Origin: Calditrichota bacterium
GTDB lineage: Bacteria > Calditrichota > Calditrichia > RBG-13-44-9 > J042
NCBI GenBank assembly: GCA_013150955.1
Contig: JAADJD010000038.1
Span: 1-64,000 of the forward strand
Length of the DNA: 64,000 bases
Direction of reading: 5' to 3'
Below, piece by piece: positions 1 to 64,000 of the stretch. The notes beneath the pieces are model-generated. The model saw nothing but the letters and a program-made list of their open reading frames with translations. It did no database searches and was not told the DNA's origin. Within the stretch, counting starts at the first letter, position 1. The number at the start of each line of letters is the position of its first letter. The position numbers were made by a program, and so were the translations under genes.

Positions 1-2
1 CC

Positions 3-449
3 GTTGCCTACGACAGCGGTTTGCTACCCAACCAAAACTACACCTACCAGGCCCGCCTGCTGCAGGATGGCAAAGCGCTGGCCAGAAGTAACATCCTTAA
101 TCTCACAACCCTGGACACCACCAGCCATGATTTTGCGTGGGAGATTATTGAATTCCCCAGTCCCTATGGCAGCGGCGCGCTGTATGACGTAGCCATTATA
201 GATGAGAACAACATCTGGGCGGTGGGGGAGATTTACGCAGACAGCGCCCAGCCCTGGCTGCCATATAATGCCGTTCATTGGGATGGGGAGAGGTGGAATT
301 TAAAGAGGATACAATTCCGTTATTTTTGTAACCAACCTGAGACGTTTTCTGCACCCGCAAAAAGTGTCTTGGCATTTGGACCAAATGATATTTATATCGC
401 TGCAGGTTCACAATTGGCTCATTGGAATGGTGAAAAGCAAGACGATTAA
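3..449 (+). pseudogene. Secreted beta-propeller-like protein, 3' part of upstream fragment (cut by window start, ends at in-frame stop)
   Basis: Open from the window edge, so the true start lies to the left. The first ~35 residues resemble the end of a fibronectin type III domain (YTYQARLLQDGKAL). Then come repeats of the type 'DENNIWAVGEI...AVHWDGERW' and 'GPNDIYIAAGS...AHWNGEK', a short beta-propeller blade pattern. Reading stops at TAA 447-449, but the same frame continues at once with more blades to 1058, so the two parts were one gene. Around the stop is a direct repeat, GACGATTAAGACGATT, which suggests a 9-bp in-frame duplication that created the stop. G+C is high up to about base 290 and clearly lower after it. 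Function unknown; probably an exported surface protein. Confidence 0.6.
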
Positions 450-455
450 GACGAT

Positions 456-1058
456 TTGCAATGTATTCCGGTTTCTGTAAACAAGTTATGGGGTACGGAT
501 AAGAATAACATTTTTGCTGTAGGTGCCTTAGGAAAAATCGCCCACTATAATGGTGTGAGCTGGCGGCGGGTTAAGAGTGGGGTGCGAAAAACAATTCATG
601 ATATTATTGGCATTCCAAATAAGGACAATTATTTGATTTTAGCCCCTGCGGGGGTTAGATCGTCAGTGATTTTTCAAATTAATAGCGATATGAATGTTAC
701 TCAGTTTCCCTGGGATTCAGAGAAAGAGGTGCTTTCAGTTTGGGGTAAACGAGCAAACGTAATATATGCCTGTGGGGAATCTGTGTGGGTTTATGTGGGG
801 GGTAAATGGCGTGAAATTAAAGGATTACCCAAGGAATTGTGGGGCGAGATCCGTGGGACAGATGAGAACAACATATTTCTTGGTGGTGCTCTGGGGGGGA
901 TTTTACATTTCAATGGAAAGAGCTGGAAGTATTTTCATTTTGTTCCCGGAAGCATTTGTACGGCAGTGGCTGTGAAAGGTAATCTTGTGGTATTTACTTA
1001 TTCAACAAGTCGAAATGCTTATTTAGTCATTGGAAAAAACGGAGGAGGTTTAAAATGA
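456..1058 (+). pseudogene. Beta-propeller-like protein, downstream part after the in-frame TAA
   Basis: This continues the frame of the preceding fragment. It repeats the same blade motif: 'GTDKNNIFAVGALGKIAHYNG', 'WGKRANVIYACGESVWVYVGGKW', 'GTDENNIFLGGALGGILHFNGKSW'. It has no signal peptide and no convincing ribosome site at its first ATG, so it is not an independent gene. No sorting domain is seen at its end. Its TGA (1056-1058) overlaps the ATG of the S8 peptidase gene (1055), and the GGAGGAGG before that ATG lies inside this gene. The two genes were therefore co-transcribed and probably translationally coupled. Either a recent pseudogene or a base error in the assembly. Confidence 0.6.
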
Positions 1059-3862
1059 AAAGATTAAGTGGCTTTATTTCTTTTGTCTTAGTCATTTTAA
1101 TCACAATTCCTCTATTTGCTCAGAAGCGGTTAACCAAGATGACAGAAAAAGAACTCAAGTCATTACAGAAACGGTATCCCCGGGTGGATTTTTCTAAATT
1201 AAGAGAAATGGCCATTCGTCAAAATAAGTTGTGGCAGAAAAGACATCGCGAAGCATTAAAGAAGGCCAAACAAAAGGGGTTACCAATAATAAAAAAACTG
1301 AAAGATGGAAAGACAATCGAGTTGCAATATTTTGAGGGAGATTTGCCCATTTACTTTACCCCATATAATCTAATTGCAGCGAAGACAATTTCTACTGCCT
1401 CAGTTTGGAGGGGGCCGTATTATTTGAGTGGATCTGAGATAAATATAGGGCTTTGGGATCAAGGTAAAATTTATACATCTCACCAGGAATTTAAGGATGC
1501 GAAAATATACTGGAAAGATAGTACAAATATTGCTATCAGTATACACGCGACGAATGTAACTGGTACAATGCTGGCTGCAGGTATAATTGATAGTGCCCAC
1601 GGAATGGCACCGAATGCGATCATTTTTGCTTATGATTGGTACAACGACCTTTCGGAGTTGATAGATTTTTCTGGTTATATTAACGTTTCCAATCACTCCT
1701 ATGGATCGCCAACAGGATGGCATTGGGAAGTAGATGCATCTGGATCCGGGGAATGGGTCTGGTATGGTGATCCAGAAGTTAGTTATTATGAAGATTATCG
1801 ATTTGGTTTTTATGACGAGCGTAGTCATTTCATTGATAGTTTGACAGCCCTAAATCTCTATTTATTACCAGTAGTTGCTGTTGGCAACGATCGTTCGGAC
1901 AATCCGGGGGATATTGGAACACACCGACATGCAAAAGACAATGATTATTATGATGACCGTCATGATGGTGATGGTGAAAAAGATGGCGGATATGATTGTA
2001 TTCCCGCAGGATTTGCCACGGCAAAGAACACATTAGTTGTTGGGGCGGTGCATGATATTCCCAATGGTTATTTTTCTAGTTATGATGTTGTCATGACCAA
2101 CATGAGTTCATGGGGGCCAACAGATGATGGTAGAATTAAACCCGATGTGGTGGCCAACGGTTATGATTTATTTACCACCGGGACTGATTCTGAAAATGAT
2201 TACGATTATTATTCAGGAACCTCAGCCGCAGCTCCTTCGGTTGCAGCTTCTATTGCTTTATTGCTTGAAAAAGCTGGAACTTCATATTTTTCATCTACAA
2301 TAAAAGCCATAATCATCAATACGGCCGATGAAGCAGGAGATTCGCCGGGACCGGATTATAAATATGGATGGGGATTAATGAATACCCAAAAGGCAATAGA
2401 GCTCATTGATCAGGATCAAATTGAGGGTTGGGGAAGTCATATAAAAGAGTATCAATATTCTGGACCCGTTGAATTTCATATACAGGCCGAAGGGGAAGTT
2501 CGAGTTACCATTTGCTGGGCAGATCCTGCTGCCGACATTTCTAATGCATCGGTTGATCCAACAGATCGAAAATTGGTTAATGATATTGATGCTCGTCTGA
2601 TTGCGGATGACGGTTCGGGTACCTTTTTCCCATATATTTTGGATCCGGGAAATCCTTCTGCCCCGGCCGATACCGGGGACAATTCGATTGACAATGTGGA
2701 GCATATCTACGCCTATTCAACTTCGCCGACGTATACATTGAAAATTTCAGATAAAGGTATTACGGGTTATCAATGGATTTCTATTGTGGTGTCCGGAGGG
2801 CATTTTTATATTCCGGAGGAGGAGCCACCTGTTCAGGATGTGTTTTATCAGGTCACGCTGGATCAGCAATTGAGTGATGGAAATTCAGTGGGGCAATTAC
2901 AAATTTGGGATTATTCGCTGGATTCCTGGAGTGAACCGTTTTACGTTCCGAATACCGTGCGTGTCGATTCTACCGATCCTTATTTAACTTCAAAATCATC
3001 CAGTGCAATTTATTCGGAACAGAAGTTTAACCGATGGGAAGCCAAAGATACCACTTCGGAATTTAGCTGGGAAACTTTTATTATCAGGGAAGATCAAAAT
3101 ATCATTTCAAAGTTTGAAAAAATTGGGAAAGCAACATTTTTAAAGTTTAAGTTAATTTCTGCAAACAGTGAAACCGATGGTGAGATCTATTTCAAGGATC
3201 CCTGGATAATTGATACAACGGATCCCTCCTATTATTATATTAATCAAGATGATCCCCATCCGAATAAACCAAGAGGCTATCGGAACAAAGGGATGAAAAA
3301 TGCGGATTTTGATACTTTGTTTCTTCCAGCCACACTTGATCAAAATCCACCCCGCAAAGGTGTGTTTTTGAATCAAGGTATTACCCCACAAGGTCAATGG
3401 GCACCACCCTACTACACTGTACGTGTGCCACAGGAACAGGTGTTTCCCTTCCATAATGAGGACATAATTTGGTACTTCCAGGGCTGGGAGGGAGACAATG
3501 TTTCCTTTCAGAATGCCAGCCAGAATGAAACCGCCGTGGTCTTCCAGGCCGATGGCGCCGAGGCGCGGGCAGTCTACAAAGGCCACCTGGCCAGTAATAG
3601 TTCCCTGGCCATCCGTGCCAATAATGGACGAAAAATTGTGAGCGATGATGTGGGGAATTACCATCTGGTTTACGAGGATAATGGAGAAATCTATTATACC
3701 TTCTCCTCTAATGGAATTGATTGGAGTGCCGACGAACGGGTCAGTGATGGACACGGTAACAATCGATATCCTTCCATAGCTATCGGAGCGGCCAATAAAT
3801 ATCACATTGTCTGGCAAAAATTTAATGGCTGGAACGCCTACGAAATCCGCTATAAAAGGTAG
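1055..3862 (+). CDS. Secreted subtilisin-like (S8) serine peptidase, truncated by in-frame TAG
   Basis: Signal peptide at residues 1-22 (ending LFAQ) behind an excellent GGAGGAGG site. The S8 catalytic set is visible: Asp135 in GLWDQG, His164 in IHATNVTGTM (variant of HGTHVAG), oxyanion Asn278 in VAVGND, and Ser390 in GTSAAAPS. An acidic Asp/Gly loop (about 295-313) could bind calcium. A beta-rich region follows, with 'YHLVYEDNGEIYYTFSSNG' exo-alpha-sialidase-like repeats from ~850. The frame is closed by TAG 3860-3862 but stays open to 5506, where a sorting domain lies, so the peptidase as written would lose its export/anchoring tail. Bases 1055-3450 are AT-rich and the rest more GC-rich. 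Likely role: cell-surface or extracellular protein breakdown. Confidence 0.85.
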   Translation: MKRLSGFISFVLVILITIPLFAQKRLTKMTEKELKSLQKRYPRVDFSKLREMAIRQNKLWQKRHREALKKAKQKGLPIIKKLKDGKTIELQYFEGDLPIYFTPYNLIAAKTISTASVWRGPYYLSGSEINIGLWDQGKIYTSHQEFKDAKIYWKDSTNIAISIHATNVTGTMLAAGIIDSAHGMAPNAIIFAYDWYNDLSELIDFSGYINVSNHSYGSPTGWHWEVDASGSGEWVWYGDPEVSYYEDYRFGFYDERSHFIDSLTALNLYLLPVVAVGNDRSDNPGDIGTHRHAKDNDYYDDRHDGDGEKDGGYDCIPAGFATAKNTLVVGAVHDIPNGYFSSYDVVMTNMSSWGPTDDGRIKPDVVANGYDLFTTGTDSENDYDYYSGTSAAAPSVAASIALLLEKAGTSYFSSTIKAIIINTADEAGDSPGPDYKYGWGLMNTQKAIELIDQDQIEGWGSHIKEYQYSGPVEFHIQAEGEVRVTICWADPAADISNASVDPTDRKLVNDIDARLIADDGSGTFFPYILDPGNPSAPADTGDNSIDNVEHIYAYSTSPTYTLKISDKGITGYQWISIVVSGGHFYIPEEEPPVQDVFYQVTLDQQLSDGNSVGQLQIWDYSLDSWSEPFYVPNTVRVDSTDPYLTSKSSSAIYSEQKFNRWEAKDTTSEFSWETFIIREDQNIISKFEKIGKATFLKFKLISANSETDGEIYFKDPWIIDTTDPSYYYINQDDPHPNKPRGYRNKGMKNADFDTLFLPATLDQNPPRKGVFLNQGITPQGQWAPPYYTVRVPQEQVFPFHNEDIIWYFQGWEGDNVSFQNASQNETAVVFQADGAEARAVYKGHLASNSSLAIRANNGRKIVSDDVGNYHLVYEDNGEIYYTFSSNGIDWSADERVSDGHGNNRYPSIAIGAANKYHIVWQKFNGWNAYEIRYKR

Positions 3863-3898
3863 AAGGATAGCGGAATCGCTTATTTAGGCTTTTCCACA

Positions 3899-5506
3899 TT
3901 GAGCACCGTTCGGCCAGTTGTTACCACCAATCCTACAAACGATTTCGTTTGCGTGGCCTGGAATGATGGCAATGGTCTGAAATTAAAAATCTACACCAAT
4001 TTAAACGGGTGGTCAGAGCTGATTGATGTGCCGAATGCTCAAAGCAGCAATTGTCGCTACCCCACCATAATTAACGATGGTAGTAACAGTTATTCCACTC
4101 ACCTGGCCTGGCAGGAGGGAAATAAGATTTACTATCAAAATTTTCATTATACCTATAATTTAATAAAGAAATTATATCACTTCTACTGGCGGCACTATGG
4201 GAACATCTCCGATCTGGACGATTTTGAGCTTCGGGACAATCAATATCCTTCAATTTCGGTTTCCAATGATAGGAAACCGGTTGTGGTCTGGCAGGCCTTG
4301 AATGTGGATTATGACCGTCAGGTTGTTATTTATCGCAAGAAATCATCCACCAGCAATTCCAGTTGGGGAAATGCCCTGGAGTTTGTGGATCAATCCCAGG
4401 CCACCACCCCGGCAGTCGCCACCTATTCGACCAGTTATACAGATGTTTCCATCGTCTGGAGGGAGTGGGACAAGATCAAGGTGATCTCACGCGAGAATGA
4501 TAATTGGGGTCCCATCCAGACAGTGGCAAGCAACGGAAGCGATCCCAACATTTCCACCCGTAGCAATCAGGCCCGGATTGTTTACCGCAAAGGGGATGGC
4601 GTGCCGTATGTATTAAAAACTTCATCGACGGGAACGTTATCTGATCCGGGGACGTTTGTCGCACAGATTTCTCGTGCCGAGGAAATACCGCTTCGGGCAT
4701 TTTATTTGGGGGACTCGTTAAACGAAAGCGGATTGGGTCAATTGGTAATCAGAATCAGTGATATAATGGGAGATAATGCGATTCGAATAAATTTCGTTAA
4801 TAACAACGATACCTTGATTAATCAACCATTTTTCCACACCCGAAGTTTTCGCTCAATTTCTCATCTAAGCTTAACAGTTGATGTACGGTTGAAAAATTCA
4901 AATATGTCGCAGTTAGCACAAAATGGGTCCAATTTCGCCGATCCACTTTTTCAGATTGTGTTGCGGGACAGCGCTTCGCATGCGGTTCTGGATACAATTT
5001 ATCGCTTACAAATTGATGATTTAATAAGAAATCCCAGCATTCACAAATCCTTGAATAGGAGTTTGTCTCATTTTAGTGCCCGACCGATTTACCTTGATGT
5101 AGTTTTTTATAAGAATCAAAATGTTGCCTATACGATAAAGCGACTGATCACCTACCGGGCAAACGATCAAATAGAGGCAAAGCAAATGCCGTCTGCTGAT
5201 TTAAGACCGATAAAGATGGTGAGGTCGTTTAAGCTGTACAATTGCTACCCCAACCCCTTCAATCCGGTAACCACCATTGCTTTCTCCCTTCCGGTGCGCA
5301 GTCGGGTGCGGCTTGAGGTGTATGATGTGCTGGGTCGGGAGGTGGCCCGGCTGGTGGATGGGGTGAAGCCGGCCGGACGCTACGAAGTGTCATTTGATGC
5401 CACCCAGCTGCCCAGCGGGGTGTACATTTATCGATTGCATGCCAAGGGGCTGGAAGGCCGCCGGGAGGTGTTTGAGGCGAAGCGGAAGATGCTGCTGGTG
5501 AAGTGA
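3899..5506 (+). pseudogene. C-terminal part of the S8 peptidase (propeller-like repeats and sorting domain), separated by TAG
   Basis: Same reading frame as the S8 peptidase. After TAG 3860-3862 the protein resumes directly (KDSGIAYLGFSTL), and the first usable start here (3899) is only a TTG with no ribosome site. Residues continue the 'PTIINDG...HLAWQEGNKIYYQ' sialidase/Asp-box-like repeats, then an AT-rich stretch (about 4620-5220), then a type IX-like sorting domain: CYPNPFNPVTTIAFSLP ... VYDVLGREVARL ... SGVYIYRLHAKG ... KRKMLLVK. Read through the stop, the whole gene would encode 1,483 residues. Alternatives are a real nonsense mutation, a polymorphism in the source population, or a sequence error. 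Confidence 0.7.
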
Positions 5507-6235
5507 ATTGGGGATTGGAGGATTGGAGTATTGGAATCTCCCCTGGTGATGGCCGCCTGGGGAGGTTGTTTTCTGGTGCCTGGAGGGTAAAGCGGGAACC
5601 CAAAAGGGCCTTTACGAAAGCCAGGCAAACAAACCCGGACTCCGAATTAACCCACATATTCCGCGAATCAAAGGCCAATTTCTACCAGATCCCCCCGCAC
5701 AAATGGAAAGCTCCCGTTCCCGCATCCGCTGAAGCACTCCCATCGGGCGGGAAGGTTCCGATTCGTTAACGTCAGGAATGCTCCTCACTCAATTTATTCG
5801 TAAGCTTCAGTTATCGGGCCATGTTGCATTGAATGGCGTCCATTCACAATGCCATGGGTCATCCATCTTAAACCCAAATAACGCATTAAACCGCAAATCA
5901 CACGAATGAAACCAAAAAATATCTACAAAATCGCGAATAAACCCTGGAACACATTTTCATCCAGATACAATCCAATGTACTTTATTTTTTAATCTGTGTT
6001 AATTCGTGTAATTCGTGGTTTTATGCATAATCTGGATTTAATTCGTGTCATTCGCAGGCGAATGCATGATCTGGGCTAAATCCGGTACCTTTCAGTAGCG
6101 TTAGGTTATCAGGGAATCAATGGTTTTGCATCCCAAAATCCTGATTTCAAGGTGGCATTCGCCGGCATTCGGGATCTCCAATTCTCACTGGAGAATCGTG
6201 GTGCCCGTACCCATTTCCCTGAATATCCAGGACAC
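5507..6235. other. Intergenic region between convergent genes
   Basis: This 730-bp stretch lies between the sorting domain of the S8 gene (+) and the end of the amidase gene (-). I see no convincing gene: the short open frame reading out of 5503 has no family resemblance and no ribosome site. The right part holds one 165-bp repeat copy and one extra arm (listed separately). Confidence 0.5.
5872..6077 (-). repeat. 165-bp inverted-arm repeat, copy A, plus one extra arm
   Basis: The full unit spans 5872-6036 in minus orientation. Its arms are AAACCGCAAATCACACGAAT on the left and ATTCGTGGTTTTATGCATAA on the right, with the typical core (GCGAATAAACC, ATTTTCATCCAGAT) between. A second right-hand arm (6040-6077, ending GCATGATCTGGG) follows directly. 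Arms are partly complementary, so a transcript could fold into a long hairpin. Confidence 0.8.
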
Positions 6236-9200
6236 TCACCTCAGTAACATCATCTTACGGGACAGGTGCCGATCCGCCACCTTCAGCCGGTAAATATACA
6301 CCCCGCTGGCCACCGGCACGCCCCGATCATCCCTGCCGTCCCACTGCACGCGATAGGTTCCGGCCATCTGGCGCCGATTCACCAGCTGCCGCACTCGTTC
6401 TCCCAGTATGTTGAACACCTCCAGCTGCACCCGTTTCCCCGTCAGTCGCCGGGGAATGGCATACGAAATGGTGGTCACCGGATTGAACGGATTGGGGAAA
6501 TTGGGCTCCAGGATCAGGCGATCGGGCAGGGTAGCAGCGTCTTCTGGAATGCGGGTGACGATGCCGAAATAATTCAACACCCGGCCCATCAATGCGGCGC
6601 GATCCCCCGGTTGCACGATGGTTTCGAAGGTAAATCCCAGATACACCAGCTGCGCCACCTGGCTGCTCTGGCCGTAGGTTCCGGTGAACTGAATTCCCGC
6701 GATGCGCAAATTGCCATACAACAGCGCGGTTTGACTGCCATTTTTGGGCTGGATATAATCCGGATAATCCTCGATGTACAAATTGGGGCCATTCACGGTG
6801 CCGTATTCAAAATCCAGACCTTCAAACACGGTGCCCTGTTCCCCCAGCACCCGATTGGATCCCGAAAGATCCCCCAGGTACCGCGCCCGCAGCAGGTACT
6901 CGTACCGTTCCTTTTCCACAGCGGTGGTGCTGGCAAAATCGTAACCAATCTCCGATCCCGAGATGAACAACTTTCCGCCATTTTCCAGATAATCCAGCAA
7001 CCGGAATTGATCCGCAGCGGCCAGCGATTCGTCGGAGCGGCTGTCATCCCCGCAGAAGTAAATCACCACGTCATACGCATTCAGATCGATTTCGCCGTTT
7101 TGAACCGCGGTTTCGGTGCAGGATTCAAATCCCACGCCGTTGGCGGCCAATGCCTCGCCGTAGCTGGCCACAAAGGGATGATAGGGCTTTTGCCAGCTGG
7201 CCTGGCGATCGAAATTATCCACGATTAAAATGCGGTCGCTGGAGGAAAAACCCACGCCGTAGGCATCGCTGGGGTCACTAACAAAAGGAATTTCAGTGCC
7301 ATCCTCCCCCACATAGGCGTTGGTATCCACGGCTACCAGTCGAAAATAAATGGTCTGTACCGTATCCGGCACCACCCAGCGGAACGTCTGGGTGGCAGCA
7401 TTCAGCACCTGTTCGTCGGCAATGGGCGGATCGCTCCAGGTCAACCCATCGGAACTGCGAAACAGTCGATACCCCGCAATATCGCCCTCCAGGGTGGGAT
7501 ACCAGGCAATCTCCACTTCCCGGGTTGCCGGGCTAATGCGTCTGACCCATTTCAGAATCGGGGCGCGTGGGGGATCCAGCCGATCCACCTTCTCCAGCCG
7601 CAGTGCATCCAGTACCAGTCGCAGATCCAGATCGCCGGTTCCGCTCAACTCGATGTAGCCGCCAGTCTGGGGATCGCCTGAAAAATAGACCGGCGTGGGA
7701 CTCCACCGTCCCCATTTATTGGAAAACACCCGGTTGTATTCCGAAAAGAGCGGCACGCTGCGTCCGCTGGCATTCACGAAGGTGACCCGGGCACTTTCGC
7801 CCAGATATTGCGAGCTGGTCGCCATGTACACCCAGTAATCGCCCGGTTCGCTCACCTGAGGGAACACCCGGGCGCGGTGGCTTCCATCCTGATCCAGCGC
7901 CACCAGACGAAACCCATCGGTCAGGCCTTCCAGTTGCACATCGTCCACATCCAGCTGCCAGTCCCCGGAAATGCTCAAATCGGCATTCCGCATGCTGGAG
8001 GCATTTTCCACTTCGGCGTAGAAGCTTTCCACCTCGATCCGGAATTGATAGCGATACTGCATGGTTGCCGGGGGATTTCCCAGATCCTGCGCCTGCACTT
8101 CCACAATCACATTTCGGGAATAAGGAAACGGTTCCGCTGGCTGGTAGGTGATGCGGTATTCACTACTGGTGCCGCTAATGGACGGCGATACCTCCTGCTG
8201 GTTCACCCGAACCACAATGCTGTTCACATCGACCCCTTCCTCATCGTCCCGAATGGAAAAGGAAATGGCGGTATTGGGGGGCACTTCCGTGGAAAATGGC
8301 TGTGGAAACGGAAAGGCCACATACGGGGCACCAAATCCCAGCGTTTTGCGAATGTTGTTTCGGATCACCGGTAGCCGGGCGTAAAGATTGTCTCCCGGGC
8401 AGGCCGTTGCCTTGTAATCCCGATGCCCGAATAGCGAATCGGGATTGATGGTGTAATGATCGCTCAGCCAGCTCCAGATTTCGACCAGCCGATCCAGCGC
8501 CCTTTCGGTGGGATATTCTCCCGCAATGTGAAAATTACCGAAATAGGCAATCCCGACGTTGCCCGTATTGTTACCGCCCACGTGGGTACCCCGGTATTCC
8601 ACCGGAACCCCTTCGTAGATGCGTCCCGAATCGTCGATGCAAAAATGATAACCAATGTCCTGCCAGCCGCGACCATTCTGATGAAAATCCTGGATGAATT
8701 GCATTTCCTGAATACCATCTTCCAGGGTATAGATGCGGCGACCGGCGGTGTGATGCTGGGTCATTCGGTAGGGATTATGCGGCACGTAATTCCCGACCGG
8801 GGGATTGGCGCCCCATTCTTCCCGGGTGATGATTGGCGGTTTGGGCACCGTGTCCTGGCGCATGGAGAAGGCTTTCTGCGTGGGGCGCGGTCTCGACCGT
8901 TCCGGTAACCGTCCCTCCTGCTTGCGCAACACTCCTTCGATGGCGTACACCTCGATCTGTACCGGCCACCGAACCCCGCGATTCACAAAGCGATACTGAA
9001 TGCGCCGGGTTTGTCCTTCCGGCAAGTCGTAACGCGCCCAGAACCGTCCGTTAGGAAACACGCGCAGGTATGCATTTACCCAGTCCGACCAGCGGTTGGT
9101 CTCCTGCTCGTAGCGCACCTGAAGCACCACATGCGTATCCGACAGCATGCCGTTAAACAACACCCGGTCAAAAGGCTCCCTGGCGGCTTCACTCTCCGGG

Positions 9201-9370
9201 GACAAATACAGCACGGAATCGCCCCGGTCAGCCACCGTTTGCTCGCTCAGTTCTACCTTTAGATGCAAATTTCCCTCAAAGCGGAGCAACTCCCCCACTT
9301 CCTGAGCCATTGCTGTTCCCGCCCATAGCAGAACGATCATCTGCACAAACCACAAAATCCGCCTGTTCAT
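6236..9370 (-). CDS. Secreted N-acetylmuramoyl-L-alanine amidase (PGRP/amidase_2) with multi-domain C-terminus and sorting domain
   Basis: Hydrolyses the bond between MurNAc and the stem peptide. Signal peptide 1-22 (ends AMAQ). Amidase/PGRP domain ~180-345 with all zinc-site residues: His206/207 in MTQHHTAG, Tyr241 in IGYHF, His316 and Cys324 in FGHRDYKATACPG. After it come an Ig-like region (~350-440), a golvesin/Xly carbohydrate-binding-like domain (~445-590, ending LVLDALRLEKV), an FN3 domain (~600-705), a class I glutamine-amidotransferase-like fold (~715-935; the elbow reads SGSEIG, so the usual Cys is absent), and a type IX-like sorting domain (EPNFPNPFNPVTTISYAIP to SRKMMLLR). The last three modules recur in the next two genes downstream on the same strand. 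Acts outside the cell or on its surface, on own or foreign murein. Confidence 0.93.
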   Translation of the reverse strand: MNRRILWFVQMIVLLWAGTAMAQEVGELLRFEGNLHLKVELSEQTVADRGDSVLYLSPESEAAREPFDRVLFNGMLSDTHVVLQVRYEQETNRWSDWVNAYLRVFPNGRFWARYDLPEGQTRRIQYRFVNRGVRWPVQIEVYAIEGVLRKQEGRLPERSRPRPTQKAFSMRQDTVPKPPIITREEWGANPPVGNYVPHNPYRMTQHHTAGRRIYTLEDGIQEMQFIQDFHQNGRGWQDIGYHFCIDDSGRIYEGVPVEYRGTHVGGNNTGNVGIAYFGNFHIAGEYPTERALDRLVEIWSWLSDHYTINPDSLFGHRDYKATACPGDNLYARLPVIRNNIRKTLGFGAPYVAFPFPQPFSTEVPPNTAISFSIRDDEEGVDVNSIVVRVNQQEVSPSISGTSSEYRITYQPAEPFPYSRNVIVEVQAQDLGNPPATMQYRYQFRIEVESFYAEVENASSMRNADLSISGDWQLDVDDVQLEGLTDGFRLVALDQDGSHRARVFPQVSEPGDYWVYMATSSQYLGESARVTFVNASGRSVPLFSEYNRVFSNKWGRWSPTPVYFSGDPQTGGYIELSGTGDLDLRLVLDALRLEKVDRLDPPRAPILKWVRRISPATREVEIAWYPTLEGDIAGYRLFRSSDGLTWSDPPIADEQVLNAATQTFRWVVPDTVQTIYFRLVAVDTNAYVGEDGTEIPFVSDPSDAYGVGFSSSDRILIVDNFDRQASWQKPYHPFVASYGEALAANGVGFESCTETAVQNGEIDLNAYDVVIYFCGDDSRSDESLAAADQFRLLDYLENGGKLFISGSEIGYDFASTTAVEKERYEYLLRARYLGDLSGSNRVLGEQGTVFEGLDFEYGTVNGPNLYIEDYPDYIQPKNGSQTALLYGNLRIAGIQFTGTYGQSSQVAQLVYLGFTFETIVQPGDRAALMGRVLNYFGIVTRIPEDAATLPDRLILEPNFPNPFNPVTTISYAIPRRLTGKRVQLEVFNILGERVRQLVNRRQMAGTYRVQWDGRDDRGVPVASGVYIYRLKVADRHLSRKMMLLR

Positions 9371-9391
9371 AGTTTTTCCCTTCCTGACAAC

Positions 9392-9521
9392 GTGATTCGT
9401 TTTAACTCAAAAAATATTTAAGCGCGAATAAACCCCGAAACCTATTTTCATTCAGATCTAATCCAAGATTAATTTTATTTGTGTTGATTCGTGTCATTCG
9501 TGGTTTAATGGATAACCTGGG
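9392..9521 (-). repeat. 165-bp repeat, copy B (left arm truncated)
   Basis: Contains the core GCGAATAAACC, TTTTCATTCAGATCTAATCC and the right arm GTGTCATTCGTGGTTTAATG. The edge ATAACCTGGG ends 1 bp before the stop codon of the GH18 gene (TTA at 9523-9525 on this strand). The left arm is degenerate. Sits between two co-directional hydrolase genes. Confidence 0.75.
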
Positions 9522-9522
9522 T

Positions 9523-12012
9523 TTAACGGAGCAAAATCATCTTCCGGCTGCGGGACTGATCTCCCACCTGCAGCCGATAAATATATGTGCCGCTGGGAAC
9601 CGGATTACCGTTGTGGTCGCGTCCATCCCAGACCACCCGGTGTTGCCCCGGTGCCAGGGGACGATCCACCAGCGTAATCACTTCGCGCCCCAACAGATCA
9701 AAAATTTGCAGCCGCACCGGTTGAACATCCCCGGCAGGTACGGTGAACGGAATGGTTGTTTCTGGATTAAACGGGTTGGGATAATTTGGCCCCAGCCGCA
9801 ACTGCTGGCTAACCCGCGGCGTTTCCTCTGCCGATATACGGGTGGGCAAATCGAAAAACCGCAGCACCCGCGCCATCAAACTGTCACGAGCGCTTTCGGG
9901 ATAGAACGCCTCGAATCCCACGGCCAGATAAACCAGCTTGCCCGTCTGGGTGCCGCTTCCAAAGGTGCCCTCGTACTGAATGCCGGCACCCCCATAGGTT
10001 GCGGGATCAAATCCCGGATACACCAGTGCCATTACCGCGCCCTCCCGGGGACGAATGCCATCGGGATAATCCACATTGTACGTCCCATGGGAACCATCAT
10101 CGAATGCGATATTGGACAGGCCAGCGAAAATTCCCTGGGCCGTCCCCGATACCCGGTAATTTCCGGTTTTATCCCGCACATATTCGGCCTTCAAGTAGTC
10201 CCTGTAAAAATTTTGATCCGCCTGCGAGCCCTTCGCCACAAGGTCGTAACCAATTTCCGAACCGGACACGAACAAATAGCCCCCGTTTTCCAGATAGGCC
10301 GCCACTTTGCTCTGTTCCGCCGCACTGAAGCTTTCGTCCGCGGTACCTTCCTCCCCGGATATCCAGATGACGGCTCGATAATCCGACAGGTTCAAAAATC
10401 CTTCTTCAATCACCTCGTTGGCGCAGGCGTCGAAGGCGTAACCCATCCGGGCAACCGAGGGCGCAAATCGCTTGATGTAATCGAACGTATTGCGGGTACC
10501 TGAGGTGCGGTCGAATCCGTGCACGATCAAAATGGGGGCAAAACCGCTGGTGGGGCGAACAGCCAGCAGTTCGGTCACGCCGCTTTCCCCGTTGGCATTC
10601 ACCGCCGACACCTTGAAGTAATACACACTGTCCGGAGACAAGCCACTCAGATCGATGACATTGTTGGGATAATCCACCGATTGAAAATTCCGGGCATCGG
10701 TGCTGGTATACAGGCGGTAAGCTGTGGCACCCGCCGAGGGTGTGACCAGCACCCGCACCTGGCCATTTCCCAGATTCACCACCCGGAAATTGGTGGGTTT
10801 TAGCGGTGGCGCGGTGGAACCAAAGGCATTGGAAATAGCCGCCTGCAGCTCGGTGCGCTGGCCATCGTACGTAAGTGCCCAGACGGCAATGCCCTTTAAA
10901 TCCCGTTCGTTCACCAGATCAAACTTCAGGGACAGGCTCAGGCTGTCGTCATACCATCCCTGATGCCACTGGCTTCCGCTCTGGTATTTATACCAGGGCG
11001 TCTGAGAATGCGTATCCCACAGCCGCCCGTAGTTCTGCGCATTGGAATAGGCAACGGCGTAAATCATGGCTGTGCCCACATCGGTGGTGGGAGAATTGAG
11101 CTCTCCATCCGCCGTCGGCCATTCGATCCCGTAAAAAGGAACGCTCAGAATTAATTTAGAGTTGTTGTTGAAGGTCTTGCGGAGGTAATCGTCCACCGTC
11201 CAGGTCACGTTGTATGTGCCCCACACATCCCCGCTGGTCAGCGGCGCCACCGGGCCGGCATTGGGAGCGCTTTTCCAGTGGTAATCATACCCCTGCATAA
11301 TCAGCCCATCGGTAACGTTGGCCAGGGCGTAACAATCAAACGCATTTCGCCAGTCCACCGCGGGGGTAAAAATGGTGACAAATGATCCCGGTATCTCTTC
11401 GTGAAACGCACGGGTCAAATCGGTCATAAACTGGGTGAGATTGTCCCGCTGGTCTCCCGGCACACCTTCAAAGTCGATGGTCACCCCATCGGCACCGGCC
11501 TGTTTTACCTGGTTCAGCAGATTGGTGATCAGATTCTGGCGGCTTTCTGCACGGCTCAGCAGGGTACGCAATTTGTCGGTATCGAAGAGGATGGCCGTCA
11601 ACACCACCCGCACACCATTCTGATGGGCCAGTTGCACCAATCCCGAAGCGGGCCAGTGGTGAAGATCCACCAGATTGCCCATTTCGTCCACTTCGGCACC
11701 AAAGTAGGCAATGGTGGTTAGCAGGTTGTAATTGATCGTTTCGTACCCATCGTAACGCCAGTAGGGTAGATAACCAAACACTTCGCGGGACAGCTGCACC
11801 TCTCGGGGCTGTAGCGGTGCCACCGAAACCGATCGATCCGGCTGCACCGCTGCATAGGCAGCCACTTTGCGGTAGTATTCCCACTCCAGCTGGTGAATGC
11901 TCTTGCGCTCCCGAAAGGCTTCTTCAAAGGGTAATTGAATTTTCGATTGAGCCAGCAACGTCTGGCCTGCCAGGAGCAGCATCAAGCCAATCCAGTATAC
12001 CTTGCGTGTCAT
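9523..12012 (-). CDS. Secreted glycoside hydrolase family 18 protein with glutamine-amidotransferase-like and sorting domains
   Basis: Signal peptide ~1-22 (LLLAGQTLLAQ). GH18 barrel ~75-395: FGYLPYWRYDGY opens it, the catalytic motif is DGVTIDFEG with Asp180 and acid Glu182, and MQGYDYHW and LSVPFYGIEW follow. The third acidic position of DxxDxDxE is Thr178; SleL/YaaH-type N-acetylglucosaminidases also vary there (Asn), which points to murein rather than chitin as substrate (inference). FN3 ~400-490, GATase-like domain ~495-720 with SGSEIGYDL, sorting domain ~745-829 (GPNYPNPFNPETTIPFTVP ... SRKMILLR). With the neighbouring amidase and M23 peptidase it would cover glycan, amide and peptide bonds. 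Chitinase activity remains possible. Confidence 0.88.
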   Translation of the reverse strand: MTRKVYWIGLMLLLAGQTLLAQSKIQLPFEEAFRERKSIHQLEWEYYRKVAAYAAVQPDRSVSVAPLQPREVQLSREVFGYLPYWRYDGYETINYNLLTTIAYFGAEVDEMGNLVDLHHWPASGLVQLAHQNGVRVVLTAILFDTDKLRTLLSRAESRQNLITNLLNQVKQAGADGVTIDFEGVPGDQRDNLTQFMTDLTRAFHEEIPGSFVTIFTPAVDWRNAFDCYALANVTDGLIMQGYDYHWKSAPNAGPVAPLTSGDVWGTYNVTWTVDDYLRKTFNNNSKLILSVPFYGIEWPTADGELNSPTTDVGTAMIYAVAYSNAQNYGRLWDTHSQTPWYKYQSGSQWHQGWYDDSLSLSLKFDLVNERDLKGIAVWALTYDGQRTELQAAISNAFGSTAPPLKPTNFRVVNLGNGQVRVLVTPSAGATAYRLYTSTDARNFQSVDYPNNVIDLSGLSPDSVYYFKVSAVNANGESGVTELLAVRPTSGFAPILIVHGFDRTSGTRNTFDYIKRFAPSVARMGYAFDACANEVIEEGFLNLSDYRAVIWISGEEGTADESFSAAEQSKVAAYLENGGYLFVSGSEIGYDLVAKGSQADQNFYRDYLKAEYVRDKTGNYRVSGTAQGIFAGLSNIAFDDGSHGTYNVDYPDGIRPREGAVMALVYPGFDPATYGGAGIQYEGTFGSGTQTGKLVYLAVGFEAFYPESARDSLMARVLRFFDLPTRISAEETPRVSQQLRLGPNYPNPFNPETTIPFTVPAGDVQPVRLQIFDLLGREVITLVDRPLAPGQHRVVWDGRDHNGNPVPSGTYIYRLQVGDQSRSRKMILLR

Positions 12013-12108
12013 ACATCCCTCACTCTAAAATGTTTTTTATTTTCGAATGTTTGGGTGCACGGTCTCCATTCCTTCGGAATTTATCATCACCGGGTTTCCA
12101 TCCTCCCA

Positions 12109-14355
12109 TCATCGGACCAGCACCATTTTTTGCACTTTCTGGAATTCCGTTTCCGGGGAGCGCGCCTTCAGGCGCAGCAGGTAAATTCCCGCCGGAAGCT
12201 GCCGTCCCCGATCGTCCCTGGCATCCCACACTACCCGGTATCGCCCGGCGGGTTGACGGGCGTGGACAAGGGTGCGTACTTTCTGTCCCAGGGGAGAGTA
12301 CACCTCCAGCACCACCTCCGCCATCACCGGCAATTGATAGGCAATGGTGGTCCGGGGATTGAAGGGATTGGGGAAATTGGGCTGCAGAGCAAATGCCACG
12401 GGGGCGGTTTCCGATGCCGGTTCCGGCGTACCCACCAGAAAATCGAAAAAGGCATCCAGCACGTCCCGAATGATCTGCGACCGTGCCTGCTCGTCTCCCA
12501 CCGTTTCCAGTGGAAAGGCCAGGTAAATCACGCTGCCCACCGAATCGCTCTGACCAAATCGTCCCCGATAAAACACCCCGGCGGCCTCGCCTCCGGCATA
12601 GCGCAAACACACCACGGTGGAATCGCCCACCGGTTGAATCACGTCTGTCGAATCCACCGCGTAAGCCCGATTACCAAAGGAAAAGGACAAATCACGGAAC
12701 ACCCGGAAATCCGTTCCGTTCACCTGGCGCTCATCCGGGCCCCGATACAGAAAATCGGCCTTTAAATACTGGTGCAGAAATTCGGCATCAGCGGTGGTGG
12801 CACTATCCGAGCCGTCCGTATCCAGATCCCAGGCAATATGCGCCCCGTTAATGAACAGATGACCGCCGGCTTCCAGATAGTCTCGCAACAGGGCCTGCTC
12901 GGCGGCACTCAGGGTCTCCAGCCGATCGGCCTCATCGCCCACAAACCAGAACACCGCATCGTAATCGGTGAGTGACACGGTTCCATCCACCACACTTTCG
13001 TTGGGAGCAGAATCGAAATGAAATCCCCAGGAGACGATCTCCCGGCCGTAATCGTAAACAAAGCTGTGCCATGCCTGCTGCCAGGCGCCATCGGTGCGGT
13101 CAAACCCATCCACCACCAGAATCCGTTGCCCCCACGTCGCGCTTCCATTGCTGGCACCCAGAACGTCGGACGGCTCGCTTTCGTTCTTCCAGGGCGTGCT
13201 GTCCACCGCGGTAATGCGAAAATAAATGTCCCGATTCAGCGTGATCTGCAGGCTGGTGTCGGTGACCGCTGCCGGAAGATCCGTTTCGTTCCGATACAAC
13301 GTCCAGTTCTGATTATCAAAGCTATAGTAAATCCGGTAGCCCAGCAGATCGGCATCGGGGCTTTGCGTCCACCCGAAACGCAATTCGGATTCCCTGCCCA
13401 CAAAATACCGAAAAACCGGCGATTGCGGGGGCGTGGTATCCGCCTCCCGAACGGTTACCCGCACGTAAACGGTGTCTCCATTGAACCGGGTATCCTGGGT
13501 GTACACCATCACCACGTAATCGCCCGGCGGCAACGAAGTGGTGTCCCAGTAGCCATCCCGACTCACTTCGTTGGTCACCTGGTAGACATGACTGGTGGTA
13601 CTGGAAAGAGGCCGGAAATACACGATGTTTACGTATGCGTTGTCGGGCTTGGTATCGAATTGAAACCGCCAGTCCCCGCCCGGCGGCTGATAAATCACCG
13701 TAGAGGTGTCCGCACTCAGAATGCGGTACCCAATCCGGTACGTTCCGTTGTTCAATCGGGATTCCCGGCTCGTCGGGGGGCCATTTTGCTCGTCCACCTT
13801 GACCACAATGTCCACCCGGCCACTCAACCCGTTTGCCGGCAATTCATTGCTGGTATTGTTTTCGTAAAACCGAACAAAGCGAATGATGGGCGGCCAGGGA
13901 TCCTCCAGCGGTGTCAATCCACTGTTCATCAACATGGAATTGCGCTCGGAACCGACGTAACCGTTAGTAAAATGCACGTGCCCGGCTCCGGATTTAATGT
14001 AACCCAGCACCGTTTGCGAGGCGTACACCCTGTCCCCTACCTGTAAATTGGGATTGGGATTGATGTGCACGTAGGCCTTGTCATCCACCCGAACATAAGG
14101 CGTCCCGCTGGTGGCCATGGCAATGATGGTACCGTCCTTCACCGGGTAAACCGGCGAACCGTCCGCCTTGGGAATGTCGGTGCCGTTGTGGAAATGGCCG
14201 TTCGGGCTGGTACTGCGATACTCGCAAAAATTCCCCGTAATTTCGTGACTTTGATCGAAAGGTTTTACGGGCCAGGGGAACTGCTCCTGCGCCCGAGCAG
14301 AAACACCGATCAATAGCCAGAGGAAAAAACCGAGTGCAAATGCCTGTGTTTTCAT
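12109..14355 (-). CDS. Secreted M23 (LytM-type) murein endopeptidase with GATase-like and sorting domains
   Basis: Signal peptide 1-22 (SARAQ). M23 domain ~28-155, close to the N-terminus, with the complete catalytic set: zinc ligands His56 and Asp60 (HFHNGTDI) and His128 in GHVHF, plus His126 of the same motif and His97 in YVHINP. LytM-family enzymes cut peptide cross-links. Then Ig/FN3-like domains (~160-400), a GATase-like domain (~410-640, INGAHIAWDL at the elbow) and a sorting domain (~665-748, QPNFPNPFNPRTTIAYQLP to VQKMVLVR). Its ATG overlaps the stop of the upstream propeller gene (14352-14355), so the two are coupled. Third of three murein hydrolases with one shared C-terminal architecture. 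Confidence 0.92.
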   Translation of the reverse strand: MKTQAFALGFFLWLLIGVSARAQEQFPWPVKPFDQSHEITGNFCEYRSTSPNGHFHNGTDIPKADGSPVYPVKDGTIIAMATSGTPYVRVDDKAYVHINPNPNLQVGDRVYASQTVLGYIKSGAGHVHFTNGYVGSERNSMLMNSGLTPLEDPWPPIIRFVRFYENNTSNELPANGLSGRVDIVVKVDEQNGPPTSRESRLNNGTYRIGYRILSADTSTVIYQPPGGDWRFQFDTKPDNAYVNIVYFRPLSSTTSHVYQVTNEVSRDGYWDTTSLPPGDYVVMVYTQDTRFNGDTVYVRVTVREADTTPPQSPVFRYFVGRESELRFGWTQSPDADLLGYRIYYSFDNQNWTLYRNETDLPAAVTDTSLQITLNRDIYFRITAVDSTPWKNESEPSDVLGASNGSATWGQRILVVDGFDRTDGAWQQAWHSFVYDYGREIVSWGFHFDSAPNESVVDGTVSLTDYDAVFWFVGDEADRLETLSAAEQALLRDYLEAGGHLFINGAHIAWDLDTDGSDSATTADAEFLHQYLKADFLYRGPDERQVNGTDFRVFRDLSFSFGNRAYAVDSTDVIQPVGDSTVVCLRYAGGEAAGVFYRGRFGQSDSVGSVIYLAFPLETVGDEQARSQIIRDVLDAFFDFLVGTPEPASETAPVAFALQPNFPNPFNPRTTIAYQLPVMAEVVLEVYSPLGQKVRTLVHARQPAGRYRVVWDARDDRGRQLPAGIYLLRLKARSPETEFQKVQKMVLVR

Positions 14356-15563
14356 CTTACCCTGAACGTTTGTTTTTCCTGTTGAAATCCAATAAACAAT
14401 TCCTGACCGGTGGCAGAAAGCCGTAACGCCGGCGTTAGCAAACGCTGCCCGTTAAAATCCAGTTCCTGTGCAACCATTCCCTGTTCATCCAGCACCAGCA
14501 GTCGGGGATTCACGAATTGAAACGTATTTTCCTCAAATTCGCTGCGGGCGATCAACAAAGCGGCCTTTTTTCCCATTTCGGACAGGTCGATTGCCGCAAT
14601 CGGCGCCGATCCCTCCGGCAGGTCGTACGTCCACACCGACTGCCCGCTGGAAAGATCCAGCAGCCCGGCGCGCTGATTTTCTGCAAGCAGCACATATCGC
14701 GCATCGGGGGAGAATCGGCCAAATTTCATCAGCAAGTCCGATTCCGCCACCTCGTTGCCGGAATCGTCGTACACCACCGTCCGGCGATGAAAAACGCGAT
14801 CAGGGCCGATGCGGTAGATTCCCACCGCAGCGTAACGTCCATTCGGGGAAACGACCAGCCGGGTGAACCCGTGTGCCGGCAACGCCTGCCGCCAGTTCTC
14901 CTTTCCATCCATGGACAGAAGAATCAGGAATGGATTGGCACCTTTTTCGGTCATGCCATGCCGGGTAATGGCCACGAACATGCGCCCGTCATCGGGTACG
15001 GGCTGAACCGCTACCTTTCGCTCCAGATCGTAGGATGCATCGGAGAATAAAGGGGCCGCAAAAACCCGACGGCCTGCCGGATTGTACACTTCCAGCTCCG
15101 CAGTGGAGCCGCGCACCACGATGAGACTTCCCTGATCTGAAACCGCCACCTGCGGGAACCCCTCGTCATACGCGCGATGGAAGGGAACCACAAATTGCGG
15201 CTCCTCCCCCAGGCGGTGCAGTTGTATCCGGCCTTCCTGCTGCTTACCCGGTGCCACCCGTTCGTCCAGCACCCGAACCACCGCGTAAAATCGCCCTTCA
15301 GGGGAGAACTGGACATCCACGGTGCGTTCTGGCAGGGGTAACGTTTCCCTCTCCCCCGTTGCCCGGATCCAGATCAATTCACCATCGGTCAGGGCCACAT
15401 CGCCCGTCTTCAGAAACCACCATTGCTTTACCGGCGATTTGAAAGCGGTTTTGCTGACCAGCCGAAACGGGCCACTCCCCCTGGCCCGTCCGCCCTGTTG
15501 CCACACGAACAAAAACACCAGGGCACCAAGCAATAGCACCAGTCCATATCGAAGCATTTTCAT
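14352..15563 (-). CDS. Membrane-anchored beta-propeller protein of unknown function
   Basis: One N-terminal hydrophobic segment (~5-22, LRYGLVLLLGALVFLFVW) that could be a signal anchor. There is no lipobox and no sorting domain. The rest looks like a seven-bladed WD40/TolB-type propeller: 'VDVQFSPEGRFYAVVRV', 'TRLVVSPNGRYAAVGIY', 'GRFSPDARYVLLAENQ', 'ALRLSATGQELFIGFQ'. Stop overlaps the start of the M23 gene, so it is the first gene of that transcript and is made together with a murein hydrolase. A scaffold or regulatory role for the hydrolase is possible but not shown. GGGTGGG precedes its ATG. Confidence 0.7.
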   Translation of the reverse strand: MKMLRYGLVLLLGALVFLFVWQQGGRARGSGPFRLVSKTAFKSPVKQWWFLKTGDVALTDGELIWIRATGERETLPLPERTVDVQFSPEGRFYAVVRVLDERVAPGKQQEGRIQLHRLGEEPQFVVPFHRAYDEGFPQVAVSDQGSLIVVRGSTAELEVYNPAGRRVFAAPLFSDASYDLERKVAVQPVPDDGRMFVAITRHGMTEKGANPFLILLSMDGKENWRQALPAHGFTRLVVSPNGRYAAVGIYRIGPDRVFHRRTVVYDDSGNEVAESDLLMKFGRFSPDARYVLLAENQRAGLLDLSSGQSVWTYDLPEGSAPIAAIDLSEMGKKAALLIARSEFEENTFQFVNPRLLVLDEQGMVAQELDFNGQRLLTPALRLSATGQELFIGFQQEKQTFRVR

Positions 15564-15730
15564 CGGTTAACCCACCCATTTGCGTTTATCATGATGTTGC
15601 ATTTTTGCCATGCGTTTTCGCGGGGTGGCAGACACAATCCGCGTGTCCACGCATTCGCATCCCCTGCCTGAAAATGTCCCCCGGAAAAATCTGTTAAAGA
15701 ACCGGTTGGCGACCAACTCCAAAAATGATA

Positions 15731-16963
15731 TTAATGAAAAAAGAGATAGCCTACAAAAATTCCAGCAATAATTCCGGCCAGGTCGGCAATCAATCCTGCG
15801 CTAACCGCATATCGAGTGTTCTTGATATTCACCGATCCAAAATAAACGGCAATGATGTAAAAAGTGGTTTCGGTGGCCCCCCGGAAAATACTGGACAAAC
15901 GCCCCACAAAGGAGTCGGGGCCAAAAGTTTTCATGATTTCCAGATTCATTCCCCGCGCCGCGCTGCCACTCAGGGGCTTCATCAGCGCCGTGGGCAGGGC
16001 CTGCACAAAATCGGTGTCGATGCCAAACAACCCGATCACCCCTGCAATACCATCCACAATAAAATCCAGCGCACCGGATGCCCGAAATACCCCAATGGCC
16101 ACCAGAATCGCCACCAGATAAGGGATGATCTTCACCGCCACCGAAAATCCTTCCTTTGCCCCATCGATGAATGTTTCGTAAATATTCACCCGTTGCCACA
16201 ACGCCACCACAATGAACCCAATAATGACCAGAAAAATGATCAGGTTGCTCATCACATTGGATACGGTGGCAATCTGCTCCTGAGGGATCATGGAAAAATA
16301 AACCACAATGCCGGCCATCAGCAGCGTGAGCACGCTTAAATAAGCCAGAATGACCCGATCCAGCAGATTGATCCGTTGAATGATGGCCACCGTGATCATG
16401 CCCACCAGTGTACTGCAGAAAGTGGCCAGCATGATGGGAATGAACACATCCGTGGGATTGGCAGCCCCCACAACGGAGCGATCGATGAGAATGGTCAGGG
16501 GAATGATCGAAAGCCCGGAAGTGTTGAGCACCAGGAACATGATCTGTGCATTGGATGCGGTATCTTTTCTGGGATTGACTTCCTGCAACTCCTCCATGGC
16601 CTTTAATCCCAGCGGTGTGGCGGCATTGTCCAGTCCCAGCATATTGGCCGAGAAATTCATGATCATGGAACCGATGGCGGGATGATCCCGGGGAATTTCC
16701 GGAAACAACCGGGTAAAAAATGGTGCCGTCAGCCGACTGAAAAATTGAATGATGCCACCGGCCTCGCCAATTTTCATGATGCCCAGCCAGAAGGCCATCA
16801 CACCGGTGAGATAGATGGAGAGCTCGAAGCCCGTCTTGGACATGTCGAAAATCGCCTGCACAATCTTCGGGAAGACCTCCACATCCTGAAATAACACCAG
16901 GCGAACCAGCCCCACCACAAATGCTACCAGAAAGAAAATAATCCAGATGTAATTCAGAACCAT
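15731..16963 (-). CDS. Fused SpmA/SpmB-type nucleoside-recognition (Gate) membrane protein
   Basis: 410 residues with about ten hydrophobic segments. The N-terminal half matches SpmA-like proteins (YLTGVMAFWLGIMKIGEAGG; NMLGLDNAATPLGLKAMEEL). The C-terminal half matches SpmB (PYLVAILVAIGVFRASGALD; LPTALMKPLSGSAARG; VGRLSSIFRGATETTFYIIA). Separate genes in Bacillus (spore maturation), but the fused form is common in non-sporulating Gram-negatives, where its cargo is unknown. Nothing else here suggests sporulation. GAGGAG precedes the ATG. Placed between murein hydrolases and a lactate-type dehydrogenase; a link to murein metabolism is only suggested by position. Confidence 0.85.
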   Translation of the reverse strand: MVLNYIWIIFFLVAFVVGLVRLVLFQDVEVFPKIVQAIFDMSKTGFELSIYLTGVMAFWLGIMKIGEAGGIIQFFSRLTAPFFTRLFPEIPRDHPAIGSMIMNFSANMLGLDNAATPLGLKAMEELQEVNPRKDTASNAQIMFLVLNTSGLSIIPLTILIDRSVVGAANPTDVFIPIMLATFCSTLVGMITVAIIQRINLLDRVILAYLSVLTLLMAGIVVYFSMIPQEQIATVSNVMSNLIIFLVIIGFIVVALWQRVNIYETFIDGAKEGFSVAVKIIPYLVAILVAIGVFRASGALDFIVDGIAGVIGLFGIDTDFVQALPTALMKPLSGSAARGMNLEIMKTFGPDSFVGRLSSIFRGATETTFYIIAVYFGSVNIKNTRYAVSAGLIADLAGIIAGIFVGYLFFH

Positions 16964-17069
16964 GGACGACTCCTCAATCCTGATTTCATTGGATATAGAA
17001 CCGTATCCATCTGTGAATCTGAAATGTAAGCAATTTTACTCGCCCGATCATGAATTTATTTCTTCAATT

Positions 17070-20036
17070 TCAATTTTCGATGACCTTCGAGGCCGTTCGT
17101 TCCGGCGGTGTCCATCCGAGTGCGCGGGCCAGTAGCACGATGGGATGTACCGCCACCCTTCCCGTTCCATCCCGAATTTGATGCCGGCATGAAGTTCCCG
17201 TGGCGGCGATGGTATCGGCCGTGGCCTGACGAATGGCCGGAAACAACCGATCTTCGGCAATCTTCATGGAAAGCTCAAAATGGGCCACATCGTAACCAAA
17301 GGCACCGGCCATGCCACAGCAGCCGCTGTCAATTTCCTGAACGGCCATTTCGGGAATCCATTGCAGCATTTTGCAGGTAAAATGGGCACTGCCCAGCGCC
17401 TTTTGAAAACAATGGGTGTGCACCTGTACCGATCGAGCGGGCGCCCGTAGTGGTTCGGAAAATGTGACTCCACCCGCTTCCGCCTGCTGTACCAGGAATT
17501 CATCGATTAAGAATGCTTGCCGGGCCAGTTGCTGGCTGGCTTCTCCCGGAACCAGATCGGGATATTCGTCGCGAAAGGTGGTCAGGCAGCCCGGCTCCAC
17601 GCCCACGATGGGGATGCCCTGTCGGACAAACGGCCAGAGCCGTTCCACGTTCTTCTCCGCCTGACTCCGCGCCTCGGCAAGCAATCCCAGGGAAATGGCA
17701 GGACGCCCGCAGCAGGCATTGCCTTTTAAAACCTGCACCTCCCATCCGGCTGCTTCCAGAACAGCCACCGCGGCCTGCCCGATCTCGGGTTCCAGATAAT
17801 TGGTAAACGTGTCCACCCAGAATAGCACCCGGGGACGTGGGGTCGCCGACTTGCCAGACGGGCGGGAGAAAAACCAGCTATGGAAGGTTTTTCCCACCGG
17901 CACCGGCAGCGACCGGCGCCGATCGATGTCAAACAATTTTTCCAGCACCCACCGGGTGAACGTACCGCTGGACACCCACCGGGCAAGCCCCGGAAACAAT
18001 CGCCCTAACTGATACAGGCGATGCACCCGACCCAGCAGGCGCGCTTTTCGGGGAATTCCCACCCGCTGGTAATAGGCCGCCAGGTACTCGGTTTTCAATT
18101 TGGCCATGTCGACAATAGAGGGACACTCCCGTTTGCAGGCCTTGCAGGCCAGGCACCAGTCCAGTACCTTAAAAAGTTCGGGATCGCGAAAACCATCCGG
18201 CCCCAGCCTGGCGGTGATGGCCGCGCGCAGGGCATTGGCACGTCCCCGGGTGGAATGCGCCTCATCGCGGGTGGCCTTAAAAGACGGACACATCACGCCC
18301 GTCAGAAGATTCCGGCAATTACCCTGCCCGTTGCACATCTCCACCAACCCCGCAAAACCGCCATCCCGGCTAAAATCGAGAAAAGTGGACGAGGGGTTCT
18401 GCGGGGTCTGATAGGTCGGATGGAATCGCAAAATGGCCGGATCCCACGGTTGCGGGGCGTCCACAATTTTTCCGGGATTGAACAGGTTCTCCGGATCAAA
18501 CATCCCCTTCACTTCTCGAAACGCCTGATGCAATTCCCGGCCAAACACCCGTTCGTTGTAATAGCTGCGGGCCAGGCCTTCTCCGTGTTCTCCGGTGCTG
18601 GTGCCCCCCATCTGAATGGCCAGATCAATCACCGCACGGGAAATTTCCTTAAATTGTTGCAATCCTCTTTCGGATTTTAAATTGATCACCGGATTGATGT
18701 GTAAGCACCCTGCCGAGGCATGGGCGTAAAACGCTGCCTCGGTACCGGCTTCGGTGCAGATGGCAATCACCTGACGGGCATACTCAGCCAGTCGCTCCAC
18801 CGGCACGGCAGCATCGTCGATAAACGCCAGTGGCTTGGCGTCTCCGCGTTTGCTCAATAACAATCCCAATCCCGCTTTACGCACCTGCCACACGTTGGCA
18901 ATGGCATCCGGGGTATCCTGAATCACCACCTCCCCCCGAAAGCCCGATCGCCGCAGGGTTTCCAGCATTTCGGACGCCTGATGCGCCAGCTCGGCAACCT
19001 GCTCACCCGCGAATTCCACAATCAATACAGCCGCGGGATTCCCCCGAATGAAAGTCAGTCGGCGGCGATATTCAGCATTTTTTCGGGTTAAATCGATGAA
19101 GTACCGATCCAGTAGCTCCACCGCAGAAGGCCGGTGTTGCAAAATGGATGGCACCATGTCCAGCGCCGTATACAGGCGATCGAAGTGCAGCAGTGCCAGA
19201 TAGGTGGTTCTGGGGCGCGGCACCAGATTAATCTTCAGCGACAGAATGGCCGCCAGGGTGCCCTCGCTTCCCACCAGCAGCGAGGCCAGATTCAGGGGAC
19301 GCCCGGCCTCCCGATCCGCCAGCAAGCGATTTAAATTGTAACCGGCCACATTGCGCCAGGTCTGCGGATATCTTGTCTGGATGGCCCGGCGATACTTGTG
19401 CATCAGCAGTAACAATCCCTGATAGATTCGGGCTTCCGGGGAGTCCGTTCGGATAAGCTGACGGATGGCGGCGTTGTCCATTGGGCCAAATCGCACCACC
19501 TGACCGTTGGCCAGCACCGCCTCTACTTCCAGCACATGATCCAGCATCATCCCGTATACAATGGAATGGGAACCGGTGGAATTGTTTGCTGCCATGCCTC
19601 CCAGGGTCGCCGCGTAGGAGGACGATGGATCCGGCCCCACCATCAAACCGTAAGGTTTCAGTGCTGCATTTAATTGATCCAGCACCACCCCGGCTTCCAC
19701 CCGCGCCCAGCGCTCCTCCGGTTGAATTTCCAGAATGCGATCCAGATGGCGGGTAAAATCCAGCACCAGCCCCGTGCCGATGCCCTGCCCGGACAGGCTG
19801 GTACCACTACCGCGCGGAATGATCGGCACCTGGTGTTGCGCCGCCAGCTGGATGGTCTTTACCACATCCTCCACACCGGCCGGCAACACCACACCCAGCG
19901 GTTCCACCTGATAACTCGATGCATCCGTGCTGTAAAGATAGCGGTACAATCGATCTGTACGCACCGCTCCCGAAATCTGATGCTGCAGCTCCCGAAAGAA
20001 CGCAGATGCCACTGACGTGCTCGATCGCGTGTTCAT
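17070..20036 (-). CDS. FAD-linked oxidase fused to Fe-S (GlcD-GlcF/Dld-II type) D-2-hydroxyacid dehydrogenase
   Basis: Oxidises a D-2-hydroxyacid (D-lactate, glycolate or D-2-hydroxyglutarate) and feeds electrons through FeS clusters. Residues ~40-240 form the FAD_binding_4 domain (PRGSGTSLSGQGIGTG; GGMAANNSTGSHSIVYG). ~260-520 is the FAD oxidase C-terminal domain (STGEHGEGLARS). ~565-660 carries two ferredoxin-like motifs (CNGQGNCR...MCPSF; CLACKACKRECP). ~740-970 has two CCG cysteine-rich domains (NACCGRPAI; SGCCGMAGAFG). 988 residues fits the YdiJ-like fused class. MurQ in this window releases D-lactate, so lactate is an attractive substrate (inference); sequence alone does not separate it from D-2-hydroxyglutarate. 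Soluble, no signal peptide. Divergent from the NlpC/P60 gene. Confidence 0.9.
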   Translation of the reverse strand: MNTRSSTSVASAFFRELQHQISGAVRTDRLYRYLYSTDASSYQVEPLGVVLPAGVEDVVKTIQLAAQHQVPIIPRGSGTSLSGQGIGTGLVLDFTRHLDRILEIQPEERWARVEAGVVLDQLNAALKPYGLMVGPDPSSSYAATLGGMAANNSTGSHSIVYGMMLDHVLEVEAVLANGQVVRFGPMDNAAIRQLIRTDSPEARIYQGLLLLMHKYRRAIQTRYPQTWRNVAGYNLNRLLADREAGRPLNLASLLVGSEGTLAAILSLKINLVPRPRTTYLALLHFDRLYTALDMVPSILQHRPSAVELLDRYFIDLTRKNAEYRRRLTFIRGNPAAVLIVEFAGEQVAELAHQASEMLETLRRSGFRGEVVIQDTPDAIANVWQVRKAGLGLLLSKRGDAKPLAFIDDAAVPVERLAEYARQVIAICTEAGTEAAFYAHASAGCLHINPVINLKSERGLQQFKEISRAVIDLAIQMGGTSTGEHGEGLARSYYNERVFGRELHQAFREVKGMFDPENLFNPGKIVDAPQPWDPAILRFHPTYQTPQNPSSTFLDFSRDGGFAGLVEMCNGQGNCRNLLTGVMCPSFKATRDEAHSTRGRANALRAAITARLGPDGFRDPELFKVLDWCLACKACKRECPSIVDMAKLKTEYLAAYYQRVGIPRKARLLGRVHRLYQLGRLFPGLARWVSSGTFTRWVLEKLFDIDRRRSLPVPVGKTFHSWFFSRPSGKSATPRPRVLFWVDTFTNYLEPEIGQAAVAVLEAAGWEVQVLKGNACCGRPAISLGLLAEARSQAEKNVERLWPFVRQGIPIVGVEPGCLTTFRDEYPDLVPGEASQQLARQAFLIDEFLVQQAEAGGVTFSEPLRAPARSVQVHTHCFQKALGSAHFTCKMLQWIPEMAVQEIDSGCCGMAGAFGYDVAHFELSMKIAEDRLFPAIRQATADTIAATGTSCRHQIRDGTGRVAVHPIVLLARALGWTPPERTASKVIEN

Positions 20037-20440
20037 GCGTATCCCTGATAATACGGAGTTCGCCCCTGCCAGAAAGAATATACAAAGGAAGAATGATGGA
20101 AAACTTGTATCATTTTATGAAAAAATCATACTTTTTTAACTCCAATCCAATCCCACACTTTTTTACCAGCGAAAATGAACCGGCACTCTCATTATTCCAG
20201 GAATAAGGACAAAATTTTCTGGACAGGCGTTTCGAAAGTTGGATTAAACGGTTTTTCCGTTGGCGGGATGGGATGAACAGCTGGCATTTTTAAAAAAGAA
20301 AAACAACCGTTGTTTGTATCCGTTAACGGAAATAACTAAATTCTGAATTCATAAATTGAAAGGTGAAGGGTGATTTGATACGCATAAACACCTGCCGGTC
20401 GTTGCACGCCTGAACGTCATCCAAAACAAGGGAGTCGAGT
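20037..20440. promoter_or_regulatory. Divergent promoter region (dehydrogenase / NlpC peptidase)
   Basis: 404 bp between two divergent genes. AT-rich in the middle (20090-20170, 20285-20370), as expected for two promoters. I cannot assign -35/-10 boxes with confidence and see no clear operator, terminator or small gene. Confidence 0.4.
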
Positions 20441-21289
20441 ATGGGGTTTTACTGGGAAACAGAAGACGCCCAGCACGTGGGCATCGTAAAAGTCAGTGTC
20501 GCCAGTTTGCGATCACTCCCCGTCTTTCAGTCCGAATTAATCAATCAGCTTTGGCTGGGAACGATTGTGCCCATTTTCGAAGAACGGAATGAATTTTATT
20601 ATATCCAGAACTGGGACGGGTACGAAGGCTGGGTCAATCGCCATTTCATACAACGGGTGGATCGGCAACAGGCTCACAGCTGGCAGCGGGGGAAACGAAT
20701 CGTTATTACCGAAAATTATGGGGTAATTCGGGAATTGCCGGACTCCCGAAGCACCATCCTGACCGATCTGGTACCCGGTAACACCCTGAAATTTCTGGAG
20801 CGCCAATCCGGGCAAACGCGGGTGGAGCTTCCGGACGGGCGTCAGGGATGGATCGAAAACGCGCTTTTTATTTTTGAGGAAGATCTACAGCGCAAAACGC
20901 CCACCGTGGATGCCATTCTGGACACTGCCAGACGTTTTCTGGGCGTTCCGTACCTGTGGGGTGGGGTCTCCACCAAGGGATTTGATTGCTCCGGTTTGGT
21001 TCAAATGGTGTTTTATTTAAACAACATTCGGTTACCGCGGGATGCCCGCCAGATGGCCCATGTGGGACAGGAAGTACCGCTGGACGACCGCTTTCAGCAC
21101 CTGAAACCGGGGGATTTGATTCTTTTCGGGAAAACCCTCCGTCGGATCAACCATGTGGCCATCTACTTAGGGAATGGACAATACCTCCATGCCCGCGGCA
21201 GCGTCACCATCAACAGCCTCTTTCCGACGGATCCACTCTACGAAGACTACCTGCGATCCCTGGTGATCAAAGCGGTGCGGGTGATTTGA
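20441..21289 (+). CDS. Cytoplasmic NlpC/P60 peptidase with two SH3-like domains (YkfC-like)
   Basis: Family enzymes such as YkfC cut gamma-D-Glu-mDAP bonds in murein peptides. Two SH3b-like domains (~10-75: VASLRSLP...WEGWVN type; ~85-145: GVIRELPD...DGRQGWIENALF) precede the catalytic domain (~160-282). The nucleophile Cys lies in KGFDCSGLVQMVFY and the His in INHVAIYLGNGQYLHARG; PYLWGG and LKPGDLILF are further family marks. There is no signal peptide or lipobox, so it should be cytoplasmic, unlike the lipoprotein paralogue at 33.8 kb. GGGAG precedes the ATG. The 165-bp repeat starts immediately after its TGA. Confidence 0.88.
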   Translation: MGFYWETEDAQHVGIVKVSVASLRSLPVFQSELINQLWLGTIVPIFEERNEFYYIQNWDGYEGWVNRHFIQRVDRQQAHSWQRGKRIVITENYGVIRELPDSRSTILTDLVPGNTLKFLERQSGQTRVELPDGRQGWIENALFIFEEDLQRKTPTVDAILDTARRFLGVPYLWGGVSTKGFDCSGLVQMVFYLNNIRLPRDARQMAHVGQEVPLDDRFQHLKPGDLILFGKTLRRINHVAIYLGNGQYLHARGSVTINSLFPTDPLYEDYLRSLVIKAVRVI

Positions 21290-21436
21290 ACCCATTATGC
21301 TTTAGCCTACGAATGACACGAATTCACACAAATAACATACTCCATTGGAGTATATCTGGATGAAAATGTATTTCGAGGTTTATTCGCGATTTTGTGGATT
21401 TGTTTTCGCTTCATTCGCGTGATTCGTAGTTTCACG
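21290..21436 (+). repeat. 165-bp repeat, copy C
   Basis: Begins on the base after the stop codon of the NlpC/P60 gene: CCATTATGCTTTAGCCTACG, then ACGAATGACACGAATTCACA, core TATCTGGATGAAAATG and GAGGTTTATTCGCGATTTTG, right arm TTCATTCGCGTGATTCGTAG. The right end is about 18 bp shorter than the full unit. Confidence 0.8.
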
Positions 21437-21488
21437 AATGAGTTGGTCTGAAGCAAATCGGATTATTGGTTGCTGGGGGTCAGGTTTT

Positions 21489-21525
21489 TAAAATAAACGA
21501 AAGGGGCTTTTCAAAGCCCCTTTCG
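21489..21525 (-). terminator. Rho-independent terminator downstream of the porV-like gene
   Basis: Perfect 12-bp stem (GAAAGGGGCTTT / AAAGCCCCTTTC) with a 2-nt centre at 21498-21525. On the minus strand it is followed by TTTATTTT, 30 bp past the stop of the minus-strand gene ending at 21555. Probably ends the transcript of the 28.3-21.5 kb gene group. Confidence 0.8.
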
Positions 21526-21554
21526 TTGCACTAAAATGCTTAATTTAAGTTATA

Positions 21555-22571
21555 TTAGAATCCAAGTATAATCGAAAATCTTTGTACATTTTCTAAACGC
21601 CCAAAATCGGTATAGGCATAATCAATTCGAATACTAAATCCATTGAAAAATTGTTTATACAAACCCGCACCCGCTGAAAAACCAACTTCATTATCCGGAA
21701 CACCTATACCTTTATATCCACCACGTAAAAATACCATTTCGCGGAAACTATATTCAAAACCCACATTTAAATATTCTTTAAAATCATTGGGAGAAACCCC
21801 ATCCAACGTAACCGTAAATCGTTGCCAATCATTTTTAACAGGATCATATGCAAAACCAATCCGGAAATTCATGGGTATATCAAATTTCTCGGTGTTTAGT
21901 TTTGCAATAATATTTTCATTGTTGCCTTCAACATTGGGATAAACGTCCACAAAAGTTAACAAATCCTTTCCATCCATTTGCATTTTGCCGCCATAATTCG
22001 AAACTGACATACCAAGGCGTAAATTTTTAAATGTGGTTTGATACAAAATCCCCACATCTACAGCCACGGTGGATGCGGATTCGTGCCAAATTTGTTCCCG
22101 AATGTACTTGCCATTAATTCCAAATGTAAAACGATCTGTCATCCGGCGGGCAAAACTAAATCCAATAGCCAAACTATTCGCCGTAAACAATTCTCCGGTG
22201 CCATCGGGTTCAAATTCCGTACGAACTTTCATTTCGTTCATGGTCAATCCCGCATAAAATAACCCGAAGGTTCCTAATTGACCTAAGGGAATTGCCGCCC
22301 CAACGAAATCATACCGAATGTCAGCGATCCAATTCGTCCTAACGAATATGACTTCATTGGTTTTTAAAAACGCAATTCCTGCTGGATTCCAGTATAAAGC
22401 AGATACATCATTCGCTTCAGCTACAAAGCTTTCCCCCATAGCCGAAGCCCTTGCGCCTATCCCAATTTTTAAAAACTGGGCAGCTGTAGTTCCAACTTTT
22501 GTAATTTCTCCAAATAAGGAATAAATGGGGAATAACGCCACAGTCAGGTATATTAATAAATTTCTTTTCAT
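21555..22571 (-). CDS. PorV/PorQ-family outer-membrane beta-barrel protein
   Basis: Signal peptide (~1-20), then the family hallmark AAQFLKIGIGARASAMGESF and YWNPAGIAF. The rest is alternating beta-strands ending in a terminal Phe (RFSIILGF), as in FadL-like barrels. PorV shuttles sorting-domain proteins to the type IX attachment complex; relatives of uncertain role are frequent next to TonB receptors in KSB1/Ignavibacteria-like genomes. It is the last gene of an AT-rich group: FG-GAP protein, TonB receptor, secreted FN3-like protein, then this one. Full length. A perfect terminator follows. Whether it acts in type IX secretion or only as a partner of the adjacent receptor cannot be told. Confidence 0.85.
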   Translation of the reverse strand: MKRNLLIYLTVALFPIYSLFGEITKVGTTAAQFLKIGIGARASAMGESFVAEANDVSALYWNPAGIAFLKTNEVIFVRTNWIADIRYDFVGAAIPLGQLGTFGLFYAGLTMNEMKVRTEFEPDGTGELFTANSLAIGFSFARRMTDRFTFGINGKYIREQIWHESASTVAVDVGILYQTTFKNLRLGMSVSNYGGKMQMDGKDLLTFVDVYPNVEGNNENIIAKLNTEKFDIPMNFRIGFAYDPVKNDWQRFTVTLDGVSPNDFKEYLNVGFEYSFREMVFLRGGYKGIGVPDNEVGFSAGAGLYKQFFNGFSIRIDYAYTDFGRLENVQRFSIILGF

Positions 22572-22583
22572 GGTTAACCTCGC

Positions 22584-23387
22584 TTATTTAATAATTGCAA
22601 ACTTTCCAATTTTCTCACCCAATTCTCCGGCATCAATATGATAGATATAGACACCATAAGAAATGTCAAGTCCCTCGCTTGTGAGTAAATCCCAAGGTTC
22701 GATCGAATTAAATACATCCCCTTTGTGCTCAATAACTCGAATTAACTCTCCACTCAGCGTATAAATTCGAATTGTACATTCTGGAGGCAAATTCATAAAA
22801 TATATGCGTCTCTCGCCTCGACCTGCACTAAATACGGTTGGGGGAGGGACTTCAAAACTTGAGGTAACCACATATGGATTAGGCACAACGATTACATTTT
22901 CAAGAAATTCTTTCTTTGCTGTTTCCACGTCAAACTCTGCGGCGGTGGTTTCCAACCGAAACACATCAATACTGGTCAGAGGTTTAGTAAATATCATTCG
23001 AATCACATCCCCTTGTCCAGGCAAGATCGCATCACCAGAAGCAGGTTCTCCTAACTCGACCTGCCAAGTCGTTTTAGGAACATTGTTTTGGTAAATGATC
23101 GGGATAATTTTGTCACCCACATCCACCGTATCGTTACTATTTAAATCAAGAAAAACAAAATCCATCTTCTCGTTTTCATTTATGTTATAAACTTCAAAAT
23201 TAACAGGCTTAGGAAACAGCATAGATGATGTGTCTACAATTGTACCGATATCCGCAAATCGAATCTCAATATCACGATCATATCGAATACCTCCAGGAAA
23301 CAAACTTAAAGTCAATTTTAAATTTGATTGGCTCCCTTCTACCCAGCCAGAAAGAGAATCTATTATGGTAACCGTCGGTTCATCCAA
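22584..23387 (-). pseudogene. C-terminal part of secreted protein, separated by in-frame TGA
   Basis: In the same frame as the gene that ends at 23403; only TGA (23405-23403) divides them, and the protein continues immediately (LIGSILDEPTVTIIDSLSGW). Contains an Ig-like region and a sorting-domain relative: VVPNPYVV, then GERRIYFMNLPPECTIRIYTLSGELIR with YGVYIYHIDA and a final KIGKFAIIK. No separate ribosome site supports its first ATG. The usual residue at the stop may be Gly (FDGLIG), which would be a GGA-to-TGA change (inference). Confidence 0.7.
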
Positions 23388-23402
23388 TATAGAGCCAATA
23401 AG

Positions 23403-25400
23403 TCAATCGAAAATAATTGGCTCCCCATTTAACATAGAAAACTGTTTTACCACTGTATCCTGTGTGGATTCATTAATAATATTGACCACTTTCTCTGCGA
23501 ATGACGAATCATCCACTTCGATACGATAGGTATTATTCTCTATAACCGTTGGATCCAAAACATCAAAACTAAATTTTGCTGTGGTAAATCCCTGAACGCG
23601 GGAGATATCGACATTTGCATCTTTATATCCCGGTGCTCTGGGCATGGGAGTAACACTCACCATATTTAATCCGGGAAATATACCCGATTCTACCGGCAAG
23701 ACCCCAAGGGAGGCATATCCAGAATCATACGCAGTAACAGCATAATAATATGTAACCCCATTAATCACATTTTCGTCTACAAATGTATGAACTAACCCCG
23801 TATTGTTCCCTAAGTAAAAACGTACACCATCTTTATCTATAGGAAACAAGCCTTTGACATCGTTAATTTTGTCAAATTGGGCTAATGGTTTAAAACCAAC
23901 TTCTTGTCCATACGCATTGGTGATAACAGGCCCCCAAGTCTGGCCTTTATCGGTACTCTTATATATTTTATATCCTTCAAAATCGTATGCTTCAAAAAAT
24001 TCGTCATAAGACTGCTCTGCGCGTGTATCCCAGTACAAAGTAACCTTTCCATCTCCAGCAACTGCAGTAACTTTTGGAGGATCGGGAGCTTTTGTGAATT
24101 TGTAATTCTTGTTATATATTTCCTGCGCAATTTGGGCGTTTGCAAACAAATCGTCTTTCCCCTTACCCATAATAATGGCAATGGAATAACGTTGGGTCTC
24201 ACCCGGATCAAGAGAAAAATAGCCCGATCCAAATAAAAACACATTGTCGCTAGGTTCAGTAGTACCAATATCAAATCTTCCAGGTTTAAACATTTCCCAC
24301 ATTCGGATATCGTCGGATGGATTTCCCATTGCCGAGGCATATTTAGGCGCTGCAAAGCTGGTGAGTCCTAACTCTTTTCCGGTACTATCTTTGGGGCTTT
24401 CCAAAAATTTAAACCCCAACCATCCCAACTCTTCCCAGGGTATCCCATAATCATTACTGGATCCAGGATTATCCCAACAATACACCATATTTAAGGTACT
24501 ATCAAAACCAGCCAAATCGTCGCTAAAATCACCGGGACCGCCAATATGGGGATCGCCGAACATACCAACCACCACTTTATCCAGACGTTTGTCACTCACG
24601 TTTTTTACATCAATTATGTAAAATATAATATCTTCTGCAAGGGACGCCGAAAACTGCATCAACCGACACGCTAATTGGAGTCCCAACCCCCGTCGTGAAG
24701 AATCATTTATAAAAGGATAATATTCGAACTCGTCATTATCTCGATCATCCATCACCCAGTAAGCTTCTAAATCCGCTGAGATTTGCCCCAATGTGTCTAT
24801 ACCTGGCCACAAAAACATATCATCTTCCGAGGTATAATTGGGATTATAAAAGGGATTGTCCGGAGTTTGATTACGTGGCCAGGAATCCGGATTATTACTC
24901 ATTGCTGGAGTGGGTGAATTCGTATTTAATGAGGTGGGTAAAGGTTGCCAGCCCCACACTTTACCACTGGGAGAGCGATCCCCTCCGTCGATTAAAGCTT
25001 CCGAAAATATCGGAATTGTATCTCCATGAACATCTACAACAAGCGCACCAATTATTGGCCCAAATTCATATGCGTATCCATGTCCACTCTCTTTCGGCCA
25101 TTCAATCGAAGGTTCCGTATTGGGACGTCCTACAGACCCATAATTATAAAAGACTGTTCGGATTTTATTTCCATCCATAACACCTTCACGCCGATCAGCA
25201 GCCCCAAATGGCTTCTTTAATTGAACGCGTTGGTGCCATTGAAACCATTTTTTAAACTCCTGAAACGTCCAGTATTTCATAGGTTTATTCTTTGGAATGT
25301 CCACTTCCTGACTCATCCCAACAATAGAAAATATTAAAATACATGATATAATAACAACCAAGAGAATGGCAATGTTTTTGAATCGCTCAGCGTTGATCAT
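23403..25400 (-). CDS. Large secreted protein with FN3 domain, truncated by in-frame TGA
   Basis: N-terminal hydrophobic signal (~10-30), strong GGAGGGG site before the ATG. A family often encoded between a TonB receptor and a PorV-like protein in KSB1/Calditrichota-like genomes: 'WTFQEFKKWFQWHQ', a long beta-rich body, and an FN3 domain at ~450-560 (PPKVTAVAGDGKVTLYWD ... VTYYYAVTAYDSG). Molecular function unknown; presumably a surface partner of the receptor. The frame continues past the TGA for another 267 residues carrying the C-terminal sorting-like domain, so the true product would be ~937 residues. Lower G+C than the flanking murein genes. Confidence 0.7.
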   Translation of the reverse strand: MINAERFKNIAILLVVIISCILIFSIVGMSQEVDIPKNKPMKYWTFQEFKKWFQWHQRVQLKKPFGAADRREGVMDGNKIRTVFYNYGSVGRPNTEPSIEWPKESGHGYAYEFGPIIGALVVDVHGDTIPIFSEALIDGGDRSPSGKVWGWQPLPTSLNTNSPTPAMSNNPDSWPRNQTPDNPFYNPNYTSEDDMFLWPGIDTLGQISADLEAYWVMDDRDNDEFEYYPFINDSSRRGLGLQLACRLMQFSASLAEDIIFYIIDVKNVSDKRLDKVVVGMFGDPHIGGPGDFSDDLAGFDSTLNMVYCWDNPGSSNDYGIPWEELGWLGFKFLESPKDSTGKELGLTSFAAPKYASAMGNPSDDIRMWEMFKPGRFDIGTTEPSDNVFLFGSGYFSLDPGETQRYSIAIIMGKGKDDLFANAQIAQEIYNKNYKFTKAPDPPKVTAVAGDGKVTLYWDTRAEQSYDEFFEAYDFEGYKIYKSTDKGQTWGPVITNAYGQEVGFKPLAQFDKINDVKGLFPIDKDGVRFYLGNNTGLVHTFVDENVINGVTYYYAVTAYDSGYASLGVLPVESGIFPGLNMVSVTPMPRAPGYKDANVDISRVQGFTTAKFSFDVLDPTVIENNTYRIEVDDSSFAEKVVNIINESTQDTVVKQFSMLNGEPIIFD

Positions 25401-25432
25401 GGCCCCTCCAATATTTCAAATTTTCTTTCCTT

Positions 25433-25969
25433 TTAAAACCCGTATTCAATTCCTACATAGATTTCTCTTGGTTTGTAGAACCAGTGGGGTCGGCGTTGCC
25501 ATTCGGGATCAAACACCCCTCCATACAAACCAAGTCCATAAGTTGCGCGTCCAGTGGCATCCCACACATATTTTTCATTTAAACGATCAAAGAGATTGTA
25601 TATTTTTGCATAAACAGAAAATGAATATTTTTTCTCACCAAAACCAATCTGAAAGGTTTTCTTAGCATTCACATCAAATTTTATAATGGGAAGTTTCCGT
25701 CCACTATTTTCTTCGGCAATACGAATAATTTCATTTGCCCCTTGAGGAGTATAGGGATATCCAGATTCAATTCGTCCCAACACGCTAAATAACCAACTAC
25801 CTGGCTTCCCAATAGACGTATTAATCCTCAACGTATGTGTTTGATCCCAATCCAAAGGAACGATGCTTGTTCGATGAGCGGGATTTCTCATGCGGCCTAG
25901 CCAAGAGCAATGAGCGAGGCGACTTCGGATTAGATTCATTACCTTCGGCAATTTGATACGTATAGTCAA
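25433..25969 (-). pseudogene. C-terminal end of the TonB-dependent receptor, in a shifted frame
   Basis: From about SIVPLDWDQTHTLRIN on, this is the last part of a TonB receptor barrel: KKTFQIGFGEKKYSFSVYAKIYNLFDRLNE and the C-terminal aromatic signature REIYVGIEYGF. It lies in a different frame from the gene upstream, so a frameshift falls in 25860-25935. The first ~25 residues of this frame look like out-of-frame reading. That stretch is locally GC-richer than its surroundings, which may mark a short insertion. Confidence 0.7.
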
Positions 25970-28289
25970 TGGAAGCGGAGAAGAAATTCGAAAATTGTTT
26001 GACTAAACTAAAATTAATGCCTCTCACTCTTCCGTAATCACGATTTACATAAATACCATAGGCATCGGTATTCGGCAGGACAATAATGTCTGTTCCGAGA
26101 ATATTTCTTAAATCTTTTTGATAAAGTTTTAAATACGCAGCGATACCATATCCAAATTGTTGTTCAATTCCTACTTCATAGCTAATGGTCTTTTGGGGCT
26201 TCAATCCCGGATTCCCCATAATTGTGGCAATAAGGCCTGGTTTAACCTGATTATCATAATCTTGATACAAGTATTGATAAGGGGGAAGCTGGAAAAAGTG
26301 TCCGTAAGAGAAAAATAACTTTCCATTCGCAGAAATTGGAAAGGCAAAAGCAATTCGTGGACTAAGCTGAATCGTTGGATCAACCTTCTTATACCAATAA
26401 GTCATTCTTTCTTCGAGGGTCACCGGTGGTTCACCAGGATCCCAGATACCATTGTTTTCTGTGCCATCAGGGTCATTGGTGTTCGGTTTTCCATCTGTAC
26501 CCCAGTCCTTCCAAATATTTTCATTCTTAATCGGGCGAGTTATATCCGGATCTGTTGGGTCGGACAGTACCCGACCATCGGGATCAAAATAATCTAAACG
26601 CAAACCAATGTTAATAACCATATCTTTTAATTCCACTTTATCCTGAATATACCAGGCAAATTCCGTGGGGAAACGATGCCATCTGTCATTGGTGTAACCT
26701 TCTAATTCAATCACGTTTCCTGGTATTCCATCTCCGTTATCATCTCGAGCATCATTCCACACACCATTCCGATCAATATCTTCAAAGGGCTCACCCGGAT
26801 CATACTGCCCATTTCCGTTCTCATCAACAAAAGGTTCTGCTCTACGATCCACATGGAGATAATATGAATGGTTGAAAAGATCTAACTTTTTAAATTCAAA
26901 GCCCGTTTTTACTTCATGATTTTGAAATAGTTGGATCGTTAAGTCAAACTTTGTGGTATATTGCTTCTGGGTATTAAAATGTCGGAAATTATCTGATCCA
27001 CCTGGATAAAAATATTGACCTGTACTATATCCATTCCAAACATATTTTGGAGAATTAATATCTTCGTCTAAATATCGTTTATAGTCCTTATTTAAATACC
27101 CAAGCACCAGAGAGTAGAAAGCATTAGGACGAAATTGGTGGGTAAGTTTCGCAATGAACTGTATTCCTGTCCGATACCGCCAAGGAATACCATCAGGCAC
27201 TTTACTGCGCCTGTGGTTGTATACTTGATACTTTAAATTTTCGTAAATTGATGTAAGGTAAAAATTAATGGTGTTTGTTAATCGGAACTTAATTTTACCT
27301 TGGAAATTATATTTTCTTTGGGAATTCAACGATATTACCTTACCATCCCCTGTTTTGACAGAATCTGCAATATCCCTTAATCCATGTTCCCGCACACCAT
27401 ATAAATAACCGGCATCATTAAATATGCGTCCAGACACGTTAAAAGTAACTCGATCTCCCCAAATAGGCCCCGACAAGTTAAATTCCGTTTCATTGGTATT
27501 GAATACATCGATTTTCTTAATCTCGTCTAAAAAATACTTTGCATGCTCTGGACGTGTAACAATATCCCCCGTTTGAAACGATACTCTTCCACTAAAATCT
27601 GAACCCCCCTCTTTCGTTATAATATTTACCACTCCTGACATTGCCTGACCATATTCAGCACTGAATGCACCCGTAATCAGGGACAATTCTTCAATAGCAT
27701 TCGTTGGAATATCTAAAGAAATTCCCCCGCCGATAGCGTCTGTTACAGGGATTCCATCAATAAAATATGCAACTTCCTCACTTCGACCACCTCTGAAGTG
27801 CAAACGACCATCCGGACCAATATTTACACCGGCCTTTGTTTGAGCAATTTCAACAAAAGACTCTATTGGAGAGTACTCAATTTCCTGAGCGCTCACCACA
27901 GCGGCGGTTGCTGTTGCATCTTTTTGGATCAAGGCACGTTCGGCAACCACGACAACTGTTTCACCTTCGTAAGCCGCCTCCGTTAATTCAAAATTCACTT
28001 CCGTAGTCAAATCTGCTTTTACGAGAACATCCGTTACTTCTTTAACAGAATATCCTACATAAATCGCCTGAAGTGTATAGACTCCTGGAGGGACATTTAA
28101 AATCATATAAAAACCGTCCTCATCAGTCGCCGCTCCCATTTGCAGCCCTTTAATAATTACATTTACAGCTACTAACGGCTCACCGGTTTTCTTATCAATC
28201 ACCCTCCCGATAATTTTACCGGTCGTTCCTGACCAGAGCATGGAAGGGAGCAAGGCAAATAGCAAACAATAAATCAACCGCTTTAACAT
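25821..28289 (-). CDS. TonB-dependent outer-membrane receptor, frameshifted near its 3' end
   Basis: Signal peptide ~1-20. Carboxypeptidase-regulatory-like domain ~23-105 (GRVIDKKTGEPLVAVNVIIKG). Plug domain ~115-245 (FRGGRSEEVAYFIDGIPV; GAFSAEYGQAMSGVVNIITKEGG). The beta-barrel contains an Asp-rich loop with EF-hand-like DENGNGQYDPGEPF and DRNGVWNDARDDNGDG motifs, and further such repeats. Reading leaves the receptor frame after 'YQIAEGNESNPKS' and ends in unrelated residues; the rest of the barrel is in the next frame. Strong GGAGGG site. Substrate unknown. As written, the product lacks the last strands needed for membrane insertion. Confidence 0.85.
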   Translation of the reverse strand: MLKRLIYCLLFALLPSMLWSGTTGKIIGRVIDKKTGEPLVAVNVIIKGLQMGAATDEDGFYMILNVPPGVYTLQAIYVGYSVKEVTDVLVKADLTTEVNFELTEAAYEGETVVVVAERALIQKDATATAAVVSAQEIEYSPIESFVEIAQTKAGVNIGPDGRLHFRGGRSEEVAYFIDGIPVTDAIGGGISLDIPTNAIEELSLITGAFSAEYGQAMSGVVNIITKEGGSDFSGRVSFQTGDIVTRPEHAKYFLDEIKKIDVFNTNETEFNLSGPIWGDRVTFNVSGRIFNDAGYLYGVREHGLRDIADSVKTGDGKVISLNSQRKYNFQGKIKFRLTNTINFYLTSIYENLKYQVYNHRRSKVPDGIPWRYRTGIQFIAKLTHQFRPNAFYSLVLGYLNKDYKRYLDEDINSPKYVWNGYSTGQYFYPGGSDNFRHFNTQKQYTTKFDLTIQLFQNHEVKTGFEFKKLDLFNHSYYLHVDRRAEPFVDENGNGQYDPGEPFEDIDRNGVWNDARDDNGDGIPGNVIELEGYTNDRWHRFPTEFAWYIQDKVELKDMVINIGLRLDYFDPDGRVLSDPTDPDITRPIKNENIWKDWGTDGKPNTNDPDGTENNGIWDPGEPPVTLEERMTYWYKKVDPTIQLSPRIAFAFPISANGKLFFSYGHFFQLPPYQYLYQDYDNQVKPGLIATIMGNPGLKPQKTISYEVGIEQQFGYGIAAYLKLYQKDLRNILGTDIIVLPNTDAYGIYVNRDYGRVRGINFSLVKQFSNFFSASIDYTYQIAEGNESNPKSPRSLLLARPHEKSRSSNKHRSFGLGSNTYVED

Positions 28290-28430
28290 TGGTCATCCCT
28301 CCATAAAACTAAATTCATAAATTAAATTTCTTATGAATATTAACAATTTCCCTCTATATATGGGAATCGGAGAGCAGGAACACCCGCCCTCCGACCCTTT
28401 CTTTTTCAACCGATATATACAGCCAGAACC

Positions 28431-30122
28431 TTATTTCATCAACGTCATCTTCCGGCTAATCTGTTTATCCCCAAACTTGAGCATATAGATATAAGTTCCA
28501 GATCCAACCTTTCTGCCAAAATTATCCGTACCATCCCAAACAACTTCATACGTTCCAGCAGACTTAAATCCCTTTACCAATGTCTTCACTTCGCGGCCAA
28601 GCATATCATAAATCACCAACTTGATCTCACCAGCCTGAGAAATCCTGTACTTAATAGTCGTTGATGGGTTAAATGGATTCGGATAGTTCTGGAACAGTTG
28701 ATAGGATTCAAGAACTTGCTTACCTGCCTCAAGATTAATTGCTGTAACGCCGGTACCTTCAAGCATTACCACCCAACTTTGAGTGGAATCACCATCTTCA
28801 AAAACAAAAACAACTTCCGGTTCACCATTACCATTCATATCTGTTGAACTGGTCCCACCATGCTTTATGCTAAAATTATCCCCAGGGAAAGACACAGAAT
28901 ACACCCGGGTTCCACCACTCGGGATGGTATCCAAGTAAACTAATTCATAAGTATAGCTTGTAGAATCCGTGATATCCCCAGTACCCTTATACTCAATTCG
29001 CCAAACGCTACCACCATAATTTCCACCCATAAAAATGTCTGTTTTCCCATCACCATCGTAATCCCCCACAGTTAAACCACGACAACCAGCGGGTTCCACT
29101 ACTTTAATCAATGCTTCATTCGTTGAATCAGTGTTCGCCACATCGGAAATATTATACCACAATCCTAAGGCACCATTAGTTTTTCCAAAAATCAGTTCCG
29201 TTTTCCCATCACCATCAATATCGCCTTCCGCGGTAGCTTGTATAGACCATGAACTGAAGCTTGGATTTTCCACATAGCTTAAAGTATAGCTATCAGGACC
29301 TGTAGCCTCATAGACGGTATGTACACCTGTTGAAAAATAGGCCTCTTTAAATCCATCATTATCCAGGTCTGTAATATCACAGGCATATACACTTCCCCAA
29401 TCACCTGTTGTATCGATCATTTCAACTTTGAACTGGGTAAAATCTCCCAGGAAAGGACCATTTAATGAAAAAATCATTAAAGCATCATCTGTAGAAGCAG
29501 AACTGTATTTACGAAAAGCCACAGCCACTTCCATCTGACCATCGCCATCAATATCCCCAGCAGCCATTGCGGATGGCCGCGTGTTCGTACCAGGTTTGGC
29601 TAATGCAGTCCATTTTGCAGTGGGCTCTGTGGGCAATCCATTTTCAAATTCAAAAATATAAATCACCGTTGGACTTACATCTGGAGCGGGATTATTTGCG
29701 GCGTGAGGAATTCCAAAAACAATCTCCTGATTACCATCCCCATCTAAATCGGCAACCGCCATTGTTGGAAAGCTGGCTCCACCCGTTTTCAGCGTCGTAT
29801 CTGACCAGGACCACATCAATTCAAAGGTATTGTTCGTCGGGCTCCATTCATAAACATAAATAGAATGACCATCGGCCCATTGTCCTAAATTGGCTGAATT
29901 GGGATTCGAATGATCCGCTAAAACAATAAACTCCAGGTTACCATCTTTGTCCAAATCAAAACCAGCATGAACTTCATCTGCAACAATGGGCCAATGGGGA
30001 GCCGTTTCAAATTGATTCCTCTCGAAAATCTTTGTGTACCCTTCTGCAACATAATCCTGTGCAAATAAAAAAGCACACAAAACCAAAAGAACACCAATTA
30101 TTCTGGTAGCTACTCCCATCAT
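28431..30122 (-). CDS. Secreted FG-GAP/VCBS repeat protein with type IX-like sorting domain
   Basis: Signal peptide ~1-21 (LCAFLFAQ). At least seven FG-GAP-type blades with calcium-loop motifs: FDLDKDGNLEF, ADLDGDGNQEI, GDIDGDGQMEV, TDLDNDGFKEA, GDIDGDGKTEL, GDYDGDGKTDI, TDMNGNGEPEV. Likely a seven-bladed integrin-alpha-like propeller. The C-terminal ~85 residues are a textbook sorting domain (YPNPFNPSTTIKYRIS; VIYDMLGREVKTLV; GSGTYIYMLKFG; SRKMTLMK). Intact, unlike the three genes below it on the same strand. Binding or adhesion role likely; ligand unknown. A GC-rich hairpin (28388-28415) lies between its stop and the receptor gene. Confidence 0.88.
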   Translation of the reverse strand: MMGVATRIIGVLLVLCAFLFAQDYVAEGYTKIFERNQFETAPHWPIVADEVHAGFDLDKDGNLEFIVLADHSNPNSANLGQWADGHSIYVYEWSPTNNTFELMWSWSDTTLKTGGASFPTMAVADLDGDGNQEIVFGIPHAANNPAPDVSPTVIYIFEFENGLPTEPTAKWTALAKPGTNTRPSAMAAGDIDGDGQMEVAVAFRKYSSASTDDALMIFSLNGPFLGDFTQFKVEMIDTTGDWGSVYACDITDLDNDGFKEAYFSTGVHTVYEATGPDSYTLSYVENPSFSSWSIQATAEGDIDGDGKTELIFGKTNGALGLWYNISDVANTDSTNEALIKVVEPAGCRGLTVGDYDGDGKTDIFMGGNYGGSVWRIEYKGTGDITDSTSYTYELVYLDTIPSGGTRVYSVSFPGDNFSIKHGGTSSTDMNGNGEPEVVFVFEDGDSTQSWVVMLEGTGVTAINLEAGKQVLESYQLFQNYPNPFNPSTTIKYRISQAGEIKLVIYDMLGREVKTLVKGFKSAGTYEVVWDGTDNFGRKVGSGTYIYMLKFGDKQISRKMTLMK

Positions 30123-30311
30123 AGATCCTCCTTACCTTTTGTTAAAGTTATGTTTAAATTTTAATATATTGTGTTGAATTAAAAATGTCAATTTTTTTGT
30201 GGTGGATTTTTTAAAAATTTTTACTCAAATAACCATTCAATTCCAAATTTGGTAGATTTTTGAATAATTTATTTTTTACCTTAATTTTAATAAAAACCAA
30301 GAGAGACGATT
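30123..30311. promoter_or_regulatory. AT-rich divergent promoter region
   Basis: 189 bp of very AT-rich DNA between the divergent FG-GAP and PrsW-like genes, with long A and T runs (30185-30290). Consistent with two outward promoters; no specific boxes assigned. Confidence 0.45.
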
Positions 30312-31391
30312 GTGCTACTGTTTCTCATCCTCATCTCTTTCCTCTTAGGCTACCTGCTGCTGCGCTTCTTTCAACGGTATGATCTTTACGAAAAGGAACC
30401 GATATCGGTCATGGGAGCGGTTGCGGTGGTCGGTGGCATTGTATCAATCGCCCTGGCATTGGGCCTGTACCAGCTGGTAAAGTGGTTCGGATTTTCTCAA
30501 TTTACTTCCGACATTGGATTGATCTTCTTTGTGGCGCCCATCGAGGAACTGTCCAAACTTCTGGCACTGTACATCACTTACCCTATATTTCGCAAAGAAA
30601 TGAACGAACCCACGGATGGGGTTATTTACATGAGCTGTGTGGTGCTGGGATTTTCCCTCATCGAAAATCTGTTTTACGCCATGCCCGGTCCCGACACCCA
30701 CGCTCTGATCTTTATCCGGGTATTTACCAGTACCCCGGCACACATCCTGTTTAGCATGTTCATGGGGCTGGGATTTTACATGGTGAAAAAGAAGGTGTTG
30801 ACTCATCGATTTCTATTGCTGACCTACTTTTATGCAATCAGTACCCATGCCCTATATAACTTATCCCTGTTCAACGGATGGCCTTTGTTTTATGTTCTCC
30901 TCCTATTCTACATCAGTTTTCGGGCGTTAAATAGATTGCTGGAATATACGTCGGCGAAATCCCCTTTCCGCGTTTCGTTGAAATCCTTTGTTGAACAAAC
31001 CCCGTTTCCCCCAATGGAACCCGGTCTGGAATGCCTGCATTGTGGCGATACTTCTCCCAAACCCACCTATCGGATTGGAAAAATAATGTTTCAAAAGTGC
31101 GTCCAATGTCCCTACTACATCACCTCTTTAAAATCCCTGTCCCAGATCTTTCATCATTTTGCTTCGAAATTTTCCAATGTGTCGTCGTTTATTTATTCCC
31201 ATTTGCCGTTCGTGGAAAATCCTTTGATCCGTCATCACTGGATCTCCCTGGATAAAAAATTAGCAATATTTGAATTGGGAGTACTTCATCACTATCTGGA
31301 AACCATTCGCCAAAACATCGTTTTGCGTTTCGAAAGCAATCGCTGGTTTCAGAAAAATCTGGTGAAACATTCCCGACATGATCTCGACTGA
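30312..31391 (+). CDS. PrsW-family intramembrane protease with C-terminal zinc-ribbon-like motif
   Basis: GTG start behind GAGAGA. Six or more membrane segments in residues 1-210. All PrsW/glutamic-type CPBP-like motifs are present: EELSK (Glu78, Glu79), GFSLIEN (Glu118), TPAHIL (His144) and ISTHALYN (His179). PrsW cleaves anti-sigma factors within the membrane in Bacillus, so a signalling role is plausible here, though no anti-sigma gene is in the window. The soluble tail (~215-359) has two CxxC pairs, Cys241/244 and Cys263/266, with the spacing of a zinc ribbon; this is an unusual addition to a PrsW protein. Different G+C from the AT-rich island next to it. Confidence 0.88.
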   Translation: MLLFLILISFLLGYLLLRFFQRYDLYEKEPISVMGAVAVVGGIVSIALALGLYQLVKWFGFSQFTSDIGLIFFVAPIEELSKLLALYITYPIFRKEMNEPTDGVIYMSCVVLGFSLIENLFYAMPGPDTHALIFIRVFTSTPAHILFSMFMGLGFYMVKKKVLTHRFLLLTYFYAISTHALYNLSLFNGWPLFYVLLLFYISFRALNRLLEYTSAKSPFRVSLKSFVEQTPFPPMEPGLECLHCGDTSPKPTYRIGKIMFQKCVQCPYYITSLKSLSQIFHHFASKFSNVSSFIYSHLPFVENPLIRHHWISLDKKLAIFELGVLHHYLETIRQNIVLRFESNRWFQKNLVKHSRHDLD

Positions 31392-31427
31392 TTCTCCTCT
31401 TCCTGACAACTTCGAAATAAACCTCAA

Positions 31428-31742
31428 TGATACATTAGAACCACGAATTACGGGAATGAACACAAATAAAAATAATAAAGTACATTGGATTGCATCAGGA
31501 TGAAATTTTGTCTCTGTGTTTATCCCAGATTATGCAATAGCCTACGAATTACGCGAATTAAAACGAATAAAAATAATTCCAAATTATGCTTTAGACCACG
31601 AATTGCATGAATTAACACAAATAAAAACAATAAAATCCATTGGATTAGATCTGGATGAAAATTAGCTTCGAGGTTTATTCGTTATTTTATTGATATTTTT
31701 TGGGTTCATTCGTGTGATTCGCGGTTTCCTGCATTCTCCGGG
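31428..31742 (+). repeat. 165-bp repeat, copy D: one part-copy, one lone arm, one full copy
   Basis: Three tandem pieces: a left two-thirds (31428-~31520), a lone left arm (31524-~31575, CCCAGATTATGCAATAGCCT) and a full 164-bp unit (31579-31742) ending TTCATTCGTGTGATTCGCGG plus a degraded GCATTCTCCGGG. Lies between prsW-like and cold-shock genes. Confidence 0.8.
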
Positions 31743-31767
31743 ATAAAATAAATTCTTTTTATTTCCC

Positions 31768-31796
31768 TTGACACCCTTCCAGATTCATCGTACCTT
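31768..31796 (+). promoter_or_regulatory. Sigma-70-type promoter of the cold-shock gene
   Basis: TTGACA (31768-31773), 17-bp spacer, TACCTT (31791-31796). This gives an untranslated leader of roughly 90 nt before the ATG at 31896. The leader contains CTCAG...CTGAG pairing segments. Long structured leaders are known for cspA-type genes, so temperature-dependent folding is conceivable. Confidence 0.55.
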
Positions 31797-31895
31797 GGTG
31801 TGCGTTTTCTCAGGTATATTAGCCTGCCTAATTTATCAGCCTAATCTATCTGAGCTAATTAAATTTATATTTACATGAAGTAAGGAGTCGTCGTA

Positions 31896-32108
31896 ATGGC
31901 TAATCGAGTAACAGGAGTCGTCAAATGGTTTAACGCCACCAAGGGATATGGATTCATTTCCAGTGCCGAGGGGGAAGATGTGTTCGTCCACTACAGTTCT
32001 ATCAGGGACGACGGGGGATTCCGATCCCTGGAAGAGGGTCAGGAAGTGGAGTTCACCCTGGCGCAGGGCGCTAAAGGCCCCCAGGCACAGGACGTGGTAC
32101 TGATCTAA
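31896..32108 (+). CDS. Cold-shock protein (CspA family)
   Basis: 70 residues, full family length. RNP1 (KGYGFI) and RNP2 (VFVHYSSI) nucleic-acid-binding motifs are intact, with the usual opening [15 protein letters not shown]. Binds single-stranded RNA/DNA and acts as an RNA chaperone in the cytoplasm. TAAGGAG precedes the ATG. It has its own promoter, leader and terminator, so it is monocistronic, and it is flanked on both sides by 165-bp repeats. Confidence 0.96.
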
Positions 32109-32136
32109 GTTAAATCCACTGTGTGACTACTCACCG

Positions 32137-32173
32137 AAGTGCAGTATGGCCATTGCGATACTGCACTTTTTTA
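32137..32173 (+). terminator. Rho-independent terminator of the cold-shock gene
   Basis: Inverted repeat AAGTGCAGTAT / ATACTGCACTT around a short loop, followed by a T run, starting 29 bp after the stop codon. Confidence 0.85.
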
Positions 32174-32210
32174 TTTCCAATCAATTCTCCCTAAAAACGA
32201 CAAAAATAAA

Positions 32211-32416
32211 CCCGGATTATGCAATAGCCTACGAATGACACGAATTAACACCAATAAAAATAACAAAATGCACTTGATTCTATGTGGATGAAAGTGTTTT
32301 CCTGGATATATTCCCTATTTTGTTGATTTTTTTCGAATTCATCCGCGTGATTCGTGGTTTGATGCATTATTTGGGATAAACCCGGATTTTGCATTCCCCT
32401 ATGACTGACACGAATT
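32211..32416 (+). repeat. 165-bp repeat, copy E plus a lone left arm
   Basis: Full 165-bp unit 32211-32375 (CCCGGATTATGCAATAGCCT to GATGCATTATTTGGG), then a lone left arm at 32381-32416 (CCCGGATTTTGCATTCCCCT). Confidence 0.8.
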
Positions 32417-32419
32417 CCT

Positions 32420-32583
32420 CCCAGATTATGCAATAGCCTACGAATGACACGAATTAGCACGAACAAAAAATAAAATCCAATTGATTATATCCGGATGAAA
32501 AATGTGTTCCGGGATTTAGTTGCTATTCTGTTGATATTTTTAGAATTCATTCGCGTGATTCGCGGTTTATTGCATTATTCGGG
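32420..32583 (+). repeat. 165-bp repeat, copy F
   Basis: Full 164-bp unit from CCCAGATTATGCAATAGCCT to TTATTGCATTATTCGGG. Its last base is directly next to the stop codon of the minus-strand epimerase gene (TTA at 32584-32586). Confidence 0.85.
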
Positions 32584-33729
32584 TTAAAATGTACCTTCCA
32601 CCCCCAGGCCCGGTCGATCGGGAAAAATGAGTTTCCCCTGTTCCACTTTCACCCCGGAAAAGGGATCGTTGCTGATCAGCAGATTCCCATCCAGATCCAG
32701 CCAATCGGCGTAGGGCGCCAGTTGTGCAGCCGCCGAGATGGCCACGGAACTTTCAATCATACACCCCAGCATTATTTTCAACCCCAGCGCCTTTGCCAGC
32801 TGAATCATCCGCCAGGCTTCCTGTAATCCACCGGACTTCATCAGCTTAATGTTAATGCCATCATAAGCGCCCACCAGACGGGGAATATCGGCCGCGGTTT
32901 TCACCGCTTCGTCGGCCACGATAGGCATATCCACCCGTTCGCGCAACCAGGCAATATCGTCAATCTGTTCCGCGGGCATGGGCTGTTCAATAAACTCCAC
33001 CCCCTGATCTTTCAACCACTGGATCTTCTCCAGCGCCTCTTCCCTGGATTTCCATCCCTCATTGGCATCCACACGGATCGGCTTATCGGTGACGCTGCGC
33101 ACCGCCTGAATGATTTCTTCATCCCGATCCGTTCCAACCTTAATCTTTAAAATGGGAAACGCTTCGGCCTCTTTTACTTTTTTCCGAATCATTTCCGGGG
33201 TGTCGATACCAATTGAAAAAGAAGTTACCGGGGCCCGTTCCGGATTTAATCCCCACAGCCTGTACAGGGGAACTCCCAATGCCTTGCCCACCCAGTCCAT
33301 CAAAGCAATGTCCAATGCGGCGCGGGCACAATTCTGATCCACAATCACACCATCCAGCGCTTCCTTGATCTCCACATAATGGAAAAAGTCGCGGTTATTC
33401 AAAAGATGGCTGGCCTCCTGAATCCGTTTCACCGTTTTCTCTGCACTTTCCCCATAGCGAACGTTGGGAGCCGCTTCCCCGTAGCCCACAATCCCGTCTT
33501 TTTCCAGTCGCACAAAAACGTTGTTCTTAAAATCGCTGGAATTGCGGGAAATCGTCCAGGTATGCTTTAAAATCAGTTTTTTTACTTTAACCTCAATCAT
33601 CGCTTCTCCTGTCATCATTTTTGGGGTTTCGGGATGACTCCAGGCCTGGGTCATCAATGCTGGAAAAAAAGGAAGTCCCATGAGGGTTTTCCCACTCAAT
33701 GAAAGAAATTCTTTACGATTCAATTTCAT
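32584..33729 (-). CDS. Dipeptide (L-Ala-D/L-Glu) epimerase with N-terminal export-like segment
   Basis: Enolase-superfamily enzyme that would convert L-Ala-D-Glu from murein to L-Ala-L-Glu. Catalytic lysines Lys195/Lys197 (LKIKVG) and Lys298 (LMKSGG). Metal ligands Asp221 (VDANEGW), Glu248 (IEQP), Asp273 (ADEA). I place the start at 33729, because the longer frame (to 33753) reads through the AGGAGGAGG ribosome site. The N-terminus (LNRKEFLSLSGKTLMGLPFF) resembles a Tat-type leader with RK instead of RR, so this copy may be exported; the paralogue at 62.3 kb has none. Last gene of the eleven-gene minus-strand run, 31 bp after the NlpC/P60 gene. Confidence 0.88.
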   Translation of the reverse strand: MKLNRKEFLSLSGKTLMGLPFFPALMTQAWSHPETPKMMTGEAMIEVKVKKLILKHTWTISRNSSDFKNNVFVRLEKDGIVGYGEAAPNVRYGESAEKTVKRIQEASHLLNNRDFFHYVEIKEALDGVIVDQNCARAALDIALMDWVGKALGVPLYRLWGLNPERAPVTSFSIGIDTPEMIRKKVKEAEAFPILKIKVGTDRDEEIIQAVRSVTDKPIRVDANEGWKSREEALEKIQWLKDQGVEFIEQPMPAEQIDDIAWLRERVDMPIVADEAVKTAADIPRLVGAYDGINIKLMKSGGLQEAWRMIQLAKALGLKIMLGCMIESSVAISAAAQLAPYADWLDLDGNLLISNDPFSGVKVEQGKLIFPDRPGLGVEGTF

Positions 33730-33760
33730 CGCCTGCCTCCTCCTAAGACTCAACCTGAAT

Positions 33761-34888
33761 TTACTCCGGTAAAACGCGTTTTATCTTTTTCAAGGTGTTG
33801 AACCGATAAGCGCTAAAGATTTTTGAATGGGGATTTAGACTGTTCAAATGAACATCTCCGCTCTGGTGAATGTATTCCGTACCCCCCAGGCTGATGGCAA
33901 CATGGGTAATGCGATCGTCGGTTCCGAAAAATAATAAATCGCCTGGCAGCAGATTGGAAAAATCCTTTTCGGGTTTGACTTCCCATCCCACCATGGCCTG
34001 CTGACGGGCGTCCCGCGGAAGGGGAATGCCATTAGCCATGAACACGGTGCGGGTAAAGCCAGAACAGTCACTACCCACACTGGAATTTCCACCCCACAGG
34101 TAGGGCACCCCCATCATTCGATAGGCCGTCTTAACAATGGCTTCGCGAAGCTCATCCCCAATGGGATAATGATTCACGTTTTCGGTAATATCGGTTTTGC
34201 GGATAAACCCTTCTCGACCATCAGGCAGGCGGACGTTCACCCAGCTCCGCTGATTCCCGATTTTTTGCAGAAACACGTTCATGACCGCATTGGCCACCGG
34301 TGTGGATTGTTCCGATGGCTGCTGAAAAATTTGTGTAAACAGCGCGGTAACCCGTACCAGCTGACCATTCCGCCAGTCCTGAACTCCCTGACGATCGGTG
34401 CGCACAAACGATTCCTTCCGCATCCATCCCAGGTATCCATAACCGGTTTGCACCAGATACCAGCCATCGCGATTTTTTAATAACCGCAAGATGCTTCCCA
34501 TGATGGCCTGATCCACCAGCTGTGCCGAATGCCGCGGTTCCTCTCGCAAATTGGCAACGGCCACCCGAACGATGGCGTAATTGCTATCCCCCAGCTGGGG
34601 ATGCGGTAACAGCACCACCTCCTTGCGCACATCCGCGTCCGAAAGCAACGAATCGACCATCTGCTCCACCGCCTGGCGCGCCTCGGGAACGGTCGTTTCC
34701 CCGCGCAACACCCAGATCCCATTCTCTTTTTCCAGAGAAAAATCGAACACATTGAGTGTCAGATCGGGGGCATATTTTTGCTGCAACGGTTTCAGGCGCT
34801 GCTGGAAGATTTCTTCGGTTTGATTGGTGGGTGCGGCACAAGCCAGAAACGCCAGCAGCATCCAGAATGCCAGATATGATCGCTTCAT
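33761..34888 (-). CDS. NlpC/P60 lipoprotein, gamma-D-glutamyl-mDAP endopeptidase type
   Basis: Lipoprotein signal: lipobox LACAA with Cys17. Residues ~35-100 form a small domain of unknown type (GETTVPEARQAVEQMVDSLL). Two SH3b-like domains follow (~105-165 with VRVAVANLREEP; ~170-240 with DGREGFIRK). NlpC/P60 domain ~245-375: Cys in GSDCSGFTRTVF, His in ITHVAISLGGTEYIHQSG; YLWGGNSS and LLPGDLLFF are also typical. Should cut stem peptides in the periplasm, giving L-Ala-D-Glu for the epimerase encoded next. Similar domain order to the cytoplasmic paralogue at 20.4 kb, so two compartments may each have one. Confidence 0.9.
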   Translation of the reverse strand: MKRSYLAFWMLLAFLACAAPTNQTEEIFQQRLKPLQQKYAPDLTLNVFDFSLEKENGIWVLRGETTVPEARQAVEQMVDSLLSDADVRKEVVLLPHPQLGDSNYAIVRVAVANLREEPRHSAQLVDQAIMGSILRLLKNRDGWYLVQTGYGYLGWMRKESFVRTDRQGVQDWRNGQLVRVTALFTQIFQQPSEQSTPVANAVMNVFLQKIGNQRSWVNVRLPDGREGFIRKTDITENVNHYPIGDELREAIVKTAYRMMGVPYLWGGNSSVGSDCSGFTRTVFMANGIPLPRDARQQAMVGWEVKPEKDFSNLLPGDLLFFGTDDRITHVAISLGGTEYIHQSGDVHLNSLNPHSKIFSAYRFNTLKKIKRVLPE

Positions 34889-35001
34889 CCTGTTTTTCCT
34901 CGATTTATTCTGTCGAACTCATTTCTCTAAAAGCGGGTATTTTGAATGATTAACAGCGATTTCCTGTTGTTTTGCCGAAGCCCTACCTCCAACAAACAGA
35001 T

Positions 35002-36177
35002 CTAAAGCATATCGGAAAAAACCACCCCTGCGGGATCCCGCAAATTATACTGAGAAGCCATAACCGCGGCATATGCCCCGGCTGAACGGATTGCCAGCAA
35101 ATCGCCCCGACGCACCTCGGCCAGTGACACGTCTTTTCCCAAAAAATCGGACGATTCACAAACCGGGCCCACCACATCGTAGGTGAAGGATTTTCTTCCG
35201 GCTTCCGCGGTTAAATTATCGATCTGATGATACGCACCGTACAACGCGGGTCGAATCAATTCGGTCATTCCAGCATCTACAATGGCATAGCGGCGCTCCA
35301 CTCCCTGTTTCACATACAGCACACGGGTAATTAAAGCTCCACACTGCCCCACCACCGAGCGACCCAGTTCAAAATGCAAGGTCTGATCGGCGCGACGTTC
35401 CAGGTAGCGATCGAAGATCTGAAAGTAACTGGCAAAGTCGGGTATCGGATGCGCATCCGGATCATCATAATCGATTCCCAGGCCACCACCCAGGTTCAAA
35501 TGCAGCACCGGCAATCCCTGCTGCCGAAACCATCGCTGGATATCATTGACCCGCAGGCACAATCGTTTAAAAACGTTTAGATCGGTAATTTGCGAACCGA
35601 TATGAAAATGGATGCCCAGAAACCGCAGGTGGGGCGTTTGTTGTAACAGTTCCACCGCTGCGGGCACATCCTTCCAGGGAATACCGAATTTGTCTTCCTC
35701 CCTTCCGGTGGTAATGTATTCATGAGTACCGGCTTCCACATTGGGATTAATGCGCAGGGCCACCGACGCGATGCGATCTTTCAATCGGGCCAGCTCTGCA
35801 ATGACCTGCAATTCCTGAAGCGACTCCACATTCAGGCAAAAAATATCCGCTTCCAGGGCGTGCTCAATCTCCAGATCGGTTTTGCCCACTCCTGCAAACA
35901 CAATAGCTTCGGGCGGGAAACCAACCTCCAGGGCCCGCTGGATTTCGTTGCCGCTCACGCAGTCCGCACCCAGCCCGTATTCCCGAATAATCGACAACAA
36001 ATGGGGTTCGGCATTGGCCTTCAGGGCGTAGTGCACGTTTACATCATATTGCTCCGCGGCCTGGCAAAGAGTTTCCAGCGTTTCCCGCAAAAGCCCCACG
36101 TCGTAATAGTAAAAAGGCGTTCGGAACCGGGACAATTTCTGAACGATTTCCGGAGTAAACATCGATTTCTTCTTCAT
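35002..36177 (-). CDS. lysA: Diaminopimelate decarboxylase
   Basis: PLP fold III enzyme: meso-diaminopimelate to L-lysine plus CO2, cytoplasm. The PLP lysine is Lys53 (HYALKANAEP); HFHIGSQI, LNLGGGLGIDY and CESSDFLGKD (active-site Cys) are all present. 391 residues from ATG 36177, typical length. The longer frame to 36213 would read through the GGAGG/AGGGG site and overlap dacB-like, so I reject it. Within this cluster it most likely consumes mDAP released from murein peptides, besides its biosynthetic role. 11 bp after the PBP4-type gene. Confidence 0.94.
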   Translation of the reverse strand: MKKKSMFTPEIVQKLSRFRTPFYYYDVGLLRETLETLCQAAEQYDVNVHYALKANAEPHLLSIIREYGLGADCVSGNEIQRALEVGFPPEAIVFAGVGKTDLEIEHALEADIFCLNVESLQELQVIAELARLKDRIASVALRINPNVEAGTHEYITTGREEDKFGIPWKDVPAAVELLQQTPHLRFLGIHFHIGSQITDLNVFKRLCLRVNDIQRWFRQQGLPVLHLNLGGGLGIDYDDPDAHPIPDFASYFQIFDRYLERRADQTLHFELGRSVVGQCGALITRVLYVKQGVERRYAIVDAGMTELIRPALYGAYHQIDNLTAEAGRKSFTYDVVGPVCESSDFLGKDVSLAEVRRGDLLAIRSAGAYAAVMASQYNLRDPAGVVFSDML

Positions 36178-36188
36178 GGATCCCCTGC

Positions 36189-37790
36189 CTACCTCCGTTG
36201 ACCTGATAACCACCGGCCTCCCTCCGTCGTCCCACGATGCAGTTGAGATTGATGATCGGTGTACTGCACCCGCCAGGGATGTTTCCGCGAAAATGCACTG
36301 ATGGCACTGCCAATCCGATCCTGCACTGCCCGCACCCTGGCGGCCGATCCCACAAAATGTTCCATGATAATGGAAAAGGCAACCGGTTCTCCATCTGCCG
36401 TGGTGGTGTAGCCTGCCAGCGCACTAACCCCACTGAGGGTTCCCGTTTTCGCTCGCAAAATTCCCTGGGCGGGTGTCCCCCGCATGCGATCGCTCAGGGT
36501 ACCATCCACACCGGCTATGGGCAGCGAAGTCTGAAATTCCGCCTGAAATCGAAAGTCGCGATACATGTCCTGCAGCAGGGCAATCATCAAATCCGGCGTG
36601 ATTAAATTGTAGCGGGATACGCCCGAACCATCCACAATCTGGTAGGTTGCACTGTCCACCCCCAGCTGGTTCAGGTATTCCCGGATAATGGCCACCCCGT
36701 GCGCTGCCGTTCCCGGTTCTCCCTTCACTTCAGCAGCCAGGGTCTTCAAGATCATTTCCGCGGAGAGGTTATCGCTAATCTTGTTGGTATTGTAAATCAC
36801 CAGCGTCAGAGGATCGGAAAAATGGGTCACCAGCGGCACCGCATTTTCTGGCGCCACTCCTCGCAAGACCTGTCCCCGAAACGCCACACTATCCTGAAGT
36901 AGCAATTCTTTAAACAACGTTCCCACATACAGGGGCGCGTTGACCACATCGATCACAAATTTCTGAATGGCCGCGCCTACAGGAAGCGTCCCCTCTACCA
37001 CAATGGTGTTCTCCGGGGTTTTCCACTTTCGCTCTACCGTCAAGGTGGCATGTGCAGAAGTGTCTTCCACAGCCACCGTCTGTCCACGATTATCAATCGC
37101 TACGTAAGCGGTTGGGGGCTCTACCTCTACCTGGAGCGGTGATCCGGGGATCGATCCCGGTTTGACATAAACGGTCACACAGTTGTCATTCACAGACAAT
37201 GCGCTGATGGGTGCAAAGTACCAGGAAGACACATCATCCCACATCCAGCCTTTTCCCCAGTACAGATCGTCGAAAAATGAGGCATCGCAAATCAGGTTGC
37301 CATCGATGCGGCGGATTCCCCGGCGTTTCAATTCCCGAATGATGTCCCGCAAATCCTCCGTGGTTAGATCCGGGTTGCCGTACCCTTTCAGGTAAAGATT
37401 TCCTTTCACGATGGAATCCACCACGCTGCCCGAATCGGCCAGCAAAACGGTACGGAATCGGTAATTGGGGCCCAGGTATTTCAGGGCAGCAGCCGTGGTT
37501 AACAGCTTCATATTGGAAGCCGGATGAAACAATTTTTGGCTATTCCGCTGGTACAGCACTTCTCCGGTTTCCAGAGAAACGATTTTAATTCCCGTGCGGG
37601 TCTGCTGCAGCACCGAATCCTGTAATATCCGATCCAGCTGCCATCGGAATTGCTGTAAGAGGGTTGCCGGTTTGTGTGTCCCGATCAGCGATGACTGAAC
37701 CGCACAGGATGTCCACCAGAACGGCATGGTGACTAACGCCATCCACACCATGGTTTTCCGTACCCACCATCCAACACGCTCTCCCTTCAT
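36189..37790 (-). CDS. dacB: D-alanyl-D-alanine carboxypeptidase/endopeptidase, PBP4 (S13) family lipoprotein
   Basis: Removes terminal D-Ala or cuts cross-links in murein. Signal peptide with a possible lipobox (WWTSC, Cys29). Active-site serine motif SNMK (Ser92, Lys95), second motif SDNLSAEM (SxN), third motif AKTGTLSG (KTG). Large inserted domain between motifs 1 and 2, as in S13 enzymes; 533 residues fits. The start codon overlaps the stop of the preceding amidase-like gene (ATGA, 37787-37790), so the two are translationally coupled. Free D-Ala could be taken up by the AGCS symporter encoded two genes upstream. Confidence 0.92.
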   Translation of the reverse strand: MKGERVGWWVRKTMVWMALVTMPFWWTSCAVQSSLIGTHKPATLLQQFRWQLDRILQDSVLQQTRTGIKIVSLETGEVLYQRNSQKLFHPASNMKLLTTAAALKYLGPNYRFRTVLLADSGSVVDSIVKGNLYLKGYGNPDLTTEDLRDIIRELKRRGIRRIDGNLICDASFFDDLYWGKGWMWDDVSSWYFAPISALSVNDNCVTVYVKPGSIPGSPLQVEVEPPTAYVAIDNRGQTVAVEDTSAHATLTVERKWKTPENTIVVEGTLPVGAAIQKFVIDVVNAPLYVGTLFKELLLQDSVAFRGQVLRGVAPENAVPLVTHFSDPLTLVIYNTNKISDNLSAEMILKTLAAEVKGEPGTAAHGVAIIREYLNQLGVDSATYQIVDGSGVSRYNLITPDLMIALLQDMYRDFRFQAEFQTSLPIAGVDGTLSDRMRGTPAQGILRAKTGTLSGVSALAGYTTTADGEPVAFSIIMEHFVGSAARVRAVQDRIGSAISAFSRKHPWRVQYTDHQSQLHRGTTEGGRWLSGQRR

Positions 37791-38995
37791 ACCACAGGTA
37801 CCTCTATTTTGCCCTTCCTGACTTGCTTCTTACAAATTAACCAAAATCCATCCCACATGGGCGAAAAAATATGCCTGATGACCAATTTTTCTCCACCCTT
37901 CGCTACCGCAATAAAACCCGTATCATCGGCGATTTCCTGGATACCGGAACCCCTTTTTTCAATCGTTTTCTGATTTTCTGGGCAGAAAACGTTCTCCCGA
38001 TCAAAAGGTAACTGCGAAGCGCAACCATCCATTCCCAAACCGTTCCTATCCAGGAGAACGTCCCCGAACGTTTCCCTTCCCGGAACGATTGGACTGGACG
38101 ATTTTGCTGTCTCCACTTCCTGCACCAGGGCATCCAGCAGTTGCGCCCACAGGTGGAGATCAAAATTCTGGGGATCATCGTGGGCACCGGGAATACCGGC
38201 ATCGATGGCGGCATGGTAGCCCGGTATAAGCCAGCTCCCTTTGCGAATGCTGGCGGCCAGGTACACCAGGGCCAATCGCTTGAGCTGAGGAACGGTAAAC
38301 CCCGGTTCCGGGGCCAGGGCATCGTTACCGGGAGGGCCAGCGGGATCGCTGCGTCGGGGCTGGATTAGTTCCACATGGAGACACAGTCCCTTTCCCCTCC
38401 TTCCCAGACGCTGCAATTCGAATTTCGTCGCGCGCCAGGGAGTGGCAAAATCCACCGCGGTTAGTGATTGACCCAGCCGATTGATAAACACGTGAGCACG
38501 GGATCGATTGCCCTGATTCCAGCGCTCCAGATCGTTGTGCTCCCATTCCTCATCGTTGATCTGTGCCGGGAATTCCTGCGCTCCGTAATTTGGGGTGCTG
38601 GTGTCGTGGATGATGAAATACCAGGCTGTGGGTGCTGCGGGATGATTGTCATCTGCCCGGCAAAGGGGAGCATCCAGAGATCCCCCCAGTTCGGCTTCGG
38701 AGATTCCTCGTGCGTTTAAATACCGACGAAATTGTTCGACCGAAAGGGTAACCCGGCGCCCGATGCGGGATTCCAGCGGTTCTGGCAATTTCTGCAACGG
38801 GGCCCCCAGCCTCCCGTACCGCTGCACCGGCTGCAACAAACACCGCGCCTGTTCCAGCGGCGATCCCTCAAATTGCAATGCAGACTCCGAAAACGGGCAA
38901 GGTCCCGCATCCAGTCCCATTAGACCGGAAATCCCCAACCCAAAGAGCACCAGCCACGAGCCCCAGCCCATACTTGTTCTCAACGCCCGCGTCAT
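37787..38995 (-). CDS. Probable exported N-acetylmuramoyl-L-alanine amidase-like (amidase_2 fold) protein
   Basis: N-terminal hydrophobic segment (~10-28). Residues ~140-300 look like a distant amidase_2 domain: first His in WYFIIHDTSTPNYG, an AHVFINRLGQ strand, LCLHVELIQP, and a second His in IPGYHAAIDAGIPGAHDDP. A Cys ligand as in T7 lysozyme is not evident. ATGA overlaps at both ends couple it to the AGCS gene before it and the PBP4-type gene after it. The context supports a murein or muropeptide substrate. Activity is less certain than for the amidase at 6.2 kb; a binding-only role is possible. Confidence 0.65.
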   Translation of the reverse strand: MTRALRTSMGWGSWLVLFGLGISGLMGLDAGPCPFSESALQFEGSPLEQARCLLQPVQRYGRLGAPLQKLPEPLESRIGRRVTLSVEQFRRYLNARGISEAELGGSLDAPLCRADDNHPAAPTAWYFIIHDTSTPNYGAQEFPAQINDEEWEHNDLERWNQGNRSRAHVFINRLGQSLTAVDFATPWRATKFELQRLGRRGKGLCLHVELIQPRRSDPAGPPGNDALAPEPGFTVPQLKRLALVYLAASIRKGSWLIPGYHAAIDAGIPGAHDDPQNFDLHLWAQLLDALVQEVETAKSSSPIVPGRETFGDVLLDRNGLGMDGCASQLPFDRENVFCPENQKTIEKRGSGIQEIADDTGFIAVAKGGEKLVIRHIFSPMWDGFWLICKKQVRKGKIEVPVV

Positions 38996-40362
38996 TTTCT
39001 CCCCTTCTCCAGCTGCTGGAAATAAATTCGGGAAGCCTTCATGACCTTCGGTGCCAGCAATAACGCGGAGGTCATGGTGGGAATCGCCATCAGGGCGTAC
39101 ATGCCGTCGATGACATTGACCACCACGTCCAGGCTGGCCACCGAAGCCACCACGATGAGAATCACATAAAAATAATTGTACAGATGTTTGCGTTCGGCAC
39201 CTGCCAGAAAGGCCCAGGACTTGGATCCGTAATATGAATAACTGAACATGGTGCTGAGGCTGAAGAAAAGCACGCAGGTGACCAGCACAAAGGTACCCAC
39301 GCCAGGAATGGCCTGCTCAAAGGCAGCGGCAGTCAGGGTTACCCCACTGGCAGCGGAGGTTTTCCACACCCCGGTAACCAGAATCATCAATGCGGTGGTG
39401 GTGCACACAATAATAGTGTCGATAAACGGGCCAATCATGGCCACCAAACCTTCGCGAATGGGTTCATCGGTTTTGGCTGCACCGTGGGCCATGGCTTCGG
39501 TACCAATCCCGGCTTCGTTGGAAAAAGCCGCCCGCCGAATTCCTGTGATCATTACCGTCCAGACGGCTCCCCCGGCAACGGCCTGACCGGTAAAGGCATC
39601 CTGCACAATTAATGAAAAATAAGCCGGTATCTGCGAAAAGTGGGTGAGTAGCGTCCAGATGGCCGCAGCGAAGTACAGCACTACCATCGACGGCACCAGC
39701 CGCGCTGCCACGGTGCCAATCCGCCGAATGCCGCCAAAAATAACACCAGATACCAGTGCCGCAATGATCAAACCGCTAATCAGGTTAAAAAGGAAAAGCG
39801 AATCGCCCGTCCATCCACGGGGCAGGAAAACAATCTCCCGCAGCGCCTGCACCAGCTGGTTGGCCTGAAAGGCGGGCAAACACCCGATCAACCCCGCCGT
39901 GGAAAACAGCACCGCCAGGGGCTTCCACCGGGGGCCCAATCCCTCCACAATCACGTACATGGGCCCACCCTGTAGATGCCCCAGACTATCCCGGCCGCGA
40001 TACATCACCGCCAGAGAGCAGGTAAAAAACTTGGTGGCCATCCCCACAATGGCACTCACCCACATCCAGAACACCGCACCGGGGCCACCCACCGCAATGG
40101 CGATGGCCACCCCGGAGATATTGCCCATGCCCACGGTACCGGCCAGTGCACTGGATAGCGCCTGAAAATGGTTGATGTCCCCCGGGGCAGATGGATCATC
40201 ATACTTTCCCCGTAAAATTTCGATGGCGTGCCGAAAGTAGCGAAAGGGGATGAGCCGCGAATAAATGAGGAAGAACAATCCCCCTCCGGTTAACAGAACC
40301 AGCAGCCAGGGTCCCCAGGCATACGCCGCAAAGGTGGCAACAATGTCTTCAAACCGTTTCAT
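38992..40362 (-). CDS. Alanine/glycine:cation symporter (AGCS family)
   Basis: 456 residues with ~10-11 membrane segments. AGCS signature ALSSALAGTVGMGNISGVAIAI near residues 66-90, GGPMYVIVEGLG at ~131, and SNEAGIGTEAMAHGAAKT at ~290. Takes up L- or D-alanine (or glycine) with Na+ or H+. In this run it would import alanine freed from stem peptides. Its stop overlaps the start of the amidase-like gene. GGTAGGTAG precedes its ATG. Confidence 0.93.
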   Translation of the reverse strand: MKRFEDIVATFAAYAWGPWLLVLLTGGGLFFLIYSRLIPFRYFRHAIEILRGKYDDPSAPGDINHFQALSSALAGTVGMGNISGVAIAIAVGGPGAVFWMWVSAIVGMATKFFTCSLAVMYRGRDSLGHLQGGPMYVIVEGLGPRWKPLAVLFSTAGLIGCLPAFQANQLVQALREIVFLPRGWTGDSLFLFNLISGLIIAALVSGVIFGGIRRIGTVAARLVPSMVVLYFAAAIWTLLTHFSQIPAYFSLIVQDAFTGQAVAGGAVWTVMITGIRRAAFSNEAGIGTEAMAHGAAKTDEPIREGLVAMIGPFIDTIIVCTTTALMILVTGVWKTSAASGVTLTAAAFEQAIPGVGTFVLVTCVLFFSLSTMFSYSYYGSKSWAFLAGAERKHLYNYFYVILIVVASVASLDVVVNVIDGMYALMAIPTMTSALLLAPKVMKASRIYFQQLEKGRK

Positions 40363-40475
40363 CTACCTACCACGACACAGCCCCTGCCGGGGCCCCACGA
40401 TATGGATTAACCGCCTACCACAATGCGATGCGTCAACGTTTTTTCACCAATGTAAGCTTCCAAAACCTGCCGGCA

Positions 40476-41435
40476 TCAACTGGGTTTTCTCGACGAACGC
40501 TTCTTCTGCGCCTCCCGGATCTGTTCGATGGCTTTGCGCACAAATCCATCCGCCGCCTGCAAGCGTCGGCGGGCTTCCCCGGCGTCCACACCGGCCAGAA
40601 TCATGACCAGTGCCGTTTTAACGTGTCCCCCCGCCAGCTTCAGCACCCGGGAGGCTTCCTGATAATCCACCCCGGTCACCATCATGACCACCCGTTTGGA
40701 ACGTTCCTCCAGCTTGCGGGAGGTCATCATTAAATCCACCATCATGTTGCCGTAAACTTTTCCCAGACGAATCATGGAAGCCGTGGTGAGCATATTAAGC
40801 ACCAGCTTGGTGGCCGTACCGGCCTTCATGCGGGTGGACCCCATGACCACCTCCGGCCCCACTACCGGGCAAATAGCTACATCGACCTTTACTTTGGATT
40901 TTATCTCCGAGCGCGGATTGCAGGTCACAAAAATGGTTTTGGCACCAATCTCCCGGGCATAACGAATGGCACCCAGCACGTAAGGTGTTCGGTAACTGGC
41001 GGCAATGCCACAAACCACATCGTTGGCCGTCAGTCCCCGCTCCTTCAAATCCTTCACCCCCAGATCGGGATCATCTTCCAGCCCTTCCTGAGCCCGAACC
41101 AGTGCCTTCTCGCCGCCGGCAATGATCCCCTGAATCATTTCTGGATCCGTGCCATAGGTTGGAGGACATTCCGCGGCATCCAGTACGCCCAGTCGCCCAC
41201 TGGTTCCCGCGCCAATGTAAAACAATCGCCCACCCTTTTTAAACACGTCCACCAGCAAATCCACCGCCCTGGCGATGTAAGGAATTTCCTTTTCCACGGC
41301 TCCCGGTACGGTGTGATCTTCTTTGTTTATGATTTGCAAAATTTCCAGCGTTGTTTTATCATCGATGTTCTCTGATGCCGGATTTCGCGCCTCGGTAATT
41401 AAATTTTTAATCTCCTCGAAAACATTATCCTGCAT
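40476..41435 (-). CDS. murQ: N-acetylmuramic acid 6-phosphate etherase
   Basis: Cleaves the lactyl ether of MurNAc-6-P, giving GlcNAc-6-P and D-lactate. SIS-domain enzyme: GAGTSGRLGVLDAAECPPTYG with catalytic Glu89, EGLEDDPDLG, ICPVVGPEVVMGSTRMKAGTATK and KLVLNMLTT. 319 residues, full length, cytoplasmic. Definitive marker of MurNAc catabolism. Its substrate would come from the BadF-type kinase at 48.2 kb, and its D-lactate product could go to the FAD/Fe-S dehydrogenase at 17 kb. Third gene after the NagZ fusion. Confidence 0.97.
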   Translation of the reverse strand: MQDNVFEEIKNLITEARNPASENIDDKTTLEILQIINKEDHTVPGAVEKEIPYIARAVDLLVDVFKKGGRLFYIGAGTSGRLGVLDAAECPPTYGTDPEMIQGIIAGGEKALVRAQEGLEDDPDLGVKDLKERGLTANDVVCGIAASYRTPYVLGAIRYAREIGAKTIFVTCNPRSEIKSKVKVDVAICPVVGPEVVMGSTRMKAGTATKLVLNMLTTASMIRLGKVYGNMMVDLMMTSRKLEERSKRVVMMVTGVDYQEASRVLKLAGGHVKTALVMILAGVDAGEARRRLQAADGFVRKAIEQIREAQKKRSSRKPS

Positions 41436-41558
41436 GGCAACTCCAACTGTTTAAAATGTCCCAACACCGTTTCTATCCCCGCCCAGCTCCAATCGGGTAA
41501 CGAATGGTCCGATCACCATTTTCCACCCCGGCCAATCCCCCATCATGCGGGGTGTTGT

Positions 41559-43310
41559 CTATTGCTTCAGAGCCTTCCAGCCCCGTTGATGCAAATCCCA
41601 CAGGATGAAAGCCAGACAGCCCCCGGCCAGCAGAATCAGCCCCAGGCCCAGCAGGGTTTCTCCCAGCAACGCCTTTCCAAATCCAAACAGGGCCGAATAA
41701 ATGAGCACAATCCCCACCAGCCAGTCCAGTAAATCGCGGCCCAATCCGGTATCCGGCTGAACCTCGGGTGCTTTTTGCCGGATGGGTTTCCAGAATCTAC
41801 CGCCCGGTCGCACCTTTCGGTAAAAGGCAATCAGCGTGGCCTCATCAGTGGGCGGCGTTAAAAAAGTAACCGCCAGCCACACTGCAGAGCTGGCCAGCAC
41901 CGTAATGAGCATGACGCGTGCAAACACGGCTGCATCGGAGGTATCCCACCCCAACCCGAACTGTAAGAACAGGGATACCACAAACGATGCACTCATGGCG
42001 GCAATTTCTGACCAGGCGTTAATGCGCCACCAGAACCAGCGCAAAATGTAAACCGAACCGGTACCCGCCCCCAGCGCCAGCAAGAACTTCCAGGCACCGG
42101 CAATGGTATCCATCTGAAGGGTAACCCCGGCACCGGCAATCACCAGTCCTACGGTTGTCCAGCGGGCTACCCACACATAATGTTGGGGCGGCGCGTCCCT
42201 GCGGATGAATCGTTTATAAAAATCGTTCACGATGTAAGAACTCCCCCAGTTTAAATGGGTGCTGACCGTGGACATAAACGCCGCCGCAAACGAAGCCAAT
42301 AGCAACCCCTTAAACCCGCTGGGCAAATAATCCAGCAGGACTTTAATGTAACCGGTTTGTTTGTCGGCCAGATCGGGATACAGCACCAGGCTGGCCAGTG
42401 CGACCACAATCCAGGGCCAGGGGCGCAGCGCATAATGGGCAATGTTGAACCACAGGGTCGCCAGCAGGGAATGCTTCTCGTTCCGGGTGGAAAACATTCG
42501 CTGTGCCACATATCCGCCCCCGCCGGGTTCGGCACCGGGATACCAGGCTGCCCACCAGTTCACTGCCAGGTAAACCAGAAAGGCGGACACGGGCATCCAG
42601 GCGCTGCCAATTTCGGGAGCAAAGTTCAACGCGCCGTGTTCCGGGCCATAAATTTCCACCAATTTCGTTTTCAGTCCCGAAATCCCCCCAACCGCATCTG
42701 CGGCAAAAACGGCCAGCACAATGGAACCCACCATGGCGATGATAAATTGCAGGAAATCGGTCACCACCACGCCCCACAGTCCGCTTAACCCACTGTACAA
42801 CAGGGTGACCAGCACACAAATGCCCACCGCCACCCATTTGTCCACCCCCACACTGAGCTCAATGATTTTGACCATGGCCAGCGTGACCCAGCCCAGGATG
42901 ATCAGGTTAATGGGAATGGCCAGGTACAGTGCACGGAATGCCCGTAAAATGGCGGCCGGTTTCCCCGAATACCGGAGTTCGGTAAATTCCACATCGGTAA
43001 GGATTTCTGCCCGCCGCCACAATCGAGCGAACAAAAACACCGTCAACAACCCGCTCATGACCATATTCCACCATAACCAGTTTCCGGCAATTCCGTGTCG
43101 GGCTACCAGATCCGTTACGGCCAGAGGCGTATCGGCAGCAAAGGTGGTGGCCACCATGCTGGTTCCCGCCAGCCACCAGGGCAAACTTCGGCCGGAGGTA
43201 AAATATTCGGTAATGTTCTTACCGGCACGACCCGCGAAATACAGGCCAATCCCCAACGCCAGAAGAAAATAAAGGCCAATGAATGTCCAATCCAGCAGGC
43301 TTATCTGCAT
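41559..43310 (-). CDS. Sodium:solute symporter (SSS family), candidate amino-sugar transporter 1
   Basis: 583 residues, ~13-14 membrane segments. Family marks: the opening DWTFIGLYFLLALGIG, ITEYFTSGRSLPWWLAGTSMVATTFAADTPL (TM2 region, quoted in two parts in the protein) and SFAAAFMSTVSTHLNWGSSYIVNDF near residue 330. Substrate cannot be read from sequence. Standing next to murQ and a second SSS gene, MurNAc, GlcNAc or anhydro-sugars are reasonable guesses. Ends in an extra membrane hairpin (~525-570). Confidence 0.85.
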   Translation of the reverse strand: MQISLLDWTFIGLYFLLALGIGLYFAGRAGKNITEYFTSGRSLPWWLAGTSMVATTFAADTPLAVTDLVARHGIAGNWLWWNMVMSGLLTVFLFARLWRRAEILTDVEFTELRYSGKPAAILRAFRALYLAIPINLIILGWVTLAMVKIIELSVGVDKWVAVGICVLVTLLYSGLSGLWGVVVTDFLQFIIAMVGSIVLAVFAADAVGGISGLKTKLVEIYGPEHGALNFAPEIGSAWMPVSAFLVYLAVNWWAAWYPGAEPGGGGYVAQRMFSTRNEKHSLLATLWFNIAHYALRPWPWIVVALASLVLYPDLADKQTGYIKVLLDYLPSGFKGLLLASFAAAFMSTVSTHLNWGSSYIVNDFYKRFIRRDAPPQHYVWVARWTTVGLVIAGAGVTLQMDTIAGAWKFLLALGAGTGSVYILRWFWWRINAWSEIAAMSASFVVSLFLQFGLGWDTSDAAVFARVMLITVLASSAVWLAVTFLTPPTDEATLIAFYRKVRPGGRFWKPIRQKAPEVQPDTGLGRDLLDWLVGIVLIYSALFGFGKALLGETLLGLGLILLAGGCLAFILWDLHQRGWKALKQ

Positions 43311-43408
43311 GATTCACCCATCGCATAATTGTCGATCCAACAGGATAAAGCTTTCAACCACGGTTTTCTTTTCAAAACCACAGTTTATTCCCCCCTCAAT
43401 CGCCATCG

Positions 43409-44917
43409 TCATTCCCTGGATGCTCCGGCCTTAGACGGCCAGATGTTGTGGGTGAGAATTCCCACGATAATGGCAGCCAGGCTGCCCACAACGGTGTACA
43501 GGGGCCAGGCAATGCGAATTGTTTGAATGACCACCGTCATGACGATCAATGCAGTAACAAAACCGGCGATGGCATCCCGCTGCCGGGCAGGCGGATAAAA
43601 CAGCCCCAGCAGAAAGGCCCCCAGCAATCCACCATAGGTGTAAGAGGCAATGCCCAGGGCAATTTCGACCACGGTTCCCTTCAACCCGATAAAACTAATA
43701 GCCGCCGCTATTAACACTACCCCCCACAACAGGGTGATGATGCGGGAGGTTTTTAACAACCGCTCCTCGCTTTTGCCTTTCCCGGCCAGCGGAATGTAAA
43801 TATCCAGCACGGTGGCACTGGACAGGCTGGAGAGGCTGCTGGATAACGTACTCATTGCCGCGGCGAACAGTGCTGCAACGATCAAACCGCTGATGCCACT
43901 GGGCATTTCTTCGACAATAAATTTGGGGAAGATGCCATCTGCACGGGTTAATCCCAGCTCCTGATAACTGGCACCGTTGTAATACGCATACAGCATGATG
44001 CCCAGCATCAGAAATAGCAGAAACTGAAGAAACACCACAATGCCACTGAGGGCGATGGCTTTCTGCCCGGCCCGTTCGTCTCTGCAGGTCAGTACCCGCT
44101 GAACGATCAGTTGATCGGTACCGTGCGAGGCCAGGCTAAAAATGGCCCCGGCAAAAACGGCTGTAAAAAACGTGTAAGGCTGTTTGATGAACTCCGCAAA
44201 CGGCAATTCCAGACCGGTGTAAAACCAGCGTAATTTTTGGTCGTTTTCCGCCCATTGAATAACGCTGGCAAAACCATCCGGCAAATCCCGCAAGATGATG
44301 ATTCCCGCCAGAATCGCTCCTCCAATGTAAACGGTCATCTGCAGCACATCCATCCAGATGACCGAACGGATGCCCCCAATATAGGTGTAAACCATGGTCA
44401 GTCCACCAATTAAAAGAATGGACAGGGCATAAAACTGGGCATCGGATAATCCCTGAAAGACCCCGCTTCCTTTAATGATCAGGGCCAGGGGAATGGCCGT
44501 GGCGAACAGCCGCACCCCATCGGCCAGCAAACGGGTCGCCATGAAGGTAACGCTGGCGGTATTGCGCATCCGCTGGCCAAATCGATCGCCCAGATAATGA
44601 TAGGCGGTGCTGAGGGCGCCCCGAAAGTAGGCCGGAATCATCACCCAGGCCACCAGGAAGCGTCCCAGCACATACCCCATGGCGATCTGGATAAAGGTCA
44701 TATCGCTCTGGTAAGAGACCGCCGGAATGCTGATGAACGTTAACACGCTGGTTTCGGTGGCCACGATGCTAAAGGTCACTGCCAGCCAGGGAATCCGGCG
44801 ACCGCCCAGAAAATAATCGGTGGTGTTTTTTTGCCGGCGTCCAATCCAGGAACCTATCCCCGTGGAAATCAGCATGTACACAAGCACAATGATGATGTCG
44901 ACTTCAGAAAATCGCAT
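43409..44917 (-). CDS. Sodium:solute symporter (SSS family), candidate amino-sugar transporter 2
   Basis: 502 residues, ~13 membrane segments. SSS marks: TDYFLGGRRIPWLAVTFSIV, ATETSVLTFISIPAVSY, and AALFAAAMSTLSSSLSSLSS with the Na+-site serines. Related to but clearly distinct from the neighbouring symporter (502 versus 583 residues, different TM1), so not a recent tandem duplicate. May take up a different amino sugar. AGGACACGG precedes the ATG. Follows the NagZ fusion after a 316-bp gap. Confidence 0.86.
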   Translation of the reverse strand: MRFSEVDIIIVLVYMLISTGIGSWIGRRQKNTTDYFLGGRRIPWLAVTFSIVATETSVLTFISIPAVSYQSDMTFIQIAMGYVLGRFLVAWVMIPAYFRGALSTAYHYLGDRFGQRMRNTASVTFMATRLLADGVRLFATAIPLALIIKGSGVFQGLSDAQFYALSILLIGGLTMVYTYIGGIRSVIWMDVLQMTVYIGGAILAGIIILRDLPDGFASVIQWAENDQKLRWFYTGLELPFAEFIKQPYTFFTAVFAGAIFSLASHGTDQLIVQRVLTCRDERAGQKAIALSGIVVFLQFLLFLMLGIMLYAYYNGASYQELGLTRADGIFPKFIVEEMPSGISGLIVAALFAAAMSTLSSSLSSLSSATVLDIYIPLAGKGKSEERLLKTSRIITLLWGVVLIAAAISFIGLKGTVVEIALGIASYTYGGLLGAFLLGLFYPPARQRDAIAGFVTALIVMTVVIQTIRIAWPLYTVVGSLAAIIVGILTHNIWPSKAGASRE

Positions 44918-45233
44918 GCCGTGTCCTGTTCATTTTTCGGGTCTTTTTCCTTCTTCCCGTAGACCACCGTCGAGAAGAGGCCACTGCCCTGTTCAACCGC
45001 CATTCCATCGCATTCCGCACGGCTCCCCGAAACGTCGGACAATCCCACATTTTTCGGAGAAAGCAGCCGTTGCCTTTCCGCGATACAAAAAATCGGTTTT
45101 TATTGCCCCGGTAGAACGGGTTCCACCCCTTCGGGGCACCGGAATGGGCATTGGCCCAAACGGGCAGCATCCTTCCCGGGAACACTTTCCGAAGGAGGCC
45201 CGTTGCGTTTCTCCCCAAACAACATTCCTGCAT
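44918..45233. other. 316-bp gap inside the minus-strand gene run
   Basis: GC-rich sequence between the SSS gene and the NagZ fusion. Contains a small ACCCCTTCGGGGC hairpin (about 45135-45147) with a stable TTCG loop but no T run. No gene seen. It could hold a second promoter for the transporter part of the run. Confidence 0.4.
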
Positions 45234-48116
45234 TTAAGAATGGGATGCTTCCACTGGCTCGGGCGCTTCGGGAACCTCTTCGCCCAGCCACTTTAACAGG
45301 GCCTTCATGGCCGCATTGTGGAAGTCCCGACGTACCTGATAAATACCACCGCGTTCCCGGGTCGGATGTACCCGATTGGCTAACAGAATAATGGCAATTT
45401 TCCGGTTGGGATCCACCCACATGGAGGTGCCGGTAAATCCCAGATGCCCAAAACTGCCTTTCGAAAAATAATCGCCGGCCGACGATCCGTGATCCGACGG
45501 GGTATCCCATCCCAGAGCCCGCTCGCTGCCGGGCGGGATGTTCTGACGCGCCGTCCAGTAGCGAATCGTTTCTGGCGAGAAAAACCGATGATGTCGATAA
45601 ATGCCCCCATTCAATAACATCTGTGCCAGCCTGGCCAGATCCTCTGCCGTCGAAAACAGTCCCGCATGCGAAGACACTCCCCCCAGAAAATAGGTGTTTT
45701 CATCGTGCACCTCCCCGTGAATCAGCCCGCGATTCATGCTCCCCCCAATTTCCGTGGGCGCAATGCGTGGCAGCAGGCTTTTTGGGGGATTAAACATGGT
45801 GTTGGTCATGCCCATGGGGCGATAGATCATCTCTTCGGCCAGCTGATCGATGGTTTTTCCGGTAACCACCCGCAGCACTTCGCCAACCAGAATCATTCCC
45901 AGATCCGAATAAATCATGGAGTCGCCAGGGGCGTAATCCAGGGGCAAATTGTAAATATATTCCAGTGCTTCGGCTTTGTTCCGGGCAACCTTCCACAATG
46001 GCGCCCACCAGTGCAATCCCCCCGAATGGGTTAACAGGTGGCGCAGGGTCACCGAATCCTTCATGCCACCGGTGAACCGTGGCAAATAACTTTTGACCGG
46101 AATATCCAGCCGAATCAGATTTTTTTCCCACAATTGCATGGCCACCACCGTTGTTGCCGCCACCTTGGTGATGGAGGCCAGGTCGTAGATGGTTTCGGGG
46201 GTGACTTCAGGAGACCGGGGATCGTAGGTCTGGCGCCCAAATCCACGACTGGCAATGAGCCTGCCATCGTGCACAATCGCCACCTGGGCACCGGGAAACA
46301 CCGAGTCCCGAATGGCCTGTTCCAGCACCGCGTAGGCGTCCTTCAAAAAATCATCCTGAATATCTTTTACCAACTCCATGGCGTAGGCAGGTCGCTCCAG
46401 ACCATCCCCTATTTGAAAAAGGCCGGGAATGGAAACCGGTAACTTCCCCCGCACGGGGATTTCGCCAAAGATGGCTCGCACTCCCGCCCGAATGGCCAGT
46501 TCACCACTGTGATAGGCACACAGGTACGTGGGCACATCGGGAATTTGCCGGATGATGTAAGGCGATCCAAACGAGACCACCGCGATGGGTTTGTCAATTC
46601 GGAACAATTCGTTGATCAGGGACACGGTGGTATCCGGCAGGGTGACCGATCCCTTGTAACTGCCCCAGGTGACAAAAATGCCGGCAATAATAACTTGCGC
46701 AGAATCGGCTTTCGCCAGGATTCTGCGCAATTCTTCCTGGGAGGTTCGGGTATCGATAAGGGCGCTTCGTACCACGGGAATCCGACGCTGAACCTCACGT
46801 TCCAGATTCCGCTGGTAAATGTAGCCCCATTCCCGATCGGTGATGGTAACCACCAGAACGCTGTCCAGTCGATCGGCTTTCAGAGGAATGATTCCGGGTT
46901 CATCGCGCAATAAGGTCATGGCGGCGTTGGCAATTTCTTCAGCCTTTCGCAAATGTTCGGGATTGGCCATGACCTTTTCCAGGCGGGCGATATCCAGTTG
47001 TGGCCCATGGGTCAACCCCAATTCCTGCTTGGCTCTTAAAATGCGCCGCACGGATTCGTCGATGCGTGCCATGGGAATGCGACCTTCCCGGACTGCATCC
47101 AGCACAAACTGATAGGTTACCTCAAAGTTAGGAGGATCCAGCAGGAAATCGGCGCCGGCATTGATGGCCATGACCGCTGCCTCTCCCGACCAGTAATTAT
47201 TTACAATGCCTCCCATGCCCATGGCATCGGTAATGACCAGCCCTTGAAAGCCCATTTTCTCCCGGAGCACTTTCTGGATGAAGTACGGATCCAGGGTTGC
47301 CGGTCGACCCTGCATTTCGGGAATGCCACTGTAAGTAATATGTGCCGTCATCACGAATTTCACCCCGGCGTCCACCGCCGCCTGAAAGGGTACCAGCTCC
47401 ACCTGCTCCAGCCGTTCCTTACTCACCCGAATGACCGGCAAACCCAGATGCGAATCCACATCGGTGTCCCCGTGTCCGGGAAAATGTTTGGCCGTGGCAA
47501 ACACCCCATTTTCCTGCATTCCGCGAATAAACGCCTGCCCCAGTCGGGCCACCAGCTGGGGATCCTCGCCATAAGATCGCGTGTTGATGATAATGTTGTC
47601 GGGATTGTTGTTAACGTCCATCACGGGGGCAAAGCCGACATGAATGCCAATGGCGCGGGCTTCCTCGGCGGTGATTTTGCCCATCTCATAAGCATAGGTT
47701 TCCGACCGGGTGGCCCCGATCGCCATGTTAGGCAGAAACGTGGTGGCCTCCTCAACCCGCATTTCAATGCCCCATTCCGTATCTGCCATGACGATCAAGG
47801 GGATGTCGGCCGCGGCCTGCAAACGTTGAATGTAGCGGGCAACGGCATAGGGCGCCCCCTTGTAAATCGAAATACTACCAATGTGATAATCTTTCACCAA
47901 TCGAATCAATCGCTGAAATTGGGGATCGTGTTCGTTGTAAAAAAGCGGTTTGTAGGTTACCACCATCATTTGACCCACCTTTTCTTCCAGGGTCATGGTG
48001 GCCAGCGTCCGTTCCACCCAATTCTCGGGAACCGTCTGGCGGGTGACCGCACACCCCATCATCAATAGCATAAAGATAAAAACGATCCAGCGCTTCCAAT
48101 GCTTAATGGGCATCAT
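45234..48116 (-). CDS. Lipoprotein fusion: GH3 beta-N-acetylglucosaminidase (NagZ type) + serine beta-lactamase-fold (AmiE-like) domain
   Basis: Start placed at 48116: GGAGGT lies 8 bp upstream and the protein then opens with a lipoprotein signal (MLLMMGCAV, Cys22); the longer frame to 48188 hides it. GH3 domain ~30-400: KHFPGHGDTDVDSH (210-223) with the NagZ-type Asp221/His223 pair and nucleophile Asp297 in ITDAMGM. GH3 C-terminal domain ~415-575. Class C beta-lactamase/AmiE-like domain ~590-960: Ser648-x-x-Lys651 (SITK) and YSDLG. In Bacillus, NagZ removes GlcNAc and AmiE, a beta-lactamase-family enzyme, frees MurNAc from its peptide; here both appear in one periplasmic chain. Whether the second domain is an amidase or an esterase is inference. 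Confidence 0.9.
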   Translation of the reverse strand: MMPIKHWKRWIVFIFMLLMMGCAVTRQTVPENWVERTLATMTLEEKVGQMMVVTYKPLFYNEHDPQFQRLIRLVKDYHIGSISIYKGAPYAVARYIQRLQAAADIPLIVMADTEWGIEMRVEEATTFLPNMAIGATRSETYAYEMGKITAEEARAIGIHVGFAPVMDVNNNPDNIIINTRSYGEDPQLVARLGQAFIRGMQENGVFATAKHFPGHGDTDVDSHLGLPVIRVSKERLEQVELVPFQAAVDAGVKFVMTAHITYSGIPEMQGRPATLDPYFIQKVLREKMGFQGLVITDAMGMGGIVNNYWSGEAAVMAINAGADFLLDPPNFEVTYQFVLDAVREGRIPMARIDESVRRILRAKQELGLTHGPQLDIARLEKVMANPEHLRKAEEIANAAMTLLRDEPGIIPLKADRLDSVLVVTITDREWGYIYQRNLEREVQRRIPVVRSALIDTRTSQEELRRILAKADSAQVIIAGIFVTWGSYKGSVTLPDTTVSLINELFRIDKPIAVVSFGSPYIIRQIPDVPTYLCAYHSGELAIRAGVRAIFGEIPVRGKLPVSIPGLFQIGDGLERPAYAMELVKDIQDDFLKDAYAVLEQAIRDSVFPGAQVAIVHDGRLIASRGFGRQTYDPRSPEVTPETIYDLASITKVAATTVVAMQLWEKNLIRLDIPVKSYLPRFTGGMKDSVTLRHLLTHSGGLHWWAPLWKVARNKAEALEYIYNLPLDYAPGDSMIYSDLGMILVGEVLRVVTGKTIDQLAEEMIYRPMGMTNTMFNPPKSLLPRIAPTEIGGSMNRGLIHGEVHDENTYFLGGVSSHAGLFSTAEDLARLAQMLLNGGIYRHHRFFSPETIRYWTARQNIPPGSERALGWDTPSDHGSSAGDYFSKGSFGHLGFTGTSMWVDPNRKIAIILLANRVHPTRERGGIYQVRRDFHNAAMKALLKWLGEEVPEAPEPVEASHS

Positions 48117-48187
48117 TGGCGACCTCCACAAATCGGATGCGATGTAAGCTCTATTTTCCCAATATTCTTCAATATACAATTTTTTCA

Positions 48188-49168
48188 TTAAGTGGAAAAA
48201 TCAATTTTCTTCAACCGTTCGATTAAATTGCTGGATACTGTTTCTCCCGCCTTTCGCAGGGCGTAAATGACCCCGGCGGCCGCGGGCTCTAATTCGGGAT
48301 ATAAATAGGTAAAATGCAATCCCCGTTGTTCGGCCAGTTCTTTAAATTTCTGGGTGACGATGGAGACATCGGTCAGGATCCCACCTGCCAGGGCCAGCGG
48401 AATGGGCGCAGTGGAGCGGGAATCGAAAAAGCGGCACGCCTGTTCGGCCAGTTCCACCAGTGCCATCGCAGCCTGCTCAATGATGGACAGCGCCGATGCA
48501 TCCCCCGACTCTGCGGCTTCGCATACCAGTCGCGCGCAGGACGCAATCAAATTGGATGGGTTTACCGAGGAATATACAATCGTCACCAGGTTTTCCGGCT
48601 GTTCCAGCCCGTAAAATGCCAGCAGCTCCCGGGTGAGGGGCGAAGGCGGACGACCCAGTTCCGCATCGTGAAGCGCTGTCCGAATGGCCTGATTCCCGAT
48701 GAAAAACCCACTCCCTTCATCCCCTAACAGGAACCCGCGGCCACCAATCTGGTGATAATTCCCCTGCGGATCCCGGATCAAACAGATGGATCCGGTACCG
48801 GAAGATATCAAAATGCCGGCACGATCGCCAAAAATGGAATAATGAAGGATCTCGGCATCCGTCATCAGGGTAAATCGCTGAACGCCCGCCCCGCGAATCA
48901 GCGCACTGACCATCTCCTTTTCCTCCCTGCGGCCAGCACCGGCAAAGGCAAATGTTGCCCACCCGATTTGCGACACCGATTCCCGTTCCAGCAAATCCGT
49001 AATGATGCTGCGAATCAACTGCGCAACCGTCCCCCGATCCAGTATGGCCACATTTCCGGAACCTTTCCGGGCCGTTCGAATAATGGTACCACTCGCGTTC
49101 GCCAGCACGGCAGCCGTCTTGGTGCCACCACCATCCACGCCTAAAAAAAATGTCTCCTTATCTGCCAT
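48188..49168 (-). CDS. BadF/BadG/BcrA-family sugar kinase, candidate MurNAc/GlcNAc kinase
   Basis: ASKHA-fold kinase: GVDGGGTKTAAVLA phosphate-1 motif, TLMTDAEIL, ISSGTGSICL, GGRGFLLGDEGSGFFIG. Eukaryotic-type GlcNAc kinases and clostridial MurK (MurNAc/GlcNAc kinase) belong here. It would make MurNAc-6-P for MurQ and GlcNAc-6-P from GlcNAc. 326 residues from ATG 49168 (AAAGG 9 bp upstream); the longer frame to 49213 adds unconserved residues. First gene of the minus-strand run, divergent from araC. Cytoplasmic. Confidence 0.87.
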   Translation of the reverse strand: MADKETFFLGVDGGGTKTAAVLANASGTIIRTARKGSGNVAILDRGTVAQLIRSIITDLLERESVSQIGWATFAFAGAGRREEKEMVSALIRGAGVQRFTLMTDAEILHYSIFGDRAGILISSGTGSICLIRDPQGNYHQIGGRGFLLGDEGSGFFIGNQAIRTALHDAELGRPPSPLTRELLAFYGLEQPENLVTIVYSSVNPSNLIASCARLVCEAAESGDASALSIIEQAAMALVELAEQACRFFDSRSTAPIPLALAGGILTDVSIVTQKFKELAEQRGLHFTYLYPELEPAAAGVIYALRKAGETVSSNLIERLKKIDFST

Positions 49169-49283
49169 GAACACACGCCTTTCTACCTCATCCAAAACGG
49201 GATTGAAACCCAAATTAATCGATTGCCAGTGCTGATGAAAATAAAAAGCACATCGGATTTGACTTCTACATTTATTTTACCCA

Positions 49284-49303
49284 GAAATTATACTATATTA
49301 ACA
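49284..49303 (+). promoter_or_regulatory. Candidate regulator box 1 (between sugar kinase and araC)
   Basis: GAAATTATACTATATTAACA, 57 bp before the araC-type start and about 115 bp before the kinase start. Matches the box at 50304-50323 in 18 of 20 positions, same orientation. Its TATACTATATTAAC could also overlap a -10 region. Confidence 0.5.
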
Positions 49304-49359
49304 ATTGTCATGGGATTTTGTAAAAAATAAAGAAAAGATAGTATTTATGGGGGACGGTC

Positions 49360-50232
49360 ATGAAGCCTGTCAACGTCAAGTTGTCCAAACCCCCGCAGCA
49401 TTCGTTCAAGTTCAAAAAGATTGAAAAAGATGCACTGGACTTCAACTGGCATTACCACCCCGAATACGAGATCATGTTTATGTACCGGAGCCGGGGCAAG
49501 CGGTTCATTGGGGATAGCATATCTTATTATAATGAAGGGGAATTGTTTTTCATTGGCCCCAACCTGCCCCACACCTGGTACTCCCCGGCGGGAATTCTGG
49601 GTCAGAATCAAAAGCACCTGGCCATTCAGGTGCAGTTTCTGGAGAATTTCTCAGGGATTCACATTAAGGATATTCCGGAGTTTAAGACCATTCAGCAATT
49701 ATTTGCCAGTGCCAATCGGGGATTGCAATTCTTTGGTAAAACCCGGGAAATGGTGGCCCAGAAGCTACTGGAACTGGAACACCAGGAAGGGGTGGATCGG
49801 TTAATCACCCTGTTTAAAATTCTGGATATTCTGGGCAAGGCCGATCGTTCCGAAAAAAAAGAATTGTCCAGCATTGAATTTCATCATCCTTTCCAGCCCA
49901 ACGAACAGAGCCGCATTGACAAAGTTTGTACTTATATCAATCAGAATTACAAAAAGCCATTGCGACTGGAAGATGTTGCGGCGATTGCCAACATGAGCAC
50001 CACGGCCTTTAGCCGCTTTTTTAAAAAGTCCACCGGAAAAACCTTTGTGAATTATGTCAACGAATTGCGCATTGGCTGGGCCTGCAAGCTGCTGATTGAA
50101 ACAGAGATGACCATTGCCGAGATCTGCTACGAGGTGGGTTTCAACAATCTTTCCAATTTCAATCGGCGTTTTTTTGAACGCCACAAGATGAGTCCCCGCC
50201 GATATCGCCAGGAATTTGCCGCCAAGTACTGA
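49360..50232 (+). CDS. AraC-family transcriptional regulator with cupin-like sensor domain
   Basis: Residues ~15-110 form an AraC_binding/cupin-type ligand domain (FNWHYHPEYEIMFMYRSRGK; GELFFIGPNLPHTWYS). ~185-290 has two helix-turn-helix units ending in the family signature (LRLEDVAAIANMSTTAFSRFFKKSTG; IAEICYEVGFNNLSNFNRRFFERHKMSPRRYR). Position between the eleven-gene minus-strand run and susC/susD makes it the obvious local regulator; the ligand could be a muropeptide or amino sugar (inference). A shared 20-bp box upstream of both araC and susC supports this. Confidence 0.93.
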   Translation: MKPVNVKLSKPPQHSFKFKKIEKDALDFNWHYHPEYEIMFMYRSRGKRFIGDSISYYNEGELFFIGPNLPHTWYSPAGILGQNQKHLAIQVQFLENFSGIHIKDIPEFKTIQQLFASANRGLQFFGKTREMVAQKLLELEHQEGVDRLITLFKILDILGKADRSEKKELSSIEFHHPFQPNEQSRIDKVCTYINQNYKKPLRLEDVAAIANMSTTAFSRFFKKSTGKTFVNYVNELRIGWACKLLIETEMTIAEICYEVGFNNLSNFNRRFFERHKMSPRRYRQEFAAKY

Positions 50233-50303
50233 AATGGCTCTTGTTCTATTCCCCTGATCTTAAAGGATTTAACCATCTTTCACCTGTTGCCCATGCCCCT
50301 CGA

Positions 50304-50323
50304 GAATTTATACTTTATTAACA
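50304..50323 (+). promoter_or_regulatory. Candidate regulator box 2 (upstream of susC)
   Basis: GAATTTATACTTTATTAACA, 18/20 identical to box 1, about 450 bp before the susC start. The intervening stretch also has four TGTGGG words (50450, 50496, 50536, 50559) without fixed spacing. Confidence 0.5.
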
Positions 50324-50624
50324 TCTCCCCAATAAAGGGGGAATTCCGAAAATTTTATTAATCAAAGTCATAACCTGTTGTTTTTTCTGAAAAATAAAAC
50401 TTGATCCCGGGTTTTCTACCCTAAAAAATGCAAAATTCGGGAAAACAGCTGTGGGCAATATAGTATCAGTTTTCGCTAAAATAAATGTAGAAAGATGTGG
50501 GTCATTGTGTGAAAAATAAACACGGATGTAAAAGTTGTGGGAATATAAATCATTTGGTTGTGGGAGGCCTATGTGGAAACACCCATATTTCCCTAAAATG
50601 AATGGAGAACAGACCCCTGTTTCG

Positions 50625-50640
50625 GTAACCCTTGGGTTAC
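50625..50640. promoter_or_regulatory. 16-bp palindrome in the susC leader
   Basis: GTAACCCTTGGGTTAC: perfect 7-bp arms around TT, 130 bp before the susC ATG. Could be an operator or a short hairpin in the untranslated leader. Seen once in the window. Confidence 0.4.
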
Positions 50641-50769
50641 ATTCGTGGCTCCCAATCGTCAAGATCGTTTACAATATTAATTAACCTGATTGAGTCTATT
50701 GTGGAAGAACATTCGGGCAGACAGTCAGCCCGATGACCATTCGGCAATTAAAAATATAAGGAGGAAAAC

Positions 50770-53682
50770 ATGAGAGGTGTTTTTGGGCGTTTGTGTCTAA
50801 TATTCATGCTGGGGCTCATTCCAGCGCTGGCATTCGGTCAATTAACCATCAAAGGGGTGGTTACCGACGAGAACGGTGAGCCCCTGCCCGCTGCAAACGT
50901 CATCATCAAGGGTACCGAGTACGGGACCATCACTGATGATGACGGTTTTTATATTTTAACCATTCCTTCACCGGATGGGCCGGTCATTGTCGAAACCTAC
51001 TACATTGGTTATCGCACGGAACGGCAGCAGGTAGATCAAACCTCGGGAACGGTTACCCTGAACTTTACCCTGGCCGTGGACGTGGTTCAGGGAGATGAGG
51101 TGATTGTTACCGGTACATCGATTGCGACAGCGCGGAAACAATTGGGGAATGCTATTACTACTGTTTCGGATTTTGAACTACGGGAGAGTGGTGCACGATC
51201 CTTAGATCAAGCATTGTCTGGTAAAATACCTGGAGCATATGTACAACAAAATTCAGGGAATCCAGCTGGTGGAATTTCTGTTCGTTTAAGAGGTACAGGA
51301 ACCGTGTTGGGATCTGCCGAACCTCTCTATATCATTGATGGTGTAATTGTTAACAACGATTCCCCGGAATTGATTAACCTTGGTGGTTATACCCAAAACC
51401 GATTGGTTGACATCAATCCAGAGGACATCGAACGAATTGAAGTTGTTAAGGGAGCAGCTGCAGCTGCACTTTATGGTTCACGCGCCAATAATGGTGTTAT
51501 TCAAATTTTTACCAAAAGGGGCCGTCAGGGCCGTCCACGGATTACTTACTCATCGAAAATGCTCGTTAATACGTTGCGAAAACGATATCCGGTAAACTCC
51601 TACCCCTATGACGAAGATGGAAATCCAGTGAAACGATATGACTGGCAAGACTTAATCTTCCAAACAGGATTAGGCCAAGAACATTATTTATCGATTGCTG
51701 GTGGAAATGTAACAACCAATTATTATGTTTCTGGTGCTTATTTTAACAATGAAGGAATTATCAAAGGAACCCAATTTAATCGTGCTTCAGCCCGTGTCCG
51801 TATTGACCAAATTCTCAGTTCATGGGCAAATCTATCTGTGAGCGCAAATTATGTCCACTCTTGGAGTGACGAAAAACCCAATGGTGGACTATCATCATTG
51901 GTTGGTGTACTGACTTCATTTATTTTTGGGCCTAACACCTTAGATATTCGACCAGATCCAGTAACGGGAGAATATCCAGATCCATGGTTCTTAACCGCCA
52001 ATCCACTGGAAATTATTGACCGATATGAATACACTCAAACCATTGACAGATTTATTGGAAGCACAAAATTGATACTAACACCTGCCAAAGGATGGAGCAT
52101 CGACTATGTCTTAGGAGTCGATACTTACACTCAGAATGGAAAAGCTTTTATTCCGATTGGAGCAACCGCTCCTGCTTACTGGAGACTGGACAATGGATAT
52201 TCACGCAATGCAACGCGCAATGTTTTGCAACTAAACAACGATCTAAACATCCGCTATCAAACAACGATTGGTAATTTTGCAACATCAACGACTTTAGTTG
52301 GAGGTACCCTTCAATATGAAAAAACCGAATATTCGGCAGCAGAATCTCGTGATCTAACCCCTGTTGTGAAAATTGTCCCTGGTGGCGCCTCACAAACGAT
52401 AGGTGAATTCCGCGGCGAACGGGTCATCTATGGCTTTTTTGCACAGCAAACATTCGGATTATGGGACAGAATATTCGCTACCATTGCCGGGAGATTTGAT
52501 GCATCTTCGGTTTTTGGTGAAAATGAACGCTGGCAATTTTATCCTAAAGCCAGCTTATCTTATCTCTTATCCGAAGAAAAATTCTGGAAGGAAAGTGGAT
52601 TCAATAACATATTACCTTTCTTCAAATTGCGCGCTTCCGTTGGTGAAAGTGGCGGTTTAACGGCAATTGGCCCTTACGATCGCTTTACCGTATACGATCC
52701 TGTAACATTTAACGGGAAATCCGGCTTGGTACCCAATACTCAATTAGGAGCTGAAGATATCCGACCAGAACGACAACGAGAAATTGAGTTTGGAGTAGAC
52801 TTTGGAATCTGGAACAATCGTATTGGTATTGAATTTACTTACTACAATCAAAAAACAACCGATCTTTTATTATTCCGCAATATTGCCCCTACTACTGGTT
52901 TTACAAAAAAACTTGAAAATGTTGGTACTTTAGTAAATAAAGGAGTCGAACTTTTAATCCGTGCTATACCTGTTGACAATCCAAAATTTCGATGGAGCTC
53001 AACAATTACATATGCTAAAAATAGCAATGAAGCCAGCAACGTACCCGAAGGAATCTTAAGGTTACCTGGAAGCTGGGGCATATCCGCAATTGTTGACGGC
53101 TATCCCTTCCCAGTTTTCTATGGATATCGATACGCCCGGAATCCAGATGGATCTATTCAACTGGATGATAACGGTCTTCCTATTCGCGATAGCGAACGCG
53201 GTATTATTGGTGATCCGAATCCGGACTGGGTTGGATCCTGGATCAATGAAATTCGGCTATTCAAAAACATCACCTTTAGGGCACAATTTGACGCTGTCTG
53301 GGGCCAAGATGTATTCGATTTCTCTCGGCGAGTTGGCGCACGGTATGGTACTGGAAAAGATTACGAAAAAGAACTAAAAGGGGAGGTACCGCCAGGTTAC
53401 TTTAAAAGCATTTATTTAATTTTCGAACATTGGATTGAGGACGCTTCTTTTATAAAACTTCGTGAATTATCTATAAGTTATAAATGGTATCCTAAAATGC
53501 TTGGAAATATTAAAGGTATCCGATTTAGTCTCATCGGTAGAAACCTATTTTCCTGGGATAATTATTTCAGTTGGGATCCCGAAACAAACATTGGCGGACA
53601 GCGCACCCATGTGCGTGGATTCGAATTTGTTGAGGTTCCCATTCCAAGAACAATTCAATTGGGAATGACAATTGAACTGTAA
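50770..53682 (+). CDS. SusC/RagA-type TonB-linked outer-membrane transporter
   Basis: Signal peptide 1-23 (ALAFGQ). CarboxypepD_reg-like domain ~26-100 (IKGVVTDENGEPLPAANVIIKG). Plug ~115-240 (VRLRGTGTVLGSAEPLYIIDGVIVNN; INPEDIERIEVVKGAAAAALYGSRANNGVIQIFTKRG, in pieces). A 22-strand-type barrel runs to the end (TIQLGMTIEL). AAGGAGG site. Pairs with SusD downstream (46 bp from its ATG). In this setting the cargo may be muropeptides or glycan fragments. Oddity: codons 1-116 are GC-richer, like the murein genes, while the plug and barrel from ~51,120 switch to AT-rich codon use, as if the exported N-terminus and the barrel had different histories. Confidence 0.94.
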   Translation: MRGVFGRLCLIFMLGLIPALAFGQLTIKGVVTDENGEPLPAANVIIKGTEYGTITDDDGFYILTIPSPDGPVIVETYYIGYRTERQQVDQTSGTVTLNFTLAVDVVQGDEVIVTGTSIATARKQLGNAITTVSDFELRESGARSLDQALSGKIPGAYVQQNSGNPAGGISVRLRGTGTVLGSAEPLYIIDGVIVNNDSPELINLGGYTQNRLVDINPEDIERIEVVKGAAAAALYGSRANNGVIQIFTKRGRQGRPRITYSSKMLVNTLRKRYPVNSYPYDEDGNPVKRYDWQDLIFQTGLGQEHYLSIAGGNVTTNYYVSGAYFNNEGIIKGTQFNRASARVRIDQILSSWANLSVSANYVHSWSDEKPNGGLSSLVGVLTSFIFGPNTLDIRPDPVTGEYPDPWFLTANPLEIIDRYEYTQTIDRFIGSTKLILTPAKGWSIDYVLGVDTYTQNGKAFIPIGATAPAYWRLDNGYSRNATRNVLQLNNDLNIRYQTTIGNFATSTTLVGGTLQYEKTEYSAAESRDLTPVVKIVPGGASQTIGEFRGERVIYGFFAQQTFGLWDRIFATIAGRFDASSVFGENERWQFYPKASLSYLLSEEKFWKESGFNNILPFFKLRASVGESGGLTAIGPYDRFTVYDPVTFNGKSGLVPNTQLGAEDIRPERQREIEFGVDFGIWNNRIGIEFTYYNQKTTDLLLFRNIAPTTGFTKKLENVGTLVNKGVELLIRAIPVDNPKFRWSSTITYAKNSNEASNVPEGILRLPGSWGISAIVDGYPFPVFYGYRYARNPDGSIQLDDNGLPIRDSERGIIGDPNPDWVGSWINEIRLFKNITFRAQFDAVWGQDVFDFSRRVGARYGTGKDYEKELKGEVPPGYFKSIYLIFEHWIEDASFIKLRELSISYKWYPKMLGNIKGIRFSLIGRNLFSWDNYFSWDPETNIGGQRTHVRGFEFVEVPIPRTIQLGMTIEL

Positions 53683-53727
53683 AATACGAATTTTTAAACA
53701 AATGAGAATAATTTGGAGGTACAAATA

Positions 53728-55047
53728 ATGAAATGTAAATACTTAAATTTAAACTACATACTAATGTCACTTATTGGGATTTTACTTATATTAATTGGTT
53801 GCAGCCTGGACGTGAATAATCCCAATAGTGCCAGTGAAAATGATGTACTGACAACGCCTGAAGGGATTATTGCTCTGGCAATTGGAATGCAAGAGATATA
53901 TGCCACAAACGTCGTCCATTTACAAGTTTTTACCACAGGGGTGACCAGTCGAGAAATAGCTGGAACAACAACATATGCCAGTGTTGAAGAATTAGACGAT
54001 GGAGGAGTCACCCTTTCAAACGCGAACGAAAGATTGGCTCGTTGGTGGAGCAACGCATATAAAGTTGTTGGGATGGCTGAAGACTTGATCGAGAACACAC
54101 CGAACGTGAAAATGGATGAAGGAACAAAAACTGGTATCATCGCTTTAGCAAAACTTTATAAAGCTATGACTATTGGTGGCTTAGCGATGGGCTGGGAAAA
54201 AATACCTCTTACAACCGATAAAGAGGGACGAGCTACTTTCGTTCCAAATAAAGAGGCCTGGAAATACGCAGCACAATTATTAGACGAAGCCATTCAAGAC
54301 ATTAATGCAAATCAAATATCTGATAAATTTTATGAAGAAGTCATTGCCAGCCAAATTGATTTAATAAACACAATCCACGCTTTCAGGGCACGCTTCAAAC
54401 TACTTTCTGGTGATTTTAATGGAGCTATTGAAGCTGCAAACGCTGTTGATCCTACAGTAACTTCAATGATACTTTACGACAACATCAATTCAAGCCCATT
54501 TTTCACCGATCAAGGTAATTTTGCACCTCGCGATAGTTTCGCAATAAAGTATCCAGAAACAGATAAAAATGATAAACGCATAAGTTTCTTTATGAAATCA
54601 GTTGACTCACTAAGCTATGGAGACAGATATCCTGTTGACGAATGGGTGGGATTTTACAAAACGCCTACATCACCCGTACCATTTTATGTCCCAGGCGAAA
54701 TGACCTTGATTAAAGCGGAAGCATATTTAAATCTTGGGGACTTAAATAAAGCTGTTGATGAAATAAACAAAATCCGCACAAAAAAACCAGATGAGGATCC
54801 ATATGGTATAGGTGCTGACCTCCCACCCTATTCTGGACCTGTTACGGAGGAAGCACTTAAAGATGAAATCTTCCGTCAACGAGCAGCGGAGCTTTTTTGC
54901 CAAGGGGTTCGTCTTGAAGATGCCCGAAGATTAGGACAACCAGGACCTGATGCTAACGACCCGTTTGCAAGAAATCGGAACTACTATCCCTATCCTTTGG
55001 GAGAAAGAGAAAACAACCCCAACACACCCCAGGATCCGGATATTTAA
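53728..55047 (+). CDS. SusD/RagB-family surface glycan-binding lipoprotein
   Basis: Lipoprotein signal with lipobox LIGCS; GGAGG 8 bp before ATG 53728 (a TTG at 53713 is less likely). Helical TPR-like architecture of SusD: ALAIGMQEIYATNVV, WWSNAYKVVGMAEDLIENT, LAKLYKAMTIGGLAMGWEKIPL, and the C-terminal FYVPGEMTLIKAEAYLNLGDLNKAVDEINKIRTK and DEIFRQRAAELFCQGVRLEDARRLG motifs. Acts as the lid of SusC on the cell surface. 439 residues; ends RNYYPYPLGERENNPNTP as usual. Followed by a strong terminator. Confidence 0.93.
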   Translation: MKCKYLNLNYILMSLIGILLILIGCSLDVNNPNSASENDVLTTPEGIIALAIGMQEIYATNVVHLQVFTTGVTSREIAGTTTYASVEELDDGGVTLSNANERLARWWSNAYKVVGMAEDLIENTPNVKMDEGTKTGIIALAKLYKAMTIGGLAMGWEKIPLTTDKEGRATFVPNKEAWKYAAQLLDEAIQDINANQISDKFYEEVIASQIDLINTIHAFRARFKLLSGDFNGAIEAANAVDPTVTSMILYDNINSSPFFTDQGNFAPRDSFAIKYPETDKNDKRISFFMKSVDSLSYGDRYPVDEWVGFYKTPTSPVPFYVPGEMTLIKAEAYLNLGDLNKAVDEINKIRTKKPDEDPYGIGADLPPYSGPVTEEALKDEIFRQRAAELFCQGVRLEDARRLGQPGPDANDPFARNRNYYPYPLGERENNPNTPQDPDI

Positions 55048-55075
55048 TTCCCACGGCTATACCTCCGGGTTAGGG

Positions 55076-55118
55076 GATTCCGCGGTGGCCAGGAATGCTG
55101 CCGCGGAATCGTTTTTTT
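55076..55118 (+). terminator. Rho-independent terminator after susD
   Basis: Perfect 10-bp stem GATTCCGCGG / CCGCGGAATC with a 15-nt loop and a run of seven Ts. Ends the susC-susD transcript. Confidence 0.92.
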
Positions 55119-55120
55119 AA

Positions 55121-55333
55121 CCCGGATAATGCTTTAGAGCGCGAATTACGCAAATAATCACAAATAAACCCAGATTATGCATTAGCCTACGAATGACACG
55201 CATTAACACTAATAGAATTAATAAAAAACATTGGATTATTTCTGGATGAAAATATGTTTCGAGGTTTATTCGCGATTTTGTAGATATTTTCTGGTTTCAT
55301 TCGTGTGATTCGCGGTTTAATGCATAATCTGGG
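55121..55333 (+). repeat. 165-bp repeat, copy G with extra left arm
   Basis: Starts 2 bp after the T run of the susD terminator with a lone left arm (55121-55168), then a full 165-bp unit 55169-55333 with the best-preserved arms: CCCAGATTATGCATTAGCCT and TTTAATGCATAATCTGGG. Confidence 0.88.
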
Positions 55334-55359
55334 ATAAAATAATAGCTGGAGAAGCAATC

Positions 55360-56478
55360 GTGAGTGAACCCGAACTTTTAAAACAACGCTTACAGTCTCT
55401 GGATGCCTTCCGGGGGATAACAATTGCCGGAATGATTCTGGTAAACAATCCCGGAAGCTGGAGCCATGTTTATGCGCCGTTACTCCATGCGGAGTGGAAC
55501 GGCTGGACCCCCACGGATTTAATCTTTCCCTTCTTTTTGTTTATTGTGGGGGTGGCCATCCCGTTTGCCTTAACAAAATACCTGGATGGCCGCAGCAAGC
55601 GGTACATTTACTGGAAAATTGTGCGCCGCACGCTGGTATTGTTTGGCCTGGGGCTGTTTCTGGCAGGGTTCCCCCGATTTAATCTGGAAACTATTCGCAT
55701 TCCCGGAGTATTGCAACGCATTGCCGTGGTGTATTTTTTTGCCGCGTTGATATTTTTATATACGCGGTGGAGAACCCAGGCCATTATTGGCGGGGGGTTG
55801 TTATTGCTGTACTGGGCGTTAATGACGCTGGTGCCCGTCCCGGGATATGGGCCCGGAAATCTCACCCCGGAAGGGAACCTGGCGGCTTATATTGATCGTG
55901 CTTTGTTAAGTGGCCATTTGTGGAAAGACACCTGGGACCCGGAAGGCATTTTGAGCACCATTCCTGCTATTGCCACAGCACTGGCGGGGGTGCTGACCGG
56001 TCACTGGCTGCGCTCCGGGCGAGACCGCCGGGAAATTGCCGGCTGGATGTTTGTGGCAGGGTGGATTGCTATTATTGTGGGACTGTTCTGGGGAATTTTC
56101 TTCCCTATTAATAAGAATTTGTGGACCAGCTCCTACGTGGTGTTCACGGCGGGGGCGGCATTACAATTTCTGGGGTTTTGTTACTGGTTAATCGACGTGG
56201 CGGGCTACCGGCGCTGGGCTAAACCAGCGATTGTGTATGGCGTGAATGCTCTGGCGGTGTTTGTGCTATCCGGACTGGTGGCACGCTTGTTAATTCTCAT
56301 TAAAGTGCCAGGGGCGGAAGGTCATTCCCTTGCATTAAAAACCTGGATTTACCGCGAAGTGTTTGCCAGCTGGTTATCCCCCATTAATGCATCGCTGGCG
56401 TTTGCTATCACCAACATTGTGTTCTGGTGGGTGATTATGGCCTGGCTGTACCGAAAGCGGATTTTCATTAAAATTTAA
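55360..56478 (+). CDS. NagX-like membrane acyltransferase (HGSNAT/DUF5009 family)
   Basis: GTG start after CTGGAGAAG. 372 residues, ~10 membrane segments. Family motifs: RLQSLDAFRGITIAGMILVNNPG, WNGWTPTDLIFPFFLFIVG, and RIPGVLQRIAVVYF. Related to human heparan-alpha-glucosaminide N-acetyltransferase; bacterial relatives (NagX) are recurrent in amino-sugar and murein catabolic clusters. May acetylate or transport amino sugars across the inner membrane; the exact reaction is not established. The conserved His of HGSNAT-type enzymes appears as His45 in APLLHAEWNGW. Preceded by repeat G and followed by repeat H. Confidence 0.88.
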   Translation: MSEPELLKQRLQSLDAFRGITIAGMILVNNPGSWSHVYAPLLHAEWNGWTPTDLIFPFFLFIVGVAIPFALTKYLDGRSKRYIYWKIVRRTLVLFGLGLFLAGFPRFNLETIRIPGVLQRIAVVYFFAALIFLYTRWRTQAIIGGGLLLLYWALMTLVPVPGYGPGNLTPEGNLAAYIDRALLSGHLWKDTWDPEGILSTIPAIATALAGVLTGHWLRSGRDRREIAGWMFVAGWIAIIVGLFWGIFFPINKNLWTSSYVVFTAGAALQFLGFCYWLIDVAGYRRWAKPAIVYGVNALAVFVLSGLVARLLILIKVPGAEGHSLALKTWIYREVFASWLSPINASLAFAITNIVFWWVIMAWLYRKRIFIKI

Positions 56479-56589
56479 CCTGTTGGGATAGTCGAAAAAG
56501 ACAAACAGTTAAAATGGCTTCATGATTTTTTGTCACCTCAGGGGTTATCCAGCCGGATAAATCCGGGGGTTAATAAATGTCAATTTTTG

Positions 56590-56752
56590 CTCGAATTTTA
56601 CATTTGCCTACGAATGACTGGAATTAAAACGAATGAAAACAATAATATGTATTGGTTGAATATGTTTAAAAATACATTCCCGGGTTTATTCACGATTTTG
56701 CTGATATTTTTGGAGTCATTCGTATGATTCGCGATTTAATACATTTTCTGGG
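56590..56752 (+). repeat. 165-bp repeat, copy H (diverged)
   Basis: Recognisable by GCCTACGAATGACTGGAATT, GGGTTTATTCACGATTTTGC and TCATTCGTATGATTCGCG; outer arms weakly kept (ACATTTTCTGGG at the right end). Confidence 0.7.
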
Positions 56753-56875
56753 TTGAATTGAAGAATGCAGCTTTAGCTTAAACGGAACGAATCAAATTGT
56801 GTTCTTCAGAGGTCAATTGAGTCAACAAAAAACATTAGATCCAATTTTCTCCTTTTTATAAGGATAAATTTTTGC

Positions 56876-56904
56876 TATTTTCTCCTTCTAAGAAGGAGAA
56901 AATA
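56876..56904. promoter_or_regulatory. Perfect 14-bp palindrome before AAA/DUF4143 gene 1
   Basis: TATTTTCTCCTTCT / AGAAGGAGAAAATA with a single A between, 13 bp before the TTG start and touching its AAGGAG site. A further half-site, ATTTTCTCCTT, lies at 56844-56854. Likely autoregulatory operator or translation-blocking hairpin. Confidence 0.65.
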
Positions 56905-56917
56905 AGGAGTAACGTCT

Positions 56918-58240
56918 TTGAAAAACCTTTTAATAGAACAGCTCTGGAATTCCATCAAGGCGCCATTTCCACGTTATACGCCGCGGGAAATTTATGGACG
57001 AATTTCTTTTCCCGGAAAAATTTCAACGATCATAGGTATTCGTCGAGCAGGGAAAACCTATTTTCTGTATCAGCTTCAACAGGAATTGAATCAAACCCGG
57101 GGGATTGAACGGGAGCGATTGCCCTATTTGAATCTGGAAGATGAGCGATTGGCCGGAATTACCGCAGCAGACCTTGCGGATATGATCGAAACATACTATC
57201 GGCGGTATCCCCAGTTTCGCAGGGATAAAGAAGTCATCTGGTTTTTTGATGAAATTCAATACGTGCCCAATTGGGAGCGATTTCTCAGACGATTACTCGA
57301 CACAGAAAAGGTGCAGATTTTTGTGACAGGTTCTTCCGCGACGCTTTTATCTAAAGAAATTGCCACGGCACTTCGGGGGCGAGCCTGGCCTGTTTCTATT
57401 TTCCCATTTAGTTTTCGCGAATTCTTGAAACACCATCATATTGCCATGCCCGACAATCCTGGGACTCTTTCATCGTCTGAACGTTCATTTTTAGAGCATG
57501 CTTTAGAAAAGTATCTTTCCATTGGTGGTTTTCCGGAAGCTCAAGATATTGACACCGAAAGCCGGTATAAGTTGCTATCTGATTATGTGGATGTAGCAAT
57601 TTTTCGAGATGTGGTTGAAAGACATGAGGTGCGCAATGTAACCAGCCTGCGGTGGGTCGTTCGCCATTTATTGGGCAATCCGGCAGGATTATTTAGCGTG
57701 GAAAAATTTCATCGGGCGTTAAAGTCCCAAGGATTACCGGTCTCAAAGGACACATTGCATGATTTTATTCACTATCTGGAAGACTGCTTTCTCATTCGAG
57801 TGACCTGGAAAGAAAGTGCATCTGAACGGGAGCGTATGGTTAACCCACGGAAAATCTACCCTGTTGATCCAGGTTTAATCCCCGTATTTGACCGATCAGG
57901 CAAAGCCAATCTGGGGCATGCATTGGAAACCGCAGTTCGTATTGAATTGGAAAGGCGACAAATGGATGTCACGTATATCCGATTAAAAAACGGATATGAA
58001 GTGGATTTTCTCACTCGACGTTTCGGTAAACCCAAACAACTCATTCAGGTGTGTGCGGAATTGAATGAGGAATCGGTGAAACGGGAAATTCGGGGATTGG
58101 AAGAAGCCGGTAAACTTTTTCCTGATGTGGAACGCGTACTTATTGTTCTGATCCGGGCAAACACACTGGAAATACCAACGAATATAAACGTTGTACCCGC
58201 TATAGAATGGTTTCTCGAAGTACCGGAAACAAACGACTGA
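56918..58240 (+). CDS. AAA ATPase with C-terminal DUF4143 (PD-(D/E)XK-like) domain, copy 1
   Basis: COG1373-type ATPase. Walker A GIRRAGKT (~40-47), Walker B VIWFFDEIQ (~105-113), sensor ITGSS-like FVTGSSATLLS. A middle winged-helix region (~235-300) is followed by the DUF4143 domain with ETAVRIELERR and NGYEVDFLTRR, a PD-(D/E)XK nuclease-like pattern. TTG start with AAGGAG 8 bp upstream. Cellular role of the family is unknown. Lies between nagX-like and namZ on the same strand; its frame ends 10 bp before namZ, so namZ may depend on its transcript. Confidence 0.88.
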   Translation: MKNLLIEQLWNSIKAPFPRYTPREIYGRISFPGKISTIIGIRRAGKTYFLYQLQQELNQTRGIERERLPYLNLEDERLAGITAADLADMIETYYRRYPQFRRDKEVIWFFDEIQYVPNWERFLRRLLDTEKVQIFVTGSSATLLSKEIATALRGRAWPVSIFPFSFREFLKHHHIAMPDNPGTLSSSERSFLEHALEKYLSIGGFPEAQDIDTESRYKLLSDYVDVAIFRDVVERHEVRNVTSLRWVVRHLLGNPAGLFSVEKFHRALKSQGLPVSKDTLHDFIHYLEDCFLIRVTWKESASERERMVNPRKIYPVDPGLIPVFDRSGKANLGHALETAVRIELERRQMDVTYIRLKNGYEVDFLTRRFGKPKQLIQVCAELNEESVKREIRGLEEAGKLFPDVERVLIVLIRANTLEIPTNINVVPAIEWFLEVPETND

Positions 58241-58250
58241 GGGAATAAAT

Positions 58251-59492
58251 ATGCGTAATGGGATAAAAATTTTTGGAATTTTCCTGGCCAGTTTGCTGTG
58301 GTTGGCTGCGGGGAAATCCAGTAACGTTGTACTTACCGGACTGGACCGGGTAGCTGAATATCAAAGCCTGTTTCAGGGGAAGCGTATCGGGATTGTTACC
58401 AATCACACCGCTTTTAACCGTCAGGGGCAGTATATCACTGATGTTCTGGGCAACATTCCGGGAGCAACCATTACCGCGCTATTTGGGCCGGAACATGGCA
58501 TTAAAGGAAGTGCCGAAGCAGGCGAAAAAGTGGCATCCGGAGTGGATCCCATTAAAGGGGTGCCCATCTATAGCCTGTATGGCGAAACCAAAAAACCCAC
58601 CCCGGAGATGCTGCAAAATGTGGATGTGTTGGTATTTGACATCCAGGACATCGGGGCACGGTTTTACACTTACATTTACACCATGGCGCTGGCCATGGAG
58701 GCGGCCGCCGCACAGGGCATTCCCTTTGTGGTGCTGGACCGCCCTAATCCCATTAATGGGGTAGCCGTGGAGGGCAACATTCTGGAACTGCAATTCCGCA
58801 GTTTTGTGGGGTTGTATCCTTTGCCGGTGCGCCATGGGATGACCGTAGGCGAGCTGGCCCGCATGATTAACGAAGAAGGCTGGCTGGCCAATGGCGTAAA
58901 GGCGGAGCTTACCGTCATTCCCTTGAAAGGGTGGCGTCGGTCCATGTGGTTTGACCAGACCGGTTTGAAATTTATTAAAACCTCTCCCAACATGCCGGAC
59001 CTGGAAACGGCCACGGTGTATCCGGGCATTTGCCTGCTGGAAGGCACCAACGTGTCCGCGGGGCGGGGCACCACCATGCCCTTTAAAATTTTTGGTGCGC
59101 CCTGGATTGATGGAAAACAACTGGCCCAGAATTTAAACGCCTTGCAACTCCCGGGGGTGCGCTTTCGCGATACCACCTTTACGCCGGTGCCCATAAAAGG
59201 GGCCGCTCTGAACCCGAAATTCAAACATCAACAGTGTGGCGGGGTGCGCATTGTGGTTACGGACCGCAATCAATTTAAGCCTTACCTGACGGGGCTCCAC
59301 GTGGTGAATACCATTTACCACATGTACCCAGATAGTTTCCAGTGGCGCCCCTCCCATTTTGACCGGCTAACCGGGACGGATAAAATTCGCCAGGCCATTA
59401 TTGAGGGGAAAGATATTGCCGCATTGGAGCAAAGCTGGCAGGACGACCTGAAGGCATTTCTTAAAAAACGGCAGCGGTATTTGCTGTACTGA
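58251..59492 (+). CDS. namZ: Exo-beta-N-acetylmuramidase, NamZ type (DUF1343, GH171)
   Basis: Removes terminal MurNAc from murein glycan fragments. Signal peptide ~1-21. Family motifs: GIVTNHTAFNRQGQYITDVL, FGPEHGIKGSAEAGEKV (Glu81 in the PEHG motif), VFDIQDIGARFYTYIYTM, LDRPNPINGVAVEGN, YPGICLLEGTNVSAGRGT and DRLTGTDKIRQAI. 413 residues, full length. Probably periplasmic. Together with the NagZ domain it would strip MurNAc and GlcNAc in turn, as in the Bacillus namZ-nagZ-amiE-murQ system. GAGGGAATAAAT precedes the ATG. Confidence 0.94.
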   Translation: MRNGIKIFGIFLASLLWLAAGKSSNVVLTGLDRVAEYQSLFQGKRIGIVTNHTAFNRQGQYITDVLGNIPGATITALFGPEHGIKGSAEAGEKVASGVDPIKGVPIYSLYGETKKPTPEMLQNVDVLVFDIQDIGARFYTYIYTMALAMEAAAAQGIPFVVLDRPNPINGVAVEGNILELQFRSFVGLYPLPVRHGMTVGELARMINEEGWLANGVKAELTVIPLKGWRRSMWFDQTGLKFIKTSPNMPDLETATVYPGICLLEGTNVSAGRGTTMPFKIFGAPWIDGKQLAQNLNALQLPGVRFRDTTFTPVPIKGAALNPKFKHQQCGGVRIVVTDRNQFKPYLTGLHVVNTIYHMYPDSFQWRPSHFDRLTGTDKIRQAIIEGKDIAALEQSWQDDLKAFLKKRQRYLLY

Positions 59493-59511
59493 AAAAAAGA
59501 ACATCATGGTG

Positions 59512-59559
59512 GTAACTTAAAGAAAGGATTACATCCATTAACCGCTATTTTTAAGTTAC
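59512..59559. promoter_or_regulatory. 10-bp inverted repeat across the convergent 3' ends of namZ and AAA gene 2
   Basis: GTAACTTAAA (59512-59521) and TTTAAGTTAC (59550-59559), spacer 28 bp. The right arm includes the stop codon of the AAA gene. AT-rich stem without a clear T run, so a bidirectional terminator is possible but weak. Confidence 0.4.
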
Positions 59560-60716
59560 AAATAATCTGCAATTGATGTTAAAAAACGCTCATATGGTAA
59601 CACCGTAATGCCCTTGAGCACAAATGGTTCGCTTACAGTAGCGACGACGGTACAGGGTACTTCAGGATGTTCTTCTCGGAAAGCTACCAATCCCCGTAAA
59701 TGGACATTCTCGATGCGTGACGAATACTTGATTTCAATTGCATGGTGGATTTTTTCCCCTTTTACAATTAAGACATCCACTTCTGCCCCATGAGCTGTTC
59801 TCCAGAAGAATAACTGACTTTCTGAATTAAGATAATGTTTATATCGAAACAGCTCTTGAATGATGAATTGTTCAAATAATTTTCCTTTCCAGATTGGGGG
59901 GAGTTCCACACCCAGCATGCGATTGGCTGCATTAGTCACCCCATTATCAAAGAAGTAAAATTTAGGATGTAACCGTAAGCGTTTGCGAACACTTTTCCGC
60001 CAGGGCCATAAATAAAATCCAATCAATGTATCTTCCAGAATACTGTAGTAACTCTGCACCGTTTTTACGCTTACACCAGCATCCCGGGCAATCGCATTGT
60101 AATTGATGATTTCGGTAAATTGCCCTGCAGCTAATTCCAAAAACCGGTAAAATCCACCAACATTTCGGGCAAAAGCCTCTGCTATAATTTCTTCTTTCAG
60201 ATAAGTATCCACATATGCTCTGAGGATCTCTACACGTTCGTTATTATGCCGATACAATAATGGTGGAAGAGTACCAAAGCGAAGAATTTCATCCAGAGTA
60301 TACCACTCACGAATTTCTTGAAACACAAATGGAAAAAGATACCGCTGAATAGCACGCCCGGCTAAGAGGTTATAACCGCCACGCCGTAATTTCCGTGCAC
60401 TGGATCCTGTTAAAATAAATTGTACTTGAGGATATTTTTCCATCAGATAATGAATGTCATTTAGTAAGGTCGGTAACCGTTGAATTTCATCAACAAATAT
60501 GTAACGGATTTTCTCTCGTTGAATCTGATATTCTGCTTCTCTGAGGAACAGCTGGGGTTGCTGCTGGTAGCGGTAAAAGGTTTCCGACAATAATAAATTG
60601 ACTGTCCAGATGCTCTCTTTAAAGCGAGATTGTATCAGGGTGGTTTTACCTGTTTGCCGGGCGCCAAATAGAAAAAAAGACATATCAGGCAATTGAATAA
60701 TACGTTCAATTAACAT
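59556..60716 (-). CDS. AAA ATPase with DUF4143 (PD-(D/E)XK-like) domain, copy 2
   Basis: 386 residues. Walker A GARQTGKTT (~18-26), Walker B RYIFVDEIQRLP (~71-82), FILTGSSARKLRRGG sensor. C-terminal DUF4143 with FWRTAHGAEVDVLIVKGEKI followed by AIEIKYS: an E/D...ExK arrangement as in PD-(D/E)XK folds. Minus strand, convergent with namZ. No strong ribosome site; the start codon sits 4 bp from a 12-bp inverted repeat, so a short leader is likely. Only distantly similar to copies 1 and 3, so not recent tandem duplication. Confidence 0.87.
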   Translation of the reverse strand: MLIERIIQLPDMSFFLFGARQTGKTTLIQSRFKESIWTVNLLLSETFYRYQQQPQLFLREAEYQIQREKIRYIFVDEIQRLPTLLNDIHYLMEKYPQVQFILTGSSARKLRRGGYNLLAGRAIQRYLFPFVFQEIREWYTLDEILRFGTLPPLLYRHNNERVEILRAYVDTYLKEEIIAEAFARNVGGFYRFLELAAGQFTEIINYNAIARDAGVSVKTVQSYYSILEDTLIGFYLWPWRKSVRKRLRLHPKFYFFDNGVTNAANRMLGVELPPIWKGKLFEQFIIQELFRYKHYLNSESQLFFWRTAHGAEVDVLIVKGEKIHHAIEIKYSSRIENVHLRGLVAFREEHPEVPCTVVATVSEPFVLKGITVLPYERFLTSIADYL

Positions 60717-60720
60717 CCAA

Positions 60721-60767
60721 TTTTACCGTGCATTTTTGGAGTAATAATACAAAATTGCACGGTAAAA
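60721..60767. promoter_or_regulatory. Perfect 12-bp inverted repeat at the start of AAA/DUF4143 gene 2
   Basis: TTTTACCGTGCA (60721-60732) and TGCACGGTAAAA (60756-60767), 23 bp apart. The spacer, read on the minus strand, contains TATTAT, a possible -10 box. An operator overlapping the promoter would fit. Confidence 0.6.
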
Positions 60768-60934
60768 TACAAGGTATTCTTCCAGAAGATTATGATAATA
60801 AGTAGAGTAGCTGAAATGATTTGCTTCTATAGCATGACCAACTTTTTGGAAATGTATTAAAATTTTTGATTATGACAGAGACTAACGGCTTAAATGTTTC
60901 CCTGAAAACAGGAACCTAAATAAACCTGGAGTTT

Positions 60935-62083
60935 TTAACCCCCGAGCATTCGTTGGTGGTATTCCTGCAGAGAGATAAAGTTAATGAGAAGGTCTCCAAA
61001 TTGGCGCTGGTAGCTGCGGGGGATAACGGGGGAAATTACAAAATTCTGTCCTTTGGGATAAACGGCTCTGAACGCTTGAAAATTGGCAATGTTTACAGCG
61101 TCCGGATGAAGTTTGGTTTCAATGGCATCAACGGTATCTCGGTCGATTCGAATCACAAAATCGATTTCCCGTTGGGATTTATCTCGCCAGTAAAACAGGT
61201 TTTCTTTGAGATGATGAATGCGAAGCACATCCAGCACCAGATGTTCCCAGAGCAGCCCTTTTTCAGAATCACGTAAGGAATCCCATCCATTCACGAAAGC
61301 AACGAATCCCGTATCAAACGCATAACATTTTGGACGTCGGGTAATTTCTCGCCGACTTCCACCATGGTAGGGCGGCAGACAAAACAGCACGTGGGAAACC
61401 TCCATCGCTTCCAGGTGGGCCAAAACTGTTGGGCGACTGAGACCGCTGAGTTTGGCCAGGTTCGTCGTCTCGAATAATTGACCGCTTTGATGCATGACCA
61501 GGCGCAGGAGTTTTAAGAAACCTTCCCGGTTGCGAACGCCAAAAAGCTCCTGAATGTCCCTGGCATAAAAACTATCGATCCATTCAGAATAAAACGTGGG
61601 ATCGAGTTCAGTGGATAATAAGGGCTCGGGAAGGCCGCCAGCTAACAGTCGGTGGTTGAAATCGGTTATCCGAAAGGTATCTAAACATTCCGGCCAGATA
61701 ACCGGTGGCAAGTAGATTTGAATCTTTCGTCCACTTAAACTATCCCGAAATTTTTTGTTGGCTGCCAGAGTGGACGAGCCAGTGGCCAGAATTTTAATTT
61801 CAGGGAATTCATCCGTTCCGATTTTTAAAGTGAGACTGGGATCCGGTAAACGGTGAATTTCATCAAAAATAACAATGGATTGTTTGGGCAGGCTCTGATA
61901 AAACAATTCCGGTTCCGCCAGTTGCCGCTGTACCGATGGCAAGTCGCAATTTAAATAAATGGCATTGTCTATCATTTTCGCCAGGGTGGTTTTTCCCACT
62001 CGCCGAACACCAGACAACCATACCAAAGAACGCTTGTTCCAAGCCTGAAAAATTTGCTGAATCCAGAAATTTCGGTATATCAT
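60935..62083 (-). CDS. AAA ATPase with DUF4143-like domain, copy 3
   Basis: 382 residues. Walker A GVRRVGKTT (~25-33), Walker B IVIFDEIHRLP (~71-81), LATGSSTLAANKKFRDSLSGRK. A winged-helix segment is at ~200-245 (TNLAKLSGLSRPTVLAHLEAMEV) and the C-terminal nuclease-like part has FYWRDKSQREIDFVIRIDRD and AIETKLHP. Minus strand, 218 bp upstream of copy 2. The ATG itself lies in one half of an inverted TTTACAAAT motif. Function unknown; family members vary greatly in copy number between genomes. Confidence 0.87.
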   Translation of the reverse strand: MIYRNFWIQQIFQAWNKRSLVWLSGVRRVGKTTLAKMIDNAIYLNCDLPSVQRQLAEPELFYQSLPKQSIVIFDEIHRLPDPSLTLKIGTDEFPEIKILATGSSTLAANKKFRDSLSGRKIQIYLPPVIWPECLDTFRITDFNHRLLAGGLPEPLLSTELDPTFYSEWIDSFYARDIQELFGVRNREGFLKLLRLVMHQSGQLFETTNLAKLSGLSRPTVLAHLEAMEVSHVLFCLPPYHGGSRREITRRPKCYAFDTGFVAFVNGWDSLRDSEKGLLWEHLVLDVLRIHHLKENLFYWRDKSQREIDFVIRIDRDTVDAIETKLHPDAVNIANFQAFRAVYPKGQNFVISPVIPRSYQRQFGDLLINFISLQEYHQRMLGG

Positions 62084-62138
62084 TTGTAAACCCTATTTTA
62101 CAAATAGACGTCTAAATGTAAAATACACTTTACAAATG
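62081..62138. promoter_or_regulatory. Three TTTACAAAT boxes at the start of AAA/DUF4143 gene 3
   Basis: CATTTGTAAA (62081-62090, includes the start codon), TTTACAAAT (62097-62105) and TTTACAAATG (62129-62138). The first pairs with either of the other two as an inverted repeat. Confidence 0.6.
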
Positions 62139-62288
62139 GTCAAGTGATTTTCCGGGAATTTTGAACGAGACGGCTATAGAGTTGCCTTTACCCCCATCCG
62201 CCAGCCCAAATTTTTCTTTTTTCCGTATTTTTTATTTCCCAACTTCCGCTAAATTTGGAAAAAAACAGGAAAACCAGGAGGTCTGTGA

Positions 62289-63404
62289 ATGCCAAGCAAC
62301 CAATTACCCAACCTGAAGATTACCGCCATTCGCATTTTCAAAATGGACATCCCCCGCAAGGATGTGTTCACCATTGCTACCATGGCGCTGGAAAAAGCCG
62401 AAAACGTGCTCATTGGCATCGAAACCAATGAGGGCATTACCGGCTGGGGGGAAGCATCGCCCTTTCATGCTCTGGTGGGGGAAACCCAGCGCATTGACCT
62501 GGCAGTGGCACAGGATTTACGCGAGTTGCTGCTGGGGAAAAATCCGCTGGAAATTGGCGATCGCATTCGCGAAATGGATGCATTTTTGCCCCACAATCCC
62601 ACCATCAAAAGTGCTTTCGATATGGCGTTGTACGACATTGCTGCGCAGGCAGCGGGTATGCCTCTCTACCAGTTCCTGGGTGGCACGCGGCGTCCTCTGG
62701 AAACGGATTTCACCATCAGCATCGGAAAAGTGGAGGAAGCCGGGGAGAAGGCCCAACAGGTGGTGGACAGGGGGTTTCGCATGATTAAAATAAAAGTGGG
62801 GATTTCGGACGAGGAAGACTTCCAGCGGGTGCAGACCATTCGCCAGACGGTGGGCGATGCCCTGCGCATTCGCATTGATGCCAACCAGGGGTGGGACCGC
62901 ATGCAGGCAGTAGCTAATTTGCAGCGCCTGGCTCAATTCGATATTGAATTTTGTGAACAGCCCTGCCGGGTAAGCGACCGGGCCGGTATGAAGTACGTTT
63001 CCGATCATTCCCCCATTCCCATCATGGCGGACGAATCCGTATTTAGCCCCACCGATGCCCTGGAGCTGGTGCAAAACGATGTGGTACCCTATTTTAACAT
63101 TAAACTGTCCAAATCCGGGGGGATTTACCGCGCCCTGCAAATTGCCCACATTGCCGAAGCAGGTAGTCGCAAGTGCATGGTGGGTTGCATGTCCGAATCG
63201 CGCCTGGGGTTAACGGCTACGGCGCATCTGGGGGCCGCCAGTTCGGTGTTCCACTTTTTTGACCTGGATTCCTTCTTTGAACATGCGGAAGACCCCATTG
63301 TGGGTGGGGTGCAGGTTGAAGATGGGCACATTATTTTGCCGGAAGAACCGGGACTGGGGGCACGCCCGGATGAAAGCTATTTAAAACGTTGGCAGGAAAT
63401 TTAA
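62289..63404 (+). CDS. Cytoplasmic dipeptide epimerase (enolase superfamily), second copy
   Basis: 371 residues, no signal. Catalytic Lys167/Lys169 (MIKIKVG) and Lys275 (KLSKSGG). Metal ligands Asp198 (IDANQGW), Glu223 (CEQP), Asp248 (ADES). Typical length of L-Ala-D/L-Glu epimerases; a DgcA-like enzyme of D-Glu catabolism is an alternative. Clearly diverged from the copy at 32.6 kb. AGGAGG 7 bp before the ATG. 28 bp upstream of the PLP enzyme, so both form one transcript. Confidence 0.9.
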   Translation: MPSNQLPNLKITAIRIFKMDIPRKDVFTIATMALEKAENVLIGIETNEGITGWGEASPFHALVGETQRIDLAVAQDLRELLLGKNPLEIGDRIREMDAFLPHNPTIKSAFDMALYDIAAQAAGMPLYQFLGGTRRPLETDFTISIGKVEEAGEKAQQVVDRGFRMIKIKVGISDEEDFQRVQTIRQTVGDALRIRIDANQGWDRMQAVANLQRLAQFDIEFCEQPCRVSDRAGMKYVSDHSPIPIMADESVFSPTDALELVQNDVVPYFNIKLSKSGGIYRALQIAHIAEAGSRKCMVGCMSESRLGLTATAHLGAASSVFHFFDLDSFFEHAEDPIVGGVQVEDGHIILPEEPGLGARPDESYLKRWQEI

Positions 63405-63432
63405 CGCAACCGGGAAAGGTGGATGACTACCC

Positions 63433-64000
63433 ATGGATGCTAAACACGATGCCCTGGCCATTGGGCCCGTACTTAAGTTTGATGGTCCCAACCATGTGTG
63501 GTATGAAGGCAAGCGGTTGCTTTACTGTGCGGGGACGGATTACCACCGCCTGGGGTTTGAACCGGAGGTGCAGGAATCGGTTCAACAGGCATTACATCAG
63601 CAGGGACTGGGAGCAGGAGGTTCCCGTGTAACCACGGGCAACAATGCGCTGCTCCTGGAGCTTGAGGCTACCCTGGCCCAATTCTTTGGCGTGGAAGCCG
63701 CACTGATGGTGGGCAGTGGCTATCTGGCCAATCTGGTATTATTGCAGGCGGTGCGTCAGCAGTTTGACGTGGTACTTGCCGATGCTCAGGCCCACGCCAG
63801 TTTAATGGATGGTGTGCGAGCCGTGGGGCTCCCGGTGGAGCAGTTTGCTCATCGAGACAGTCAGGACCTGGAGCGGCGACTGCGCGCCTGGCAGGGCAAA
63901 TCCGTGCTGGTGGTAACCGATGGCATTTTTGCCGCACGGGGAGAAATCGCCCCGCTGGATGAATACTGGCAACTTACCCAAAACTACCAGGCACAGTTGC
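63433..64000 (+). CDS. PLP-dependent alpha-oxoamine synthase-like enzyme (KBL/BioF family), cut by window end
   Basis: ATG 63433 after GGGAAAGGTGG. The 189 visible residues match the N-terminal half of 2-amino-3-ketobutyrate CoA ligase/8-amino-7-oxononanoate synthase-type enzymes: the GLGAGGSRVTTGNNALLLELE motif region (quoted in the protein at ~56-76), ALMVGSGYLANL, ADAQAHASLMDG and VVTDGIFAARGEIAPL. The PLP lysine would lie beyond the window. Direct neighbour of the dipeptide epimerase, so it may act on an amino acid from murein peptides; a biotin role is not supported by context. Confidence 0.82.
   Translation, partial: MDAKHDALAIGPVLKFDGPNHVWYEGKRLLYCAGTDYHRLGFEPEVQESVQQALHQQGLGAGGSRVTTGNNALLLELEATLAQFFGVEAALMVGSGYLANLVLLQAVRQQFDVVLADAQAHASLMDGVRAVGLPVEQFAHRDSQDLERRLRAWQGKSVLVVTDGIFAARGEIAPLDEYWQLTQNYQAQL

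Follow-up and report, generated by a model that had tools for sequence, protein, structure and literature searches.

Three adjacent genes of a Calditrichota bacterium encode exported, predicted murein hydrolases of different catalytic types that end in the same homologous module of about 230 residues, and this common accessory domain is undescribed. The genes lie in a stretch of 64,000 nucleotides (contig JAADJD010000038.1), here called the window. We consider it slightly better than an even chance (probability about 0.5) that this module, with its ThuA/GIFT fold, has no catalytic role but binds murein and aims or holds exported hydrolases on external murein. Its closest relatives in several phyla are nearly confined to enzymes that cut the cell wall, so it probably serves for gripping or aiming in bacteria that feed on the walls of other bacteria.

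The three open reading frames are co-directional on the minus strand, with intergenic gaps of 96 and 152 bases, and encode an M23 endopeptidase (12109..14355, 748 aa), a GH18 glycosidase (9523..12012, 829 aa), and an N-acetylmuramoyl-L-alanine amidase (6236..9370, 1044 aa). Each protein has a signal peptide and a catalytic domain, followed in the same order by an FN3-like domain, the module, and a T9SS type A sorting tail; the amidase carries, in addition, a second beta domain at residues 446-600. An earlier note, made from the sequence alone, had assigned the three catalytic domains and the common C-terminal order, and BLASTP, Pfam, TIGR04183, and the intact active-site motifs bear out both, the enzymatic activities themselves being predictions from sequence. 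The Amidase_2 domain (8390..8761, Pfam E 3.6e-19) retains its zinc-ligand motifs (QHH at 205 and GHRDY..ACPGD at 315), and its nearest solved relatives in the PDB comparison are PGRPs. The GH18 domain (10864..11778, Pfam E 5.3e-34) retains the catalytic motif DGVTIDFE at 175. The M23 domain (13966..14193) falls under the Pfam cut-off (E 9.3e-5; 23.0 bits against 28.7), yet its motifs are intact (HNGTD at 56 and HVH at 126), and it matches PDB 9gy1 with an E value of 6.5e-5. It should be mentioned that GH18 enzymes may also be chitinases; the top PDB relatives of the GH18 protein (4wiw, YdhD, a chitinase, SleL, and YaaH) mix spore-murein glycosidases with chitinases, and its murein activity is predicted.

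The FN3-like stretches of the amidase (7256..7570), the GH18 protein (10537..10818), and the M23 protein (13120..13431) are homologous, with pairwise BLASTP E values of 3e-8 (amidase against M23), 2e-5, and 0.006; the Pfam fn3 model scores only that of the GH18 protein, slightly under its cut-off (24.4 against 25 bits). The sorting tails of the amidase (6236..6505, 25.5 bits), the GH18 protein (9523..9792, 37.3 bits), and the M23 protein (12109..12381, 25.6 bits) all exceed the TIGR04183 cut-off of 23 bits, so the C-terminal sorting domains claimed before are T9SS export signals. The outer-membrane machinery of this system is encoded in the same genome (SprA_N at 130 bits, PorU at 849.8 bits, and 13 PorV-family matches above cut-off). 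PF12081, the GldM/PorM motor, has no match in this genome, for which a divergent motor or an assembly gap is possible.

Between the FN3-like domain and the tail stand the modules of the amidase (6563..7231), the GH18 protein (9844..10539), and the M23 protein (12442..13122). Their common ancestry, which the earlier note had itself named as a point on which its proposal could fail, withstood the challenge: in searches against the whole genome, the amidase and M23 modules match with E values of 1.1e-40 (to the GH18 module; profile score 282.9 bits) and 7.1e-34, far past chance, and the amidase and M23 tails are 39% identical over 387 residues. The elbow motifs SGSEIGYDF, SGSEIGYDL, and INGAHIAWDL are present as quoted there. 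The genome contains a fourth copy, which is part of an S8 subtilase. No Pfam or NCBIfam model covers the module above cut-off. We considered whether the module could be a part of T9SS export, and rejected this: many tailed proteins have no module, and the Amidase_3 members of the module family, which mostly have a lipobox-type signal at the start where the N-terminus is complete (lipoproteins), carry the module with a T9SS tail in none of 17 cases. In other words, the module and the tail are separate parts.

The GATase-like fold proposed for the module agrees with structure prediction. The AlphaFold2 model of the GH18 module (pLDDT 91.5) has the class I amidotransferase/ThuA/GIFT fold according to Foldseek, in which ThuA-like and class I matches range from 5e-6 to 1e-4 (PabA/TrpG at about 5e-6, probability 1.00) and the nearest PDB match is the GIFT domain of IFT52 (5fms, E 4e-7). 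GIFT domains (GldG, IFT52, and Wbp1/OST48) are non-catalytic, as the module probably is, and sugar binding has been proposed for them (PMC7226087), but they belong to the complexes of intraflagellar transport, of gliding, and of the oligosaccharyltransferase rather than to murein hydrolases. At the sequence level, the GIFT model PF23355 matches none of 67 module sequences and gives weak matches only in distant Omp28/LVIVD relatives (18.2 bits, cut-off 27.2).

That the best fold match belongs to a protein complex invites the reading that the module docks to other proteins and assembles the hydrolases into a complex, either at the cell surface or on a shared scaffold, in the manner of dockerins in cellulosomes or of the IFT52 GIFT domain in IFT trains. 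The sharing of the module by three adjacent co-directional genes fits this reading, as does the gene for a 403-aa protein with a weak PQQ/BamB propeller signal (14352..15563, minus strand), which has 4 bases in common with the start of the M23 gene and whose homologue adjoins the M23-module gene in seven related genomes. However, we encountered this propeller-like gene only next to M23-module genes, we found no candidate scaffold common to all the phyla, and the module is also present on single enzymes, on lipoproteins, and on proteins with no recognised catalytic domain. We therefore regard docking as unlikely.

A closer parallel to murein binding is BT1761, the SGBP of the Bacteroides levan utilisome, whose C-terminal levan-binding domain (DUF4960; PDB 8a9y, 8aa0, and 8aa2) binds levan through Trp residues W297 and W359 (PMC7618045). 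Like the module, this non-enzyme domain of GATase/ThuA-like fold follows Ig-like domains at the C-terminus and is exposed on the outside of the cell, and it works beside a glycan-cutting enzyme and a SusCD pair (PMC7618045). BT1761 differs in being a separate lipoprotein with levan as ligand, whereas the module is fused to the hydrolase, and the sequence similarity is weak: when the module profile is compared with PDB sequences, the DUF4960 chain from the levan utilisome ranks first, with E 0.12, and of 67 module sequences, 24 match PF16324 (DUF4960) with E values no higher than 0.01 (the lowest being 1.6e-6), none of the listed full-protein scores reaching its 29.2-bit cut-off. Foldseek matches the utilisome chain 8aa2_G with E 3.1e-4 and a TM score of 0.49 by query length. 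By analogy, and with odds a shade above even, the module may bind murein during its digestion outside the cell, as the BT1761 domain binds levan.

To see which proteins carry the module, we surveyed 40 genomes of the phylum and at least 80 loci elsewhere. The cross-phylum scan was seeded with the window modules, so its counts beyond the phylum are lower bounds and not proportions, and it supplied the profile for the whole-phylum survey. Within the phylum, 84 of 122 classified copies, and 52 of the 53 scoring at least 200 bits, are on cell-wall enzymes. The proposal thus also withstood the other challenge set by the earlier note, that the module might sit mostly on proteins unrelated to cell walls. 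The murein-type partners are M23, GH18, Amidase_2, Amidase_3, GHL10, and an NlpC/P60-like group, with single M14 and LysM cases. The NlpC/P60-like assignment is the least direct: 11 of 13 members match PF00877, all below cut-off (best E 0.006), with invariant DCSG and GHV motifs; fold-search matches include CHAP endolysins at the weak level of E 0.04 or worse, and the group profile has no match among PDB sequences. The murein clade also includes a member with an alpha/beta-hydrolase-like domain (L168), and two module proteins have no Pfam-recognised catalytic domain, one with two modules (L059) and one with LysM and two modules (L039).

In the tree, the modules on murein-type hydrolases are split from the S8, Omp28, and M10 copies by a branch with 100/99 support. 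The partner type crosses the divide between murein and other proteins only two to three times; shuffles gave at least 24 crossings with 99 rows and at least 35 with 196 rows. Within the murein group, the catalytic type has changed about 12-13 times with the module kept. The earlier note's idea of a shared module on a cell-wall-lysing set stands as regards homology, the lost Cys discussed below, and dedication to cell-wall hydrolases; it does not extend to the distant sister group on subtilases, Omp28, and M10-like proteins, which includes the fourth copy in the same genome, and the ancestral role of the fold therefore need not be murein binding.

This wider superfamily, whose members sit on a wide range of unrelated secreted proteins (S8, Omp28, M10, M6, and beta-lactamase), suggests another reading, in which the module acts as a general-purpose spacer or stabiliser in large secreted proteins and persists through common descent, with no substrate specificity; the adjoining FN3 domains are, after all, ordinary linkers. 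Such a spacer would leave unexplained why roughly a dozen changes of catalytic domain all stayed among murein hydrolases, and why a genome with about 48 T9SS-tailed stretches has only four full modules. We consider it quite unlikely.

The old active site of the fold is altered. The module shares the fold and the elbow position with ThuA-like and class I amidotransferases (PabA and TrpG), but it lacks their Cys-His-Glu triad. At the nucleophile site (position 586 in GH18 protein numbering, as for all positions here), the absence of Cys that the earlier note had inferred holds for all 196 homologues, and the module as a working class I amidotransferase is rejected because this nucleophile is missing. 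The site is mostly Glu, as in the amidase and GH18 modules of the window, and is His in the M23 module. A Glu at 701, the triad Glu position, is present in 187 of 191 sequences, with mostly Pro or Gly instead of His at the triad His site two residues before it, and Asp-Glu-Ser at 554-556, in the old active-site region, is among the most conserved stretches of the module. This conservation at 554-556, 586, and 701 is what a new kind of catalytic domain might show, with Glu at the nucleophile and triad Glu sites of a rebuilt pocket that hydrolyses murein beside the partner enzyme. Position 586 is indeed Glu in every GH18, NlpC-like, Amidase_2, and GHL10 copy, but it varies among the M23 and Amidase_3 copies (Glu, His, Asp, Lys, Arg, Gly, and Tyr), too tolerantly for a catalytic residue, and the fold neighbours BT1761 and IFT52 are non-enzymes. 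We find catalysis by the module rather improbable. In the murein-binding reading, the ligand site would probably be the same old amidotransferase pocket, in which Glu, Asp-Glu-Ser, and the conserved Glu replace Cys and His.

A probable supply partner of the exported hydrolases lies in the same window, 18-45 kb from their genes: a murein (muropeptide) catabolic locus (32584..59492) whose gene order is conserved in loci L258-L262. It comprises an Ala-Glu epimerase-type enolase, SH3-NlpC/P60, LysA, PBP4, AgcS, MurQ, two SSS symporters, a fusion of GH3 (NagZ-like) with a beta-lactamase-type domain, a BadF-type kinase, AraC, SusC, SusD, DUF5009, and NamZ. The functional pairing is putative; in a related genome (G031), an Amidase_3-module gene is one gene apart from NamZ in the same locus. 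AnmK was not found in the Calditrichota genome, so recycling of anhydro-MurNAc via AnmK is unsupported. The locus resembles the MurNAc salvage system of Tannerella forsythia (MurT, MurK, MurQ, and NamZ) in clustering NamZ, a sugar-kinase-type gene, and MurQ, but it adds SusCD, the GH3 fusion, LysA, the epimerase, and, further away, the exported hydrolases that carry the module. It is highly improbable that the proteins act on the producer's own murein in division or growth, with the module targeting its own wall: amidase, M23, and NlpC enzymes do serve these roles in many bacteria, but T9SS cargo ends beyond the outer membrane, away from that murein, and the presence of SusCD, symporters, NamZ, and LysA in the catabolic locus suggests that external murein is used.

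Murein binding and external use can be combined as follows. The amidase, GH18, and M23 proteins would leave the cell via the T9SS and, held to the polymer by the module, cut foreign or dead sacculi as amidase, glycosidase, and endopeptidase; the putative ligand of the module would most likely be the murein glycan or a glycopeptide. The fragments would enter through the SusCD pair and the symporters, and may be degraded by NamZ, GH3, the BadF-type kinase, MurQ, NlpC/P60, the epimerase, and LysA. We found no description of T9SS-exported murein hydrolases in Calditrichota, nor of murein or necromass use by Calditrichota, in open-licence titles and abstracts.

LysM, SPOR, SH3b, and PG_binding_1 are likewise accessory domains common to amidases, endopeptidases, and glycosidases; their folds are unrelated to that of the module, which has about five times the size of LysM and whose murein binding is putative. 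On the widest and more tentative view, which we hold at somewhat less than even odds, the amidotransferase fold may have given rise to a domain that recognises murein in a new way (or even cleaves it by means of carboxylates), a cassette passed among at least six unrelated murein-hydrolase folds and now the common outer component with which several phyla around Calditrichota and Bacteroidota utilise murein. Such a part, if it does bind murein, would differ from LysM and SPOR and could serve as a probe. Dead bacteria hold a large amount of carbon and nitrogen in their murein, and the ways in which uncultured phyla open it outside the cell have been little described; with a domain as the marker of exported murein hydrolases, such systems could be detected in metagenomes from sequence alone, and the NamZ-GH3-MurQ-LysA-SusCD locus in the same window makes the hypothesis of murein as food directly testable.

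Three co-directional genes on the minus strand encode an amidase (6236-9370), a GH18 protein (9523-12012), and an M23 protein (12109-14355), each composed of a signal peptide, a catalytic domain, an FN3-like domain, a module of ~230 residues, and a T9SS type A sorting tail. This confirms the common C-terminal order described in the earlier note, and the modules proved homologous in sequence searches (E 1e-40 and 7e-34). The active-site motifs of the three catalytic domains are intact at the sequence level, and the tails of two of the hydrolases share 39% identity across 387 residues. In the genus-mate G002 the order of these three genes is preserved, at 76-79% identity. A fourth module copy in the genome (locus L004, G000:C16:6657-7313) lies in an S8 subtilase with a T9SS tail and belongs to the non-cell-wall sister group. 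It should also be mentioned that a propeller-like protein with a weak PQQ/BamB signal (14352-15563) overlaps the M23 start by four bases; in seven related genomes its homologue adjoins the M23-module gene. A class A beta-lactamase-type gene adjoins the amidase-module gene in three related genomes (L249:10266-11537, L250:9177-10433, and L251:9630-10880).

No Pfam or NCBIfam model scored above cut-off across the module. An AlphaFold2 model built from 67 homologues (pLDDT 91.5, pTM 0.92) matched the IFT52 GIFT domain in a Foldseek search of the PDB (E 4e-7), together with class I amidotransferases, ThuA-like proteins, a levan utilisome chain, and GH164, bearing out the proposed GATase-like fold. 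The loss of its nucleophilic Cys was likewise upheld: when the old active site is assigned from secondary structure and sequence, the elbow behind strand 88-94, the expected site of the amidotransferase Cys, carries Cys in 0 of 196 homologues, Glu in 99, and mostly Asp, Asn, or Tyr in the remainder; Glu 701 (GH18 protein numbering), at the triad Glu place, is retained in 187/191, and the triad His place two residues ahead of it is mostly Pro or Gly. Protein-protein docking and catalysis are less probable rivals to the murein binding proposed below.

In a profile survey of the phylum, 39 of 40 Calditrichota genomes have a module match at E 1e-10. Seeding the profiles from the window's modules favours close relatives and affects the copy counts, which divide 134 copies into 84 on cell-wall-hydrolase types (M23 23, GH18 21, Amidase_3 17, NlpC/P60-like 12, Amidase_2 6, GHL10 5) and 38 on other partners (Omp28 11, LVIVD-type 8, a 1030-aa family 7, M10 4, S8 3, plus a few others), leaving 12 truncated or unclassified copies. 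Among the matches listed, the same partner types occur in Neomarinimicrobiota, WOR-3, KSB1, Ignavibacteria, and Bacteroidota. In two proteins the module is present twice and no catalytic domain was recognised (L059:4591-6969 and L039:3221-8368, the latter also with LysM).

The cell-wall reading survived the possibility that the module sits mostly on unrelated proteins, as 52 of the 53 classified copies in the phylum scoring >=200 bits are on cell-wall types, and a maximum-likelihood tree of 99 rows gathers those without cell-wall partners into a single group (branch support 100/99), a split that profile seeding alone would not yield. This tree requires 2 cell-wall/other partner changes versus at least 24 across 500 shuffles, and catalytic type changes 12 times among its cell-wall rows; a 196-row quick tree gave 3 versus at least 35, and 13. 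In other words, the module has shifted between unrelated catalytic folds and has kept to murein hydrolases. The sole clear exception, L168 (1122-4190), places a murein-clade module within the GH18/GHL10 part on an alpha/beta-hydrolase-like domain with a GHSGGG motif, possibly an esterase.

SprA, PorV, and PorU were found in the genome, and the GldM family was not detected there; PorV-family matches over cut-off total 13, and a PorV-family protein lies at 21555-22571. Among the phylum members re-examined, the T9SS tail is present in all complete M23, GH18, NlpC-like, Amidase_2, and GHL10 members; it is present in 0/17 Amidase_3-Golvesin members, most of which, where the start is complete, have lipobox-type signals. 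These tail-less members, and ~48 tail-region-matching stretches in the genome versus only four full modules, rule out the module as an export part. They also fit poorly with a generic spacer or stability part, as does the module's partner specificity.

An apparent murein-catabolic locus (32584-59492) lies ~18-45 kb from the hydrolase genes, with a second SH3-NlpC/P60 protein, YkfC-like, between them (20441-21289, plus strand). It encodes an Ala-Glu epimerase-type enolase, an SH3-NlpC/P60 protein, the DAP decarboxylase LysA, PBP4, an alanine symporter, MurQ, two sodium symporters, a BadF-type kinase, AraC, SusC, SusD, DUF5009, the exo-muramidase NamZ, a 402-aa protein without Pfam or NCBIfam match (37787-38995), and a single 984-aa fusion of a GH3 domain (NagZ-like/beta-N-acetylhexosaminidase-like) to a beta-lactamase/PBP4B-type domain (45234-48188). 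Gene order is largely kept in three other genomes (G002, G003, and G034), and in G031, which belongs to another family within the order, this locus includes a module-bearing Amidase_3 gene with a single gene between it and NamZ. NamZ occurs in 36/40 and MurQ in 28/40 Calditrichota genomes.

Functionally, the nearest precedent comes from BT1761: its ThuA-like C-terminal domain binds levan via Trp residues, working alongside SusCD and a glycosidase at the surface (PMC7618045); sugar binding has also been proposed for GIFT domains (PMC7226087). From these precedents and the partner specificity, we infer that the rebuilt pocket would bind murein. The module is an undescribed domain family with a known fold and an unexpected murein-directed specialisation, and its binding may keep the hydrolases, once exported, attached to dead or foreign sacculi.
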